A stretch of 64,000 nucleotides of DNA, taken from the NCBI GenBank assembly GCA_025024175.1, contig QCXZ01000003.1, positions 19,426,392 through 19,490,391 on the forward strand, in the 5' to 3' direction. The stretch's first letter is position 1. Every line of letters starts with the position of its first letter. This DNA comes from Rhyzopertha dominica (Eukaryota; Arthropoda; Insecta; Coleoptera; Bostrichidae). This document shows, in pieces, positions 1-64,000 of the stretch. Made by a program: the position numbers and the translations under genes. The notes below the pieces were generated by a model. The model was given only the letters and a program-made list of their open reading frames with translations. It did no database searches and was not told where the DNA came from.

Positions 1-2
1 TA

Positions 3-277
3 AGTTATCAAGTGGCAGATCAAAACGGTAATATAGTACGCAGGCATGTAGACCAATTAATTCGCGGAAGTGTTAAAGCGGAAACGAAACAGGTGTTAGT
101 GACGTGTGCGACGCGCCTACTTCAGAAACATCTAATGGTTTAGTGGACCTACCCTGCTGTAGTTCAAGTCAAGCACCGCCCAGTGATGGAGTAACGCGGT
201 CACCAAGGCCAGTGCGAAATAGGCGTCCGCCAACATATTTGGGAGATTATGTCAAAAGCTTGGGGGTGGAAATGTAG
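3..277 (+). pseudogene. Ty3/gypsy-type pol, C-terminal fragment
   Basis: This is the tail of an LTR-retrotransposon integrase that enters from the left edge. Frame 3 first reads a segment with the motif RRHVDQLIR, the usual post-integrase pattern (nucleic-acid-binding tail followed by an R/K-H-V-D-Q motif). After a frame change near 105-115 it continues in frame 2 as a Pro/Arg-rich tail (VRNRRPPTYLGDYV) ending at TAG 275-277. Tails of the form 'RR-PPTYL-DY' are typical of some gypsy families. The fragment is followed at once by a purine-rich stretch and an LTR-like sequence. It differs from the 31.6-kb element, which ends in another way. The family call is fairly safe; the subfamily is unknown. 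Confidence 0.6.
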
Positions 278-463
278 TATATTCTATTTGAATTTGCCGC
301 GCTTTCGTGATGACTTAAGTAGTAACATAATATCGCAGTATCTAGTATGTTATGGCCGCGAAGTCTGTCACGCCAAGCTGTTAAGCACGAGTTGTATTCA
401 ATATTGTATTATTGAGAAATAAACGTTGTGTTAGAACATAACACGGGCTACTCGAATGACATA
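273..463 (+). repeat. Probable 3' LTR remnant of the left-edge gypsy element
   Basis: A G-rich purine tract (about 255-272) leads to TGTAG at 273, the expected polypurine-tract/LTR junction just after a pol stop. An AATAAA poly(A) signal sits at about 417-422, and the sequence reaches a possible CA end near 446-463. Both boundaries are inferred, because no second LTR is in the window for comparison. Confidence 0.4.
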
Positions 464-3456
464 GTTCTGGTGGAGAGGGTAGCCTTATTAGGTGCCCCTG
501 ATCCGGACTATTAGAATGCGATCCTATAGGCCATAGGGTGAGCGTTCGGGGGAGCCTCTACTATTTCAGGTTGACTCTAGCTAGTTGTTGAAGAGAGAAA
601 ACTAACAAGGTATTCATAACCACCATTGACTAATGATGTAATCTAAGGGATAAAGCTATAGACAGGACAATGATAAGAACCTGGGCTGAAAACCCCTCGG
701 TGAGTCTTAACTCTATCTGTTTGACTTTAACGGATGAGTAACTTATGTTTTGCATTTCCCACGCTTATGTGAAACTGCCTCGTTTGTCCACCGGAGTGAC
801 AGCATTGTTATGACCCACGGATGAAGCTGGCGATAATGTAAGTTTTTCTTGATTATTCCCGCATTAGTTTTTCTAAGTTTTTCAAGGGAGTGTGCAGGGC
901 AGTATTCTATTGGGCAGAGAACGATAGCGCCTAGAGATAACTGTAACCTCTGGGATAATTTTTGTAGTCTTGTTAATTGCTCTTCAGGTACTTAATGTGA
1001 ATCGGTGAATTTTTAGAATAGTTTAGAAGAGGTGTGGGCTGGGATATTCTCCAATATATTTGGACAGTGGTAAAAGAATTTTGTAAACATGTATCACTTC
1101 AGTTTAACAATTACCTACCATGGAGAAGATATTGCTGCACTGAGACATGAAATGTCACCTGAACCTAAGCAATCCAATCATNCCTTTNGCTTAAAGCAAC
1201 TCAGATATTATTAACCCAATCATCCCACACCAATTTCTGTGAGTTGTGTTTTGTTGAATTGTGGAGTAAGATGTTTCATCCTTAATCTGAAGAACATATC
1301 AATCCTTTCTAGGACCCACAATGTGACGGAGGACCTGATTGTAGAGAAACTTCCAGGACTTCCTGACGTGATGGAACTGATCTTTAATCTTCACGAATCC
1401 CTCATCAAAAGAGGATGCTACAGTTTTGTTATAGTTCTGTACAAACAGTTTCGCAAAGGGACACTGTTGAAAGGGCAAAATGTGAAAAAAAGAAGGCCAT
1501 TAACAGATTCAATAAAAGCTTGTATAAGCAAAAAAAAAGTATGTTCATAATTAACCTGTTATTTTAGTATTTAGGAACTGAAATTAAAAAAGTTATATAC
1601 GACATGTATAAACAACATGTAGTCTTCATCGTTGCAATTTTAAAAACAAACCTGACTGATTTGGGATTTGAAATTGCTTATAGCAATGAGCTGTTAATAA
1701 CAACCTGCTATTTTGTAACTTGTAACTCATAGCAGTAGGAACAGCTACGAATTCTTGAAATAACAGCTTTTTTGCTTCACCGTCTTGGTTTTTAATATCT
1801 TATTGTAATAAAATGTACAAAAATATATTATTAATTGATTTAACTAAATATAAGTACTTATGTATATGTTTATTAAGTTGTATACTAATATCACTTATTC
1901 ATCGAATGCAATGCTGTATCACTGGTAGATATCGCTCATCGTCACAATATTCAAGCACCATACCGTTTATTCCAATGTCAAACAACAATACGCTGGTACA
2001 GCCAAAACCATTCCTATTGAGTGCTATTACATTTCTGCCTCCAGCTATCAAATGTCAAATAGAAGTTCATCCAATTCCGCCGTTATGCTATAAGCGAGTA
2101 TCCCCTGCTGTCGCTTCTAACTTCTGTTCTCTCGTTTAGCACAAGTACTATTATGGTTATGGATGCTGTTGCTAATTTGCTAGCAGGCCAATACCAATAC
2201 TTGTGTGCGGTGTGCCACGTGATGAACGATAACAGTTTAACACTAACCGATTATAGCACGAGGCCGTGCTAGCCCGCTAGCAGTCAGAAAACTGTGTTTT
2301 AAATATAGGAGTAACAATTAGCAACTGTTATGCACAAACAGCAGTGTGGTCCCACCTCTACAACAGACAGCCCGCAGCGATTTATCATGTAGAGGTGTGT
2401 CGTTTCTGAGGATTCAACTCACTGAATCGAATTTTTGTTGTTAGTCGAGGGATACAACTCACGTCATCTGAATTATTTAAGCCCGTAATTCATTAGTAGA
2501 TAAATTTGACAGTAGGGTGCAAGGTGCAATGAGTGTTACTTTTGCGAATACTTGGATTTTATTAATATTTGGGGAGCGCGGGTTCAACGATAAGGGGGTG
2601 TCACTCTAGCTTGATTTAGATGCAGCGAGACGGCGTAATTTTCTTTCAGATAAATTTTTCGTCATTTTATCTAAACCGAAACCAAACTGATATCTCCTCT
2701 CTTTTGTTCGGTTTCGGGATGAGGCGCACGCGTAGCTACAGGTAATCACGAAAATATGGAACAAGAAGGTAAAAGAGGAAAAAGGGATTCTATCCTAAAT
2801 AATCCCTACTCACCTTAAAGCACCAGGGCTGCGCTTAAAACAGATAGGGGTCTAGAATTGAGGACCGCTTCAACTTTTAGGTATTTAACTTTAAATATCA
2901 GAATTTGGTCACTTATTTATTATCCAAATTACGTGCTTATCACTGATTTAACCCCCGTTTCCCAAAGGCCGCTTAAGTATGAAGCCGACGGCGGATTAAG
3001 ATGCCACTACATTAATTTTGGCAGCTTGTTCAAAACATTTTTGTTTAATCGAAATAAATGTAGGTATTGCTGGATAAAGCCATAATGCGTTCATTTCACC
3101 CGAATACTATAAAATGTCACTTTAAAGCTTCATCAAAAATTTTGCATGTTTGCAATCTTTCGTGAGCAAATGTACTTAAGACAAAAAAATCAGTAGGTAG
3201 TTTTGGAAATTTTCAACCCTTCTGTTAGAACTAGGTATAGCTTGACTTAAAAACCATGGACGTTCGGGGTGTAAATCGGTTTTTTACTGATTCCTACATT
3301 TTACAAGAACGTAGTTGAAGAGAAAATTTTACTCCTAACTCTACGGAAACTGAAAATTTTGACAAAAAATCTGAAGTATTACTCTTTCGATTTGCAAGAA
3401 AATGACGCACTCTTTGCCCCATCAGACCCACCCACATCTACCGTTCTCTCATNCGT
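464..3456. other. No recognisable gene
   Basis: I see no known protein family or clear repeat termini here. The longest open frame (1239-1550, plus, 103 codons) is preceded by an acceptor-like TTTCTAG near 1311 and could hold an exon, but I do not recognise its product. Single N calls occur at 1182, 1188 and 3453, which points to imperfect consensus. Confidence 0.4.
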
Positions 3457-3490
3457 CCCCCCCCCCCCACACACACACACACACACACAC
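3457..3490. repeat. Poly(C) plus (AC)n microsatellite
   Basis: About 12 C residues run directly into about 11 AC dinucleotides. An ambiguous base at 3453 just before it suggests consensus trouble at this low-complexity tract. Confidence 0.9.
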
Positions 3491-3945
3491 ATGAGACATA
3501 AATCCGGGGCGTTTTTCACATACATATCAGATTAACTCCGGCATGTAAGAAAAACCGCATGTTTTACTGCGCACTGTGCGTAACTCAATTAATCTTAAAT
3601 GTGGGGTTAAGACTTCGTTTGAATAAAAATAATTATATGTTCATAAATGTACTAATTTGTGATGTTTGCTAAAACACTTATTCTCACTAAGTTCTGTTTT
3701 AGTACCTACTTAAAGGATTGTGAAAACTTACTTTAGCTGAAACTGAAAAAAGTATTTATAAAATTACTTAATCTTCTAAAAGGTTTCTAAATCGCCTTCG
3801 CATTCACTGTTCTATTGGAAAAAACATAAGAAAACATATGGTAGGATTATTTTGCAACTACAATACATATGTGTAACTGGCGACTTTATAAATTAAATAT
3901 GAAAATTTCGCCGCAAACTTCATTTACGCGCATAGTGTTCTCTCT

Positions 3946-4271
3946 TTTGCCACCCGTCACGTGATCCAGGTCGTTTTCGTATCGGCAACGCAGCCGTGAT
4001 GCGCGTGATTGCAGTCCATGAACAGAAAGAATCGTAATTTCGTGACAATGGTATGTTTAAGCTGAAGTAAGGTAAAACGCGCATCATTGGAATTGAGAAT
4101 GTCGAATTTCGACCACCTTGTGACTCTCACGTCGCGGGGATCATTTGTGTTTGACTTTTCGGGAGTTGATGCATTGATTCGAATCTTAAGTAAGAGCGCG
4201 ATTCAGTAACATGAATCAGCAAGATACGACATTTTACCCAACTTTAATATTTTGCCACCAGTCACGTGACC
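3946..4271. repeat. Short direct repeat flanking 0.3 kb upstream of an IS630 remnant
   Basis: Two blocks (3946-3966 and 4250-4271) share TTTGCCACC, one variable base, then GTCACGTGA. Both are followed about 20 bases later by GGCAACG and AGCC. They may be subterminal repeats of the transposon remnant that follows, or a local duplication. Confidence 0.4.
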
Positions 4272-4337
4272 ATGTTGTGTAGGCAACGTAGCCTCTCTCT
4301 CATTGTTCCATCCACCTCTACTGTCAGATCCATGGAT

Positions 4338-4887
4338 TTTATAACACTTGATAAAAGAATGGCCATAATAGAAACACCACGACTTAAAACCTATCCAATG
4401 GAAAATGTGACTCAAATAGGACAATTACTCCACGAGGAATGCCCAATAATTTATTAAGATGAAACGTGGTACGATACCCATGATGTAAAAAAAAGTTATC
4501 GGATGCCACAATCAATTACTATTTAAATACACCACCATCACAAGGAACAAGAATCTGCATGCTGGGGGTATAAATGGTTGGACACAAAATGCCCTACTTA
4601 CGAGCATATCAGCAGAAAATTAACATGACATGAACACGTCATTGGTTGAAACATGGTTTACCAAGCAACTACTTCCTTTTTTACCCACATATTCAGTAAC
4701 TGTCATGGATAATGCAAAATATCATTCACAACAACAAAATAAAAGCCTACAACAGCAACAAAATAGGAAGAAATTATTTTGTATGACAAATAACTATATT
4801 GAGCAAAAACAACAAAAAGAACTGTTTTTGGATGTTATTAAAGAGCTTAATCTTCCAATGGTTTGTGATTATTTACAACCAAGGTAA
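4338..4887 (+). pseudogene. IS630/Tc1-type DDE transposase remnant
   Basis: The decayed transposase reads through several frames. At 4441-4480 a segment carries the DETW motif (first catalytic Asp region: 'YxDETWYDTHD'). After frame breaks, an open frame at 4630-4887 carries WFTKQLLPFLP, then VMDNAKYHS, the second catalytic-Asp motif of the DDE_3/IS630 group ('VxDNAPYHS'), followed by a Gln-rich insertion and LDVIKELNLP. The third acidic motif (PPYHPDxNPIE) is not found, so the 3' end is lost. It resembles the element at 47505-48973 in family but is on the other strand and far more decayed. It cannot code for active enzyme. Confidence 0.6.
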
Positions 4888-6158
4888 GTACGTGAGCAAT
4901 TATTTGGTGGTCGGTGCAATATACCATTATTTCATTTGGAGAAGCATACATCCCCATTACTGGGAAATTCAAAAGCTGTTTATAATGGATATGTACGTCA
5001 CTATTATTTAAAATCTATGAAACCAAAATAATAGGAAGGTATGTATGTCAGCAAATACAATGTTCCCATTCACATTTCCTACTCACTGGTCTACTATCAA
5101 AATTACAAAATCTAGTAATCAAACCGTTTTTATTTCTATTTTAAAACTATTTTGTCAAAAGCTTTTGCATATTCTCTGTAAGCAGAACTTTGTACACATA
5201 CTTACAGAAAGTGAAGAAAAATTATTATTTGCATAAAAACTTTTATTAAAAAAAACATTAATCCGATTTATACTTCAGTATGAAATGTACTTAAAAAAGG
5301 TATGTAAAAACTAGCAGTTTTTTTNAATATGTAAAGGATTTCTTTTTCCCCACTTTCCTCACCTGTAAACTTTTTTTCCTCAGATGGTATGCAATACAGG
5401 GTGAGTTCTTTAAAGTTTTACAAAGTGATATTTCTAAAATGCTTTTAAATATTTTCATGAAATGTTGTTGTTGAGGTAATGGCGGGGTTATATTTGCCCA
5501 TATTTTTAACATTTTACCCCTTTCTTAATGTACCATCTGGGATATCCAACAATAAGATTACGTGTCACCAATATGACACTCATGAAGTTAGTACCCGTGC
5601 ACTTTTATCCAGGTCGGATGCTCCCATACGACTGGTTCGTGACTATGTCAATGTATGGGGGAATGAGATTTTATGATTATACGAGTTGGGGTATAAGGAA
5701 AAGAATGCGGGTCCTACTCAATTCCCTGAACTTCATTTATTTTAAAACTGGTCTTAACACTCAAGTTTGAGCGTTAGGGAGTAAGTTTGGTATTTTAAAT
5801 GGAATGGTGTCCAAAATTATTATCTGTATAAAAGACTTTTGCATAATGGCTTTAAAAGGCATCATACTAATGGCAGTTTGAAGGAAAAACCACAAATTCG
5901 GAGTAGAAATGAAACAAAAACGGAGCAGTGGTGTTTTAGGAGTGGTAGCTAATCGATCCTCGTGTAAGTACCAGCCAGCTGTCTACAGAAGCTACAATGA
6001 GTAAAAGATCACTTATGATGAAATTGCAATTGTATAAGTTTCATCCATACTACATTATACTCCATCAAGAACTATACGGGCAAGCAAATAGCATTACGAG
6101 GGTGGATGCCTATGCTGACCCCCTTAGAGTAAAACTACACTGGCATTATAATTTTTAT
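4888..6158. other. No recognisable gene; possible degraded foldback end
   Basis: Only short frames without family resemblance are seen. At 5395-5402 an ATACAGGGT motif matches the terminal motif of the foldback/mariner-like repeats elsewhere in the window, but no partner end was found. One N lies at 5325. Confidence 0.35.
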
Positions 6159-6660
6159 TTTTCTTCATAGCCTCCCTCTACGCTAATACACTTGGTCCAT
6201 CGGTGCTCCAACAGCCTCCTTGAAAAAATTTTAGCCAACCTCTGCAAACCAGCTGTCTTTTAATTTGGGGATCAGCCTGTAACCACTGGCGGTGAAATCT
6301 GGTGCATATGGTGGCTGTACCACTAAATCAAAGCCTGCTTGGTGTATAGCAGCCATGGCAATACAAGATGTACGGCTGGGTTTATTATCTTGACACAATA
6401 GCACACCCTTCCTTAACTTTCCTCGGCATTTCTTTTTAAGACCATCTCTCAATTTAGAAATCAATTGTGCACAATAGATCCCTGTAATGCTCTGTCCCTT
6501 TTGCAAATAGGCAGTCACCATCCCATAAAAAACAGCAAAACCTGTCCAGCAGATGGCATGACTTTGAATTTGCTTGGAGGAGAAGTGTGGTATTTCCACT
6601 CTTTACTTTGCACTTTAGTCTCGAAGTCATTGTGATGCACTCACGCCTCGGCCATGGTCA
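6159..6660 (-). pseudogene. mariner-type transposase, C-terminal remnant
   Basis: The longest open piece (6599-6231) contains VLLCQDNKPSRTS (the second catalytic Asp of DD34D mariner, normally 'HQDNAPAH') and VVQPPYAPDFTASGY, where the canonical 'PYSPDLAPSDY' third-Asp motif is changed so the last D is gone. A frame break near 6231 leads into LEHRWTKCISVEGGYEEK, which matches the usual mariner C terminus ('RW.KCI...GDYVEK'), ending near 6159. Upstream, 6600-6660 still resembles the central transposase in other frames. It is a dead, 5'-truncated copy. A sequence at about 6095 (TTACGAGGG) may be part of its terminal repeat. Confidence 0.7.
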
Positions 6661-7770
6661 CATACCAACTAAGAAAGTTCTTTTCGTTTGTTTAGTACCT
6701 TTCCAAAAAACACTCACAAGTCAACACCCGATTTCTTTTTTAATCAATGGTTAATGTAAGTAGCCATCTTGCACTCATCTTTTTTTATGTTTTACGTGGT
6801 GTACTACATAATACAATAAGCCAGTATCTTCCACAATGTCCAAAATCATACTCGTCAGTCTTGCAGTATGACATCCAGTACCTTTTTACAGTTTTTGTCT
6901 ATTGTTACTGTTATTTAGAATCTCGACACCAGCATATAACTATGTCATAACTGCAGGCTCCCCAATAGCTGCCACTATGTCTTTATGAATTTAAGTTGGT
7001 ATCATGCTCTTTTTCTGGAGGTATTTTATTACGGCTCTGTTCTACAGGATACATTTCTATGGACAATCACAACACACAGTTCAAGAATTAGCCACAGGAC
7101 AACGCTTTGAGATACAAAGTTTATATTTTGTGAATATGATCTACAAATGTCAGTTAACCAACTGTCAAAACCATTAATCATGCAAACACTTAGAAATAGG
7201 TCAGGGGCAGAGCATAGGGATCCACCCTCATATCTTTTGCGATTTGGTAATAAGACAACTGCAACTTTCCACAATTGTATTCCTCATTCGCACAAGTTTA
7301 GTTTCTTATTTTTTTTTCCCGAGGTAAGTATATACAATATGTACTATTGTATGCTGAAAATCCTCACTAGACAAGAATTTTGTCAAATCAACATCCCTGG
7401 TCAATCAATGTGTGGTATGTCATAATCGAGAATAGACTTACTGGTCTGCATTTCTTTGAAGGCCATTTTAATACAAAAATGTGCACGTATTTCTTAAGAA
7501 ACCAATAACCCCAATTATTATTAAACCAACATATAAATCATAATATGTTGTTTCAGCAGGACAAGGCTTCATACTATTATGCAACATAAGCTCGTAATTG
7601 GGTATTTGTCATGTATTTATATTTTATTAAATTGCATATTAATAGGTAGCATCTAATCCACAAAACAGCCTTGACAGCTTATAAATTCGAAAAAATGGAT
7701 CGTAAGGTGTATTTTTAATATTAAAGATGTGAATATTTAAAGGGACCGCCAAAACCCGAATGTATTGGCC
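6661..7770. other. No recognisable gene
   Basis: AT-rich sequence with only short frames on both strands. None resembles a family I know and no repeat boundaries are evident. Confidence 0.35.
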
Positions 7771-8722
7771 GTGACGTCAGGTGTCTTGTAAATGGCCGCT
7801 TGTTTACATTTGGGGTCAGCGCGTCACACGTCAGCCTCAGCCCGTCAATTTATCAGTTTGTTGTTTGCGTTCATTTTGTGACAATCGAATTAAAATACGC
7901 CAAGAAAAAGTGACATACTTATGAGTTATGACTTCTGAAGGCATGTTCATTGTAATGGAATTTGTGTACCGCGATGAGTGGTTCAACGCGGCGGAGATGA
8001 GGAACGTAAAGCAACAGCATAAGTGAACCTTTTATCAAATTAACGTAGCATTGATAATTTGATTACAGTGGGTTGTTGGAACCATACTATTTGTAAACAT
8101 AAAAATTTAAGAATCAAAAACGTACCCTAAACTTGACATTTATTTTAGAGGTCAGAATAAATATAAATTGCCATTTATTTTCTGGGCTCTTGCGGCTCGT
8201 TTCCGGTGTGGCTAACAGTCGAATATATGGGGAACCACGTCGTTCTTTATTATAACGTTTCCCTCTCTATCAACTTAAAACGCATATAATTTTTCATATT
8301 CTCTTCAAGCTATAACAAAATTGAAACTGAATGGTAAACACTTATAACCTCAAAAAGAATAATAAAACTTACTGTAAGAATTAAGATGATCTTCACAACA
8401 GAAAAACAAACTTTGCGATTTCGGCATATCATGTCTAGGGGCCTTAAACAACTTTTTCATACGTTGATAACCTCGAGGAACGGTTACATAAATTTTGTTA
8501 GCTGTACTGACTGAAATACTTTTATAACCATGTAACAAAACAACACTTTTTTGTTTTCCATATATAATAAATGCTTGTAAAACTACACAAATTACTCTTT
8601 GGTGCGACCTCTTACACCGTCCTTTCAATAAACACCACACAAAAGCTTTTCTAATACAAGAATGATACTACACCTTTAAACAGCACGCTCCTCGGTAATG
8701 TGTACATGACACTTGACGTCAC
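7771..8722. repeat. 0.95-kb segment bounded by a 22-bp imperfect inverted repeat containing TGACGTCA
   Basis: The block at 7771-7792 and the reverse complement of 8701-8722 agree at 19 of 22 positions, both starting GTGACGTCA. The enclosed DNA carries the THAP-like frame described separately. THAP domains occur in P-element-type transposases, so the repeat could be the ends of a transposon remnant. Equally, TGACGTCA is a CRE-type palindrome and 8701-8722 lies about 60-80 bp upstream of the THAP-like frame, so it may be promoter DNA. The 8 bases outside each arm do not match, so no target-site duplication supports a transposon. Confidence 0.5.
8373..8640 (-). CDS. Possible THAP-type zinc-finger exon
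   Basis: The minus-strand open frame from 8640 shows a Cys region, then VTVPRGYQRMKKLFKAPRHD and finally FFCCEDHL. This resembles the second half of a THAP domain: a 'P-x(n)-R-x-W' region and a closing 'CxxHF'-like pair, here C-C-E-D-H-L. The tryptophan expected in the middle is not obvious, and the first CxxC is poor. The frame runs into a strong splice donor (GTAAGT, first base at 8372), which suggests a genuine exon. The start codon is uncertain. Known: THAP domains are DNA-binding modules of host regulators and of P-type transposases. Inference: exon or relic of one of these. No second exon was found downstream on this strand. Confidence 0.35.
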
Positions 8723-8876
8723 GAATTGAATAACCTTGGATAGAAGATAGACCTGAAATTCACTACCTACAAATATTTTTTTGTTTTTTTAACATGGCGT
8801 ACGATATATATGCACTTCAAGATTCATTTTACACAATTTTCAAAAAAAGTGATAATACCCAATTATTTAAATGAAA

Positions 8877-9115
8877 TGTGTCGAGCTGATCCAGTCAAAT
8901 GTCCTGCTCTGTCTTTAGATTTGCCACCCCTTGACTTCTTGTGGGGCTTTATCAAGGATAAAGTGATGGCAACCGCATCAATAACTTCAGATAATATGAC
9001 AATCGAATATACTTAGCCTGTTTATTAGTAATACCTGATATGTTAAAATGGGTAGAAAATTCATTTAAAAAAAGAGTAAAGAAGTTGACGGAGGACATTT
9101 TGAACATCTTCTCCA
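8877..9115 (+). pseudogene. Tc1/mariner-like DDE transposase 3' remnant
   Basis: The open piece near 8900-8970 reads ALSLDLPPLDFLWGFIKDKV, close to the 'SPDLTPxDFFLWG' third-catalytic motif of the DDD elements that start with a DUF4817-like helix-turn-helix. After a stop (about 9014) and a frame change, PDMLKWVENSFKKR and a terminal GGHFEHL follow, the normal C-terminal pattern of the same family. The transposase at 62080-63114 is a better-preserved relative. The upstream two thirds is missing. Confidence 0.6.
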
Positions 9116-9422
9116 GCATAAAGGATGTTAAATAATTTGAAATTAAGTTGTATGCTAATCATAACAGTTTTTTACGCAGATTCCAATTTTAGAAACAGAA
9201 ATACATCATTTCATTCAATATTCAAAAGTTACCACGTGCCTCTCAAAACAGGCAGAGGGGATAAAATTTAAAAAAATATGGTTAAATGGTTCATGGAACA
9301 TTTCATTGTAAACTCACTCTGTCCATAGGGACTTTTGACATATTACTTGGAACACAAAAGAACTTCAGTCAGTTCAGTCTCCTTCCTACATTATGTTTTT
9401 TAACTAAAACAATTAACGGTAC

Positions 9423-13843
<4,421 letters not shown>

Positions 13844-14304
13844 TTAATTAAGGTTAAACAAATTTGAATTTTTCATATTATTAATATACTATGATAATTA
13901 AAAAAAACAATAATCAAGGTATTAATATGTACAAACTCATATATTAATGAAATTATAAAGTACATCCCAGCATCATTCATGAAGGGATGAAGGTAACTTT
14001 TAACATCGCTTGTTCATATATGATGCAGTCGTAAAGGGCCGTTTACCCAGCTTAATTAAAAAGCTATTCATACTGTACAAGTGTACTCCATCTAATCCAC
14101 TGATTGTCACAAAGAGGTTTAACGATTTAACAAACAAAACGAAGTAACCAGCTGAAGTAGACCTGCAGATGATGTGCTAGGTGCATTTAAAAAGACGGTG
14201 CAAACGGCATCTCCACTGGTTTCTCAAATACGTCACAAAAACGCCAATACGCCATATGGTAGTGGCTTCATGAACTTCGAAATAGAGGGTACCGTCTGTA
14301 TGTA

Positions 14305-15450
14305 CAGGGTGTCCCATTTTCGTTGTAATCTATCTCGGTATGTATTAATGCTAGAGCATTGTGGTTTTGACATTACTGTGTTACCTTTTTGTTGTGAGTT
14401 GAGCTGTACCATTATTGTATCGTCTTTTGTTTTACAGCCATGGCCAACTTTTGAAAAATGTAACATTTCTTCAGTTCTCAATATCTCGATTAGCTATGTA
14501 GATACAAAAAAACTGTAAAGACATTTTTAATAGATATTTTTATTATAAATCCAGTAGTGTACTCAGAATGTTTTTAGGGGGTCACATTTTAAATATACAA
14601 CACAAACTTGCATTTTTTTAAATGGAAACCATAGTGGCTTTGCTATAGTTAAAAAGATCTAGTTCTTCTGGTTAAGAAAATGTATACATTGTTAGGTTTA
14701 TTTTTGCTAATTTTGGTATTATTCTAATTTTTGTAATAATTTAATGTGATTTTACATTTTTTTTGTCAAAATGGATGTAAACAATTGACGATAAACAATG
14801 CATAAGTACGTATCTCTAAATAAACAATCATTTTCATTATGCATATGGCCTCCTAGATTACCAATTAAAAAAACTGCATGAGCGCTCTTGGAAGTGTTAT
14901 GTATGTATTCAAATATGCATATATTATTGTTAATGGATTAAAATTTTTACTTAATAATATTAATTATAATGTGTTTTCTTATTCCATAGCATCCTGGATG
15001 TAAATGTTAAATATGATTAAATTACAAAAAAAATTGAATAATTCGAAAATTAGTAATAATAAACTTAACAATGTATACATATTTTTAATCAGGAAAAATA
15101 GGTCTTTAACAAAGCCAACTATGGTTTCTATTTAATAAAATGCAAGTTTGTGCAAAATGTGACCCCCTAAAAAAATTATGAGTACGCCACTGAATTTAGA
15201 ATAAAAATATCTATAAAAAATGTCTTTACAGTTTTTTTGTATCTACATAGCTAATCGAGATATTGAGAACTGAAGAAATGTTACATTTTTCAAAAGTTGG
15301 TCTTGGCTTTAAAACAAAAGACGATGCAATAATGGCGATGGTATAGCTCAACTTACAACAAAAAAGTAATACAGTAATATCGAAACCGCAACGTTCTAAT
15401 TAATAGTTACCGAGATACCCTACAATTACAACGAAAATGGGACACCCTGT
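14305..15450. mobile_element. Non-autonomous foldback element with about 380-bp inverted repeats
   Basis: The left arm (14305 to about 14680) begins CAGGGTGTCCCATTTTCGTT and the right arm (about 15075-15450) ends with its reverse complement. Similarity continues for roughly 380 bp, including GTAGATACAAAAAAACTGTA and the GACCCCCTAAAA block. TA dinucleotides stand outside both ends (14303-14304; 15451-15452, with one extra T). The 400-bp middle is AT-rich and codes for nothing. TA targets and CAGGG ends fit a Tc1/mariner-type mobiliser. Confidence 0.8.
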
Positions 15451-15452
15451 TA

Positions 15453-16648
15453 CAGGGTGGTCCAGTTATCGTTCTCACCCAATTGACGGCTTTATTTGAA
15501 GTTTTAGAAAAAGATGTTTGAAATAAAAGTTCTCGCAATCAAGGAATACTCGATAACGCGATATAGCATATTCATGCAACGTTGCCAGATTTCGACAAAC
15601 GAACCAAACTTGTATTTTTATAAACAGAACCATCTACTTTTTAAGCAGGATTCTGATTACACATCAAATTCTGATCAGAAAATTATAAAGATACATGTGC
15701 CCTAAGATTAACGGTTTCGGAGATACGCATGAGTGGTCCACTTATAGTGCACACCCAATTGACGGCTTTATTTGAAGTTTTAGAAAAAAGTGTTTGAAAT
15801 AAAAGTTCTTGCAATCAAGGAATACTCGATAACGCGATATAGCATATTCATGCAACGTTGCCAGATTTCGAGTAAAGAACCAAACTTGTATTTTTTTAAA
15901 TAGAACTACCATCTTTTTATGCAGGATTCTGATTACAAATCAAATTCTGATCAAAAAATTATAAAGATACATGTGCCCTAAGATTAACGGTTTCGGAGAT
16001 ACGCTTGAGTCGTTCAGTTATCTTGCACACCCAATTGACAGCTTCATTTGAAGTTTTAGAAAAAATGTTTTAAACAAAAGTTGTAGCAGCCAAGAAGTAC
16101 TCGATAACGTGATATAGCATATTTATGCAACGTTGCCGGATTTCGAGTAATGAACAAACTATCACCTATTTTTTATGCCGGATTCTGATTACACATCACA
16201 TTTTGAGCAAAGAAACATCAACATACATGTGCCCTAAAATTAACGGTTTCGGAGATACGCACCTATGCGGATTATAATTATAATCTCGCATAAAAACTAT
16301 TTATTTAAATAAATACCCGTTTGGTTCATTTGGAAATGGCAACGCTATGTGGATGTGCTATATTGCGTTATCGAGTTCTCATTGGCTGTTACCATTTTTA
16401 TTTGAAATATTTTTCTCTAAGATTTCTAATAAAGCCGTCAATTGGGTGAGCACGATAACTGGACTACCCACGTGTAACTTCGAAACTGTTAGTTTTAGGG
16501 CACATGTATGTTGATAATTTTTTGCTCAAAATTTGACGTGTAATCAGAATCCGGCATAAAAAGTAGGTTGTTCTATTTAAAAAAATGCAAGTTTGATTCG
16601 TTACTCGAAAGCCGTCAATTGGGCGAGCACGATAACTGGACCACCCTG
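15453..16648. mobile_element. Foldback element built of 276-bp repeats
   Basis: It begins CAGGGTGGTCCAGTTATCGT and ends with the reverse complement, flanked by TA (15451-15452 and 16649-16650). Inside, a unit starting AATTGACGGC recurs at 15481, 15757 and 16033, an exact 276-base spacing, in direct orientation. Each unit also carries ACTCGATAACGCGATATAGC and a closing ACGGTTTCGGAGATACGC. From about 16330 to 16640 two shorter copies run in the opposite direction. It shares a flanking TA with the preceding element. No transposase is present. Confidence 0.85.
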
Positions 16649-17272
16649 TAATACCGATTGCCCAGTGGTTCTGTTAAAATCGGATCTAACGGTGGATTTA
16701 TGAACTATAATGTGTTACGGTCGGTAAGCATAAAAAAGCAAGCCCAGTTAAAGAGTCCAGTGGAATAAAATTACTTTGAATGATTTATCTTTGTCGTATA
16801 TGTACATTTCAGCTCAAAGTTAACTACCTCCTTTACCACATATTTATAAATACGTGTCCCTGTCAAATTTACAGGTGTATCAAAGATACAACAATCCAGG
16901 CCATTTTTATAAAAATTTTTTTTGCTTTACCGTGCAATGTTCCTATAGAGGACACAAATATTTTATTTTATCTCAAAATTTTAAAATTATTACATTTTCC
17001 ATGTGTTTATGTTTATGCTGTATCATAACATTTTATTTGAGCACCAACTACTTCAGATGATCTGGATTCTAGGCCAGCATTGTCATAGTCGTTCATGAAT
17101 ACTTTATATTAAAAGAAATGAAATTACTATTTGCACTTTACCTTTAAATGAGATTTCAATTTTATTTATTTCAAGAATTTTACTTTAATCAATTTAGTTA
17201 ACCAAACTTGTGATTAAGTTAGGTGTTTTCATTGAATAAACGTTTTGTGTTTTACTCATTAATACCTAACAG

Positions 17273-18230
17273 TAGTGTTGGGCGATACGTATCGATACTT
17301 CTAGGTATCGATACTTTTGCTTTCGATACCCGATATTTTGTATCGATACTTGGTATTGCGATATTTCGCTGGATCGATACCAATCAGAGTGGTATCGAAT
17401 CATTTATTTTCTACCAACCATATGCTCGTTATCTTTCATTAAAATTGCGGAAAAAAAGGCAACGACTTTACTATAGTATAGCATTATATTTTTTATACCT
17501 ACTCTGCCAAACCATATAGCGTGATTACGGTTTTGATAAAAAGTATATCCTTAACGCAATAGGAACTCTTCTTATAGAACAACATTCCAATATTGTGCCC
17601 GTATAAATAATTTATTGGAGGCTCTAATTTGTGTTTATAATTGGATTCTCATAAGAAATCATGAACGTTAAAATGCCAGATTAAGTCTTAAAAATGGCTT
17701 ACCTCTTATCAAGGTATGTGCATGTGCACTTTTTTATATAATACAGTTGCAACATAAAAAATCAGCTGAATTTTATTTGTATTGGTTGAATGTTCCATAA
17801 ATTAATTCTCGTAATAAATCCCCAAATGCCGTCAATCCTTTTTAGCAAATATGAATATTTTAGTTCAGCCTTTTATGTTTTTTCTCACCAATGTTCAAAT
17901 AAACGCAAACTAACAATTCAGTTTAATAAAATTCACTTATTCATTTCGCTGTCCTTGCATGGTGACAAATTATTGATATGTTTAACATAATGCACTAGTA
18001 ACTGACGAAGCTGAAGAATAGAACGGTTTTTTGAAATAGTGATGTAAATTATGTAAAACAAGAAGTGTTTTAATTCACTTTATATCGATTTGCTATTTCC
18101 TGGATCGATATTTATCCGATACTACGAATATCGATACTCAGAAAACGATACGATACGTGTATCGATATACAGTATTGCGATACGTATCGATACCGAATAT
18201 CGATACATTTTGATGTATCGCCCAACACTA
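17273..18230. mobile_element. hAT-type non-autonomous element rich in TATCGATA
   Basis: The ends are TAGTGTTGGGCGATAC and its reverse complement, flanked by a perfect 8-bp duplication CCTAACAG (17265-17272 and 18231-18238). An 8-bp target site and TAGTG ends are hAT-superfamily signs. The first 130 and last 180 bases are packed with ATCGATAC/GTATCGAT motifs, probably transposase-binding repeats. There is no transposase frame. A related broken end lies at 60560. Confidence 0.88.
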
Positions 18231-18868
18231 CCTAACAGTACCATCAAATCAAACTGCAGCAGTACTTTTCATAGTATGGGCTTCAATAGTTTGTATGTGA
18301 TTATATAATTTACCAATACAATATTACCTACAAAATGCACAAAATCTATTTAACAAATTATTAGGCATTATCGGCGCATGTGTAAATACATAACTTATGC
18401 ATTACTTTTGAAAGTGTGACGCTACTATAAACATAACCAACGAAGGAATAATATCTTAAACCCATACTCCCACACTTTACAGTGAAAATAGAAATCAAAA
18501 TGGCCGGAAGTGTCTAATCTAAATGAATACAGCAGTGAAAAGTGATATTCAAAGGAAAATGAAAATCAAATTGGTACAGTAATACTACCTACGCCTGATC
18601 CGTGTCAAACTTCCATTAAATATTCCACTCAACAGCATTCCATCAGACATCTTTAATAACTGCACAAATGACATATATATTTAATAGATGTTCAGAAACA
18701 TTTCAATTGTGGTGTTAAAATCAAAATTTATCGGAATTTGTTGTTGTCGTGAACATTATGGAATTTATCAGTAAATTGTATTTCATTAAGATATAATTCT
18801 ATGTTGCGCAGCCTAAACAACACATTTATCTATCAATCATTTTATGTGTATTTTGTACTATCCTTTAA

Positions 18869-19776
18869 GAGGGGCGTTTACCTAGGGCGAAGCGGGTCAT
18901 TTTAAGCATCTACCGTTTTACATTTTACCGAGTTATTCGAAACTTTTTCGAAGTGAAGTTTCGACATGGCAATGACAAAGGATGTAGCTACAACGTAGAG
19001 TTCGAGTTTTTTCTGAATTTGGTACGGTAATGTAAATATTTGTTGTTATATTTTGCTTAAAAATGCGTATTTTTTGGCGAGCTATTTCTCGAAAACTAAG
19101 GCACATAAACGAAAAATTCGAACTCCACGTTGTAGCTACATATTTCTTTGTACACTACCAAAAACGTGAGCACGATAAATAAGTAAAAACATTCAAAAAA
19201 TCTAAAACCGCAAACCCTTTCGTACGAGTCCGTCAAGAGAGCGGAATGCGAATGCCCATCCCCACCAGATCCGTCGCGTGGTATCCAGAGAACAGTGAGG
19301 CTAACATACAGACCTGTCGGGAATGATCGTGCGGTATACGATTTATTCCGATATGACCGGATTTCTAAGCTTTTATGTCTAAATACACGTGACAAGTTTA
19401 ATGTTAAAAGCTCTTTCACATTAATTTACTGTCTGCCGAAGTAATGGGGAGGCGGAATGAAAATTATTATAAAAGTTCCTCCAGAAATCATCGTCGACAT
19501 GCAGTTAGAATGAAATGTTATATAGTTCATATTTACAGAAATAAATGGGTTATTCCATATTTTGAATAACCTGGTATAATATCATAGTAAGTTACTAATA
19601 TTATGCTTACTTTTTTATGCACACGCCACAGTCAGCAATTTTCCGAATATTAGTTTAGCCAGTCTGATCTTTGCGTGATTTCTACCTATCGGCTACCCTC
19701 TTACGTCCCATGTCCCGCTGGTAACATGGGTTGCATATTTTACATTTTGCCCGAACGCTCCAAGTAAATGCCCCTC
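18869..19776. mobile_element. TTAA-flanked (piggyBac-like target) element
   Basis: It is flanked by TTAA on both sides (18865-18868 and 19777-19780). The ends read GAGGGGCGTTTAC and GAGGGGCATTTAC (12 of 13). Internally a second inverted pair (about 18985-19017 and 19100-19140) shares ATGTAGCTACAACGT and adjoining bases. No transposase is seen. The TTAA target is typical of piggyBac, but the end sequence is not the usual CCC form, so the superfamily is only suggested. Confidence 0.65.
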
Positions 19777-19780
19777 TTAA

Positions 19781-21620
19781 TGTTTATCACTTTTCAGTAC
19801 GACAAAGCTCGTAAATTAACTCTAGTTAATATGGAAGGTTGCACTAAATAATATTAACTATAACAAATGTGATGTACTTAAACAAAAATCTTTTATCATT
19901 ATGCACCGTTTCAAAATCTGTTCTTAGTGCTAATCTAAATGTGTATGAAACAAACTCCACGATGTTCGATAAAATTTACAACACTGGTCATTGACAAATT
20001 CCTCCTGCTCATTGCGCAACCACGCGGCTCGTAGGATATCTCAAAATAAACGTTACTTTATTCATTTGGTCGGTTCGCCGTCTTTCGTGAAATTAAAATA
20101 GCTGAGACAACGTGGGTAGCTTAAGACCAATATATATCCACGAATTTGCCGAGACTACCCACAGCTCACTTTTAAAGTACCGTCCACAAAAAAAGAAGAA
20201 ACAGAATAGTAAGTTTTAGATAAACCCTTAAGGAAATGTGATAGGTGATAGATAGGTATCTCTTCAATAATGCTCAAACATGAAAATTATTTACCGATAA
20301 CTTATAAGGTGTAATTACCGGTTAAGTCAATATGGCAAACGCAAAAACAGACAAAGATAAAAGCACTACATGCGGTTAATAAACAATTTTGCATATACAC
20401 TACAGAAAATCATGTATCAAAAGCCGTAATCATATTTAATTGCACTTGCGGGTAACTAATATTATGTATTACTGTCACTAAATCAAACATCGAAGGTCCC
20501 AAATGGTAGACTGCCTCAAAATTAATTACCTAAGAAACAACAGCATCAGCATCAGCAACAGACGTTTAACTTTCATTTAATGGATGATTAATATTAAGAT
20601 GAATATTAAAGTGACACAATTGTCAACGTATACACATATTTAGTTAGTAAAAAACACTGTTAGAAAAACTTGGCTAAATTCGACTTAATTCGTCTTTAAT
20701 TTTGCACAAATAAACGATTAAAAATATGTTTAAGCAAAAGCCGTAATAAACTTTATTGTACAGGAAAGCAACTGCCGCCCAAGATTTAACAACTGCTACG
20801 CAACATCATATTACATGCAGTTGACGAAGTACGATTATCATTTCTTGTATCAGCCCCTAAAACCCCAGAGCAAGAAAATTTTAATAGATACTTTTAATCG
20901 CAATCGTGGACATCCAAAACCTCATGCGACCATAATGTACCAAAAATATCTAAACATCAAAGTCCAGTGAGTCCAGCTCTAACCACTAACATGAATTTTG
21001 GGACACACAACAAGCGCTTTCCGAAATTCCATGCGTAAAATAAAAACATTTCCCAATTGTCAGACTATTATTATTGCTCTAAAAACAAAACCAGTTTGTA
21101 CAATCCAATGTGCAAGATTATCTGATTATAGCTTGCGATAGATGATAATACATTTTCTAGTTGCCTATGTACAAAGTGTAAATGTGGAAATATTTGTCAT
21201 TTGTGATACGACGATATTTGATTTGGGTTTGGGGTTAACGACTATTGCCTCAACTGCAAAGGAATTTCCCTACGGCATTCAAAGGACAATAACTTTAGAG
21301 GTGTAGTTACAAAAGTATAGTATGTTCCCGCCTTAAATTACACGCGTTTTCGTGCATCTATACCAAATGATGCCATGTTGGTCCAATACTCCGGCCTTCA
21401 CTAAAGTAATATAACGAGTTTGAGTAAATTAATATTACTTAATAAACAGTGAAAAAGCTGCCCCCACTCCACCTTAACGGACAATGCATTCTAAAGTTGT
21501 GGGTGTTTCCACCTTAAATAACACATTTCTGCACGTCTTAGATTCTCCCCCCTCCCCCTCCTCCCAATCAATCAATCGCGTAAAGCTAGAAGGTTTGGAT
21601 AATAGTATATTAAAAAGCTA
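19781..21620. other. No recognisable gene or repeat termini
   Basis: AT-rich sequence with many stops on both strands. I see no protein family and no convincing inverted ends. Confidence 0.4.
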
Positions 21621-21720
21621 GTTTCATAAGGCGCCATTTTGTCGCATGCATTCAACGTTTACAAAACGAACCAAATACGGGTTTTGTAATGGATGAGTGT
21701 GACAAAGAGCCTTATGAAAC
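21621..21720. repeat. 100-bp hairpin MITE-like repeat
   Basis: It begins GTTTCATAAGGC and ends with the exact reverse complement. Imperfect pairing (TTTTGTCGCATGCAT against TTTGTCACACTCAT) continues inward, so nearly the whole 100 bp can fold back. No target-site duplication was identified. Confidence 0.6.
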
Positions 21721-21808
21721 GGGTTCTTTTATATTTATATTTTTTATTTTTATAAAAAAAATGTGAGAAAATTAATAATAAAAATTTTTGGGAATTTTAA
21801 CCTGCCAT

Positions 21809-22270
21809 GCTGGGATCCTGGAGAGAGAGAAATATATATTCAAGCTAACGATAGAAAGAGTACAACCTATTTTTACAAAACAGCACCACCAAAAAACTAA
21901 AGAACACTTGCGGATAAATGAATGCTTATCTGAAAGATAAAATATTTAGCTAGAACCTAAGGTATTTCTCAAACAAATCTGCATAATATTTTTGCTAAAA
22001 TAATTGCTAATTGCGAGGTCTACCTTTCAGATTATTTTTAGCCTACACTTTTACGAATTTTTGTTATTGCACCATTTATTTTGCAGTGCAAGATTTGCAC
22101 ATAAAAAATAGCTTACGTTAAAATGTCGTTTACGAGCTTTCGAGTAAGAAAGACCTTTTTCGAAGTATCGGTGCAGTAATTATGGAGTGGTCCTGTTTTG
22201 TAAAATAATTGTGGTTCTCTTTCTATCGTTATCTCGGACGGACCTTTCCTATGTCTTCAGGATCCCAGCC
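21809..22270. repeat. Inverted-end repeat, paralogue of the 38.1-kb and 46.0-kb elements
   Basis: The ends GCTGGGATCCTG and CAGGATCCCAGC are inverse. Read on the minus strand it aligns over its length with 38097-38795 (shared blocks include CCGAGATAACGATAGAAAGA, CCACTCCATAATTA and TTCGTAAAAGTGTAGGCTA). It lacks the 263-bp insertion present in those copies, so it shows the empty site (around 22035-22045). No TTAA duplication abuts these ends, unlike the 38-kb copy. Confidence 0.75.
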
Positions 22271-23006
22271 TGTGACATATGACAAGACAGTTACAGAGTT
22301 ACGAGGGGGAGTTTGTTTATAGTACGCGGCAGGAAAGAAGTCGCACCTTATGAATGTAACACCGCGCACAATTTGAACGATGCGAATCGCATGGATGGGC
22401 CGAGTAATAAATTTATTCGCCGCGCTAGCCTGAAATTGCGACCATGAATAATGGCGGGCCGTCAATTATTTTGATATCTCGCGACAATTTTCGTCCCCAA
22501 CACGTCTCCCTTCTTTCCTGGTGCGCATATTAATGTTCCCTCATTTTTTTAATGATACCAATGTTGGAAAATAAAAATTTCCGATTCGTAATGGTTTCAT
22601 TTAGAACGCAAAATAGAAAAAATTGGTTAAGAACGCTGAAATTGGTCTTTTAAGGGTGCTATACATAAAAAATAATCCGAGGTGACGCCACAGTCACTAC
22701 CTTATATGAGAAAAGATACGAAGCATCTACGGTACGGTACGGCCGCCATTTTAACCTACCACATCACATTTTGCCTGATATTCTACAATATTAAAAGGTG
22801 TTTCCCAAACAAAAGCAGTTGTGTAACATCGTTTTTTGTGCAGCTTATAAATGTAAAAGTTGTAATGAAGAAATCAGCTTCCACAGGAAATAACAGAATT
22901 CAGTTTACGATATGCATTCAGTGGCGCGGGTCAATGTCAATGTAGATGCTAGTACGTCACTGGAGATTGCTGTTAGTGGGTAACGCTCTTTGACTTATTA
23001 CTTGCG
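22271..23006. other. No recognisable gene
   Basis: This includes a somewhat GC-richer patch (about 22310-22500) and short frames without resemblance to known families. Confidence 0.35.
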
Positions 23007-23635
23007 GTGTCCCATTTTTTCCTTGTTTAAGATCGCTACAAACTCAATGAGGTCGTTAACAAAAAATTTAGTAGCTTTCAACGAGATGCAACTGAGACCC
23101 CTTATTTTTTTCATATTTTTGATTTGGTAACGACTGTTATACCAAATATGATTAAGTGAAAAATAGGAGATAACTTTTAGAGATATTACCGGGATTTTAT
23201 CCGAACCTTCAGGGGGACTACAGTTCCAATGTAGCTAATATCTCAGTTTCTTAGTCAGTTGTTTTTTTATTGTCACCATTGAATTTTTCTCGAAAAGTCG
23301 ATTATTCTACGACTTCAAGTGGAAAAGTTAACTATATTAGACTGTTTCGTAAACAGCAATTATTCAACATGAGATGTATAAAAAACAAGGGCAGTAATAC
23401 CTTAGTACTTTTTTGTTTAATTTGACGCCCTTGATCGAAGGCGCTGTAAAAATATTGTTCTATTTAAAATAACAAACTTGTAGTCGATTTCTTGGTCAGT
23501 GGATGTTGAATTGCTTTTCTTTAAACACCACAAAATTTGTCTAAAAATTAGTTAATCTTCGCCATTTAAACTACTAGTCCACATTGTCAAGTAAAAAAGT
23601 TAGCTATTGTAGACTACTATCGGTAACACCCTGTA
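23007..23635. repeat. Degenerate repeat with internal duplication and CAGGGTGT-type ends
   Basis: The left side starts GGTGTCCCATTTTTTCC (23007) and the right side ends ACACCCTGTA (23626-23635). Two internal blocks (about 23250-23370 and 23490-23630) repeat the order CTTGGTCAG/CTTAGTCAG, TTGAAT, AAGTTAACTAT/AAGTTAGCTAT and TAGACT. It resembles decayed foldback family members; boundaries are approximate. Confidence 0.45.
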
Positions 23636-23937
23636 GAAATGCAGCTCTGAATAAGATGTAATCAAGATTGCCAAATTATGCGACTTGGAAACTTGGTCTG
23701 CATCAACATTTTTGCACTGGTAACAGACAACATAATGAGCAACTCACTTTCGTGTGCCTGTATGTGTACTGGGTACAAACTTTGCAATTGATTTTAAACT
23801 TTCTGATGAACCAGAGGCTTTAAACGTAGTTCAGAATGAGATAAAACAGAAATCAACATGAAATTTGCCACACTTTCAGAATCTCATCAATGCTTGGCGC
23901 TGAAGAGGTAGAAGCAGGTCACAACCATATGCAGCAA

Positions 23938-24980
23938 GATTAGGGGACATATAGTACACCAATGGTTCAAAAACAAAAGACGGAACTGAGACAGGAGTAT
24001 ACAATATGCAAGAACGTGAGAGCATAAACCTTGACAATCTTCCAATGATACGGAGAGACTATAATAATAAGCTGATTTGAACCATTACCAACAGCCAAGT
24101 GGCACTTAGAACTTTGGAAAGCACAACTATATGTTCCAAGGTGAATAATGAATACCGAGATGCACTTCGTGTCTTGGAAGCACACAAAAGAGTTACTCTA
24201 ATGTGAGTTTGTAAACATTAAGCAAAAAAGAGGGCTTAAGAACCCTTAGTAGGAATTGAGCCTAGCTATGAGCTGAAATATCAGTCTGAAGTTTATCACA
24301 AGCAAAAGTTACAGAACTGCTGCAATTAAACAGGCCCTATCTAAGGGCAGTAATTATCTAGAAACGGTACCTGACGAGATAGCACAAGCACAAGCACACT
24401 TAAATGGTTATGAATATGCTTATAGGACATTAATGCTTAAAAAAACACTTATCAGGAATTTGTATAGCAAACGATTCTACATGTAGAAAATACATGGAGG
24501 AGGATGAAACATGTGAATGCCCAGTACTCACAGAGAAGAGACAATACTTCTTTTGGGGTACCATTTGCACAACGTGGTGAGATTAAACAAGCACCCATTG
24601 ACTGTACCTCAAAATTTATTAGGAATATAGGATTAATGGAGTAACATACCTCTCACGAGGTATTGGAGGCACAATAAGCTGAAGCTTCAGTAAAGTGGGC
24701 TCTCAACACCACACCCAGTGAAATAATGATAATAAGACCATCCAGCATAACAGACCAGATATTACACTAGTAGACACAAGAGAGTCCACAACCTACATCA
24801 TCGATATAGCAATTCCAACTGAAGTCAACATAAGAGGCAAACATAATAAAAAAATCAAGTATACACCACTCGCAATGAAGATAGAAAGGATTTGAAAAAT
24901 GCGGACTGTAAGGGGAGTACCAATCATAATGTCAGCAACGGCAATGGGTGTCACTCCAAAATCACTTCCATGTTTTTCGT
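23938..24980 (+). pseudogene. LINE 3' remnant: RNase H plus C-terminal region
   Basis: Decayed reading in several frames shows YTNGSKTKDGTETGVYN (RNase H start, normally 'YTDGSK', here with D changed to N), then NSQVALRTLES (normally 'SDSQAAL'), then a Cys-region NDSTCRKYMEEDETCECPVL, the terminal 'C..C....ET..H..C' motif. From about 24740, NRPDITLVDTREST and YIIDIAIPTEVN follow, the C-terminal motif of non-LTR reverse transcriptases that normally lack the RNase H. So pieces of two LINE types may be fused. Many stops; no function. Confidence 0.55.
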
Positions 24981-27008
24981 TTTAAAACTGACAACTATTT
25001 TCATACCTATTAAAAATTAATAATCACAAATTTTCAGGACAATTTGAATGGAGCTAGGAGAAAATATTTTACACTTTTGAGTCCATTTTAATGATATGGT
25101 AAAATAAAAATAATTTTTTATTTAAATAAAGAATTTGGTGAAATCGCCAGAATATATTTTAGTCGTCCATTGCGAAATCCGAATCAAATTCCTGCAATGC
25201 AACACAATGATACAAAATCATAGCGTTTTAAGACTTTTTTGAGTCCATCTGAAACTTGAAAGGGTTTGATCGTTTGATTATTAGCGAGACCAAAAGTACA
25301 TTGATATCTATATTGCAAAAAATAGCTTTCCTATAGAATCTTGTGCAGATTATGCTAGATATGATATAAGTTGCTGATATGAATTTTGTCAAAGAGGACT
25401 TTTGGGTCAACTGTATATTTCTTTGATAGAAATATAGGTTGATCTCTTGTTGCTAAGTGGCGGTTCATTTAGTTGTTAGTGGGGATGAAGGGATGATCAT
25501 CAAGTCATTTCTGGCAACCCTGGACTGTATGTTGGTTTGCCTTGGTATACGATGCTGCTAGGTTTTGTAGTACACTGATATTTTTTGTTTATGTCACAGA
25601 GAAAGGAAATGAACTCATATTCAAAAATTACCTGCGGTTCTGTTGTAGCCTGAATAATTTTTAAGTAATATACAGCTTTTCGAAATAGCAATTACTTTGT
25701 AGTTATTTCCCTTTACTTAAGTTACCTCAACCGCAAATATTTACATTAATAGGTAGTTTAACCTTTACGTACATACTATGCATTAGGTTACACATTGAGG
25801 ACAAAAAGGTTATCAAAAAGTTTTTCTACTGGTTGTTTATCATAGACTGGAAAATTTCTATGGATAGCATCCTTCAATGCACAACGGAAAACAATAAAGC
25901 GGAACATAAGGTATATAACGTTTGATTAGTCTTAATAGAAATAGAAAAATTCTACTAGCTCACTATTTCTACTGCTTTCCATGGCTGTTTTTAAAATACT
26001 AGTAAGTAGAGAATCATAAAAAACTACTATATAGCTAAATTTTTTAGGGCTTATTGATAAAAGTGGAACTAAAGCACTGCATATATTTAAAACAGCCCAC
26101 ACAGTAGAAGTGAATCATTATCACAGTCAATTTTTTAATTTATATTCATATATACTCTCTGACAAATTTTTTTTGCACAGGTTAATAACTTTATACAACT
26201 TTCTGCACTGCACCAATTGTGAATGCTGTTTTTATGACACAGGGAAAAGCTTTAATTCTTCAAACACATCAATATTTTTTTAACGTTGAACCAAAATTTT
26301 ATCGATGTTCGTAATTATTATTTTGGGGCAAAATGGCCACCCCTATTATTAATGCAAAGTTGAGAACTTCGAGTAATGGTAAACACATGTGACATCCTGC
26401 CCACTAATACTTTCCTAGTTTGTAAGCTTTAAGAATAGACCTGTGTCTACAAGCATCTTCACAGACACACAGACAGTAATGGAGTGTTGGATGAAAAATG
26501 ATCTCCAGGCCAAACAAACCCCTCCACTTTGTCACTGCTCTGAAAAAGTTAGGGGATACGCCATCCTGCTGAAATCACATTTTATGCCTCAAATTGTATA
26601 CAATAACTTTGTGAGTGATTTCTGCAAGTGATTTAGGAATATCTCCTCCATCAGCAACAAATAAAATGGAAACACCAAAGTTGTGCATTGCCCTACATAG
26701 TTTTTGTGATATTTTAATAACAGCAGAAATTTGCCATTTGCTGTGGAGGAAGAGACATTCAGACATTTTTAAAACAATAAAGTAATGTTGGTGAACTCCA
26801 CACAGTCAGCCAACTCATAGTAATTTTTTCACTACATCATTATACAGAGGCATACTCTGATAGGGAGAAGATATAAATATAGTGATAAATTTTACATGTG
26901 TCCCACATTGAAGATTTAAGTATGTGGCTATTTTACATGCCACTTCACTGTTAAATCTTGCCACAGGCAATGCAGAGTGCGTTTAAATTTGAGATTTACA
27001 TGCAGAAT
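24981..27008. other. No recognisable gene
   Basis: Only short frames are seen (for example 26443-26631 plus and 26575-26766 minus) and I do not recognise any. The right part may be the left flank or 5' end of the Tigger remnant. Confidence 0.35.
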
Positions 27009-28420
27009 ATGTCACAAAAATGTGAAGTGTTAGAATCTTTGAGTAAAAAGTGAATAAGTGAGTATGCAGAAAAAAAATTGCTGAACAGTGAAACCTACTG
27101 AATGTGCAATAAAAAAGAAAAAGGTGCCAATATTAAAGAAACTTTCCCAAATATTTAAGAGTTCAGCAATAACAAGAACATTAAAATTATTTAGTTATCT
27201 GAAAATGTGAAAAGAGGGAGAAAATTTTACAACGAAAAATTATTATTATTATTATTTTATTATTATTATATATTATATATTAAAGGTTCAAAAAATGTTA
27301 CAGCACCACTACTACAAATAAGTTGTTCCATCCTAAATTGGCTGAATCTTTAAAAGAAACACTAAGATGCATTATTGATAAGCTCAATCTGATACAAGAA
27401 CAAATTTATAATACAGACAACACTAATCTAGCAAAACATATGTATCAGAAAAAGAGAAAGCTGCACCAGGCAGAAAGACCTCTAAACAACAAATAACATT
27501 TCTGACCTGTACAAATGTTACATAAGTTAAACCCATTAGTCATAAGAAAATCGAAAAATCCACGCTTTTCAAAACTGTAATTTATTCGTTAATTGTGGAC
27601 AAGTCCTAAATTAGCATTTGTGAGAAAACAAGGAAAAACGTCCTGGATTTTGCAATCAATTTGACACACTCAAAAGTTTTGTTTTGAAATAGATATGGTA
27701 TACTTCGGATTTGTCTATTTTTTGCATAAAACTGTCAGTGATATTTTAAAATACATAACCTGCACAAAAAGTACAATTTCATCCAAAAGTGGACTTGGCT
27801 GGTTTTTGCAACAAGGTCTTCAATTATAAAAGTTCGAATGCTGCATAGATGAGTGGTTTCATAAGATATTTATCCTTGAAGTAAGTATGACAATATCAAG
27901 TATGTAGCAATAACACTAACAATACAATTTTTACAACTTTTATTTGAAAACGTTTACCCATCAAGGCGTTATCTTGGGCATTATTATTGTTGTCCAATCC
28001 ACCTGAGACAAAATTAAAGTCCTAGTGGTCTGATTATATATTGGATTATGTACTGTATATGCCACAAATGTGACACCTCTGATCCAGCCAATTGATCAGA
28101 ACATTATTAGAATTACAAAGTTATTCTATCTGAGTACAATATTGCAAATATACACACAGTAATCGTTTTAAAAGCAAATGAATTATAAACACCACAATGC
28201 AAACCATATTGTAGTGAACCTCTTACAAAATATGAATCTAAATATCAGTAAAATTACAGAAATATTTGTGGTAGGTACTCATATCATAATTCAGAATTCT
28301 ATATTCTATAGGTTGTATGTGAAGTAAATGAAGTTGATGAATGGAATAAAGATGAACCTGTAAATTACTACTGTTGGAGAATGATATTAGAATTGATTCC
28401 AAATGGAAATACAAAGATGA
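27009..28420 (+). pseudogene. pogo/Tigger-type transposase pseudogene (jerky-like)
   Basis: Read through many stops and frame shifts, pieces appear in the normal order of a Tigger transposase. QKCEVLESLSKK comes first (N-terminal helix-turn-helix, 27009-27060). EQIYNTDNTNL follows at about 27400 (normally 'xxYNADETGL', the first catalytic Asp). Next is KLNPLVIRKSKNPR at about 27520, then WFHKIFILEV near 27860 and KALSWALLLLSNPPE near 27970 (normally 'LLLLDNAPxH', Asp lost). TPLIQPIDQNII lies at about 28074-28110 (normally 'TSLIQPMDQGVI'), and a terminal Trp-containing segment near 28380. An AT microsatellite interrupts it at 27239-27286. It is dead. Confidence 0.65.
27239..27286. repeat. (ATT)n/(AT)n microsatellite
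   Basis: Repeated TTA/ATT units followed by a TATATTATATATT stretch, inside the Tigger remnant. Confidence 0.85.
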
Positions 28421-30291
28421 CAACAATTTGTTAAACACAGAAAACAAACTTATTTCAACAAGCCAAGCTTTCCATTCCATTCAGTATATTATAATATATT
28501 AATTTCAAACTCAGCTAAAGTGAAAGCTTCCATAATAGCGAAGCTGCTTTGTGAGGATAAATTCACGAAGTCATGATTCTACTGTACATTATTTTCTAAT
28601 TGTTAGTTTCATTTTTCTGAATCGGCGCATGACACGAAGGTCCATGTGATTACCAAGTCATTATATTTATTACAGAAATAAAGATGTCTAATATTGATAT
28701 TGTCATTATCATTATCTTGGTAGGTAACTAATTAGGAAACAATTTATGACCAAGTTGTTGAATAGATGCTTCCATAGGTACTAACTAAAATAACTAACTT
28801 GGTTTTATATGAGATCTCAGAATTTTTTGAGGCAGAGCTGTGCTGCGAGACTTGCTTTTTTACACATTTTGTGTTTTTGATGGGATCTCACTATTTTTGT
28901 TGAAGGTATTCCTTTTATCTTTTCAGGTAATACCTACATCTTGTATGTTAGCTACATATTTTCTTAAAAGCCCTCTCCGTGTCTCTATTAGTATTTCTCA
29001 AGAGGCTTGATGGAACAATTTTTGACAAGCAAGGACGGTACATTTCAGACATCTAGCGTTATCCACAACAAAGTTACAGAGGGGTGAAAAGCATGCTGAG
29101 TGGCTTTAAGAAAAGTATGGTATGGCTGTGAGCATGCTTGACTTGGCTTGATCAAAGCTGTATGCTTAAAAAAAGTTAAAACAAGTAGCATAAAAATTCG
29201 CAATTTAATTTTAACGCTGTACTTCACAAATACATATGTCGGTATAACATTTGATGAAATCCCTCGAATACCTTTCGGGTAAAGGCGTTAATTTCTGTCT
29301 TTGAAACATATTTAAGCCTTGCATGAAGACATAGTACAAATTTTAATTGAAATACAAATGTGCTTAACTAGAGCAGCAACCGATGCTTAGGGTTACCTAC
29401 TATAGGAACTTAATTTGCAGATTAAATAAATAATACCCTGTCAAATTAAAACGCCTCATGTTAGAGCAATAAGTAAATAGAAATAGCCAAGTAATAACAT
29501 TCATTGTAACCAAGCATCATTAAATCAGTCAATGAATACCTACTTACAAGCTTTTCTGGAGCGGATGTGGTAGGAGTATATATGGATGCTTCCCTATTTT
29601 ACACCATCTTCTCAAACACTATAATAATTTAAATGCCACCTCACTGAATCCTTCACACATAAAACATACCGCTAAAAAGGAAAATTTGTTTATAATTAGA
29701 ACACAACAGTATTGACAGGTATGGCTACTTGACAGCTGTTGACATAAAACATAAACGACATGTAGCTGATGTAGTAAATGGGCGTGCACCAGTATCGAAA
29801 TGTAGAATTGCATCGTTGCCGAATGTCTCAAAGATACCCCCTTACAATTATTATTGGTACTTAATTATGACTCAAGTGTATATGTTTAATGTTGCTTTTC
29901 TAATTGTCACATTTATCTGACCAACCTAAAACAAATGCACTATCACTATTTTATTACGGAGGCGTAGGTAAGCTAAACAAAAGCATATAGGAAAGGATAA
30001 ATTTTAAATACCATATTCCAATAGGGCATTTTACAAAACGATAGGTACGATCCGAGTTACAAATACCATTATTCAGAATTCGATTAAACAAAATTTCTTT
30101 TATTAATGTATCAGTCACCCTAGACAGGGAATAATAGTATTTATTCACGTTTATTGTAAAGACAAACATTAGTTATGCAACCAACAATACATGAGGTAGA
30201 GACGATAGTGATGTGTTAAAGTAACATACACACTTTTACCTAACTTTAAATATTACAAGTAGGGTTTCGGATGTTGGGTAGGCTCTATGCT
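28421..30291. other. No recognisable gene
   Basis: Short frames only, with no family resemblance or clear repeat ends. Two GGATCTCA/GAGATCTCA blocks near 28810-28890 are weakly inverted. Confidence 0.35.
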
Positions 30292-30516
30292 CAATCTTCG
30301 GTGCGTGTTAGAGATTCCACCACGGCCAACACTGGTCACGTCTAGTCATCCCTCTAGTGCAGTCAGTTTATAGACAGGGGTGGCCATTCCTGAAGTCTAG
30401 TCAGTTTATAGGTCGGGTCTGAGCATCCCTCGAGTCTAGTCAATTTATCTCTCAGATTTGACTGAGCCTCATATCCTAGAGGAAAGCCGTGGTGGAATTT
30501 AACGTACCGAAGATTG
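30292..30516. repeat. 225-bp MITE-like repeat with inverted ends and internal tandem units
   Basis: Ends CAATCTTCGG and CCGAAGATTG are inverse, and inversion continues through ATTCCACCACGGC. Between them a roughly 45-50-bp unit containing GTCTAGTCA, GTCAGTTTATAG and CATCCCT recurs three times with substitutions. No target-site duplication was found. No coding content. Confidence 0.65.
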
Positions 30517-31604
30517 AACAAGGCATTGAAGCAAACATTTAGAAAAGAATAGGTATATGTCCCATCCTTGTAACGACTAGAAGTGCACAGACTCGAAAAG
30601 CAAGCATTTGATTGACTTCAAGTGTCTCCTTGTCCAAAAAGCGTTTGCCGGTTGGCGCCAGGCAGCAGCTGTCTCTTTATCCCTCTTCTAGTCTGCCATT
30701 CGAATTCTGTACAAGCGGTATGCAAAGATAGAAAATCATCTTCTCTCTCTCTCTCTCTCTCTCTCATGGAGATGTTTGTTTCACTTCATTTACATTGCGA
30801 AGATGGGATGTTTATATTATTATAAAGCATTTGATTGAACAAAACCCCATTATCCGAAAACCCATCAGTAGTTCAACGTAGAAAGTGCGACTACGGGTCG
30901 TAGGATCGAAAAGACGTTCAATAAAAAACCCATACGTTCGAATATCGGAAATGGGTATCGTGAGATGAAATGTGTTGGCAAATTATGGTCTTGCAGACTA
31001 CTATTTTGTTTTTATTCCTTCTTTTATTTCCTGTATATAATAGTAGAAGTAGTGTTCCCCAACAATATGTATTTATAAAGTGCAAACAATAATGCTGATA
31101 AATATTAAATTTTTTAGTAGGTACCTTATCTTCCTATTTTAAGAATAAACTACAATTATAATATTTATTCGTGAAACAGAATTATATATTCTTAAGCATA
31201 TATTTTTTTACAAAATCAGCTCAACTATAATACATGAAAAATATATTGTTGTATCAAAATCTTGCAAAACTAGCAGTGATAAATAAATAAGCGCAAAACT
31301 ATGGTTCTTAAGTAGATATATTTTGTAATAACTCAAGACAAATAGGAATTTTATAGAAATGCACATATACCTACTTATTTTTTATGACAAAGAAAGCATA
31401 TTCCTATAGGTATGTACATTCTCGATTTTCAAGTGTTCTCTCATAGTTATTTTTACATTTGCATGGTAAAAAAATTATACAAATTAATGCTTTTTGTATG
31501 TCGTGCTGCTTTCCCTTGAATGTATTTCAAATGAAAATGTAATTTATGAAAGAAATTAAAGTATATGTAACCTATCTATACTCCTAAGGGTGGGATTGGT
31601 ATCA
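30517..31604. other. Intergenic, with a (CT)n tract
   Basis: A TC/CT microsatellite lies at 30741-30765. The rest is AT-rich with no recognisable frame, and is the 5' flank of the gypsy insertion. Confidence 0.5.
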
Positions 31605-31608
31605 ATAT
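31605..31608. repeat. Target-site duplication, left
   Basis: ATAT, repeated at 37371-37374 after the 3' LTR. A 4-bp duplication is usual for Ty3/gypsy integrases. Confidence 0.85.
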
Positions 31609-32041
31609 TGCAACGCAGAGTCAGTGGTATCACGGCCCGCTCAACGCCTGTGGGCAGGCAACCCGACGTGCTAGAGTGTTCGAGATTAATCTATGCGAAA
31701 GGCTCTAGTAAAGTCTAGGAAGGTTCGAAATCGAGAGCCTTCGCGAATGTGCCAGACACGCCAAGTAAGTGGGGAGTCTGCGGATATATAAGCGGCCAGA
31801 GACGGAAGTGAGAGAGTTAGACAGTCTATGAACGCGCGAGTTTTGAAAGTGACGGAAAGTGAGATTTAAGTGTTGTAAAGTGATATAAGTAAACTGTAGT
31901 GTTTTTAAAAGTAGTGTATAGTTGAGTAAAGTTTGTTAATTGTTAAAGTAATTGTGAATAGTGCTTGTTAGTGTTTTAGAACTGTTAAATAAAGTGTTTT
32001 AAATCAGAAATCCAGAATTTTCGAACCCGAATTTCGTAACA
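31609..32041 (+). repeat. 5' LTR, copy 1
   Basis: It starts TGCAACGCAG and ends TTTCGTAACA. It carries a TATATAAG promoter box (31785-31792) and an AATAAA poly(A) signal (31988-31993), giving a plausible U3-R-U5 order. Confidence 0.95.
31785..31792 (+). promoter_or_regulatory. TATA box in the 5' LTR
   Basis: TATATAAG lies about 200 bases before the AATAAA signal, in the position expected for the LTR promoter. Transcripts would start about 25-35 bases downstream. Confidence 0.65.
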
Positions 32042-32043
32042 AT

Positions 32044-32055
32044 TGGTGTCAGAAA
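32044..32055 (+). promoter_or_regulatory. Primer binding site (tRNA-Leu type)
   Basis: TGGTGTCAGAA begins two bases after the LTR. It complements the CCA-terminated 3' end of animal tRNA-Leu (…TTCTGACA-CCA). Assignment is from memory of tRNA-Leu acceptor sequences. Confidence 0.7.
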
Positions 32056-32131
32056 GCGGAATTTTGGATTTCTGGAGTGTTCTACGGACCGGATAGACAG
32101 TGTTTGGAGAAGTTTTAGAAAATTCTAGTTT

Positions 32132-33334
32132 ATGCCAGTAACAAGAAGACAATCGGCCAATATGGAAGCACAACTAGAACAGTTAATGCAAATGATGCAG
32201 AAAATGCAAGAAAACATGACAGAGCAGATAAAAGCCTGTCAAGAGGACATGAAAACCGGACAAGAAGAAATGAAGGCAGAATTCAAAATCGGACAGGAAG
32301 AAATTAAGAAGAAAATAATAATGGCTGTGCAAGAACAACTTAAAACCGAAATAGAGGAAATCAGAACAAGCCAAAATAAAATTGAAGAACGGATCGACAG
32401 TGTAACAGAAGAGCTTAAAGTTACACAGAATGCAGTCGAAGAGAAAGTGGAGCTTGTCGAAGAAAAGGTCAACAAAGTAGAGGAAAAACTTTGCAATAAA
32501 TTCGAAGAAAAAGTTCTACACATGAAAGGAGAATTTGGAAAGGAAATTTTGACAGTAAAAAGAGACCTGGAAAGAATGAAAACCCACGGTATGACGTCTT
32601 CGCCAGTTATTGGAAATAACAAAATAAAACCACCGACTTATGATGGTCACACATCATTTGAGACTTACAAGCTGCAGTTTGAAATGGCAGGAAAGGCAAA
32701 TAACTGGAGTAATGAAGAAAAGGTTATGGCTTTGGTGGTAGCTCTACGTGGACCAGCTCTTGATTTACTTCGTACGCTGCCCGAAGCAGAGAAGGGTGAT
32801 TACCAGAAGCTTACTGCAGCACTGGAATTGCATTTTGGAGAACAGCACCTTCAACAGCTGTTCCGAACGCAATTGAAGACGCGTAAGCAGAAGGTCGGTG
32901 AAAGCCTACAAGATTTTGAAGCGGACGTGAGAAAGCTTATGCACATGGCATATCCGACAGCCCCAGCTGAGTTGTTAGAGGAACTGGCTACGCGAAGTTT
33001 CATCGAAGGTGTAAGAGATGATACTGTGAGGAACGCTTTGCTGCTAGCTACTTACACCACTACGAGAGAAGCCCTAGGAAAAGCCTTGGAGATCGAGGCG
33101 GCTTACAAGGCTTCAGCTGCCAACTGGGGCCAGTGTAAGGTACGTGGAACACAGGTCGAAGAGGAGACCGATTCACTGAAAGCAATCATGCGGGAGTTGA
33201 AAGAATTCCTAGCTGCGAATAAATCCGCCGGATGTCAGACCTGCTACCGCTGCGGAAAGACCGGGCACTTCAAGAGAGACTGCAGGGTGTCACTTCCTGC
33301 AGCGTCAAGAAGAAGCCAGCAGCAGGAAAACTAA
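32132..33334 (+). CDS. gag: gag polyprotein, copy 1 (400 aa)
   Basis: This is the structural protein of the element. Residues about 8-160 are a Lys/Glu/Gln-rich coiled coil (repeats of EEK, VEEKV), followed by a Gag-like helical region around 170-320 (TYKLQFEMAGKANNW, FRTQLKTRKQKVGESLQDF, PAELLEELATRSF). The single CCHC zinc knuckle CYRCGKTGHFKRDC is at 371-384. The Met at 32132 is the first in the long frame after the primer site. The frame overlaps pro by about 100 bases, and pro lies in the -1 frame, so it is probably reached by -1 ribosomal frameshifting. The GGAAAAC sequence just before the gag stop is a candidate slip site, although not a canonical heptamer. The antisense frames here are shadows. 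Confidence 0.93.
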   Translation: MPVTRRQSANMEAQLEQLMQMMQKMQENMTEQIKACQEDMKTGQEEMKAEFKIGQEEIKKKIIMAVQEQLKTEIEEIRTSQNKIEERIDSVTEELKVTQNAVEEKVELVEEKVNKVEEKLCNKFEEKVLHMKGEFGKEILTVKRDLERMKTHGMTSSPVIGNNKIKPPTYDGHTSFETYKLQFEMAGKANNWSNEEKVMALVVALRGPALDLLRTLPEAEKGDYQKLTAALELHFGEQHLQQLFRTQLKTRKQKVGESLQDFEADVRKLMHMAYPTAPAELLEELATRSFIEGVRDDTVRNALLLATYTTTREALGKALEIEAAYKASAANWGQCKVRGTQVEEETDSLKAIMRELKEFLAANKSAGCQTCYRCGKTGHFKRDCRVSLPAASRRSQQQEN

Positions 33335-33966
33335 AAACAGTCGGTGTTACGGGGCGCACACCGACTGCCCGAGAAGACAAAGCCCCCAAGATTGTTTCCG
33401 TCAACCTGCTACGACACAACAACGTGGATAGCCTCACAATGATGACAACCGTGAATGGAAAGAAGACGCAAGTGACCGTGGATACTGGAGCTATGGTTTC
33501 CATCATAAAGAAGAACATCGCACCGACAGTGAGACCCCTGATGGAGAAGGTTCTTCTGCGAACAGTGACAGGTGAAACGTCGCCGGCGATAGCTGAAGCT
33601 GAGGTTGAAGTGGAACTAGGGCAGCTTCGTATACGTCACAGGGTATTGGTGGCGGACATTGACGACGATTTCATCATGGGGATGGACCTGATAGGGAAGT
33701 ACGGACTTGCATATGATCCAGAAGAGCGGATTCTGAAAATCGGAAACGAGAGCTTCGTGCTAGAAACACCTGGAGGCGAAGCAAGGTGCGTGAGACTATA
33801 TGCTAGTGAAACCGTCCGAATAAGAGGAAGCAGCGAGCAGATCATCAACGCTGCGATGGGGAACGATCTTGGGAGCTGCGTTGGATTAGTAGAACCGACT
33901 GAAGACTCACACAAACACTTGTTGGTTGCAAGAACGCTTATCAAGACCTCCAAGACGGTGCCGTGA
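33232..33966 (+). CDS. pro: Aspartic protease region of pol, copy 1
   Basis: The -1 frame relative to gag is open from 33232. The retroviral-type aspartic protease active site VDTGAMVSII is at residues 83-92 (Asp84), with the closing hydrophobic-Gly motif FIMGMDLIGKYG (ILG/DxLG type) about 60 residues later. The frame stops at TGA 33964-33966. Copy 2 has one more G at the same place and reads straight through into RT, so this stop reflects a one-base loss in copy 1 (or a consensus error), and pro belongs to a single pol frame. The true N terminus is created by frameshift from gag and proteolysis. Confidence 0.85.
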   Translation: MSDLLPLRKDRALQERLQGVTSCSVKKKPAAGKLKTVGVTGRTPTAREDKAPKIVSVNLLRHNNVDSLTMMTTVNGKKTQVTVDTGAMVSIIKKNIAPTVRPLMEKVLLRTVTGETSPAIAEAEVEVELGQLRIRHRVLVADIDDDFIMGMDLIGKYGLAYDPEERILKIGNESFVLETPGGEARCVRLYASETVRIRGSSEQIINAAMGNDLGSCVGLVEPTEDSHKHLLVARTLIKTSKTVP

Positions 33967-36905
33967 GGATTGCAAACATCGCTCCTGTGGGAACGACAAT
34001 AAGAAAAGGAGATCTTTTGGCAACATGTACTCCCGTAACGAGGATAAACACCTGTGAGGATATGGAAGACACGCAGAAGACGCCAAGAACGCCGGCACAG
34101 CTCAACATCGATTTGAAACATCTTACCAAGGAGGAAGCACGAAGAGCCCGAGAATTTCTACGATGCTATCAACATGTGTTTGCCGAACCGGACACACCAA
34201 TGGGGAGAACAGACATCGTCCAGCACAGGATCAATACCGGAGATGCTCAACCTATTCGACAGGCACCTAGGAGACTACCACTGGCAAGACAAGAACAGGT
34301 TGAGAAGATGGTGAAAGAAATGACGGAGCAAGGTGTAATCGAGGAGTCCAACAGTCCATGGTCTTCACCAGTGGTTCTCGTCACCAAGAAGGATGGATCG
34401 CTCCGATTCTGTGTTGACTACCGAAAGCTGAATGACATAACGAAGAAGGACAGTTATCCCCTACCCAGAATCGACGACACATTGACCACTCTTTCCGGAT
34501 CTACATGGTTTTCAACACTGGATTTGAAAAGTGGATACTGGCAGGTTGGGATCCATCCAGAAGACAAAGAGAAGACTGCTTTCACCACCAGTTGCGGTCT
34601 TTACCAGTTCACGGTAATGCCATTTGGCCTCTGCAACGCTCCGGCTACATTTGAGAGACTAATGGAACTGGTATTACGTGGACTCACTTGGAAAACCTGC
34701 CTGGTCTACCTGGACGACGTTATGGTTATGGGCCGTGATTTTGAAGAGCATTTAAAGAACCTACAAGAAGTATTCGACCGGTTTAGAGCAGCCAACCTGA
34801 AGCTGAACCCGAAGAAGTGTGCACTTTTCCAGAAGAAAGTGGAATTCCTTGGCCATACGGTTTCTGCGGATGGGATTCAGACCAGTGATGACAAGATCAA
34901 GGCAATCCGCGATTGGCCACGTCCTCGGGATAAGCATGAAGTGAGGAGTTTTCTGGGAATTTGTACGTATTACAGAAGATTTGTGGAAGGGTTCGCTAAA
35001 ATCGCGGCACCATTACACCAACTTACGGAACCGAAGACGACTTTTGCATGGAGCCACGTTCATGAGGAAGCCTTCAGGAAGTTGAAGTCAGCCTTGTGCA
35101 GTAGTCCAATTTTGGCATACCCCCGAAGACACGGAAAGTTTATTCTGGAGACAGATGCCAGCAAGGTTGGGATTGGAGCTGTACTATCTCAGGTACAGGA
35201 CGGCGAAGAAAAAGTAATAGAGTATTACAGCAAAGCCCTAACTAAGCCTGAGAGGAACTACTGCGTCACGAGAAAAGAACTTCTGGCTATCGTGAAGTCC
35301 GTAGACCACTTCCATAAGTACCTGTACGGACGGGATTTCCTCATAAGGACGGACCATGCAGCATTATCCTGGCTACTACGATTGAAGAACCCCGAGGGAC
35401 AAGTCGCGAGGTGGATGGAGAGACTGCAGCAGTACGACTTCAAAATCCAGCATCGTCCAGGCAGGCATCATAACAACGCTGATGCCTTGTCGAGAAGACC
35501 GTGTGGAGAATGCAAACACTGCAGGAAGGTGGATGAACGAGAAGGCACGGTGGATATAAGAGCAGTCACCATCACACAAAGCGAGGAGTGGACTACCGAG
35601 AAAGTCAGAACGGCTCAGCAGGAAGACGGCGACGTGGGTCCCCTCCTGAAATGGAAAGAAGAAAACAGACAACGACCTGGATGGGAAGAGGTGTCTCCAG
35701 AAAGTCCGACCCTAAAAGCGATGTGGGTTCAGTGGGAATCCCTGCGAGTAGAAAATGGCCTGTTGAAGAGAGCGTGGGAGAGCGCCGATGGGAGGAATGT
35801 TACCATGCAGTTGGTAGTACCCAAGGAGTATGTACCTAAAGTTTTGGAAGAGGTACATGGAGGATCATCGGGCGCCCACCTGGGAGTGAACAAAACCTTG
35901 GGCAAAGTTCGTGAGCGTTTCTACTGGGTACACTGCCGAGAAGATGTGGAAAAGTGGTGCAGGAAATGCTCAACCTGCGCTGCTACCAAAGGACCGACAA
36001 CACGCCTGAAGGGAAGGATGAAGCAGTACAATGTTGGAGCACCATTCGAAAGGATTGCGATTGATGTCGCCGGACCATTTCCTACGACCACCAGCAACAA
36101 CAAGTACATCCTCGTTGCTATGGACTACTTCAGCAAGTGGCCAGAAGCCTATGCTATACCCAACCAGGAGGCTTCAACAGTGGCTCAAGTTCTCGTCGAT
36201 AATTTGGTATGCAGATTTGGAGTGCCACTGGAACTGCATTCTGACCAAGGAAGAAACTTCGAGTCCAGGGTGTTTCAAGAACTCTGTCACTTGCTGGGTA
36301 TTACTAAAACCAGAACAACACCGCTTCACCCGCAATCAGATGGAATGGTCGAGCGATTTAACCGGACAATGGAACAGTTTCTCTCCAAGGTTGTGGAGCG
36401 ACACCAGACGGACTGGGATAAGCATCTTCCTCTGTTTTTGATGGCATATAGAGCGGCCATCCACGAGACTACGGGGCAGACACCGGCGAAAGTAGTTCTA
36501 GGAAGAGAACTAAGGTTGCCTTGCGATTTGGTGTTTGGCTCTGCGGGAACATCCAATGAAGAGGGAGCAACTAGTTACGTCGAAAATCTTCGGGAGTCGC
36601 TATTGATAACACACCAGCTGGTGAGACAGAGAATGAACATTGCGAGCGATCGCATGAAAGCTCGGTACGATGTCAGAGCCAATCCCAGACAGTTCAACGA
36701 AGGAGACTTAGTGTGGCTCTACAATCCACAAAGGAAGAAGGGGCTTTCACCTAAGTTATCGCCATCCTGGGAAGGACCCTACCGTATAGTGAAAAGGATT
36801 AACGATGTAGTTTATAGAATCCAGCGCAGCCCAAGATCGAAGATGAAGGTGGTACACTTGAATCGTTTAAGTGAGTACCACGGAAATGTTGAAGACTGGA
36901 ACTGA
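33963..36905 (+). CDS. pol: pol: reverse transcriptase, RNase H, integrase, copy 1
   Basis: The 980-codon frame includes RT with FSTLDLKSGYWQV (Asp187), PFGLCNAPATFERLM and YLDD at 249-252. RNase H follows with LETDASKVGIGAVL (Asp398) and TRKELLAIV. The integrase has an HHCC zinc domain (HLGVNK…CRKCSTC), then D701 (IAIDVAGPF), D761 (HSDQGRNFES) and E797 (GMVERFNRT), spacing DD35E. A C-terminal SH3-like segment follows (FNEGDLVWLYNPQRKK…PYRIVKRINDVVYRIQ). The frame begins at the one-base lesion near 33961, so the first codons are not a natural start; in an intact element it continues from the protease. All catalytic residues are present. It ends 18 bases before the polypurine tract. Confidence 0.95.
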   Translation: MRIANIAPVGTTIRKGDLLATCTPVTRINTCEDMEDTQKTPRTPAQLNIDLKHLTKEEARRAREFLRCYQHVFAEPDTPMGRTDIVQHRINTGDAQPIRQAPRRLPLARQEQVEKMVKEMTEQGVIEESNSPWSSPVVLVTKKDGSLRFCVDYRKLNDITKKDSYPLPRIDDTLTTLSGSTWFSTLDLKSGYWQVGIHPEDKEKTAFTTSCGLYQFTVMPFGLCNAPATFERLMELVLRGLTWKTCLVYLDDVMVMGRDFEEHLKNLQEVFDRFRAANLKLNPKKCALFQKKVEFLGHTVSADGIQTSDDKIKAIRDWPRPRDKHEVRSFLGICTYYRRFVEGFAKIAAPLHQLTEPKTTFAWSHVHEEAFRKLKSALCSSPILAYPRRHGKFILETDASKVGIGAVLSQVQDGEEKVIEYYSKALTKPERNYCVTRKELLAIVKSVDHFHKYLYGRDFLIRTDHAALSWLLRLKNPEGQVARWMERLQQYDFKIQHRPGRHHNNADALSRRPCGECKHCRKVDEREGTVDIRAVTITQSEEWTTEKVRTAQQEDGDVGPLLKWKEENRQRPGWEEVSPESPTLKAMWVQWESLRVENGLLKRAWESADGRNVTMQLVVPKEYVPKVLEEVHGGSSGAHLGVNKTLGKVRERFYWVHCREDVEKWCRKCSTCAATKGPTTRLKGRMKQYNVGAPFERIAIDVAGPFPTTTSNNKYILVAMDYFSKWPEAYAIPNQEASTVAQVLVDNLVCRFGVPLELHSDQGRNFESRVFQELCHLLGITKTRTTPLHPQSDGMVERFNRTMEQFLSKVVERHQTDWDKHLPLFLMAYRAAIHETTGQTPAKVVLGRELRLPCDLVFGSAGTSNEEGATSYVENLRESLLITHQLVRQRMNIASDRMKARYDVRANPRQFNEGDLVWLYNPQRKKGLSPKLSPSWEGPYRIVKRINDVVYRIQRSPRSKMKVVHLNRLSEYHGNVEDWN

Positions 36906-36923
36906 TCGGGACGATCAGTCTTT

Positions 36924-36936
36924 AAGGAGGGGGTAG
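36924..36936 (+). promoter_or_regulatory. Polypurine tract, copy 1
   Basis: AAGGAGGGGG plus TAG lies immediately before the 3' LTR and primes plus-strand DNA synthesis. Confidence 0.85.
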
Positions 36937-37370
36937 TGCAACGCAGAGTCAGTGGTATCACGGCCCCGCTCAACGCCTGTGGGCAGGCAACCCGACGTGC
37001 TAGAGTGTTCGAGATTAATCTATGCGAAAGGCTCTAGTAAAGTCTAGGAAGGTTCGAAATCGAGAGCCTTCGCGAATGTGCCAGACACGCCAAGTAAGTG
37101 GGGAGTCTGCGGATATATAAGCGGCCAGAGACGGAAGTGAGAGAGTTAGACAGTCTATGAACGCGCGAGTTTTGAAAGTGACGGAAAGTGAGATTTAAGT
37201 GTTGTAAAGTGATATAAGTAAACTGTAGTGTTTTTAAAAGTAGTGTATAGTTGAGTAAAGTTTGTTAATTGTTAAAGTAATTGTGAATAGTGCTTGTTAG
37301 TGTTTTAGAACTGTTAAATAAAGTGTTTTAAATCAGAAATCCAGAATTTTCGAACCCGAATTTCGTAACA
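36937..37370 (+). repeat. 3' LTR, copy 1
   Basis: It is identical to the 5' LTR except for one extra C near 36965. It is followed by the ATAT target duplication. Confidence 0.95.
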
Positions 37371-38096
37371 ATATATTTATTTACTTAAACCAGAAATCTA
37401 CAAATGTGAATTCTGCAGAAAAGAACTCATGCATAGGTCCTTGTATATTCTCTGTTTATCAAAGACAGGTGATTTGTATAGGTACATTTTTTCTGCCATG
37501 CAAGTATAAAAATAACTATGAGGAAATACTTGAAAAATCAAGAATGTACATGAATATGTTTTTTTATCGAGGAGAATGTGTATATGTGTATTTCTGTAAG
37601 AATCCTATTTGCCTTAGGTTTTTACAGAATATATCTACTTAAAAACCTAGTTCTGCCGCTTATATATCATCTACATTTTGTAGTATTACAAGATTTTGAC
37701 AAAATAATTATTAAATTATTATATTATTATAGCTTTTCTTAAAATAGGAAAGATAATTTTTTCCTTGTTTTAAATAGGGGTAATCTCTTTACCATAATTA
37801 TTGTGCTCTACTGTTACTATATCTATAAGTATTAATTAAATTAGATATTTGTATATTGTCAAACTATGGTGATAATGCACTATGAACACTCAATATATCA
37901 TCAAACAATATATTTCTATTGCATCTGTCTGAATATTTTAATGTGAACTGATGGACGGCGCTAAAGATTTGCATGGAGTACTGTGTCGGACAGCACCACT
38001 ATGTTTGCTTAAATCACTGTCGGACAGCGCTCTAAACAGTGCCTTATATTCATGTCTATAGTGGGGGTGTCAAACTTTCCACGCATGCGTACTTAA

Positions 38097-38795
38097 GGCT
38101 GCGATCCTGAAGAAAGATCCATCCGAGATAACGATAGAAAGAGAACCACAATTATTCTACAAAACAGGACCACTCCATAATTATACTGCACTGATATCTG
38201 AAAACGGTCTTATTCGAAAGATCGTGATCGACATTTTCGCGTAAGCTATTTTTTATGTGCAAACTAAGTGATACAATAACCAAAATTCGTAAAAGTGTAG
38301 GCTAGAAATCAAGGAGGAAGTATAGCAGGAGGGAGCGCGGCCGTAAGCCCAATGTAAAATATTTCGCACCACGCCAGACACCTTTTATTACTCTGTTACG
38401 ACTTGCGCAGTCGGGAATCTCTACAAACCGCTGGCACACGACGCTTGTTTTCAACAACCACAGGCCGTAATCGTAGTCGCGAAACACCTTTTATTGCCCT
38501 AAACCTCGTGGCGCGCGCGATCAGTTTTTCAAACCGACGCGCGACGCTCCCTCCTGTTATTCTTCCTCCTTGCTAGAAATAATCTAAAAGGTAGTACTCA
38601 ATTATTTTAGCAAAAAATATTGAGTATATTGATTTGAGAAATACTTTAGGCTCTAGCTGAACCTTTTATCTTTGAGATAAGCATACATTTATCTCTAATA
38701 GGTATTCAGTAGTTCTTAGGTGCTGCTGTTGTAAAAATGTTTCTTTTCTCTCGGTAATTTTGAATATATCTTTCTCTCTCTCCAGGGTCCCAGCC
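38097..38795. mobile_element. TTAA-flanked repeat with nested MITE (copy at 46041-46741)
   Basis: TTAA is present at 38093-38096 and 38796-38799. The ends GGCTGCGATCCTG and CAGGGTCCCAGCC are inverse with two mismatches. It aligns in reverse with 21809-22270. Without the nested 263-bp MITE and its duplicated 8 bp it is about 430 bp and non-coding. The TTAA target suggests piggyBac-type mobilisation, but the end sequence is not diagnostic. Confidence 0.7.
38310..38572. mobile_element. 263-bp MITE with 8-bp target duplication
   Basis: Ends CAAGGAGGAAG and CTTCCTCCTTG are perfect inverse repeats, extended imperfectly through GCAGGAGGGAGCG. It is flanked by CTAGAAAT on both sides (38302-38309 and 38573-38580). 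The paralogue at 21809-22270 lacks the insert and has one copy of the target, confirming insertion. Eight-base duplications point to hAT or P-type mobilisation. The GC-rich interior has no meaningful frame. Confidence 0.9.
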
Positions 38796-39445
38796 TTAAT
38801 GGATAATGGAACGCGTTCCGATAATTAGCCGCTCCTCACTCCTCAGTCCTCACATAAGTGCCGGCAAAACAATAACAACCGCTTCGCTAAAACGAAAATA
38901 TAACGTTCCACAAATCGTATCCGACCAACAAAACTTCAGATCCAACACTTCTTCTTGACCAACCGCAAACGCCCGCTTTTTGATAGCTGATCGTAAAAAT
39001 ATCAACAGGTCAGCCAGGAAATAAATAAACTACCACTACGTACCCACAAATTCTTTATCCGATTGTCCGTTGTCCTTGTGGCTGATGGCATGCTTCTACG
39101 AGTTTACCCGATGACGCACAGAGCGCAGACGCTTGCTTGAAAATTGAGATTCTTCTACAGAGTTTATATCAATATTTCATGTATCCATGGGGTTTATGGA
39201 AGTTATCGATTAAATCAATTTGCCGCCTCCCAGGAAAGTGACGTATACTGGTCATCTGTCGATTTTTTAATTATTGGATATTCTATGTTTGATATATTTT
39301 ATTATGTACTATCTCAGTGCATATTGTAGCTTAGCAGCAGTTACAAAAAGGCGTCACAAAGAATTCAGAAATCAACGCCGCCCGCGTGGCATGAATCATT
39401 TATAGAAGCCTTGTATTTATATGATCGAAAATTGAAATCCATTCA

Positions 39446-39545
39446 NNNNNNNNNNNNNNNNNNNNNNNNNNNNNNNNNNNNNNNNNNNNNNNNNNNNNNN
39501 NNNNNNNNNNNNNNNNNNNNNNNNNNNNNNNNNNNNNNNNNNNNN
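39446..39545. other. Assembly gap of exactly 100 N
   Basis: A run of 100 N is the conventional gap of unknown length placed when contigs are joined. The right contig begins with ATAT and the LTR of copy 2. Confidence 0.97.
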
Positions 39546-39549
39546 ATAT

Positions 39550-39981
39550 TGCAACGCAGAGTCAGTGGTATCACGGCCCGCTCAACGCCTGTGGGCAGGC
39601 AACCCGACGTGCTAGAGTGTTCGAGATTAATCTATGCGAAAGGCTCTAGTAAAGTCTAGGAAGGTTCGAAATCGAGAGCCTTCGCGAATGTGCCAGACAC
39701 GCCAAGTAAGTGGGGAGTCTGCGGATATATAAGCGGCCAGAGACGGAAGTGAGAGTTAGACAGTCTATGAACGAGCGCGAGTTTTGAAAGTGACGGAAAG
39801 TGAGATTTATGTGTTATAAAGTGATATAAGTAAACTGTAGTGTTTTTAAAAGTGGTGTATAGTTGAGTAAAGTTTGTTAATTGTTAAAGTAATTGTGAAT
39901 AGTGCTTGTTAGTGTTTTGAACTGTTAAATAAAGTGTTTTAAATCAGAAATCCAGAATTTTCGAACCCGAATTCCGTAACA
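39550..39981 (+). repeat. 5' LTR, copy 2
   Basis: 432 bp. It differs from the other three LTRs at several points (a 2-bp loss and a 2-bp gain near 39755-39775, ATGTGTTATAAAG, AGTGGTG, ATTCCG), although the other three are nearly identical. Confidence 0.93.
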
Positions 39982-40067
39982 ATTGGTGTCAGAAGGATTT
40001 TGGATTTCTGGAGTGTTCTACGGACCGGATAGACAGTGTTTGGAGAAGTTTTAGAAAATTCTAGTTT

Positions 40068-41269
40068 ATGCCAGTAACAAGAAGACAATCGGCCAATATG
40101 GAAGCACAACTAGAACAGTTAATGCAAATGATGCAGAAAATGCAAGAAAACATGACAGAGCAGATAAAAGCCTGTCAAGAGGACATGAAAACCGGACAAG
40201 AAGAAATGAAGACAGAATTCAAAATCGGACAGGAAGAAATTAAGAAGAAAATAATAATGGCTGTGCAAGAACAACTTAAAACCGAAATAGAGGAAATCAG
40301 AACAAGCCAAAATAAAATTGAAGAACGGATCGACAGTGTAACAGAAGAGCTTAAAGTTACACAGAATGCAGTCGAAGAGAAAGTGGAGCTTGTCGAAGAA
40401 AAGGTCAACAAAGTAGAGGAAAAACTTTGCAATAAATTCGAAGAAAAAGTTCTACACATGAAAGGAGAATTTGGAAAGGAAATTTTGACAGTAAAAAGAG
40501 ACCTGGAAAGAATGAAAACCCACGGTATGACGTCTTCGCCAGTTATTGGAAATAACAAGATAAAACCACCGACTTATGATGGTCACACATCATTTGAGAC
40601 TTACAAGCTGCAGTTTGAAATGGCAGGAAAGGCAAATAACTGGAGTAATGAAGAAAAGGTTATGGCTTTGGTGGTAGCTCTACGTGGACCGGCTCTTGAT
40701 TTACTTCGTACGCTGCCCGAAGCAGAGAAGGGTGATTACCAGAAGCTTACTGCAGCACTGGAATTGCATTTTGGAGAACAGCACCTACAACAGCTGTTTC
40801 GTACCCAGCTGAAGACCCGTAAACAAAAAGTCGGTGAGACCCTGCAAGACTTCGAAGCGGACGTAAGGAAACTTATGCATCTGGCATATCCGACAGCCCC
40901 AACTGAGCTTGTGGAGGAGCTGGCAACGCGAGTTTTATCGAAGGTGTAAGAGATGACACTGTGAGGAACGCTTTGCTGCTAGCCACTTACACCACTACGA
41001 GAGAAGCCCTAGGGAAAGCTTTGGAGATCGAGGCGGCTTACAAGGCTTCAGCTGCCAACTGGGGCCAGTGTAAGGTACGTGGAACACAGGTCGAAGAGGA
41101 GACCGATTCACTGAAAGCAATCATGCGGGAGTTGAAAGAATTCCTAGCTGCGAATAAATCCGCCGGATGTCAGACCTGCTACCGCTGCGGAAAGACCGGG
41201 CACTTCAAGAGAGACTGCAGGGTGTCACTTCCTGCAGCGTCAAGAAGAAGCCAGCAGCAGGAAAACTAA
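40068..41269 (+). pseudogene. gag: gag, copy 2 (one frameshift)
   Basis: Collinear with the copy 1 gag. The frame breaks at about 40934 by a one-base loss (CGCGAGTTTT where copy 1 has CGCGAAGTTT) and resumes as 40961-41269 with the same CCHC knuckle. The 155 bases before the break differ from copy 1 at about 27 positions, yet only four residues change (S/T, M/L, A/T, L/V). This is the signature of a diverged relative under protein-level selection. Confidence 0.88.
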
Positions 41270-44200
41270 AAACAGTCGGTGTTACGGGGCGCACACCGAC
41301 TGCCCGAGAAGACAAAGCCCCCAAGATTGTTTCCGTCAACCTGCTACGACACAACAACGTGGATAGCCTCACAATGATGACAACCGTGAATGGAAAGAAG
41401 ACGCAAGTGACCGTGGATACTGGAGCTATGGTTTCCATCATAAAGAAGAACATCGCACCGACAGTGAGACCCCTGATGGAGAAGGTTCTTCTGCGAACAG
41501 TGACAGGTGAAACGTCGCCGGCGATAGGTGAAGCTGAGGTTGAAGTGGAACTAGGGCAGCTTCGTATACGTCACAGGGTATTGGTGGCGGACATTGACGA
41601 CGATTTCATCATGGGGATGGACCTGATAGGGAAGTACGGACTTGCATATGATCCAGAAGAGCGGATTCTGAAAATCGGAAACGAGAGCTTCGTGCTAGAA
41701 ACACCTGGAGGCGAAGCAAGGTGCGTGAGGCTATATGCTAGTGAAACCGTCCGAATAAGAGGAAGCAGCGAGCAGATCATCAACGCTGCGATGGGGAACG
41801 ATCTTGGGAGCTGCGTTGGATTAGTAGAACCGACTGAAGACTCACACAAACACTTGTTGGTTGCAAGAACGCTTATCAAGACCTCCAAGACGGTGCCGGT
41901 GAGGATTGCAAACATCGCTCCTGTGGGAACGACAATAAGAAAAGGAGATCTTTTGGCAACATGTACTCCCGTAACGAGGATAAACACCTGTGAGGATATG
42001 GAAGACACGCAGAAGACGCCAAGAACGCCGGCACAGCTCAACATCGATTTGAAACATCGTTACCAAGTGATGAAGCACGAAGAGCCCGAGATATTCTAGC
42101 GATGCTATCAACATGGTTTGGCCGAACCGGACACACCCAATGGGGAAATTACAGACATTCGTCCAGCAACAGGTCAATACCGGAGATGCCCAACCTATTT
42201 CGAACAGGCACCTAGGAGACTACCACTGGCAAGACAAGAACAGGTTGAGAAGATGGTGAAAGAAATGACGGAGCAAGGTGTAATCGAGGAGTCCAACAGT
42301 CCATGGTCTTCACCAGTGGTTCTCGTCACCAAGAAGGATGGATCGCTCCGATTCTGTGTTGACTACCGAAAGCTGAATGACATAACGAAGAAGGACAGTT
42401 ATCCCCTACCCAGAATCGACGACACATTGACCACTCTTTCCGGATCTACATGGTTTTCAACACTGGATTTGAAAAGTGGATACTGCAGGTTGGGATCCAT
42501 CCAGAAGACAAAGAGAAGACTGCTTTCACCACCAGTTGCGGTCTTTACCAGTTCACGGTAATGCCATTTGGCCTCTGCAACGCTCCGGCTACATTTGAGA
42601 GACTAATGGAACTGGTATTACGTGGACTCACTTGGAAAACCTGCCTGGTCTACCTGGACGACGTTATGGTTATGGCCGTGATTTTGAAGAGCATTTAAAG
42701 AACCTACAAGAAGTATTCGACCGGTTTAGAGCAGCCAACCTGAAGCTGAACCCGAAGAAGTGTGCACTTTTCCAGAAGAAAGTGGAATTCCTTGGCCATA
42801 CGGTTTCTGCGGATGGGATTCAGACCAGTGATGACAAGATCAAGGCAATCCGCGATTGGCCACGTCCTCGGGATAAGCATGAAGTGAGGAGTTTTCTGGG
42901 AATTTGTACGTATTACAGAAGATTTGTGGAAGGGTTCGCTAAAATCGCGGCACCATTACACCAACTTACGGAACCGAAGACGACTTTTGCATGGAGCCAC
43001 GTTCATGAGGAAGCCTTCAGGAAGTTGAAGTCAGCCTTGTGCAGTAGTCCAATTTTGGCATACCCCCGAAGACACGGAAAGTTTATTCTGGAGACAGATG
43101 CCAGCAAGGTTGGGATTGGAGCTGTACTATCTCAGGTACAGGACGGCGAAGAAAAAGTAATAGAGTATTACAGCAAAGCCCTAACTAAGCCTGAGAGGAA
43201 CTACTGCGTCACGAGAAAAGAACTTCTGGCTATCGTGAAGTCCGTAGACCACTTCCATAAGTACCTGTACGGACGGGATTTCCTCATAAGGACGGACCAT
43301 GCAGCATTATCCTGGCTACTACGATTGAAGAACCCNGAGGGACAAGTCGCGAGGTGGATGGAGAGACTGCAGCAGTACGACTTCAAAATCCAGCATCGTC
43401 CAGGCAGGCATCATAACAACGCTGATGCCTTGTCGAGAAGACCGTGTGGAGAATGCAAACACTGCAGGAAGGTGGATGAACGAGAAGGCACGGTGGATAT
43501 AAGAGCAGTCACCATCACACAAAGCGAGGAGTGGACTACCGAGAAAGTCAGAACGGCTCAGCAGGAAGACAGCGACGTGGGTCCCCTCCTGAAATGGAAA
43601 GAAGAAAACAGACAACGACCTGGATGGGAAGAGGTGTCTCCAGAAAGTCCGACCCTAAAAGCGATGTGGGTTCAGTGGGAATCCCTGCGAGTAGAAAATG
43701 GCCTGTTGAAGAGAGCGTGGGAGAGCGCCGATGGGAGGAATGTTACCATGCAGTTGGTAGTACCCAAGGAGTATGTACCTAAAGTTTTGGAAGAGGTACA
43801 TGGAGGATCATCGGGCGCCCACCTGGGAGTGAACAAAACCTTGGGCAAAGTTCGTGAGCGTTTCTACTGGGTACACTGCCGAGAAGATGTGGAAAAGTGG
43901 TGCAGGAAATGCTCAACCTGCGCTGCTACCAAAGGACCGACAACACGCCTGAAGGGAAGGATGAAGCAGTACAATGTTGGAGCACCATTCGAAAGGATTG
44001 CGATTGATGTCGCCGGACCATTTCCTACGACCACCAGCAACAACAAGTACATCCTCGTTGCTATGGACTACTTCAGCAAGTGGCCAGAAGCCTATGCTAT
44101 ACCCAACCAGGAGGCTTCAACAGTGGCTCAAGTTCTCGTCGATAATTTGGTATGCAGATTTGGAGTGCCACTGGAACTGCATTCTGACCAAGGAAGAAAC

Positions 44201-44848
44201 TTCGAGTCCAGGGTGTTTCAAGAACTCTGTCACTTGCTGGGTATTACTAAAACCAGAACAACACCGCTTCACCCGCAATCAGATGGAATGGTCGAGCGAT
44301 TTAACCGGACAATGGAACAGTTTCTCTCCAAGGTTGTGGAGCGACACCAGACGGACTGGGATAAGCATCTTCCTCTGTTTTTGATGGCATATAGAGCGGC
44401 CATCCACGAGACTACGGGGCAGACACCGGCGAAAGTAGTTCTAGGAAGAGAACTAAGGTTGCCTTGCGATTTGGTGTTTGGCTCTGCGGGAACATCCAAT
44501 GAAGAGGGAGCAACTAGTTACGTCGAAAATCTTCGGGAGTCGCTATTGATAACACACCAGCTGGTGAGACAGAGAATGAACATTGCGAGCGATCGCATGA
44601 AAGCTCGGTACGATGTCAGAGCCAATCCCAGACAGTTCAACGAAGGAGACTTAGTGTGGCTCTACAATCCACAAAGGAAGAAGGGGCTTTCACCTAAGTT
44701 ATCGCCATCCTGGGAAGGACCCTACCGTATAGTGAAAAGGATTAACGATGTAGTTTATAGAATCCAGCGCAGCCCAAGATCGAAGATGAAGGTGGTACAC
44801 TTGAATCGTTTAAGTGAGTACCACGGAAATGTTGAAGACTGGAACTGA
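41167..44848 (+). pseudogene. pol: pro-pol, copy 2 (several frameshifts)
   Basis: The protease (VDTGAMVSII) reads through the pro-RT joint without the stop found in copy 1. The frame then breaks at about 42050-42060 inside a cluster of small indels (to about 42200), again at about 42485 (loss of one G before CAGGTTGGG), and at about 42673 (loss of one G within the codons after YLDDVMVM). From there to the stop at 44846-44848 RNase H and integrase are open and match copy 1, apart from one N at 43336. All breaks are one- to few-base indels, many in runs, as expected for residual sequencing errors as much as for decay. Confidence 0.88.
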
Positions 44849-44866
44849 TCGGGACGATCAGTCTTT

Positions 44867-44879
44867 AAGGAGGGGGTAG
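44867..44879 (+). promoter_or_regulatory. Polypurine tract, copy 2
   Basis: The same AAGGAGGGGGTAG as in copy 1, directly before the 3' LTR. Confidence 0.85.
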
Positions 44880-45312
44880 TGCAACGCAGAGTCAGTGGTA
44901 TCACGGCCCGCTCAACGCCTGTGGGCAGGCAACCCGACGTGCTAGAGTGTTCGAGATTAATCTATGCGAAAGGCTCTAGTAAAGTCTAGGAAGGTTCGAA
45001 ATCGAGAGCCTTCGCGAATGTGCCAGACACGCCAAGTAAGTGGGGAGTCTGCGGATATATAAGCGGCCAGAGACGGAAGTGAGAGAGTTAGACAGTCTAT
45101 GAACGCGCGAGTTTTGAAAGTGACGGAAAGTGAGATTTAAGTGTTGTANCNTGATATAAGTAAACTGTAGTGTTTTTAAAAGTAGTGTATAGTTGAGTAA
45201 AGTTTGTTAATTGTTAAAGTAATTGTGAATAGTGCTTGTTAGTGTTTTAGAACTGTTAAATAAAGTGTTTTAAATCAGAAATCCAGAATTTTCGAACCCG
45301 AATTTCGTAACA
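44880..45312 (+). repeat. 3' LTR, copy 2
   Basis: It matches the LTRs of copy 1. Two ambiguous bases stand at 45149 and 45151. It is followed by ATAT and the duplicated flank. Confidence 0.93.
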
Positions 45313-46040
45313 ATATATTTATTTACTTAAACCAGAAATCTACAAATGTGAATTCTGCAGAAAAGAACTCATGCATAGGTCCTTGTATATTCTCTGTTTA
45401 TCAAAGACAGGTGATTTGTATAGGTACATTTTTTCTGCCATGCAAGTATAAAAATAACTATGAGGAAATACTTGAAAAATCAAGAATGTACATGAATATG
45501 TTTTTTTATCGAAGGAGAATGTGTATATGTGTATTTCTGTAAGAATCCTATTTGCCTTAGGTTTTTACAGAATATATCTACTTAAAAACCTAGTTCTGCG
45601 CTTATATATTCATCTACATTTTGTAGTATTACAAGATTTTGACAAAATAATTATTAAATTATTATTATTATTATAGCTTTTTCTTAAAATAGGAAGATAA
45701 TTTTTTCCTTGTTTTAAATAGGGGTAATCTCTTTACCATAATTATTGTGCTCTACTGTTACTATATCTATAAGTATTAATTAAATTAGATATTTGTATAT
45801 TGTCAAACTATGGTGATAATGCACTATGAACACTCAATATATCATCAAACAATATATTTCTATTGTGTCTGTCTGAATATTTTAATGTGAACTGATGGAC
45901 GGCGCTAAAGATTTGCATGGAGTACTGTGTCGGACAGCACCACTATGTTTGCTTAAATCACTGTCGGACAGCGCTCTAAACAGTGCCTTATATTCATGTC
46001 TATAGTGGGGGTGTCAAACTTTCCACGCATGCGTACTTAA

Positions 46041-46741
46041 GGCTGCGATCCTGAAGAAAGATCCATCCGAGATAACGATAGAAAGAGAACCACAATTATT
46101 CTACAAAACAGGACCACTCCATAATTATACTGCACTGATATCTGAAAACGGTCTTATTCGAAAGATCGTGATCGACATTTTCGCGTAAGCTATTTTTTAT
46201 GTGCAAACTAAGTGATACAATAACCAAAATTCGTAAAAGTGTAGGCTAGAAATCAAGGAGGAAGTATAGCAGGAGGGAGCGCGGCCGTAAGCCCAATGTA
46301 AAATATTTCGCACCACGCCAGACACCTTTTATTACTCTGTTACGACTTGCGCAGTCGGGAATCTCTACAAACCGCTGGCACACGACGCTTGTTTTCAACA
46401 ACCACAGGCCGTAATCGTAGTCGCGAAACACCTTTTATTGCCCTAAACCTCGTGGCGCGCGCGACCAGTTTTTCAAACCGACGCGCGACGCTCCCTCCTG
46501 TTATTCTTCCTCCTTGCTAGAAATAATCTAAAAGGTAGAACTCAATTATTTTAGCAAAAAAATATTGAGTATATTGATTTGAGAAATACTTTAGGCTCTA
46601 GCTGAACCTTTTATCTTTGAGATAAGCATACATTTATCTCTAATAGGTATTCAGTAGTTCTTAGGTGCTGCTGTTTGTAAAAATAGTTTCTTTTCTCTCG
46701 GTAATTTGAATATATCTTTCTCTCTCTCCAGGGTCCCAGCC
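46041..46741. mobile_element. TTAA-flanked repeat with nested MITE (second copy)
   Basis: The same as 38097-38795, with TTAA at 46037-46040 and 46742-46745. The nested 263-bp MITE is at 46254-46516, flanked by CTAGAAAT. Confidence 0.7.
46254..46516. mobile_element. 263-bp MITE (second copy)
   Basis: The same ends (CAAGGAGGAAG…CTTCCTCCTTG) and the same 8-bp CTAGAAAT duplication as 38310-38572; one substitution was noticed in the GC-rich interior. Confidence 0.88.
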
Positions 46742-47689
46742 TTAATGGATAATGGAACGCGTTCCGATAATTAGCCGCTCCTCACTCCTCAGTCCTCACA
46801 TAAGTGCCGGCAAAACAATAACAACCGCTTCGCTAAAACGAAAATATAACGTTCCACAAATCGTATCCGACCAACAAAACTTCAGATCCAACACTTCTTC
46901 TTGACCAACCGCAAACGCCCGCTTTTTGATAGCTGATCGTAAAAATATCAACAGGTCAGCCAGGAAATAAATAAACTACCACTACGTACCCACAAATTCT
47001 TTATCCGATTGTCCGTTGTCCTTGTGGCTGATGGCATGCTTCTACGAGTTTACCCGATGACGCACAGAGCGCAGACGCTTGCTTGAAAATTGAGATTCTT
47101 CTACAGAGTTTATATCAATATTTCATGTATCCATGGGGTTTATGGAAGTTATCGATTAAATCAATTTGCCGCCTCCCAGGAAAGTGACGTATACTGGTCA
47201 TCTGTCGATTTTTTAATTATTGGATATTCTATGTTTGATATATTTTATTATGTACTATCGCCGTGCATATTGTAGCTTAGCAGCAGTTACAAAAAGGCGT
47301 CACAAAGAATTCAGAAATCAACGCCGCCCGCGTGGCATGAATCATTTATAGAAGCCTTGTATTTATATGATCGAAAATTGAAATCCATTCAGAACTTAAG
47401 ACCACGGCAAGCTAATTAAATACCGCATTTTATAAGGTATTAGAAAATGCTGTCGACCTAAACTAACGACCTTTGTAAAATGCGATAAAGCTTATAACTA
47501 AGTACTGCAAAACAGATGAATGATGGCGAGCGGTGGGGATGAGACACGTTGGCGCCAGCCTTAGATAGTGCCGACAATTATTGTATACCAGTGGCGGCGC
47601 AAACAAACATTTTTTGATTTCCACGCAAAGTGGTGTTTGGGAAAAAGGAATACAGGAAACATTATTATTGTGTAATTAAGTAAACAAAA

Positions 47690-48700
47690 TAACAAAATTA
47701 ACTCGATGGGATTCATATCCGGGTGGTAGGGTGGTAAGCGTAAAACTGTTATGTCCATGACTTTGACGCTTTTTGTTATTATTAATAATTTCGTACAGTT
47801 TTTCAAAGTTTCAAACTGTTTAGATCGAAATTAATGTTACGATCAGTAAGCCATCGCACCATATCTGCATTCTTTGAATTCGACTAGGGTGCTGGATTGA
47901 TTTGCACATTATGGTAGGGCGCGTTATCAATAACAATGACCGAATTCCTTGGTAAATTGGGAATTAACATGTTTTCCAGCCAATTTCCTTAATTACCAGA
48001 ATTCATTTCTGAATGGTAATCATCCTTTTTGTTCTCGACTTGAACATTATTAATAGGTATCCAGGTAAGAACCCCTTTTCCCATCCTGCGTGTATGATTA
48101 TAAGCCTCTGAGCTTTGGACATATTTGCAAATAACCCTTTTGTCGAATTATCCGTCCAGTTTTTCGATGAAGTGTGTCCACTATGCAGTTAAGTTTCGTC
48201 CAGATATACTTGCTATACTTGGTGTATTCTGACTTCGGAAATATTTTATTTTCTCCAAATAAGAAATTCGAAGTGATCTGATGTCGTGCCTTTCGATTAG
48301 CACTTTCCGATTATTTTGAGTTCTCCTCCACCTGAATCCCATGTTGTGCAGTAAAACCACAAAGTTTCGTTCGATCCATACTAATTCAAGTCAGTTCGTA
48401 TCTTCTGNTTTAATTGTGCTACTGTCACATGATTTCCTTCGGTTTTGTGAAATTCGTGCACAATATGACGCAAATCAGTCTTCTTGTATTCCGGAAAATC
48501 GGCAGTCAGGCTACTCTTCCTCGGTCTGTTCTTTCCAGGAGAAATGAACTGTGGTTTTCCATTATTTTCCGATGCACTGCAATCACCTTCACGAACAATC
48601 CTCTCGATAGTTCTGACAGAGATTCCTGTAGCAATAGATATTGTGTCTTACATTTCACACTTTCAAGAGTATCTGAGGCACCGCTTTAATTTTTAAAATA
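47690..48700 (-). pseudogene. IS630-type DDE transposase pseudogene
   Basis: Read from 48700 downwards the family pattern is almost complete. An N-terminal helix-turn-helix (TISIATGISVRTIERIVREG) leads into GKNRPRKSS. GFRWRRTQNNRKVL and an IERHDIRSL-type segment follow. LDET (first Asp, with the following codon a stop) leads to HSGHTSSKNWTDNSTKG and then AQRLIIIHAGWEKGFLPGYLL. NLPRNSVIVIDNAPYHN carries the second Asp, and TVLRLPPYHPDMNPIELI the third acidic residue. At least six frame changes or stops separate the pieces, so no active protein is made. All three catalytic acids can still be seen. Known relatives are common in hemipteran and other insect genomes. Confidence 0.8.
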
Positions 48701-48848
48701 ATAAAACACACGGTACCTACACTACTTCCCTCGTTTGACTTCGCACTTTTTTTCGTCGCCCGACGTCTTGCACAATTTTCAGTCACGATACGACCACACG
48801 CGATTACAGCAAGTATGTACTACCGTTACGCCGGCACTGGTTCTGAGT

Positions 48849-48909
48849 CAGTGAGGTGTAAACATATACATATAACAACATATAACAACATATATATAAC
48901 ACCTCACTG
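48849..48909. mobile_element. 61-bp MITE with 8-bp target duplication
   Basis: It begins CAGTGAGGTGT and ends with the perfect reverse complement, and the middle is a (A)CATATAACA/TATA repeat. It is flanked by TTCTGAGT on both sides (48841-48848 and 48910-48917). CAGTG ends and an 8-bp target are hAT-like. It sits inside the IS630-type element. Confidence 0.85.
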
Positions 48910-48973
48910 TTCTGAGTTGCAAACGCGTTTATGCGCAGCCCCCACCGCTCGACATCATTCATCTGTTTTGCAG

Positions 48974-49313
48974 TACCTATAATTACTATAATATAGGTGC
49001 CTATATAACAATATAACTACAAACAACGGTGAAAACGTTGATTCATTCATCTTTGTGAAATCAGGAAAGTGCTTGGAACCAATTACATAAAAAATTAAAA
49101 ATGCTCGATAAAATTTTATGTATTTTTTTTTACTCACTATGTAAAACAGCGAATCATAAAAAGATCACCGCACCATTTCACATTTTCAGTGATGAATTTA
49201 TTATGATTCATGATTCATAAGTAATGAAATGATGCTACCGATAGCCAGACTATAAAGCAAATGCTTGTTGAAATCTAAAGATCTCCGTGTCTAAAAAGTT
49301 GTCTCAATGTAAA
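48974..49313. other. No recognisable gene
   Basis: AT-rich spacer between the transposon and the hairpin repeat upstream of TPR. Confidence 0.4.
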
Positions 49314-49494
49314 GGCCCCGTTGCACAAAGCGTGGTTAACCAGAACCAGACCCCCTGGTTAACACGAGGTTAACCATCCGTTGCCATAGGCAGCACCAAT
49401 GAAGAACCCTTAAAAAGAACCGTTTCCATGACAACTGCCCGTTGACCGCGTGTTAACCAGGGGGTCTGGTTAACTACGCTTTGTGCAACGCGGC
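49314..49494. repeat. 180-bp hairpin MITE upstream of TPR
   Basis: The left arm (GTTGCACAAAGCG, GGTTAACCAG, ACCCCCTGGTTAACACG) is the reverse complement of the right arm (TTAACCAGGGGGTCTGGTTAACTACGCTTTGTGCAACG). The GGCC/GGC plus CGTTGCACAAAG ends resemble PIF/Harbinger-type MITEs, but the target duplication is not clear. It lies about 310-490 bp before the TPR start codon, so it may be within the promoter. Confidence 0.75.
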
Positions 49495-49802
49495 AAAAGT
49501 GTTTTAAACCGATTCGAGTATACGGGAATTCGAATATTAGCTTATTCCAAATAGATGTTCTGGTAAACATGACAACATTGCAGTGATGCTGCTGCGCAAT
49601 AGCGTGAAGTGAGCGTGAAAACAACTCGTTCTTGGAGTTCATGGATGTCGAATGGTTCATTCTTGAGCCGGCGTGTTTTATTCGAATTTCGTTTTTGTGA
49701 TGTATTCAACGTGCTGTAATCGTAGCTTATGCGTTTAAGTATACAGTTTTGTGGGTAATGTATTAGACTTCGTTAATGGTGTAAGAGTGTTAAGAAAGAA
49801 CA

Positions 49803-49968
49803 ATGGAAGATAAAGGCGGTGGAAATGTTCTTTCGGCAGTTCTGTCTGAAAGCGAGTGGCGGGATATACCATCGCAAACGGCAAAAAAGTTGCGCTCCTT
49901 CGTAGAAAAACAGATTGAGGAATTTCTAACCGTAAAAGCAGTTCTAGAAACTAACCGCTACAACGCAG
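49803..49968 (+). CDS. Mtor: TPR exon 1 (coding)
   Basis: ATG at 49803 (context AACAATGG). It encodes the N terminus through RYNA and one base of Glu. The donor GTAACC starts at 49969 and the intron is only 80 bp. Confidence 0.9.
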
Positions 49969-52900
49969 GTAACCTGTTAACTTTTGTGGTCATTTACACC
50001 TTTAATTCATAAAACATTGCTTATTCCTCATATTGTCATATTTTGTAGAAAGCAACTTATCAGAAATAAAGGAACAGTATGTCTCTTTGTCTAATGAACG
50101 TGATGATTTATTGGAGAAGCATGATGCCGCAACTAAAACAATTACAGAATTGGAAAATCAGGTCTCATTATCTGTTGCTGAAATTACTAAATTACAAAGC
50201 ACATGTAGTCGGCTGGAGGCCGAAATGGCTGATTTTAGGCATCAAAGAAATTTGGCTATTGATGAACGAGACGAATTGTTAAAGATGATTGATCGACGAA
50301 ATGCAGAAGTTGAAAGAATGCAAGCGGATATAGAGATACTTACTAAACAGTTGACTGCAGCCGTTAGTGCCAAATGTGAAGCACTAGCTCAGGCTGACGA
50401 AGTAGCATCTATGAAGTTGACTATTGAATATAAAGAAAAGCGACTAGAACAAGAACGTGCTTTACTAAATAATCAAGTCCAGAGTCTTACGCAAGATCTT
50501 ACCCAACGTACAGAAGAACTAATCAATTTGAGACGTGATAATGTATCCAGATGTATTCAGTTGGAAACTAAACTAACAGAGAAGAATCAGGAGTTGTCTG
50601 TTGCATTAGAGCAGATTCAATGCTTGACTGATGTGAACAGTAATTTGAAACAGAAAGCCGAAGAATTATCTGAAAAATTAATCTGTCAAAAAGAGGTGCA
50701 TTCCAAAGCCAATGAATCTTACATGCATGAACTTGAGACGAAAACAAAACTAGCGGAGTTATATAAGAGTACCAGTGAAGAATACCAGCAGCATGTTGAG
50801 AAACTTACCAAGGCTATTGCAGAAGTATGTAGTGTATTTTATTTATTCTTAACTTCCATTCATGGTTTTTATTTTTTGTGAGAAGTAGACTTAAGAAGAA
50901 AATTTTCTGAGTTCACGGCAAAACTTATAAAACTTAATTACATAATCAGAAGGATTCCTCCTACGTGATTCAAATGATGTGGAGTTTCAATTTTTTTTTA
51001 CAAGTATTTTCATATATATTAAAAAAATCATAACCACAAATTTTCTGGTCAATCTGGATGGTGTCATGAATCTGAATAGGGCTTTTTTATTTGAATAATT
51101 GTTTTTTCAGATGATGTTATTGATGTATTACCTTTGTGTATATATATTATAGTGTGCTCACCTACATTGCGAAAAAGGGGACAGATTTTGGGGGCGAAAT
51201 GCGAGTGTTTCTGGGGGCAAATGTTTGATGGCGCTGTAACGGATTTGTAAAATAGAAGTAATTGACGTTACCGGCATCTGGAGTACCCCTCATGTCCCCC
51301 ACTACAAAACCGTTCTTATACCGACATGCCGACGTTGCCAAATGATGCTACTGTTATGTTAGCGCAGAGTACGAGTTGCAATCATAAATAGTATATTCAT
51401 ACAAATCTGTTACAATACGTACTAAAAACAAAACCTTATGTCTTATGCAGCGACACAGTCGTCTTGCAGATCATTTTTTAATTCATATAATGAACATGTA
51501 ATCTCCGTAAATGTTCGTGTAGATGCAAATTACAAACTGCCGCGGGACATCCCGTAAAAACGAATTTTTATAAACACATTCCTCCTACGATTTATTGACT
51601 ACCTATTTATGGGTAGGTACTTATCTAATAAACAAAAAAAAACAGATTGTAATATATTCCGTTTACTGAACTTCAACAGTTCAAATCTAAGATTATATTT
51701 ATGCTTTAACAGATGATCTGCGCGATACAGTGAAAAACAATCGAACAAGCAATAAAAATATTACTATAGTCTTGCAAGCGAGATTCCCGAAGATAGGTCG
51801 TGTGAGGGTAGGTCAGGTTACAATATGTTTGTTATTTCTTCGACTATGTAGTAAATGAGATACCTACCGTTTTGGGCAAATAGACAAATAAGTATAACTG
51901 GAACTGGTGTTGATGTATGATTAAGAGAGACTGTGATTTGGAGCTTTGCAATTTGAAAGCCACGATGCGTGGAACCGCGAAAGCTGAAAAATGCTCGTCT
52001 TGTCGTCGTCTTCTGCAGTCGTTTGATAGAAGGGGTACTGTCTGATATTCCCCTTTAACAAAATTCAAAGCTCCGATTTACCGCATTTAATGCCATGTAG
52101 GAGTTCCGATGTTTGACGCTACTTACTGCCAAAAGACAGAGATAAATTAGCAAAATAGGTGTCTGCGATAAATCCCATAAGGTGAGCACACTATAATATA
52201 TATACACAAGGGTATTACAGTCATCATCCATTATACCTTACTTCAGTTTTAATAATAATAATGACATTTTATTCATAGGTTCATAGAATATGTCAATACA
52301 AGTGAAATACAGACATTACAATTTAAAAATACAATATGCAATTAAAATAATCCTTTACAGCTTAGAATGGTTTTTTACACTTGACTACCTATTCCCCTGT
52401 TAAAATAAAAAACCACATACTGTATATTTGTAAATATTGTGTGCACACTATAAAAAAAGTCCAGTAAAGGTATTTAAAAAAATAGGTATTATTCTTGAGA
52501 GGATATCATACTTTTGCATGTTTATTGGATAGGTACCTTAAATTTAATGTTGTAACAGTTTCATTATGTTTATTTGTTTTACATCAATGAATGTATTCAA
52601 TCACATGTATAGAGGCTATTCAATTAGTAGCTCCTGCAGGCGATATGCCATTTTANTTAAGTAAGAANTTAGGTGGCAGTGCCATCTGTCAGCATTGCAC
52701 TGACATGATGACAAAGCCACCTAGCTGCCTAAATGGGTACTACTTTCTAAAGGAAAAAAAAGCTGTCTGTACTGACGAGCTATAATGATAGCGAAATAGA
52801 TCTATCTGCAGTTGGTTGTGATGCAGACAGCACAGCATAGATATGCATTTTAATGTGATTTTATTGTTTTATTTGGAATTGCCACATTTCATAACCAAAA

Positions 52901-55900
52901 TACAGATTTTAGTACATTAGTGGTAACAGAGTTCACTACCACTTTCAAATATTGTTAATCTTACTTGCAATGTAAGTGACTATACAGTGAAATATTGAAA
53001 TACCTTTTGGTGAACAACTGCATGCCCTGGGTTTGTAATGAAAATGACATTTAGAATGTAGAAAAGTTGGTCAGGTTATACTTACTTGTTCAGAAATGCT
53101 TTTATTTTGTGACGCTGCCATCATTTCTCAAGACCTGTACATCTACATCATTAGTTAGGCATAGGCATTGCATACAATATATTTTCATCAAAACGTTTTG
53201 TATACTGTAAACATTTGTTTTAGTTGCAAGACAATTTAAAAACTGCATCAGAACAGTATGGTGATTTGGAAACCAAATATAAGGAGGAAACATTAAGAAA
53301 TGAAGAAATTCTGGAAAAGAAAAATGAATGTATTGCAGTACTAAAGAAAGAACTTGAGACTGCAAATCATGTGATAGAAGGACTAAAAGCAGAAACTCTA
53401 CAAAAGGACGTTGAAGGTAAGAAAATAATCTTAGGATTTAAATGTACTAATCAGTAAACCTTCCACACACCTAAATCATCATGCATGATTTTGTGCACAA
53501 TTCTTACAGCAATACTTAACTCATTTGCAGTATTTTTTATGCTTGTTCGTCGACTTGTACAAAGCAGCGTGCATACACGATTCACATTTTCATTGCTTTG
53601 GCTGGTCATTGGCCTACCTATTTCTAGAGACTCATAGCCATTCTTAAAATGCAGAAACCACTCATACACCTTACTACAACTTAGACGGTCATTTTCATAT
53701 ACCTCACACATCATTTTATAGGTTTCACTCGCTGTCTTACGACTTTTAAATCAAAATTTTATTGTGACAGGCTGCTCCATTGGGTTAACAATAATAATGC
53801 ATAAAAACAGCCTACCACAAATCTCTACCCACAGTGCCTCTACTTGAGGCATACTTCCATCTACTGGTACAAATAAAATACAGTTATCAGAGGAAGCTTC
53901 AGTTTACATATAGTTGTCCGAGAGATACTATCCCATTACTTGTAGAAAAAAATCAATCCCGGAACTTACTGAACTATCTGTGAATGTATGAGGGGAGTAT
54001 AAGACTTGACTCACATATACAACAGTAAACTCATTTTCTAGTGCTGAGAAATTCATATGTTAAGTCTTTCGAAAGTTATCGCGTCCACACACAATACCAC
54101 AGACACAGACACCGACAAGAAATTTTTTTTCATCAAATTTTTTAAAACGATTGAGCAAATAAAATTTTTTAAATTTTTTTCGCGATACAGTACTTTCCAT
54201 CTGTTGGATGTGGAAGTAATTGTGTTTACCATATGATTAGTTGTAAAAATCGACATATATAACATATAACGGCCCAAAATTACTACCTTGTGGNATACCC
54301 GATTTAATATTGTAACATCATGATTCAACATTANTTACTGCCACCTACGAAAATCTTTGCATTAAATATGACTGTATAAAGCGCATAAGATGATCAGAAA
54401 AACCACACTGTCTACGTAGTTTAGAAACAAGAATATTGTGATCCACCTTATCAAAGGCTTTTGCAAAATCAGTGTATACATTATCCACTTGCTGATAATT
54501 AATGAAATTGCTATTTATATAATCAGTAAAAACCGTCAAATTAGTAGTTGTTGAGCGGCTAGCCAAGAAACCATGCTGAGCTGGTTCACCCTAGATTCTT
54601 AAGGCCAAATACAGGGTATCAAAGTTGATATTTAAAAACCATTTTTTCACAATATAATCCACAGTTTCTTGACGTACACCCATGAGACCCATGGAGCTCA
54701 AATTATGTATTTTTTTAACATTTTTGTCGTCTATGTGTCTTCAATGCTCAAACCAATAGTTGACAGGATTTCTAAGTAGGCTTGGAAAAAGACATTTATT
54801 ACTAATAGGTAGGGTGGAAAGTTTCAGAAAATGGCGTTTATCTCTGAATCTAAGCATTTCGTCCAAAAAAACTGACAATGAAGTTTTGTACTAGAAAAAA
54901 ATCTGTTGGTCTCATGGGCGTACATCAAGAAAAGCTGGGGGGAGTTTAGAAAGTTACAAACCCCCGATATTCATTTGTTTTTACAGTAATGTTAACAATA
55001 ATTTAGGGGTACACTTAGATGTACAAACTCGTACCAAATTTCAACTCGATACCTCCAAAACTGTGGATTATATCTAAAAAAACAATTTTTAAATATCAGT
55101 TTTGACACCCTGTATTTTTTAAATGAAGCGTTTTTCAGAAATTTACCAGTAACAAAATCGTCATATTTTGGCCTCAAGAATCTAGGGTTAACGGAATGAC
55201 CGACTAATTTGCAACACCCTGTATAAGAACCCACTGAAGCACCAACATATTTACATATTATAGATTCCAATATCTTTGCAAAACATGATATGACAGTTAT
55301 CGGTCTGTAGTTTTTAACATTAAATTTACTTCCTTTCTTTAGCAAAGAACAGACTTTTCCAATCTTCCACAGCTCTGGAAAACAAGTATTTTGTAACACT
55401 GAATTAAAAATTATGCACGAAGGCTCTACCAATCCTTAACTATATATGCTGGGATACCATCATATCCCGGAGCTGCTTTAGGTTTAAGCTTATTAATTGC
55501 CTCAGGAACATCCTTGTGATCTACAGAATAAATATTTAAAGTCAACAGAAATTCTATCTTCAGCACAGCACTAATTAATTACAACAGGCTCCTCATAAAC
55601 CAAAGAAAAGTAGTCGGCAAAAGCCTGTGCAATATCCCTGTTCTTATCAAATTTAATGTTATCGCTAACTACATAGGTGGAATACCTGAGTTTTCTCTTT
55701 TTGAATGAACGTATGTCCAAAAAATATTTGGATTGGCTACTATACTATGTATTGTATATATAGTTCTTGTATAATTCATTAATTTTTTTTAACTAAAATT
55801 CTTAGAAACTTATAATTCTTACCACAATTAGTAATACCATTGTCTGTTATTCAGACAACGGTAATACTAAATGTTTTCCGTACACGTCTAGTTCGATCCT

Positions 55901-58900
55901 TCTCCCTAATCAGAATTTGAATTTCTGTTGTGTACCATGGTGGATACTTTCGAGATGTTCTGGTCTTGTGCGTACATTGCACAAAAATATAATTTAATTT
56001 TTCGTAAAAACAATCTAATTGCAATTAAAAATATTCAAGAAAGACCAATCAATGTTGAATAACAATCTATACAATTTATCAAAATCGCGGTCTATAGTTA
56101 AAATTATGAGCATACGAAGGCATATTTTCTTTTAATAGGTCTTTAAATTACCAGGCACTACGCAGAGTGCAGGGTGATGTGCATCCTCAGGAAGCATAAG
56201 CAATTCACACTTCTCAACTTCACATAATGCATTAGAAATGACAACAAAATTATAATTGGTAGCATCAGTAAAATTTAAAAAATTAACATATTATATTATG
56301 AGATAAATAACATTTGTAAATTGTCATGTTTGATCCAATTTTAATAATATGTGTCTTTTTTTTTAAGGGATATCGCCTACTGCAGCAACAATTTCACGGT
56401 TTTTGAAATCTGGTATGACCATGACTGAAATTTACAACAAATACATAGATGCTGAAGAACAACTGAATTCAGAGCGAGAAGAAGTTGCTCGTTTACAATC
56501 TTATATAGCACGCATAAGAGATGAACTTGAAGAAAAAGGTCCACTCATTAGACAACAGAGAATGGATCTTGAACTTGCTCTTAATAATCTGAGGATACTT
56601 GGGGAAAGGAATGACGATTTAATCAAAGAAGTTAATGATTTAAAGGAAACAGTCCTTGATGCAAAACGTTCAGAAGGTGAGGATGTCTTATTAAACTTGT
56701 TATGTTGTATTTGATTTAATGTATACCTATAATAATTTCAGCGGTAACCAAAAATGAAAATAAAAAATTGCAAGAAAGCTTATCAGATTTAGGAAGACAA
56801 GTTTGCCATTTATTACGTGAAGTTGAACATTCTAGAACAGGTTCTAATAGTTCTTCGGGTTCAACAGAGCAGGATAATATGAGTGATAGCGTCAACTCAG
56901 CTGATATCATCAGTAAAAGACTAGTGACGTTTAGTGATCTTCATGAAATGCAAACAAATAATCAGCATCTACTAGCTGTGGTGCGTGAACTTACTAGTAG
57001 ACTTGAGGAAGCTGAAGATTTTGACCCAGAGGCTGTAGACAATCTTAAAAGGGAAGTTGAAAGTCTACGTAAACAGCAAGCAGAGAGCCTTTCACAGCTG
57101 GAGAAGCAAAATAAGATGGTAACAATGATGATACACCAGAGAGATTTCTACAAAGAGATGTGCGGTCAAGGTAGTAAGTGTGGGGAAATTAGTGATGTAC
57201 CTATGGATTTGGAAAGAAACTACCTGCCAGATGGTTCGTTAAGTCCAAAATTACAGGAAGGCTCAGATGAGCAAAACGAGAAAATCAGAGAACTACAAAA
57301 CCAAATTGATAAATACACAAAAGAATTGTCCCAGTTAAAGGAAGAAAGCGACAGTTACAGGAAAGAGAAAACAATTAATGAAAAAATGCTTATTGAACAG
57401 ATAGATAGTATGAAAGGTGAACTGAAGGAAATGACTAGGGCAAATGCAAAATTGACATCCCAAAATGAAATGAATGAAGAAAAGTTCAAGATCTTAAACA
57501 CAAATGTTGAAATATACAGGAATCAGATTGCCAGCCTTGAAAAGAAAAACAAGATCTACAATGAAACCATTATAAAACACGAACAAACGTTAAGCTATTT
57601 GAAAGACGAGGTACTGCAGGCAGAAACCAAACTGTCACGTGCCGAGGTCATGTTGGGTAACCTGCAGAAGGAAAATGCACTCTTACGTGACGCTGAATCA
57701 CGCTTGCTGAAAGAAAGGGAAATGAACAAACGTGAATCGCACACTCAGAATCTCATCCAGACCAACATAGAGTTGATCAAGGCTACTCTGGAAAGAAATG
57801 ACGCTGAGAGCAGGATCCGTCTGGAAGCACGCTTGGATGAAGCACACAGGGAATGTGCAGCGTTGCGTCGCAGATTGCAAGAAGAGCAAGATAACTTCCG
57901 TCAACTGAGTGACCACTTCAAAAAACAGACAGACGTTGTCCAGAAACGTATGGAGGAAGAAAAGGAGCAGGCCGACAAATTACGTAAGGAACTGGCCGAA
58001 GTACGTGAAGATTTAGCCAACAAGTCCATGCAGATTGAAGATCTGACGAAAAAACTGAAGTGCTCTATACCTTCTGCAGCTGAAGGTGGAGTGGATAGCC
58101 GCCGACTTCATCAGTTAGAACAAATGCTGAGCGACAGCCAGGCAGAAGTACGTACGCTTCAGTCTAAGCTGAAGATCACTGCTCAGACTGCAGAACAACA
58201 CTGCAACGTTGCAGAAGCAGCTGAAAAACAATTGAAGGAAATCATAGAGCTCAAACAAGCGAGCGATAACAAGGTAAAGGAGCAGGAGAAAACCATCGCA
58301 AGATTACAGGAGCAATGTTCAGAACTGCAAGGTGAATTATCAGTTCAAACTGCTGACGATGACACTCCAAATTCTGATGTAAAGAGACAGGTAATTTTGT
58401 TGGAACAAGAATTACGCAACACTAAAGAAGACCTGCAGGATGCCAAGACTGAACTGGAAAAAGCGAGAAACGAAATTAAGACTCTGACTACGAACCTCGA
58501 AGAAGTGCAGAATAAATACACCCATCAGGTATTGCTGCACTCCAATGATCTTCAGGAACTCACATCTGCGAAAGAGGAACTAGTTCGTGCATTGGACGAA
58601 ATCGAAACAGTTAAGAAAGAGAGAAAGCAAGCCCTTGAAGCTCTAGAACAAAACAAATCCAGCTGGAAAAATCAGGAAGAATTGTTCCAAAGAGAGAAAG
58701 AAGAACTTAGTTCGAGGTTCACTGATATGGAAGCTCAAAATGCCTTACTTCTTGATCAGATACAAGCCTTGAATGCCAAGATCACAGTTATTCAGGCACA
58801 GGCGACTGCAGACCCGCCGTCTGCCGATACCTCTCTTATATCGAATCGTTCCTTGACAGAAGACGAGGTTAAATCTTCTGAGCAGTTGTTCCAGATCATT

Positions 58901-59795
58901 AGGTACCTTCGACAAGAGAAAGATTTGGCTGTAAGCAAGTGCGAAGTTTTAGAGGCTGAACAGCAGCGTGTACGAGCTGAACATGAATTGTTAACGATGG
59001 AATATAATGAAGTTAAAGCTGCATTAGAAGCGGAACGTCAAAAGTCAGAAGTATCAGTAGTAACGGCAGCTAAACATGCAGAGGTTTTGAGGAAGGTAGA
59101 GACGCTCAATGCCATCACTGACAGTAATAGATCCCTGAGACATGAAAGAGATTCTTTGTTATCTCAGGTGGACGAACTTCGAACACGCTTGGTCACTGTT
59201 GAAGAGCAGATTGCGCCATTGCAAGAGAAGAACAAAGAGCTATCAAAGAAAGCTGAAGCTATGCAAACTGAAAACATATCCATTAGGGCAGAAGCAACAA
59301 GATGGAGGCAAAGGGCAAACTTCCTTATCGAGAAATCAAATCGTACTAGTCCCGAAGACTGGAAGAAACTTCAGAATGAGAGGGAAACTTTAGCTAAACA
59401 GTTAACAATAGAAAGGTCAAACAATACAAAACTGACGGATGAAAATAACAATCTCAAGCAGCACAATTCACGGTTGGAAGAGCAGCTGAAGAGCCTCAGA
59501 GCTCAGAATCAAAATCAGGCAGAAGAAATAAATAATTTGAAACAGGAAGTGCAATCACTGCAATCACAGATTAGTTCAATTTCTCAGAACCTGGAACAGA
59601 CCCAGGATAAATACAATAAACTTGTCGAACAGAACCGTCTACTTACGGAAGAAACTGCCGGTAAAGATGTCACTATAACGGACCTGAAAAACAATCTAAC
59701 TCAAATTAGAAAAATTGCGAAGAAATACAAGAACCAGTGTGAGGATCAAGTTAAAGAAATAGAAGCTTTGAAACAGCAGCAGGAGGGAAGAGAAG
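49803..59795 (+). CDS. Mtor: Nucleoprotein TPR / Megator, 5' part (five exons)
   Basis: Exons 49803-49968, 50049-50824, 53224-53416, 56368-56676 and 56742-59795 join in frame at GT/AG sites to give 1499 codons; the gene continues past the window. TPR forms the nuclear-basket filaments of the nuclear pore and works in mRNA quality control and the spindle checkpoint. Evidence: continuous heptad-rich coiled coil; N-terminal SFVEKQIEEFLTVKAVLETN and ESNLSEIKEQY; the conserved GISPTAATISRFLKSGMTMTEIYNKY segment; and in the last exon the conserved LRQEKDLAVSKCEVLEAE, ETLNAITDSNRSLRHERDSL and WRQRANFLIEKSN of the TPR/MLP domain. Start: the first Met, in the position of the family start. Full family proteins are about 2,300 aa, so roughly 800 residues (acidic tail included) lie beyond 64000. 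Introns are loaded with TEs, yet no exon is damaged. Confidence 0.95.
50049..50824 (+). CDS. Mtor: TPR exon 2
   Basis: The acceptor TTTTGTAG ends at 50048. It encodes ESNLSEIKEQY to KLTKAIAE, all coiled coil. The donor GTATGT starts at 50825, phase 0. Confidence 0.93.
51148..52195. mobile_element. 1.05-kb non-autonomous element in TPR intron 2
   Basis: The ends TATAGTGTGCTCACCT and AGGTGAGCACACTATA are inverse. Flanks of ATATATAT on both sides (51140-51147 and 52196-52203) fit an 8-bp duplication, though in simple sequence. There is no transposase frame. It is probably hAT-related by target length. Confidence 0.7.
52196..53223. other. Rest of TPR intron 2
   Basis: It has no recognisable coding content. 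A short GC-rich hairpin (AGGTGGCAGTGCCA… / …CTGCCTA) near 52670-52735 carries two ambiguous bases. Confidence 0.4.
53224..53416 (+). CDS. Mtor: TPR exon 3
   Basis: The acceptor TTGTTTTAG ends at 53223. It encodes LQDNLKTASEQYGDLETKY to LQKDVE. The donor GTAAGA starts at 53417, phase 1. Confidence 0.9.
53458..53780 (-). pseudogene. mariner transposase, N-terminal fragment in TPR intron 3
   Basis: From ATG at 53780 the piece MEQPVTIKF, a stop, then ASETYKMMCEVYENDRLS, VYEWFLHFKNGYESLE and GRPMTSQSNENVNRV follow, ending with TANELSIAVRIVHKIMHDDLG. This is the mariner N-terminal helix-turn-helix region in normal order ('WFxRFKxG…GRPS', 'LxxDLGMRKV'). The catalytic part is missing. Confidence 0.75.
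54210..56000 (-). pseudogene. Jockey-like LINE ORF2 remnant, split by a foldback element
   Basis: Read downwards from 56000: PPWYTTEIQILIREKDRTRR (pre-RT 'W...L..LI..K.R'), NPNIFWTYVHSKR, and IAQAFADYFSLVYEEP. Next come KPKAAPGYDGIPAYIV, NSVLQNTCFPELWKIGKVCSL and KNYRPITVISCFAKILESII. An unrelated insert (54590-55219) interrupts, then QHGFLASRSTTTNL, VYTDFAKAFDKVDHNIL and a degraded SGxPQGSNFGPL follow. This order is that of a Jockey-superfamily reverse transcriptase. Several stops are present, and the FADD box region is not recognisable. Confidence 0.75.
54590..55219. mobile_element. Foldback element inserted in the LINE
   Basis: Blocks near the left (CTAGATTCTTAAGGCCAAA, CAGGGTATCAAAGTTGATATT, ATAATCCACAGTTT) return as reverse complements near the right (AAACTGTGGATTATAT, AATATCAGTTTTGACACCCTG, TTGGCCTCAAGAATCTAG). 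The outer right end is ACACCCTGTA. The LINE reading (…ICKYVGAS | QHGFLASRS…) resumes on either side, showing it is an insertion. Confidence 0.7.
56368..56676 (+). CDS. Mtor: TPR exon 4
   Basis: The acceptor is a long T-run plus AAG ending at 56367. It encodes the conserved GISPTAATISRFLKSGMT segment and further coiled coil to DAKRSE. The donor GTGAGG starts at 56677, phase 1. Confidence 0.93.
56742..59795 (+). CDS. Mtor: TPR exon 5 (3.05 kb)
   Basis: The acceptor AATTTCAG ends at 56741. 1017 complete codons are open; a donor GTGAGT begins at 59796, just before an in-frame stop that would otherwise end the protein. It contains the TPR/MLP domain region and a Ser/Gly-rich stretch (GSNSSSGSTEQD) near its start. 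Confidence 0.93.
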
Positions 59796-61215
59796 GTGAG
59801 TAATTTGCATTTGTGTAAAATTCTTTTTCTTAATATATACATTACTACTGCTGTGTAAGGGTGAATGCTTTCACTGTCCATAATATGAGATTAGTAATTT
59901 ATGGAAAAACTCGTTTGCTAAACATACATTAACAAAAATTTAACAATCTGACATTTTGATACACCTGTAATCTTTGTCAAAAACCAGAATCACCAAAAAA
60001 TGTCTGACACAAGTTCGAACAAAGTTTTAGAAGTAAAGAAACAAACAAAGATATCATAGAAACAACATATCAAGCTGATTTAAATAGTTCCAAGTAGAAA
60101 GGGTCAATCCACTTGATATACATAAACTACTTTATAATATAATGTCTATTATTGCTATTAAAGTTAAAAGTATTTCTATAAATTTCTATAGTTCTAGTTA
60201 GCTTTTTAATAATATTTTCATCTTTGTGAAATTGTACTGAGAATCACTCATGTACTTATTTTGTTAGAAGTTAATGTTCATGTACGTAAGATTTAGCTAT
60301 TTTTTTGCAGCCTAGCGGCATATATGTATGTGTTTTTACAAATGTGTCCCTACTTTTCTTTTGGTCTGACCCATGTAACATTTGCACAGGAACAAATAAT
60401 TTTTCAAACACCTTTATTTTCTAAATATACTTAATATTTTTTACTTAATTTGTTCAAATAATTTTATTCAAAATTGACAAAATATTCCCTTTACTATTAC
60501 TCATGTTAGTACCATCCCTGGTTGTCTGGAAAACTGTATTCTCACACATGCTTAAAGGTTAGTGTTGGGCAATACTAGATATTGATATGTATCGTAAAAG
60601 AATGTATCGATGCAAGTAGTGTATCGACTTTAGAAGTAATGATACCTTTAGTATGAAAATAATATCATATCGGATGAACACATTACAGAATAAACACCTG
60701 CTCATTTGAGGGTAAAAAAAAGCAATACAAATGTGCAAAAAAATTGCTTGGTTGCCATTTAAATCATCATGGAAATACTTTAACACACAAAGCCAAAAAG
60801 TAGGCTATGAAATGAAAAATAATGGAGAAGTTTAAGCTTAAGCTGAAAAGACCTCGGATTTAAGGATATAAGCCAGAAGAAGAAAAGATCAGGCTTCAAG
60901 TAAGCACCCTCCTTAAACAGGCTCTGACATCACCTGCCGATACAATACACGCAAGGTGTGAATAATCTCGATGCTAGCCATAATTATAGTATATTCTCTT
61001 GTTTCTTATTGTCAATCATTGACAAAAGTCAGTAGACTCCGTTTTTAAGCAAAATGAGTGGAAATCAGTTGACAAGCACAAACAAGTAATATACAGGGTG
61101 TCCAGAGCTAGCGTGATTCTCTTATAGCTCTGTTCGATTTGAAGATACTCAAAAACTTTTTAAACAAAATCGTAATCAAATTATCTCCTTTACATTTTAA
61201 AATTATTTTCACATA
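59796..61215. other. TPR intron 5, left part
   Basis: It holds no recognisable gene except a broken hAT end at 60560. A CAGGGTGTCC motif at 61094 may be a decayed foldback end. Confidence 0.45.
60560..60690. repeat. Broken hAT end related to 17273-18230
   Basis: It starts TAGTGTTGGGCAATAC, close to the ends of the 17.3-kb element, and is followed by repeated ATCGAT-type motifs (TGTATCGATGC, GTGTATCGAC). No opposite end was found, so it is a truncated relative. Confidence 0.55.
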
Positions 61216-64000
61216 TACAGGGTATCCCAAATTTCCTGGACAGCCACCAACTTAATTTTTTTAAACGGAACAGCCGGTATATTTTTGCATTTTCGAATTC
61301 TTAGTCAAAAATGAAGGTAAGTTTATTAACCATACATGTGGTCTGTCTTGTGCCGTTTTGGAGATATCTTAATTTTTTTGTTAAATTTGACATTAGCAGT
61401 GTGCCCGAAAAAGCTGGAAATCTCTGAAACTAAAAACATTAGAAGACTGCCGTTTTTTTCATTAAATAGGGCATAAAATGGGCTTTATTTTCAATGTTCA
61501 CGAATTTAGTTGAACTAAAATGGTTACCTAATAAGAATACTTGAATTTTGAAATATTTGATCATGGATAACTTGATTTTTTTAAATAGAATGGTATATTT
61601 TTATTTTCATTATCAGAACCACAATTTAAATCCCGTTCGATTATATCAAGGTATATTGGGGTCTATCTCTTACGGTTTTGTAAATATTTGCTATTTTCTA
61701 ACTTTTTGGTGGAATTACACAATGGCTTTGGAAATTTGCTCGTGCATCTTTAAAACAAAAACGTTAATAATTTTTGTATTTTAGTTTTGCTTTTTGTTAT
61801 CAGCAGCAAAATTTAATTCTTTTACAATTTGGTGCAACATATTTTCTTTGTATTTCGAACGGTTTAAGATATATTTAGGTTTGTTTGCTTGAACACCTTT
61901 TTTAGGTATTGGGCAATTGTCAATTGTTTTATTTTTTCAGCATAAAATATTTACAGCAATGAACACTTAAAATTTTAGTGTAAAATAATTATATTGGCTA
62001 ATATTATTAATAATAAATATGTGTTTTTTACAATTAAATTAACATATCGTTACATAAAAAATAGACATTACGAAAGGTGTTACAAATGTCCGCCATTTTG
62101 TTGAATGTACATCCTTATTCTTGTTTTGAAAGAATCTTCAACATTGGCTAGTATTTCCGGTGTGACTGTTCTGAATGCCGCAATGACCCTTTCTTGCATA
62201 TTCTGCACTGTAGTTGGTGGATCTGCATAAACTTTGTTTTTAACATATCCCCACAAAAAGAAATCGCACGGTGTGAGATCAGGGGATTTAGCGGGGCAAT
62301 TAACTTCCCCTCCTCTTCCAAACCATAGGTGTGGAAACACTGCATCAAAATGATTGCGAACATCTATTGTTCCACGCGCAGGTGCACCGTCTTGCAGTAA
62401 CCACATACGCTGTATTACCGCCAAAGGAACATCGTCCAGCAACCCAATAAGCTCGTTCTGTAAAAACTCAACGTATGTTCTTCCCGTTAGAGGCCTATCA
62501 AAGAAAAATGGTCCGATCACATGATTTCCGAGAAGGCCTCCCCAAACGTTACTGGGAGTAAATATTTGAGTATGACTAGGATTTAGTGTGTCATAATAAT
62601 GAAAATTGTGAGTGTTAACAAATCCGTTTTTGTGGAAAGTCGACTNATCACAGAACATCACATATTTAAAAAAGTCTTCATCTTCGTTTAATTGGTTTAG
62701 AGCCCACTGACAAAATTCCATTCTCACAGCATGATCCCTTTGACGAAGTTCTTGATGTAGCTGGGTATGATAAGGATGGTAATTGTATTTCTTTAATATC
62801 ACATGCACTGACGCTTTACTAATTTCAGTTAAGCGACTTTATTCTCTTGTGCTTGTAAGTGGATTTTCTTGCACAGAAACCAAAACCAGAAATTAATTTT
62901 CTTCGTTAATTACGGGTTTTACGTAACTCTTTAAATTATAATCCACTTTTTCGGTAGTAATAAATCTTTCCAGAACTCTAGCGAAAGACGCAGCTTGGGG
63001 ATGGTTCCTATCTGGATAACGCTCAGCGTAAACCCTCGATGCTAACAGAGGATTTCTCTGGCATTCTCCAAGAATAAAAACCATATCTATCAGCTCTTCT
63101 CTACTTAACGACATTATTATTTGTTAGTAATTAACCACCAAACACACTTAGAAACACACACAACAAACAGAAATGACATTTACTATAAAACAAAAATTGT
63201 TTAATACTTTCCATGACTAACTTGTTAATTTGTGTAAACATATCTTTATGCAAAAAATAATTTTAAAAATCGATTAGTAACACTAAAATTTCAAGAGTAC
63301 TGCTGTTGATTTTATGTTGACAAAAACAAAAAATAAAAATTAAACAATTGACGGTCTATTTGCCTGATGCCTCAAAAAAGGTGTTAAAGCAAACAAACCT
63401 AAATATGTCTTAAACCGTTTGAAATACAAAGAAAATATGTTACACCAAATTGTAAAAGGTGACAAAAAGCAAAACTAAAACAAAAAAATTATTAACGTTT
63501 TTGTTTTAAAGATGTACAGCATCAAAAGCCTTCTTAGACTTTAACATTGTGTAATTCAACCAATAATTTAGAAAATAGCAAATATTTACAAAACCGTAAG
63601 AGATAGACTCTAATATACCTTAATAAAATTGAAAGAGATTTAAATTATGGTTCTGATAATGAAAATAAAAATATACCGTTCTATTTAAAAAATCAAGTTA
63701 TCCATGATCAAATATTTCAAAATTCTAATTTTCTTTTTAGGTAACCATTTCAGTTCAACTAAATTAATTAATATCGCAAATAAAGTCCATTTTATGCCCT
63801 ATTTAACGAAAAAAACTGCAGTCTTCTAATGTTTTTAGTTTCAGAGATTTCCAGCTTTTTCGGGCGCACTGCAAATGTCAAATTTAACAAAAAAATTAAG
63901 ATATCTCCAAAACCGCACAAGACAGACCACATGTATGGTTAATAAACTTACCTTCATTCTTGACAAAGAATTCGAAAATGCAAAAATATACAGGGTGGTC
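61216..64000. mobile_element. DDE transposon with inverted repeats of at least 650 bp (runs off edge)
   Basis: The arms 61275-61928 and 63343-64000 are reverse complements over roughly 650 bp with scattered substitutions (shared landmarks: ATTTTTGCATTTTCGAATTC, ACCATACATGTGGTCTGTC, AGGTTTGTTTGCTT). The spacer carries one transposase on the minus strand. A CAGGG motif at 61218 with TA before it may be the true left end; the right end lies beyond 64000. Its insertion is in the last visible TPR intron. Confidence 0.8.
62080..63114 (-). pseudogene. DDD-type Tc1/mariner transposase with two in-frame stops
   Basis: One frame runs from ATG 63114 to TAA after 62080. The N terminus (SREELIDMVFILGECQRN, ASRVYAERYPDRNHP) is the DUF4817-like helix-turn-helix of insect transposases. 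TAA codons at 62895-62893 and 62841-62839 interrupt it. Then ISKASVHVILKKYNYHPYH, FFKYVMFCD (first Asp; the next codon contains an N), MWLLQDGAPAR (second Asp) and SPDLTPCDFFLWG (third Asp) follow, ending in IQQNGGHL. Apart from the two stops it is full length (about 344 codons) and all three catalytic residues remain. It is a recently disabled copy or an inaccurate consensus. Confidence 0.85.

What the first reader, a model, noticed from the sequence alone, without database searches (positions are those of the whole stretch)
31609..47391. Gypsy element plus 2.07 kb of flank present twice across a 100-N gap: probable false duplication
31609-39445 and 39550-47391 are the same unit: identical ATAT target site, identical downstream flank including a TTAA element with a nested MITE, and differences of well under 1% in the flank, mostly one-base indels in runs. 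Independent insertions would not share a 2-kb flank, and a true tandem duplication would not be expected to break exactly at an N gap and to restart at the target site.
Basis: partly seen in the sequence, partly recalled or inferred. Interest (0 to 1): 0.8.

Follow-up and report, generated by a model that had tools for sequence, protein, structure and literature searches.

The report
False duplication at an assembly gap
One young retrotransposon and its flanking DNA were most likely written twice into the lesser grain borer genome because two overlapping assembly pieces were laid end to end across a standard gap; it is an ordinary assembly error, not biology.

Summary
Window 31605-39445 and 39546-47391 are one 7.84-kb unit (98.8% identical) split by exactly 100 N. 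The match runs from the first base after the gap and stops at the last base before it: the end of contig 1 equals the start of contig 2. The genome is Rhyzopertha dominica (CANU contigs, Dovetail HiRise); Dovetail is reported to insert 100 Ns per join.

False duplication is supported, with a refinement. Copy B's first ~2.5 kb does not look like a second copy of this insertion. Left of A-position ~34116, B mostly carries states of other members of this abundant Ty3/Gypsy family; right of ~34262 it shares this insertion's minority states (3 of 3 columns) and its flank. Between lies a stretch whose 23 differing columns match none of 11 other copies. B's two LTRs disagree at 12 columns, A's at one. 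The likeliest account: contig 2's left end is repeat-derived consensus that stops where family members lose common sequence, and copy A is the more reliable version. No reads could be checked, and a library cut-off of 15 kb makes a break in a 5.8-kb repeat less expected. A true tandem duplication remains possible (about 4%). Interest low.

The parts
31605..31608 (+). ATAT, left target-site duplication of copy A; also the left limit of the shared unit
31609..37370 (+). Ty3/Gypsy LTR retrotransposon, copy A (5' LTR 31609-32041, 3' LTR 36937-37370); the LTRs differ by one base in a C run only
   Evidence: Pfam gag zinc knuckle, protease, RT, RNase H, integrase in its open frames
32129..33334 (+). 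open gag frame, copy A (401 aa, PNMA-like and CCHC zinc knuckle)
33223..33966 (+). open protease frame, copy A (247 aa)
33903..36905 (+). open RT-RNase H-integrase frame, copy A (1000 aa)
37371..37374 (+). ATAT, right target-site duplication of copy A
37371..39445 (.). right flank, first version (2075 bases), ends at the gap; holds a TTAA-ended element 38093-38799 with a nested inverted-repeat element 38310-38572
39446..39545 (.). 100-N scaffold gap; the only run of more than 2 N in 264,000 contiguous bases
39546..42051 (+). left part of copy B: mostly carries states of other family members, not of this insertion (read as repeat-derived contig end)
42052..42207 (+). scrambled switch stretch in copy B (A 34116-34262): 23 differing columns, B state in 0 of 11 other copies
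42208..45312 (+). right part of the element in copy B: locus-derived, 99.7% identical to A by column
45313..47391 (.). right flank, second version; the sequence continues beyond it without a gap

Best explanation
The genome has one insertion of this Ty3/Gypsy element here, followed by one 2.07-kb flank. CANU ended one contig 2.07 kb right of the element. It began the next contig inside the same locus and extended it leftwards into the element with reads drawn partly from other near-identical copies, until the 5' end of the element, where copies stop sharing sequence. HiRise put the two contigs side by side without merging their 7.84-kb overlap, with 100 N between them. Shown: the dovetail overlap, the gap, the two-part make-up of copy B, the matching LTRs of A. 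Inferred: the read-level events in CANU, and that reads do not support two copies.
For: Overlap reaches both contig ends exactly. The gap is 100 N, Dovetail's fixed join size (PMC5545040 passages), in an assembly made with CANU, Arrow, Chicago/Hi-C HiRise and a SeqManNGen hybrid step (PMC8956072 section 2.4.1). It is the only such gap in 264 kb. The 631 flank bases tested match in full only here. LTR four-way test: 13 differing columns, odd one out B5 in 9, B3 in 3 (two of them N), A3 in 1, A5 in 0. At columns left of the switch where A's state is in at most 3 of 11 other copies, B has the majority state in 11 of 14, A's in 2, another in 1; right of it, B shares A's state in 3 of 3, two of them adjacent. 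B's gag stretch matches 39 other places, all printed as 100%; A's matches 10 others at 99-100% (each list stops at 40 scored places).
Against: No reads, depth or Hi-C map were available. The long-read library was size-selected with a 15-kb lower cut-off, so reads long enough to cross a 5.8-kb element should exist, and a contig break there is less expected. The two flank versions differ by 13 events in 2075 bases, 4 of them substitution events, more than expected of two well-polished copies of one molecule; DNA came from 20 pupae, so some may be allelic. In the 5' LTR segment B is clearly nearer than A to only 1 of 11 other copies (L044); elsewhere in that segment A and B stand about equally far from the others. 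The other copies were read only up to A position 34799, so the right-hand test rests on 3 columns. Only one gap could be examined, so how common the error is in this assembly is unknown.
Confidence: 0.8

Rival explanations
1. Heterotype false duplication: the two contig ends are two haplotypes of the locus, present in the pooled pupae, laid in tandem. Still an artefact.
For: DNA was from 20 mixed-sex pupae of an inbred strain. The flank shows 4 substitution events, and the element right of the switch one isolated substitution, compatible with low residual variation.
Against: 9 of 13 flank events are one-base indels or a compound of two, typical of PacBio consensus noise (general knowledge). 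Copy B's left part resembles other genomic copies of the family rather than an allele of A, and its LTRs disagree.
Confidence: 0.15
2. True tandem duplication of element plus flank, with later conversion of the left half of copy B by another family member; the gap hides the junction.
For: The assembly as written shows two units. Gene conversion between LTR elements is an established process (general knowledge) and could move 2.5 kb of another copy into B.
Against: It needs the duplication limits to coincide with both contig ends. Conversion does not explain a 147-base stretch with 23 columns matching none of the 11 other copies examined.
Confidence: 0.04
3. Two contigs from different loci wrongly joined: contig 2 begins in another family member elsewhere and happens to share the flank.
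For: The left part of B mostly carries states of other family members.
Against: The 631 flank bases tested have only these two full-length matches, and the right half of the element matches A's minority states (3 of 3 columns), so contig 2 does belong next to contig 1.
Confidence: 0.01

Closest known systems
[quoted passage not shown] 2021, PMC8081667, Extended Data Fig. 5b legend)
   Same: Two contig ends dovetail, and scaffolding leaves tandem copies with a gap between (passages).
   Different: One contig end mostly carries states of other members of a repeat family, so part of the duplicate seems not to be the locus at all. The paper says such repeats are often as long as a corrected read; read lengths were not seen here, and 7.84 kb is below the 15-kb library cut-off.
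Heterotype (haplotype) false duplication (PMC9516828, PMC8081667)
   Same: Duplicated pair split by a gap on one scaffold (passages).
   Different: The divergence is uneven, with repeat mixing on one side, rather than even haplotype divergence.
Ty3/Gypsy LTR retrotransposon (the element itself)
   Same: LTRs, 4-bp ATAT target-site duplication, gag zinc knuckle, protease, RT, RNase H, integrase.
   Different: Nothing unusual seen; clade not assigned here.

Membership tests
Homotype false duplication at contig boundaries | A scaffold gap lies between the two copies | tested here: met
   100 N at 39446-39545
Homotype false duplication at contig boundaries | Overlap dovetails: suffix of contig 1 equals prefix of contig 2, to both ends | tested here: met
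   31605-39445 against 39546-47391, similarity ends at the contig ends
Homotype false duplication at contig boundaries | Consensus quality differs between copies | tested here: met
   B has 23 columns in the switch stretch and two one-base deletions further right that match 0 of 11 other copies; B's gag-pol frames are in more pieces than A's. B5's 9 odd LTR columns may be repeat mixing instead of quality
Homotype false duplication at contig boundaries | Read depth per copy below expectation, discordant pairs, k-mer copy number in excess | not testable with these tools
   no reads available
Heterotype false duplication | Haplotype-specific k-mers at half depth in each copy | not testable with these tools
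   no reads available; 4 substitution events in the 2075-base flank leave it open
True tandem duplication | Spanning reads, or a junction of copy 1 to copy 2 in sequence | tested here: inconclusive
   no junction sequence exists in the assembly; the gap takes its place; reads not available
Ty3/Gypsy LTR retrotransposon | LTR pair, target-site duplication, RT upstream of integrase | tested here: met

The most novel reading that the evidence does not exclude
A real recent tandem duplication of a retrotransposon insertion and its flank, 2.4 kb upstream of the first detected coding part of the nucleoporin TPR gene, in which one copy's 5' half was then converted by a different subfamily.
Probability: 0.04. 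Interest if true: 0.3.

Novelty: not a real feature. Interest (0 to 1): 0.12.

Why it matters
If right, it is a local correction for users of the R. dominica assembly: about 7.9 kb including the gap should not be counted as sequence, as a second LTR insertion, or as a tandem duplication upstream of the TPR gene. It also gives a cheap rule usable without reads: at a 100-N join, test whether the two contig ends dovetail, and whether a repeat at one end carries states of other family members.

Tried and rejected
Rejected: independent insertions at one site, because the flank is shared and its tested stretch (631 of 2075 bases) matches in full only at these two places. Rejected: that copy B is simply copy A plus sequencing errors; left of the switch B mostly has the states of other family members. 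Rejected: that isolated single Ns mark copy B as special; they occur all along the stretch read (89 single Ns and one NN in 264 kb), and B has 3 against 0 in A, too few to tell. In one search the rows printed at position 34739 were dropped before counting: they are overhang beyond the cut ends of A and B.

Full report
Identity of the genome. The window is G000:C3:19426392-19490391 in a 479,159,283-base assembly of 138 contigs. Contig C136 has 82,855,609 bases. [quoted passage not shown] PMC8956072, passages). The method section, read whole, states: PacBio RSII reads from 20 mixed-sex pupae of an inbred strain, a library cut-off of 15 kb, CANU v1.3, Arrow, Chicago and Hi-C scaffolding by HiRise, and an intermediate hybrid step with MiSeq reads. 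The results passage speaks of male pupae instead.

The observation. A self-comparison of the window finds 31605-39445 again at 39546-47391, 98.8% identical over 7863 columns. Between them lie exactly 100 N. The match begins at the first base after the gap and ends, on the other side, at the last base before it. So the suffix of the left contig equals the prefix of the right contig. Both copies have the target site ATAT next to the element. The left flank stretch 30600-31600 matches in full only itself, 1 of 42 matches. The right flank stretch 37420-38050 (631 of 2075 flank bases) matches in full only at the two places in the window (100% and 99%); the other 11 of 13 matches are partial and at most 82%. 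In 264,000 contiguous bases around and including the window the 100-N gap is the only N run longer than two.

The element. Copy A is a Ty3/Gypsy LTR retrotransposon of 5762 bases, 31609-37370. Its open frames carry a gag zinc knuckle and PNMA-like domain, an aspartic protease, reverse transcriptase, RNase H and integrase. Its two LTRs differ by one base in a C run, so the insertion is young. In copy B the same coding stretch is cut into more and shorter open pieces. The family is large and nearly uniform: both gag queries stopped at 40 scored places (of 174 and 181 candidates), and all of those matched at 94% or more.

Copy B is a mosaic. Differences between A and B are unevenly spread: 97.9% identity for A 31605-34115, 84% for 34116-34262, 99.4% for 34263-39445. 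In a 235-base gag stretch, 32 substitutions fall 26 times on the third codon position, the mark of real sister sequences rather than of read errors. A genome query with A's version finds 10 other places at 99-100%, one at 95% and 28 at 94%. A query with B's version finds 39 other places, all printed as 100%. Two of the 11 copies read are intermediate in that stretch: of its 33 differing columns L047 has A's state in 29 and B's in 4, L048 A's in 6 and B's in 27.

Against the 3.2-kb 5' pieces of 11 other copies (L038-L048), I looked at columns where A's state is in at most 3 of 11. Left of the switch B has the majority state in 11 of 14 such columns, A's in 2, another in 1. Right of it B has A's state in 3 of 3, two of them adjacent (the end-of-cut rows at 34739 were dropped). 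In 34263-34735, A and B have no substitution and 2 gap columns between them, while each has 1 to 5 substitutions against the other copies. The 23 differing columns of the switch stretch have B's state in 0 of 11 copies. The picture is less sharp in the 5' LTR: there B is clearly nearer than A to only one copy, L044, which alone shares three of B's states, and A and B are about equally far from the rest. Finally, an insertion starts with two equal LTRs: among 13 differing columns of the four LTRs the odd one out is B5 in 9, B3 in 3 (two of them N), A3 in 1, A5 in 0.

Interpretation. Copy A fits one insertion with nearly equal LTRs and an uninterrupted left flank. Copy B fits a contig whose left end ran from the flank backwards into the repeat and picked up other family members, with a scrambled stretch where the sources meet. 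It stops at the 5' end of the element, where the copies no longer share sequence. The ATAT before the element in B is only four bases; 3 of 11 other copies (L039, L040, L043, the first two with the same flank) also have ATAT there, so it need not come from this locus. Dovetail is reported to add 100 Ns per join without sizing the gap (PMC5545040, passages). Rhie et al. describe the outcome: overlapping sequences at contig boundaries become tandem copies with a gap between after scaffolding (PMC8081667, passages). Ko et al. [quoted passage not shown]

What remains open. No reads could be mapped. With a 15-kb library cut-off, reads able to cross a 5.8-kb element should exist, so why CANU broke here is not explained. 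The flank versions differ by 13 events in 2075 bases, 9 of them one-base indels or a compound of two, and 4 substitution events. Noise is likely, but residual variation among the 20 pupae could supply part of it. I therefore put about 0.8 on an unmerged overlap of one locus, 0.15 on two haplotypes laid in tandem, 0.04 on a real duplication and 0.01 on a wrong join. The first two make the second unit false.

Consequence. The first detected coding part of the TPR gene lies at 49827, 2.4 kb right of the repeat (with 4 of the 112 relatives found). No Pfam family was found in 9 of 29 short frames of the flank. No duplicated gene part was seen. If the reading is right, the error adds a false LTR insertion and about 7.9 kb upstream of TPR.

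Noticed in passing
L039 (G000:C86:16172391-16175992) and L040 (G000:C86:16134421-16138022): Two copies of the same family 38 kb apart in opposite orientation share 383 bases of left flank at 99.7%; over the whole 3605 aligned columns there are 1 mismatch and 10 gap openings. A second duplicated insertion, either a palindrome or another assembly error.
   Followed up: partly
window 32851-33085 and the matching part of copy B, 40787-41020: The family has at least two subfamilies that differ in a 235-base gag stretch, 26 of 32 substitutions at third codon positions, while nearly identical around it, with two intermediate copies: perhaps a trace of recombination between element lineages.
   Followed up: partly
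window 31611-31632 and the other three LTR starts: The LTR start holds two adjacent 11-base matches to a widely used template-switching cDNA primer (recalled sequence), in permuted order. The same stretch is in all 11 other copies read, unchanged in 4 and with one base changed in 7, so it looks natural; it may trip adapter screens.
   Followed up: partly
window 49827-59800: Nucleoporin TPR gene of the host, + strand, seen as five matched coding pieces.
   Followed up: partly
window 62080-62838 (-): 252-aa open frame that looks like a mariner-type transposase (recalled resemblance, no family search run), with one unknown residue.
   Followed up: no
window 15457-16160: 2.6 tandem copies of a 276-base unit, with inverted partial copies nearby.
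   Followed up: no
G000:C3:19376392-19640391: 89 isolated single Ns and one NN in 264 kb, perhaps ambiguous calls from the hybrid short-read step.
   Followed up: no
PMC8956072: The genome paper gives the DNA source as male pupae in the results and as 20 mixed-sex pupae in the methods.
   Followed up: no
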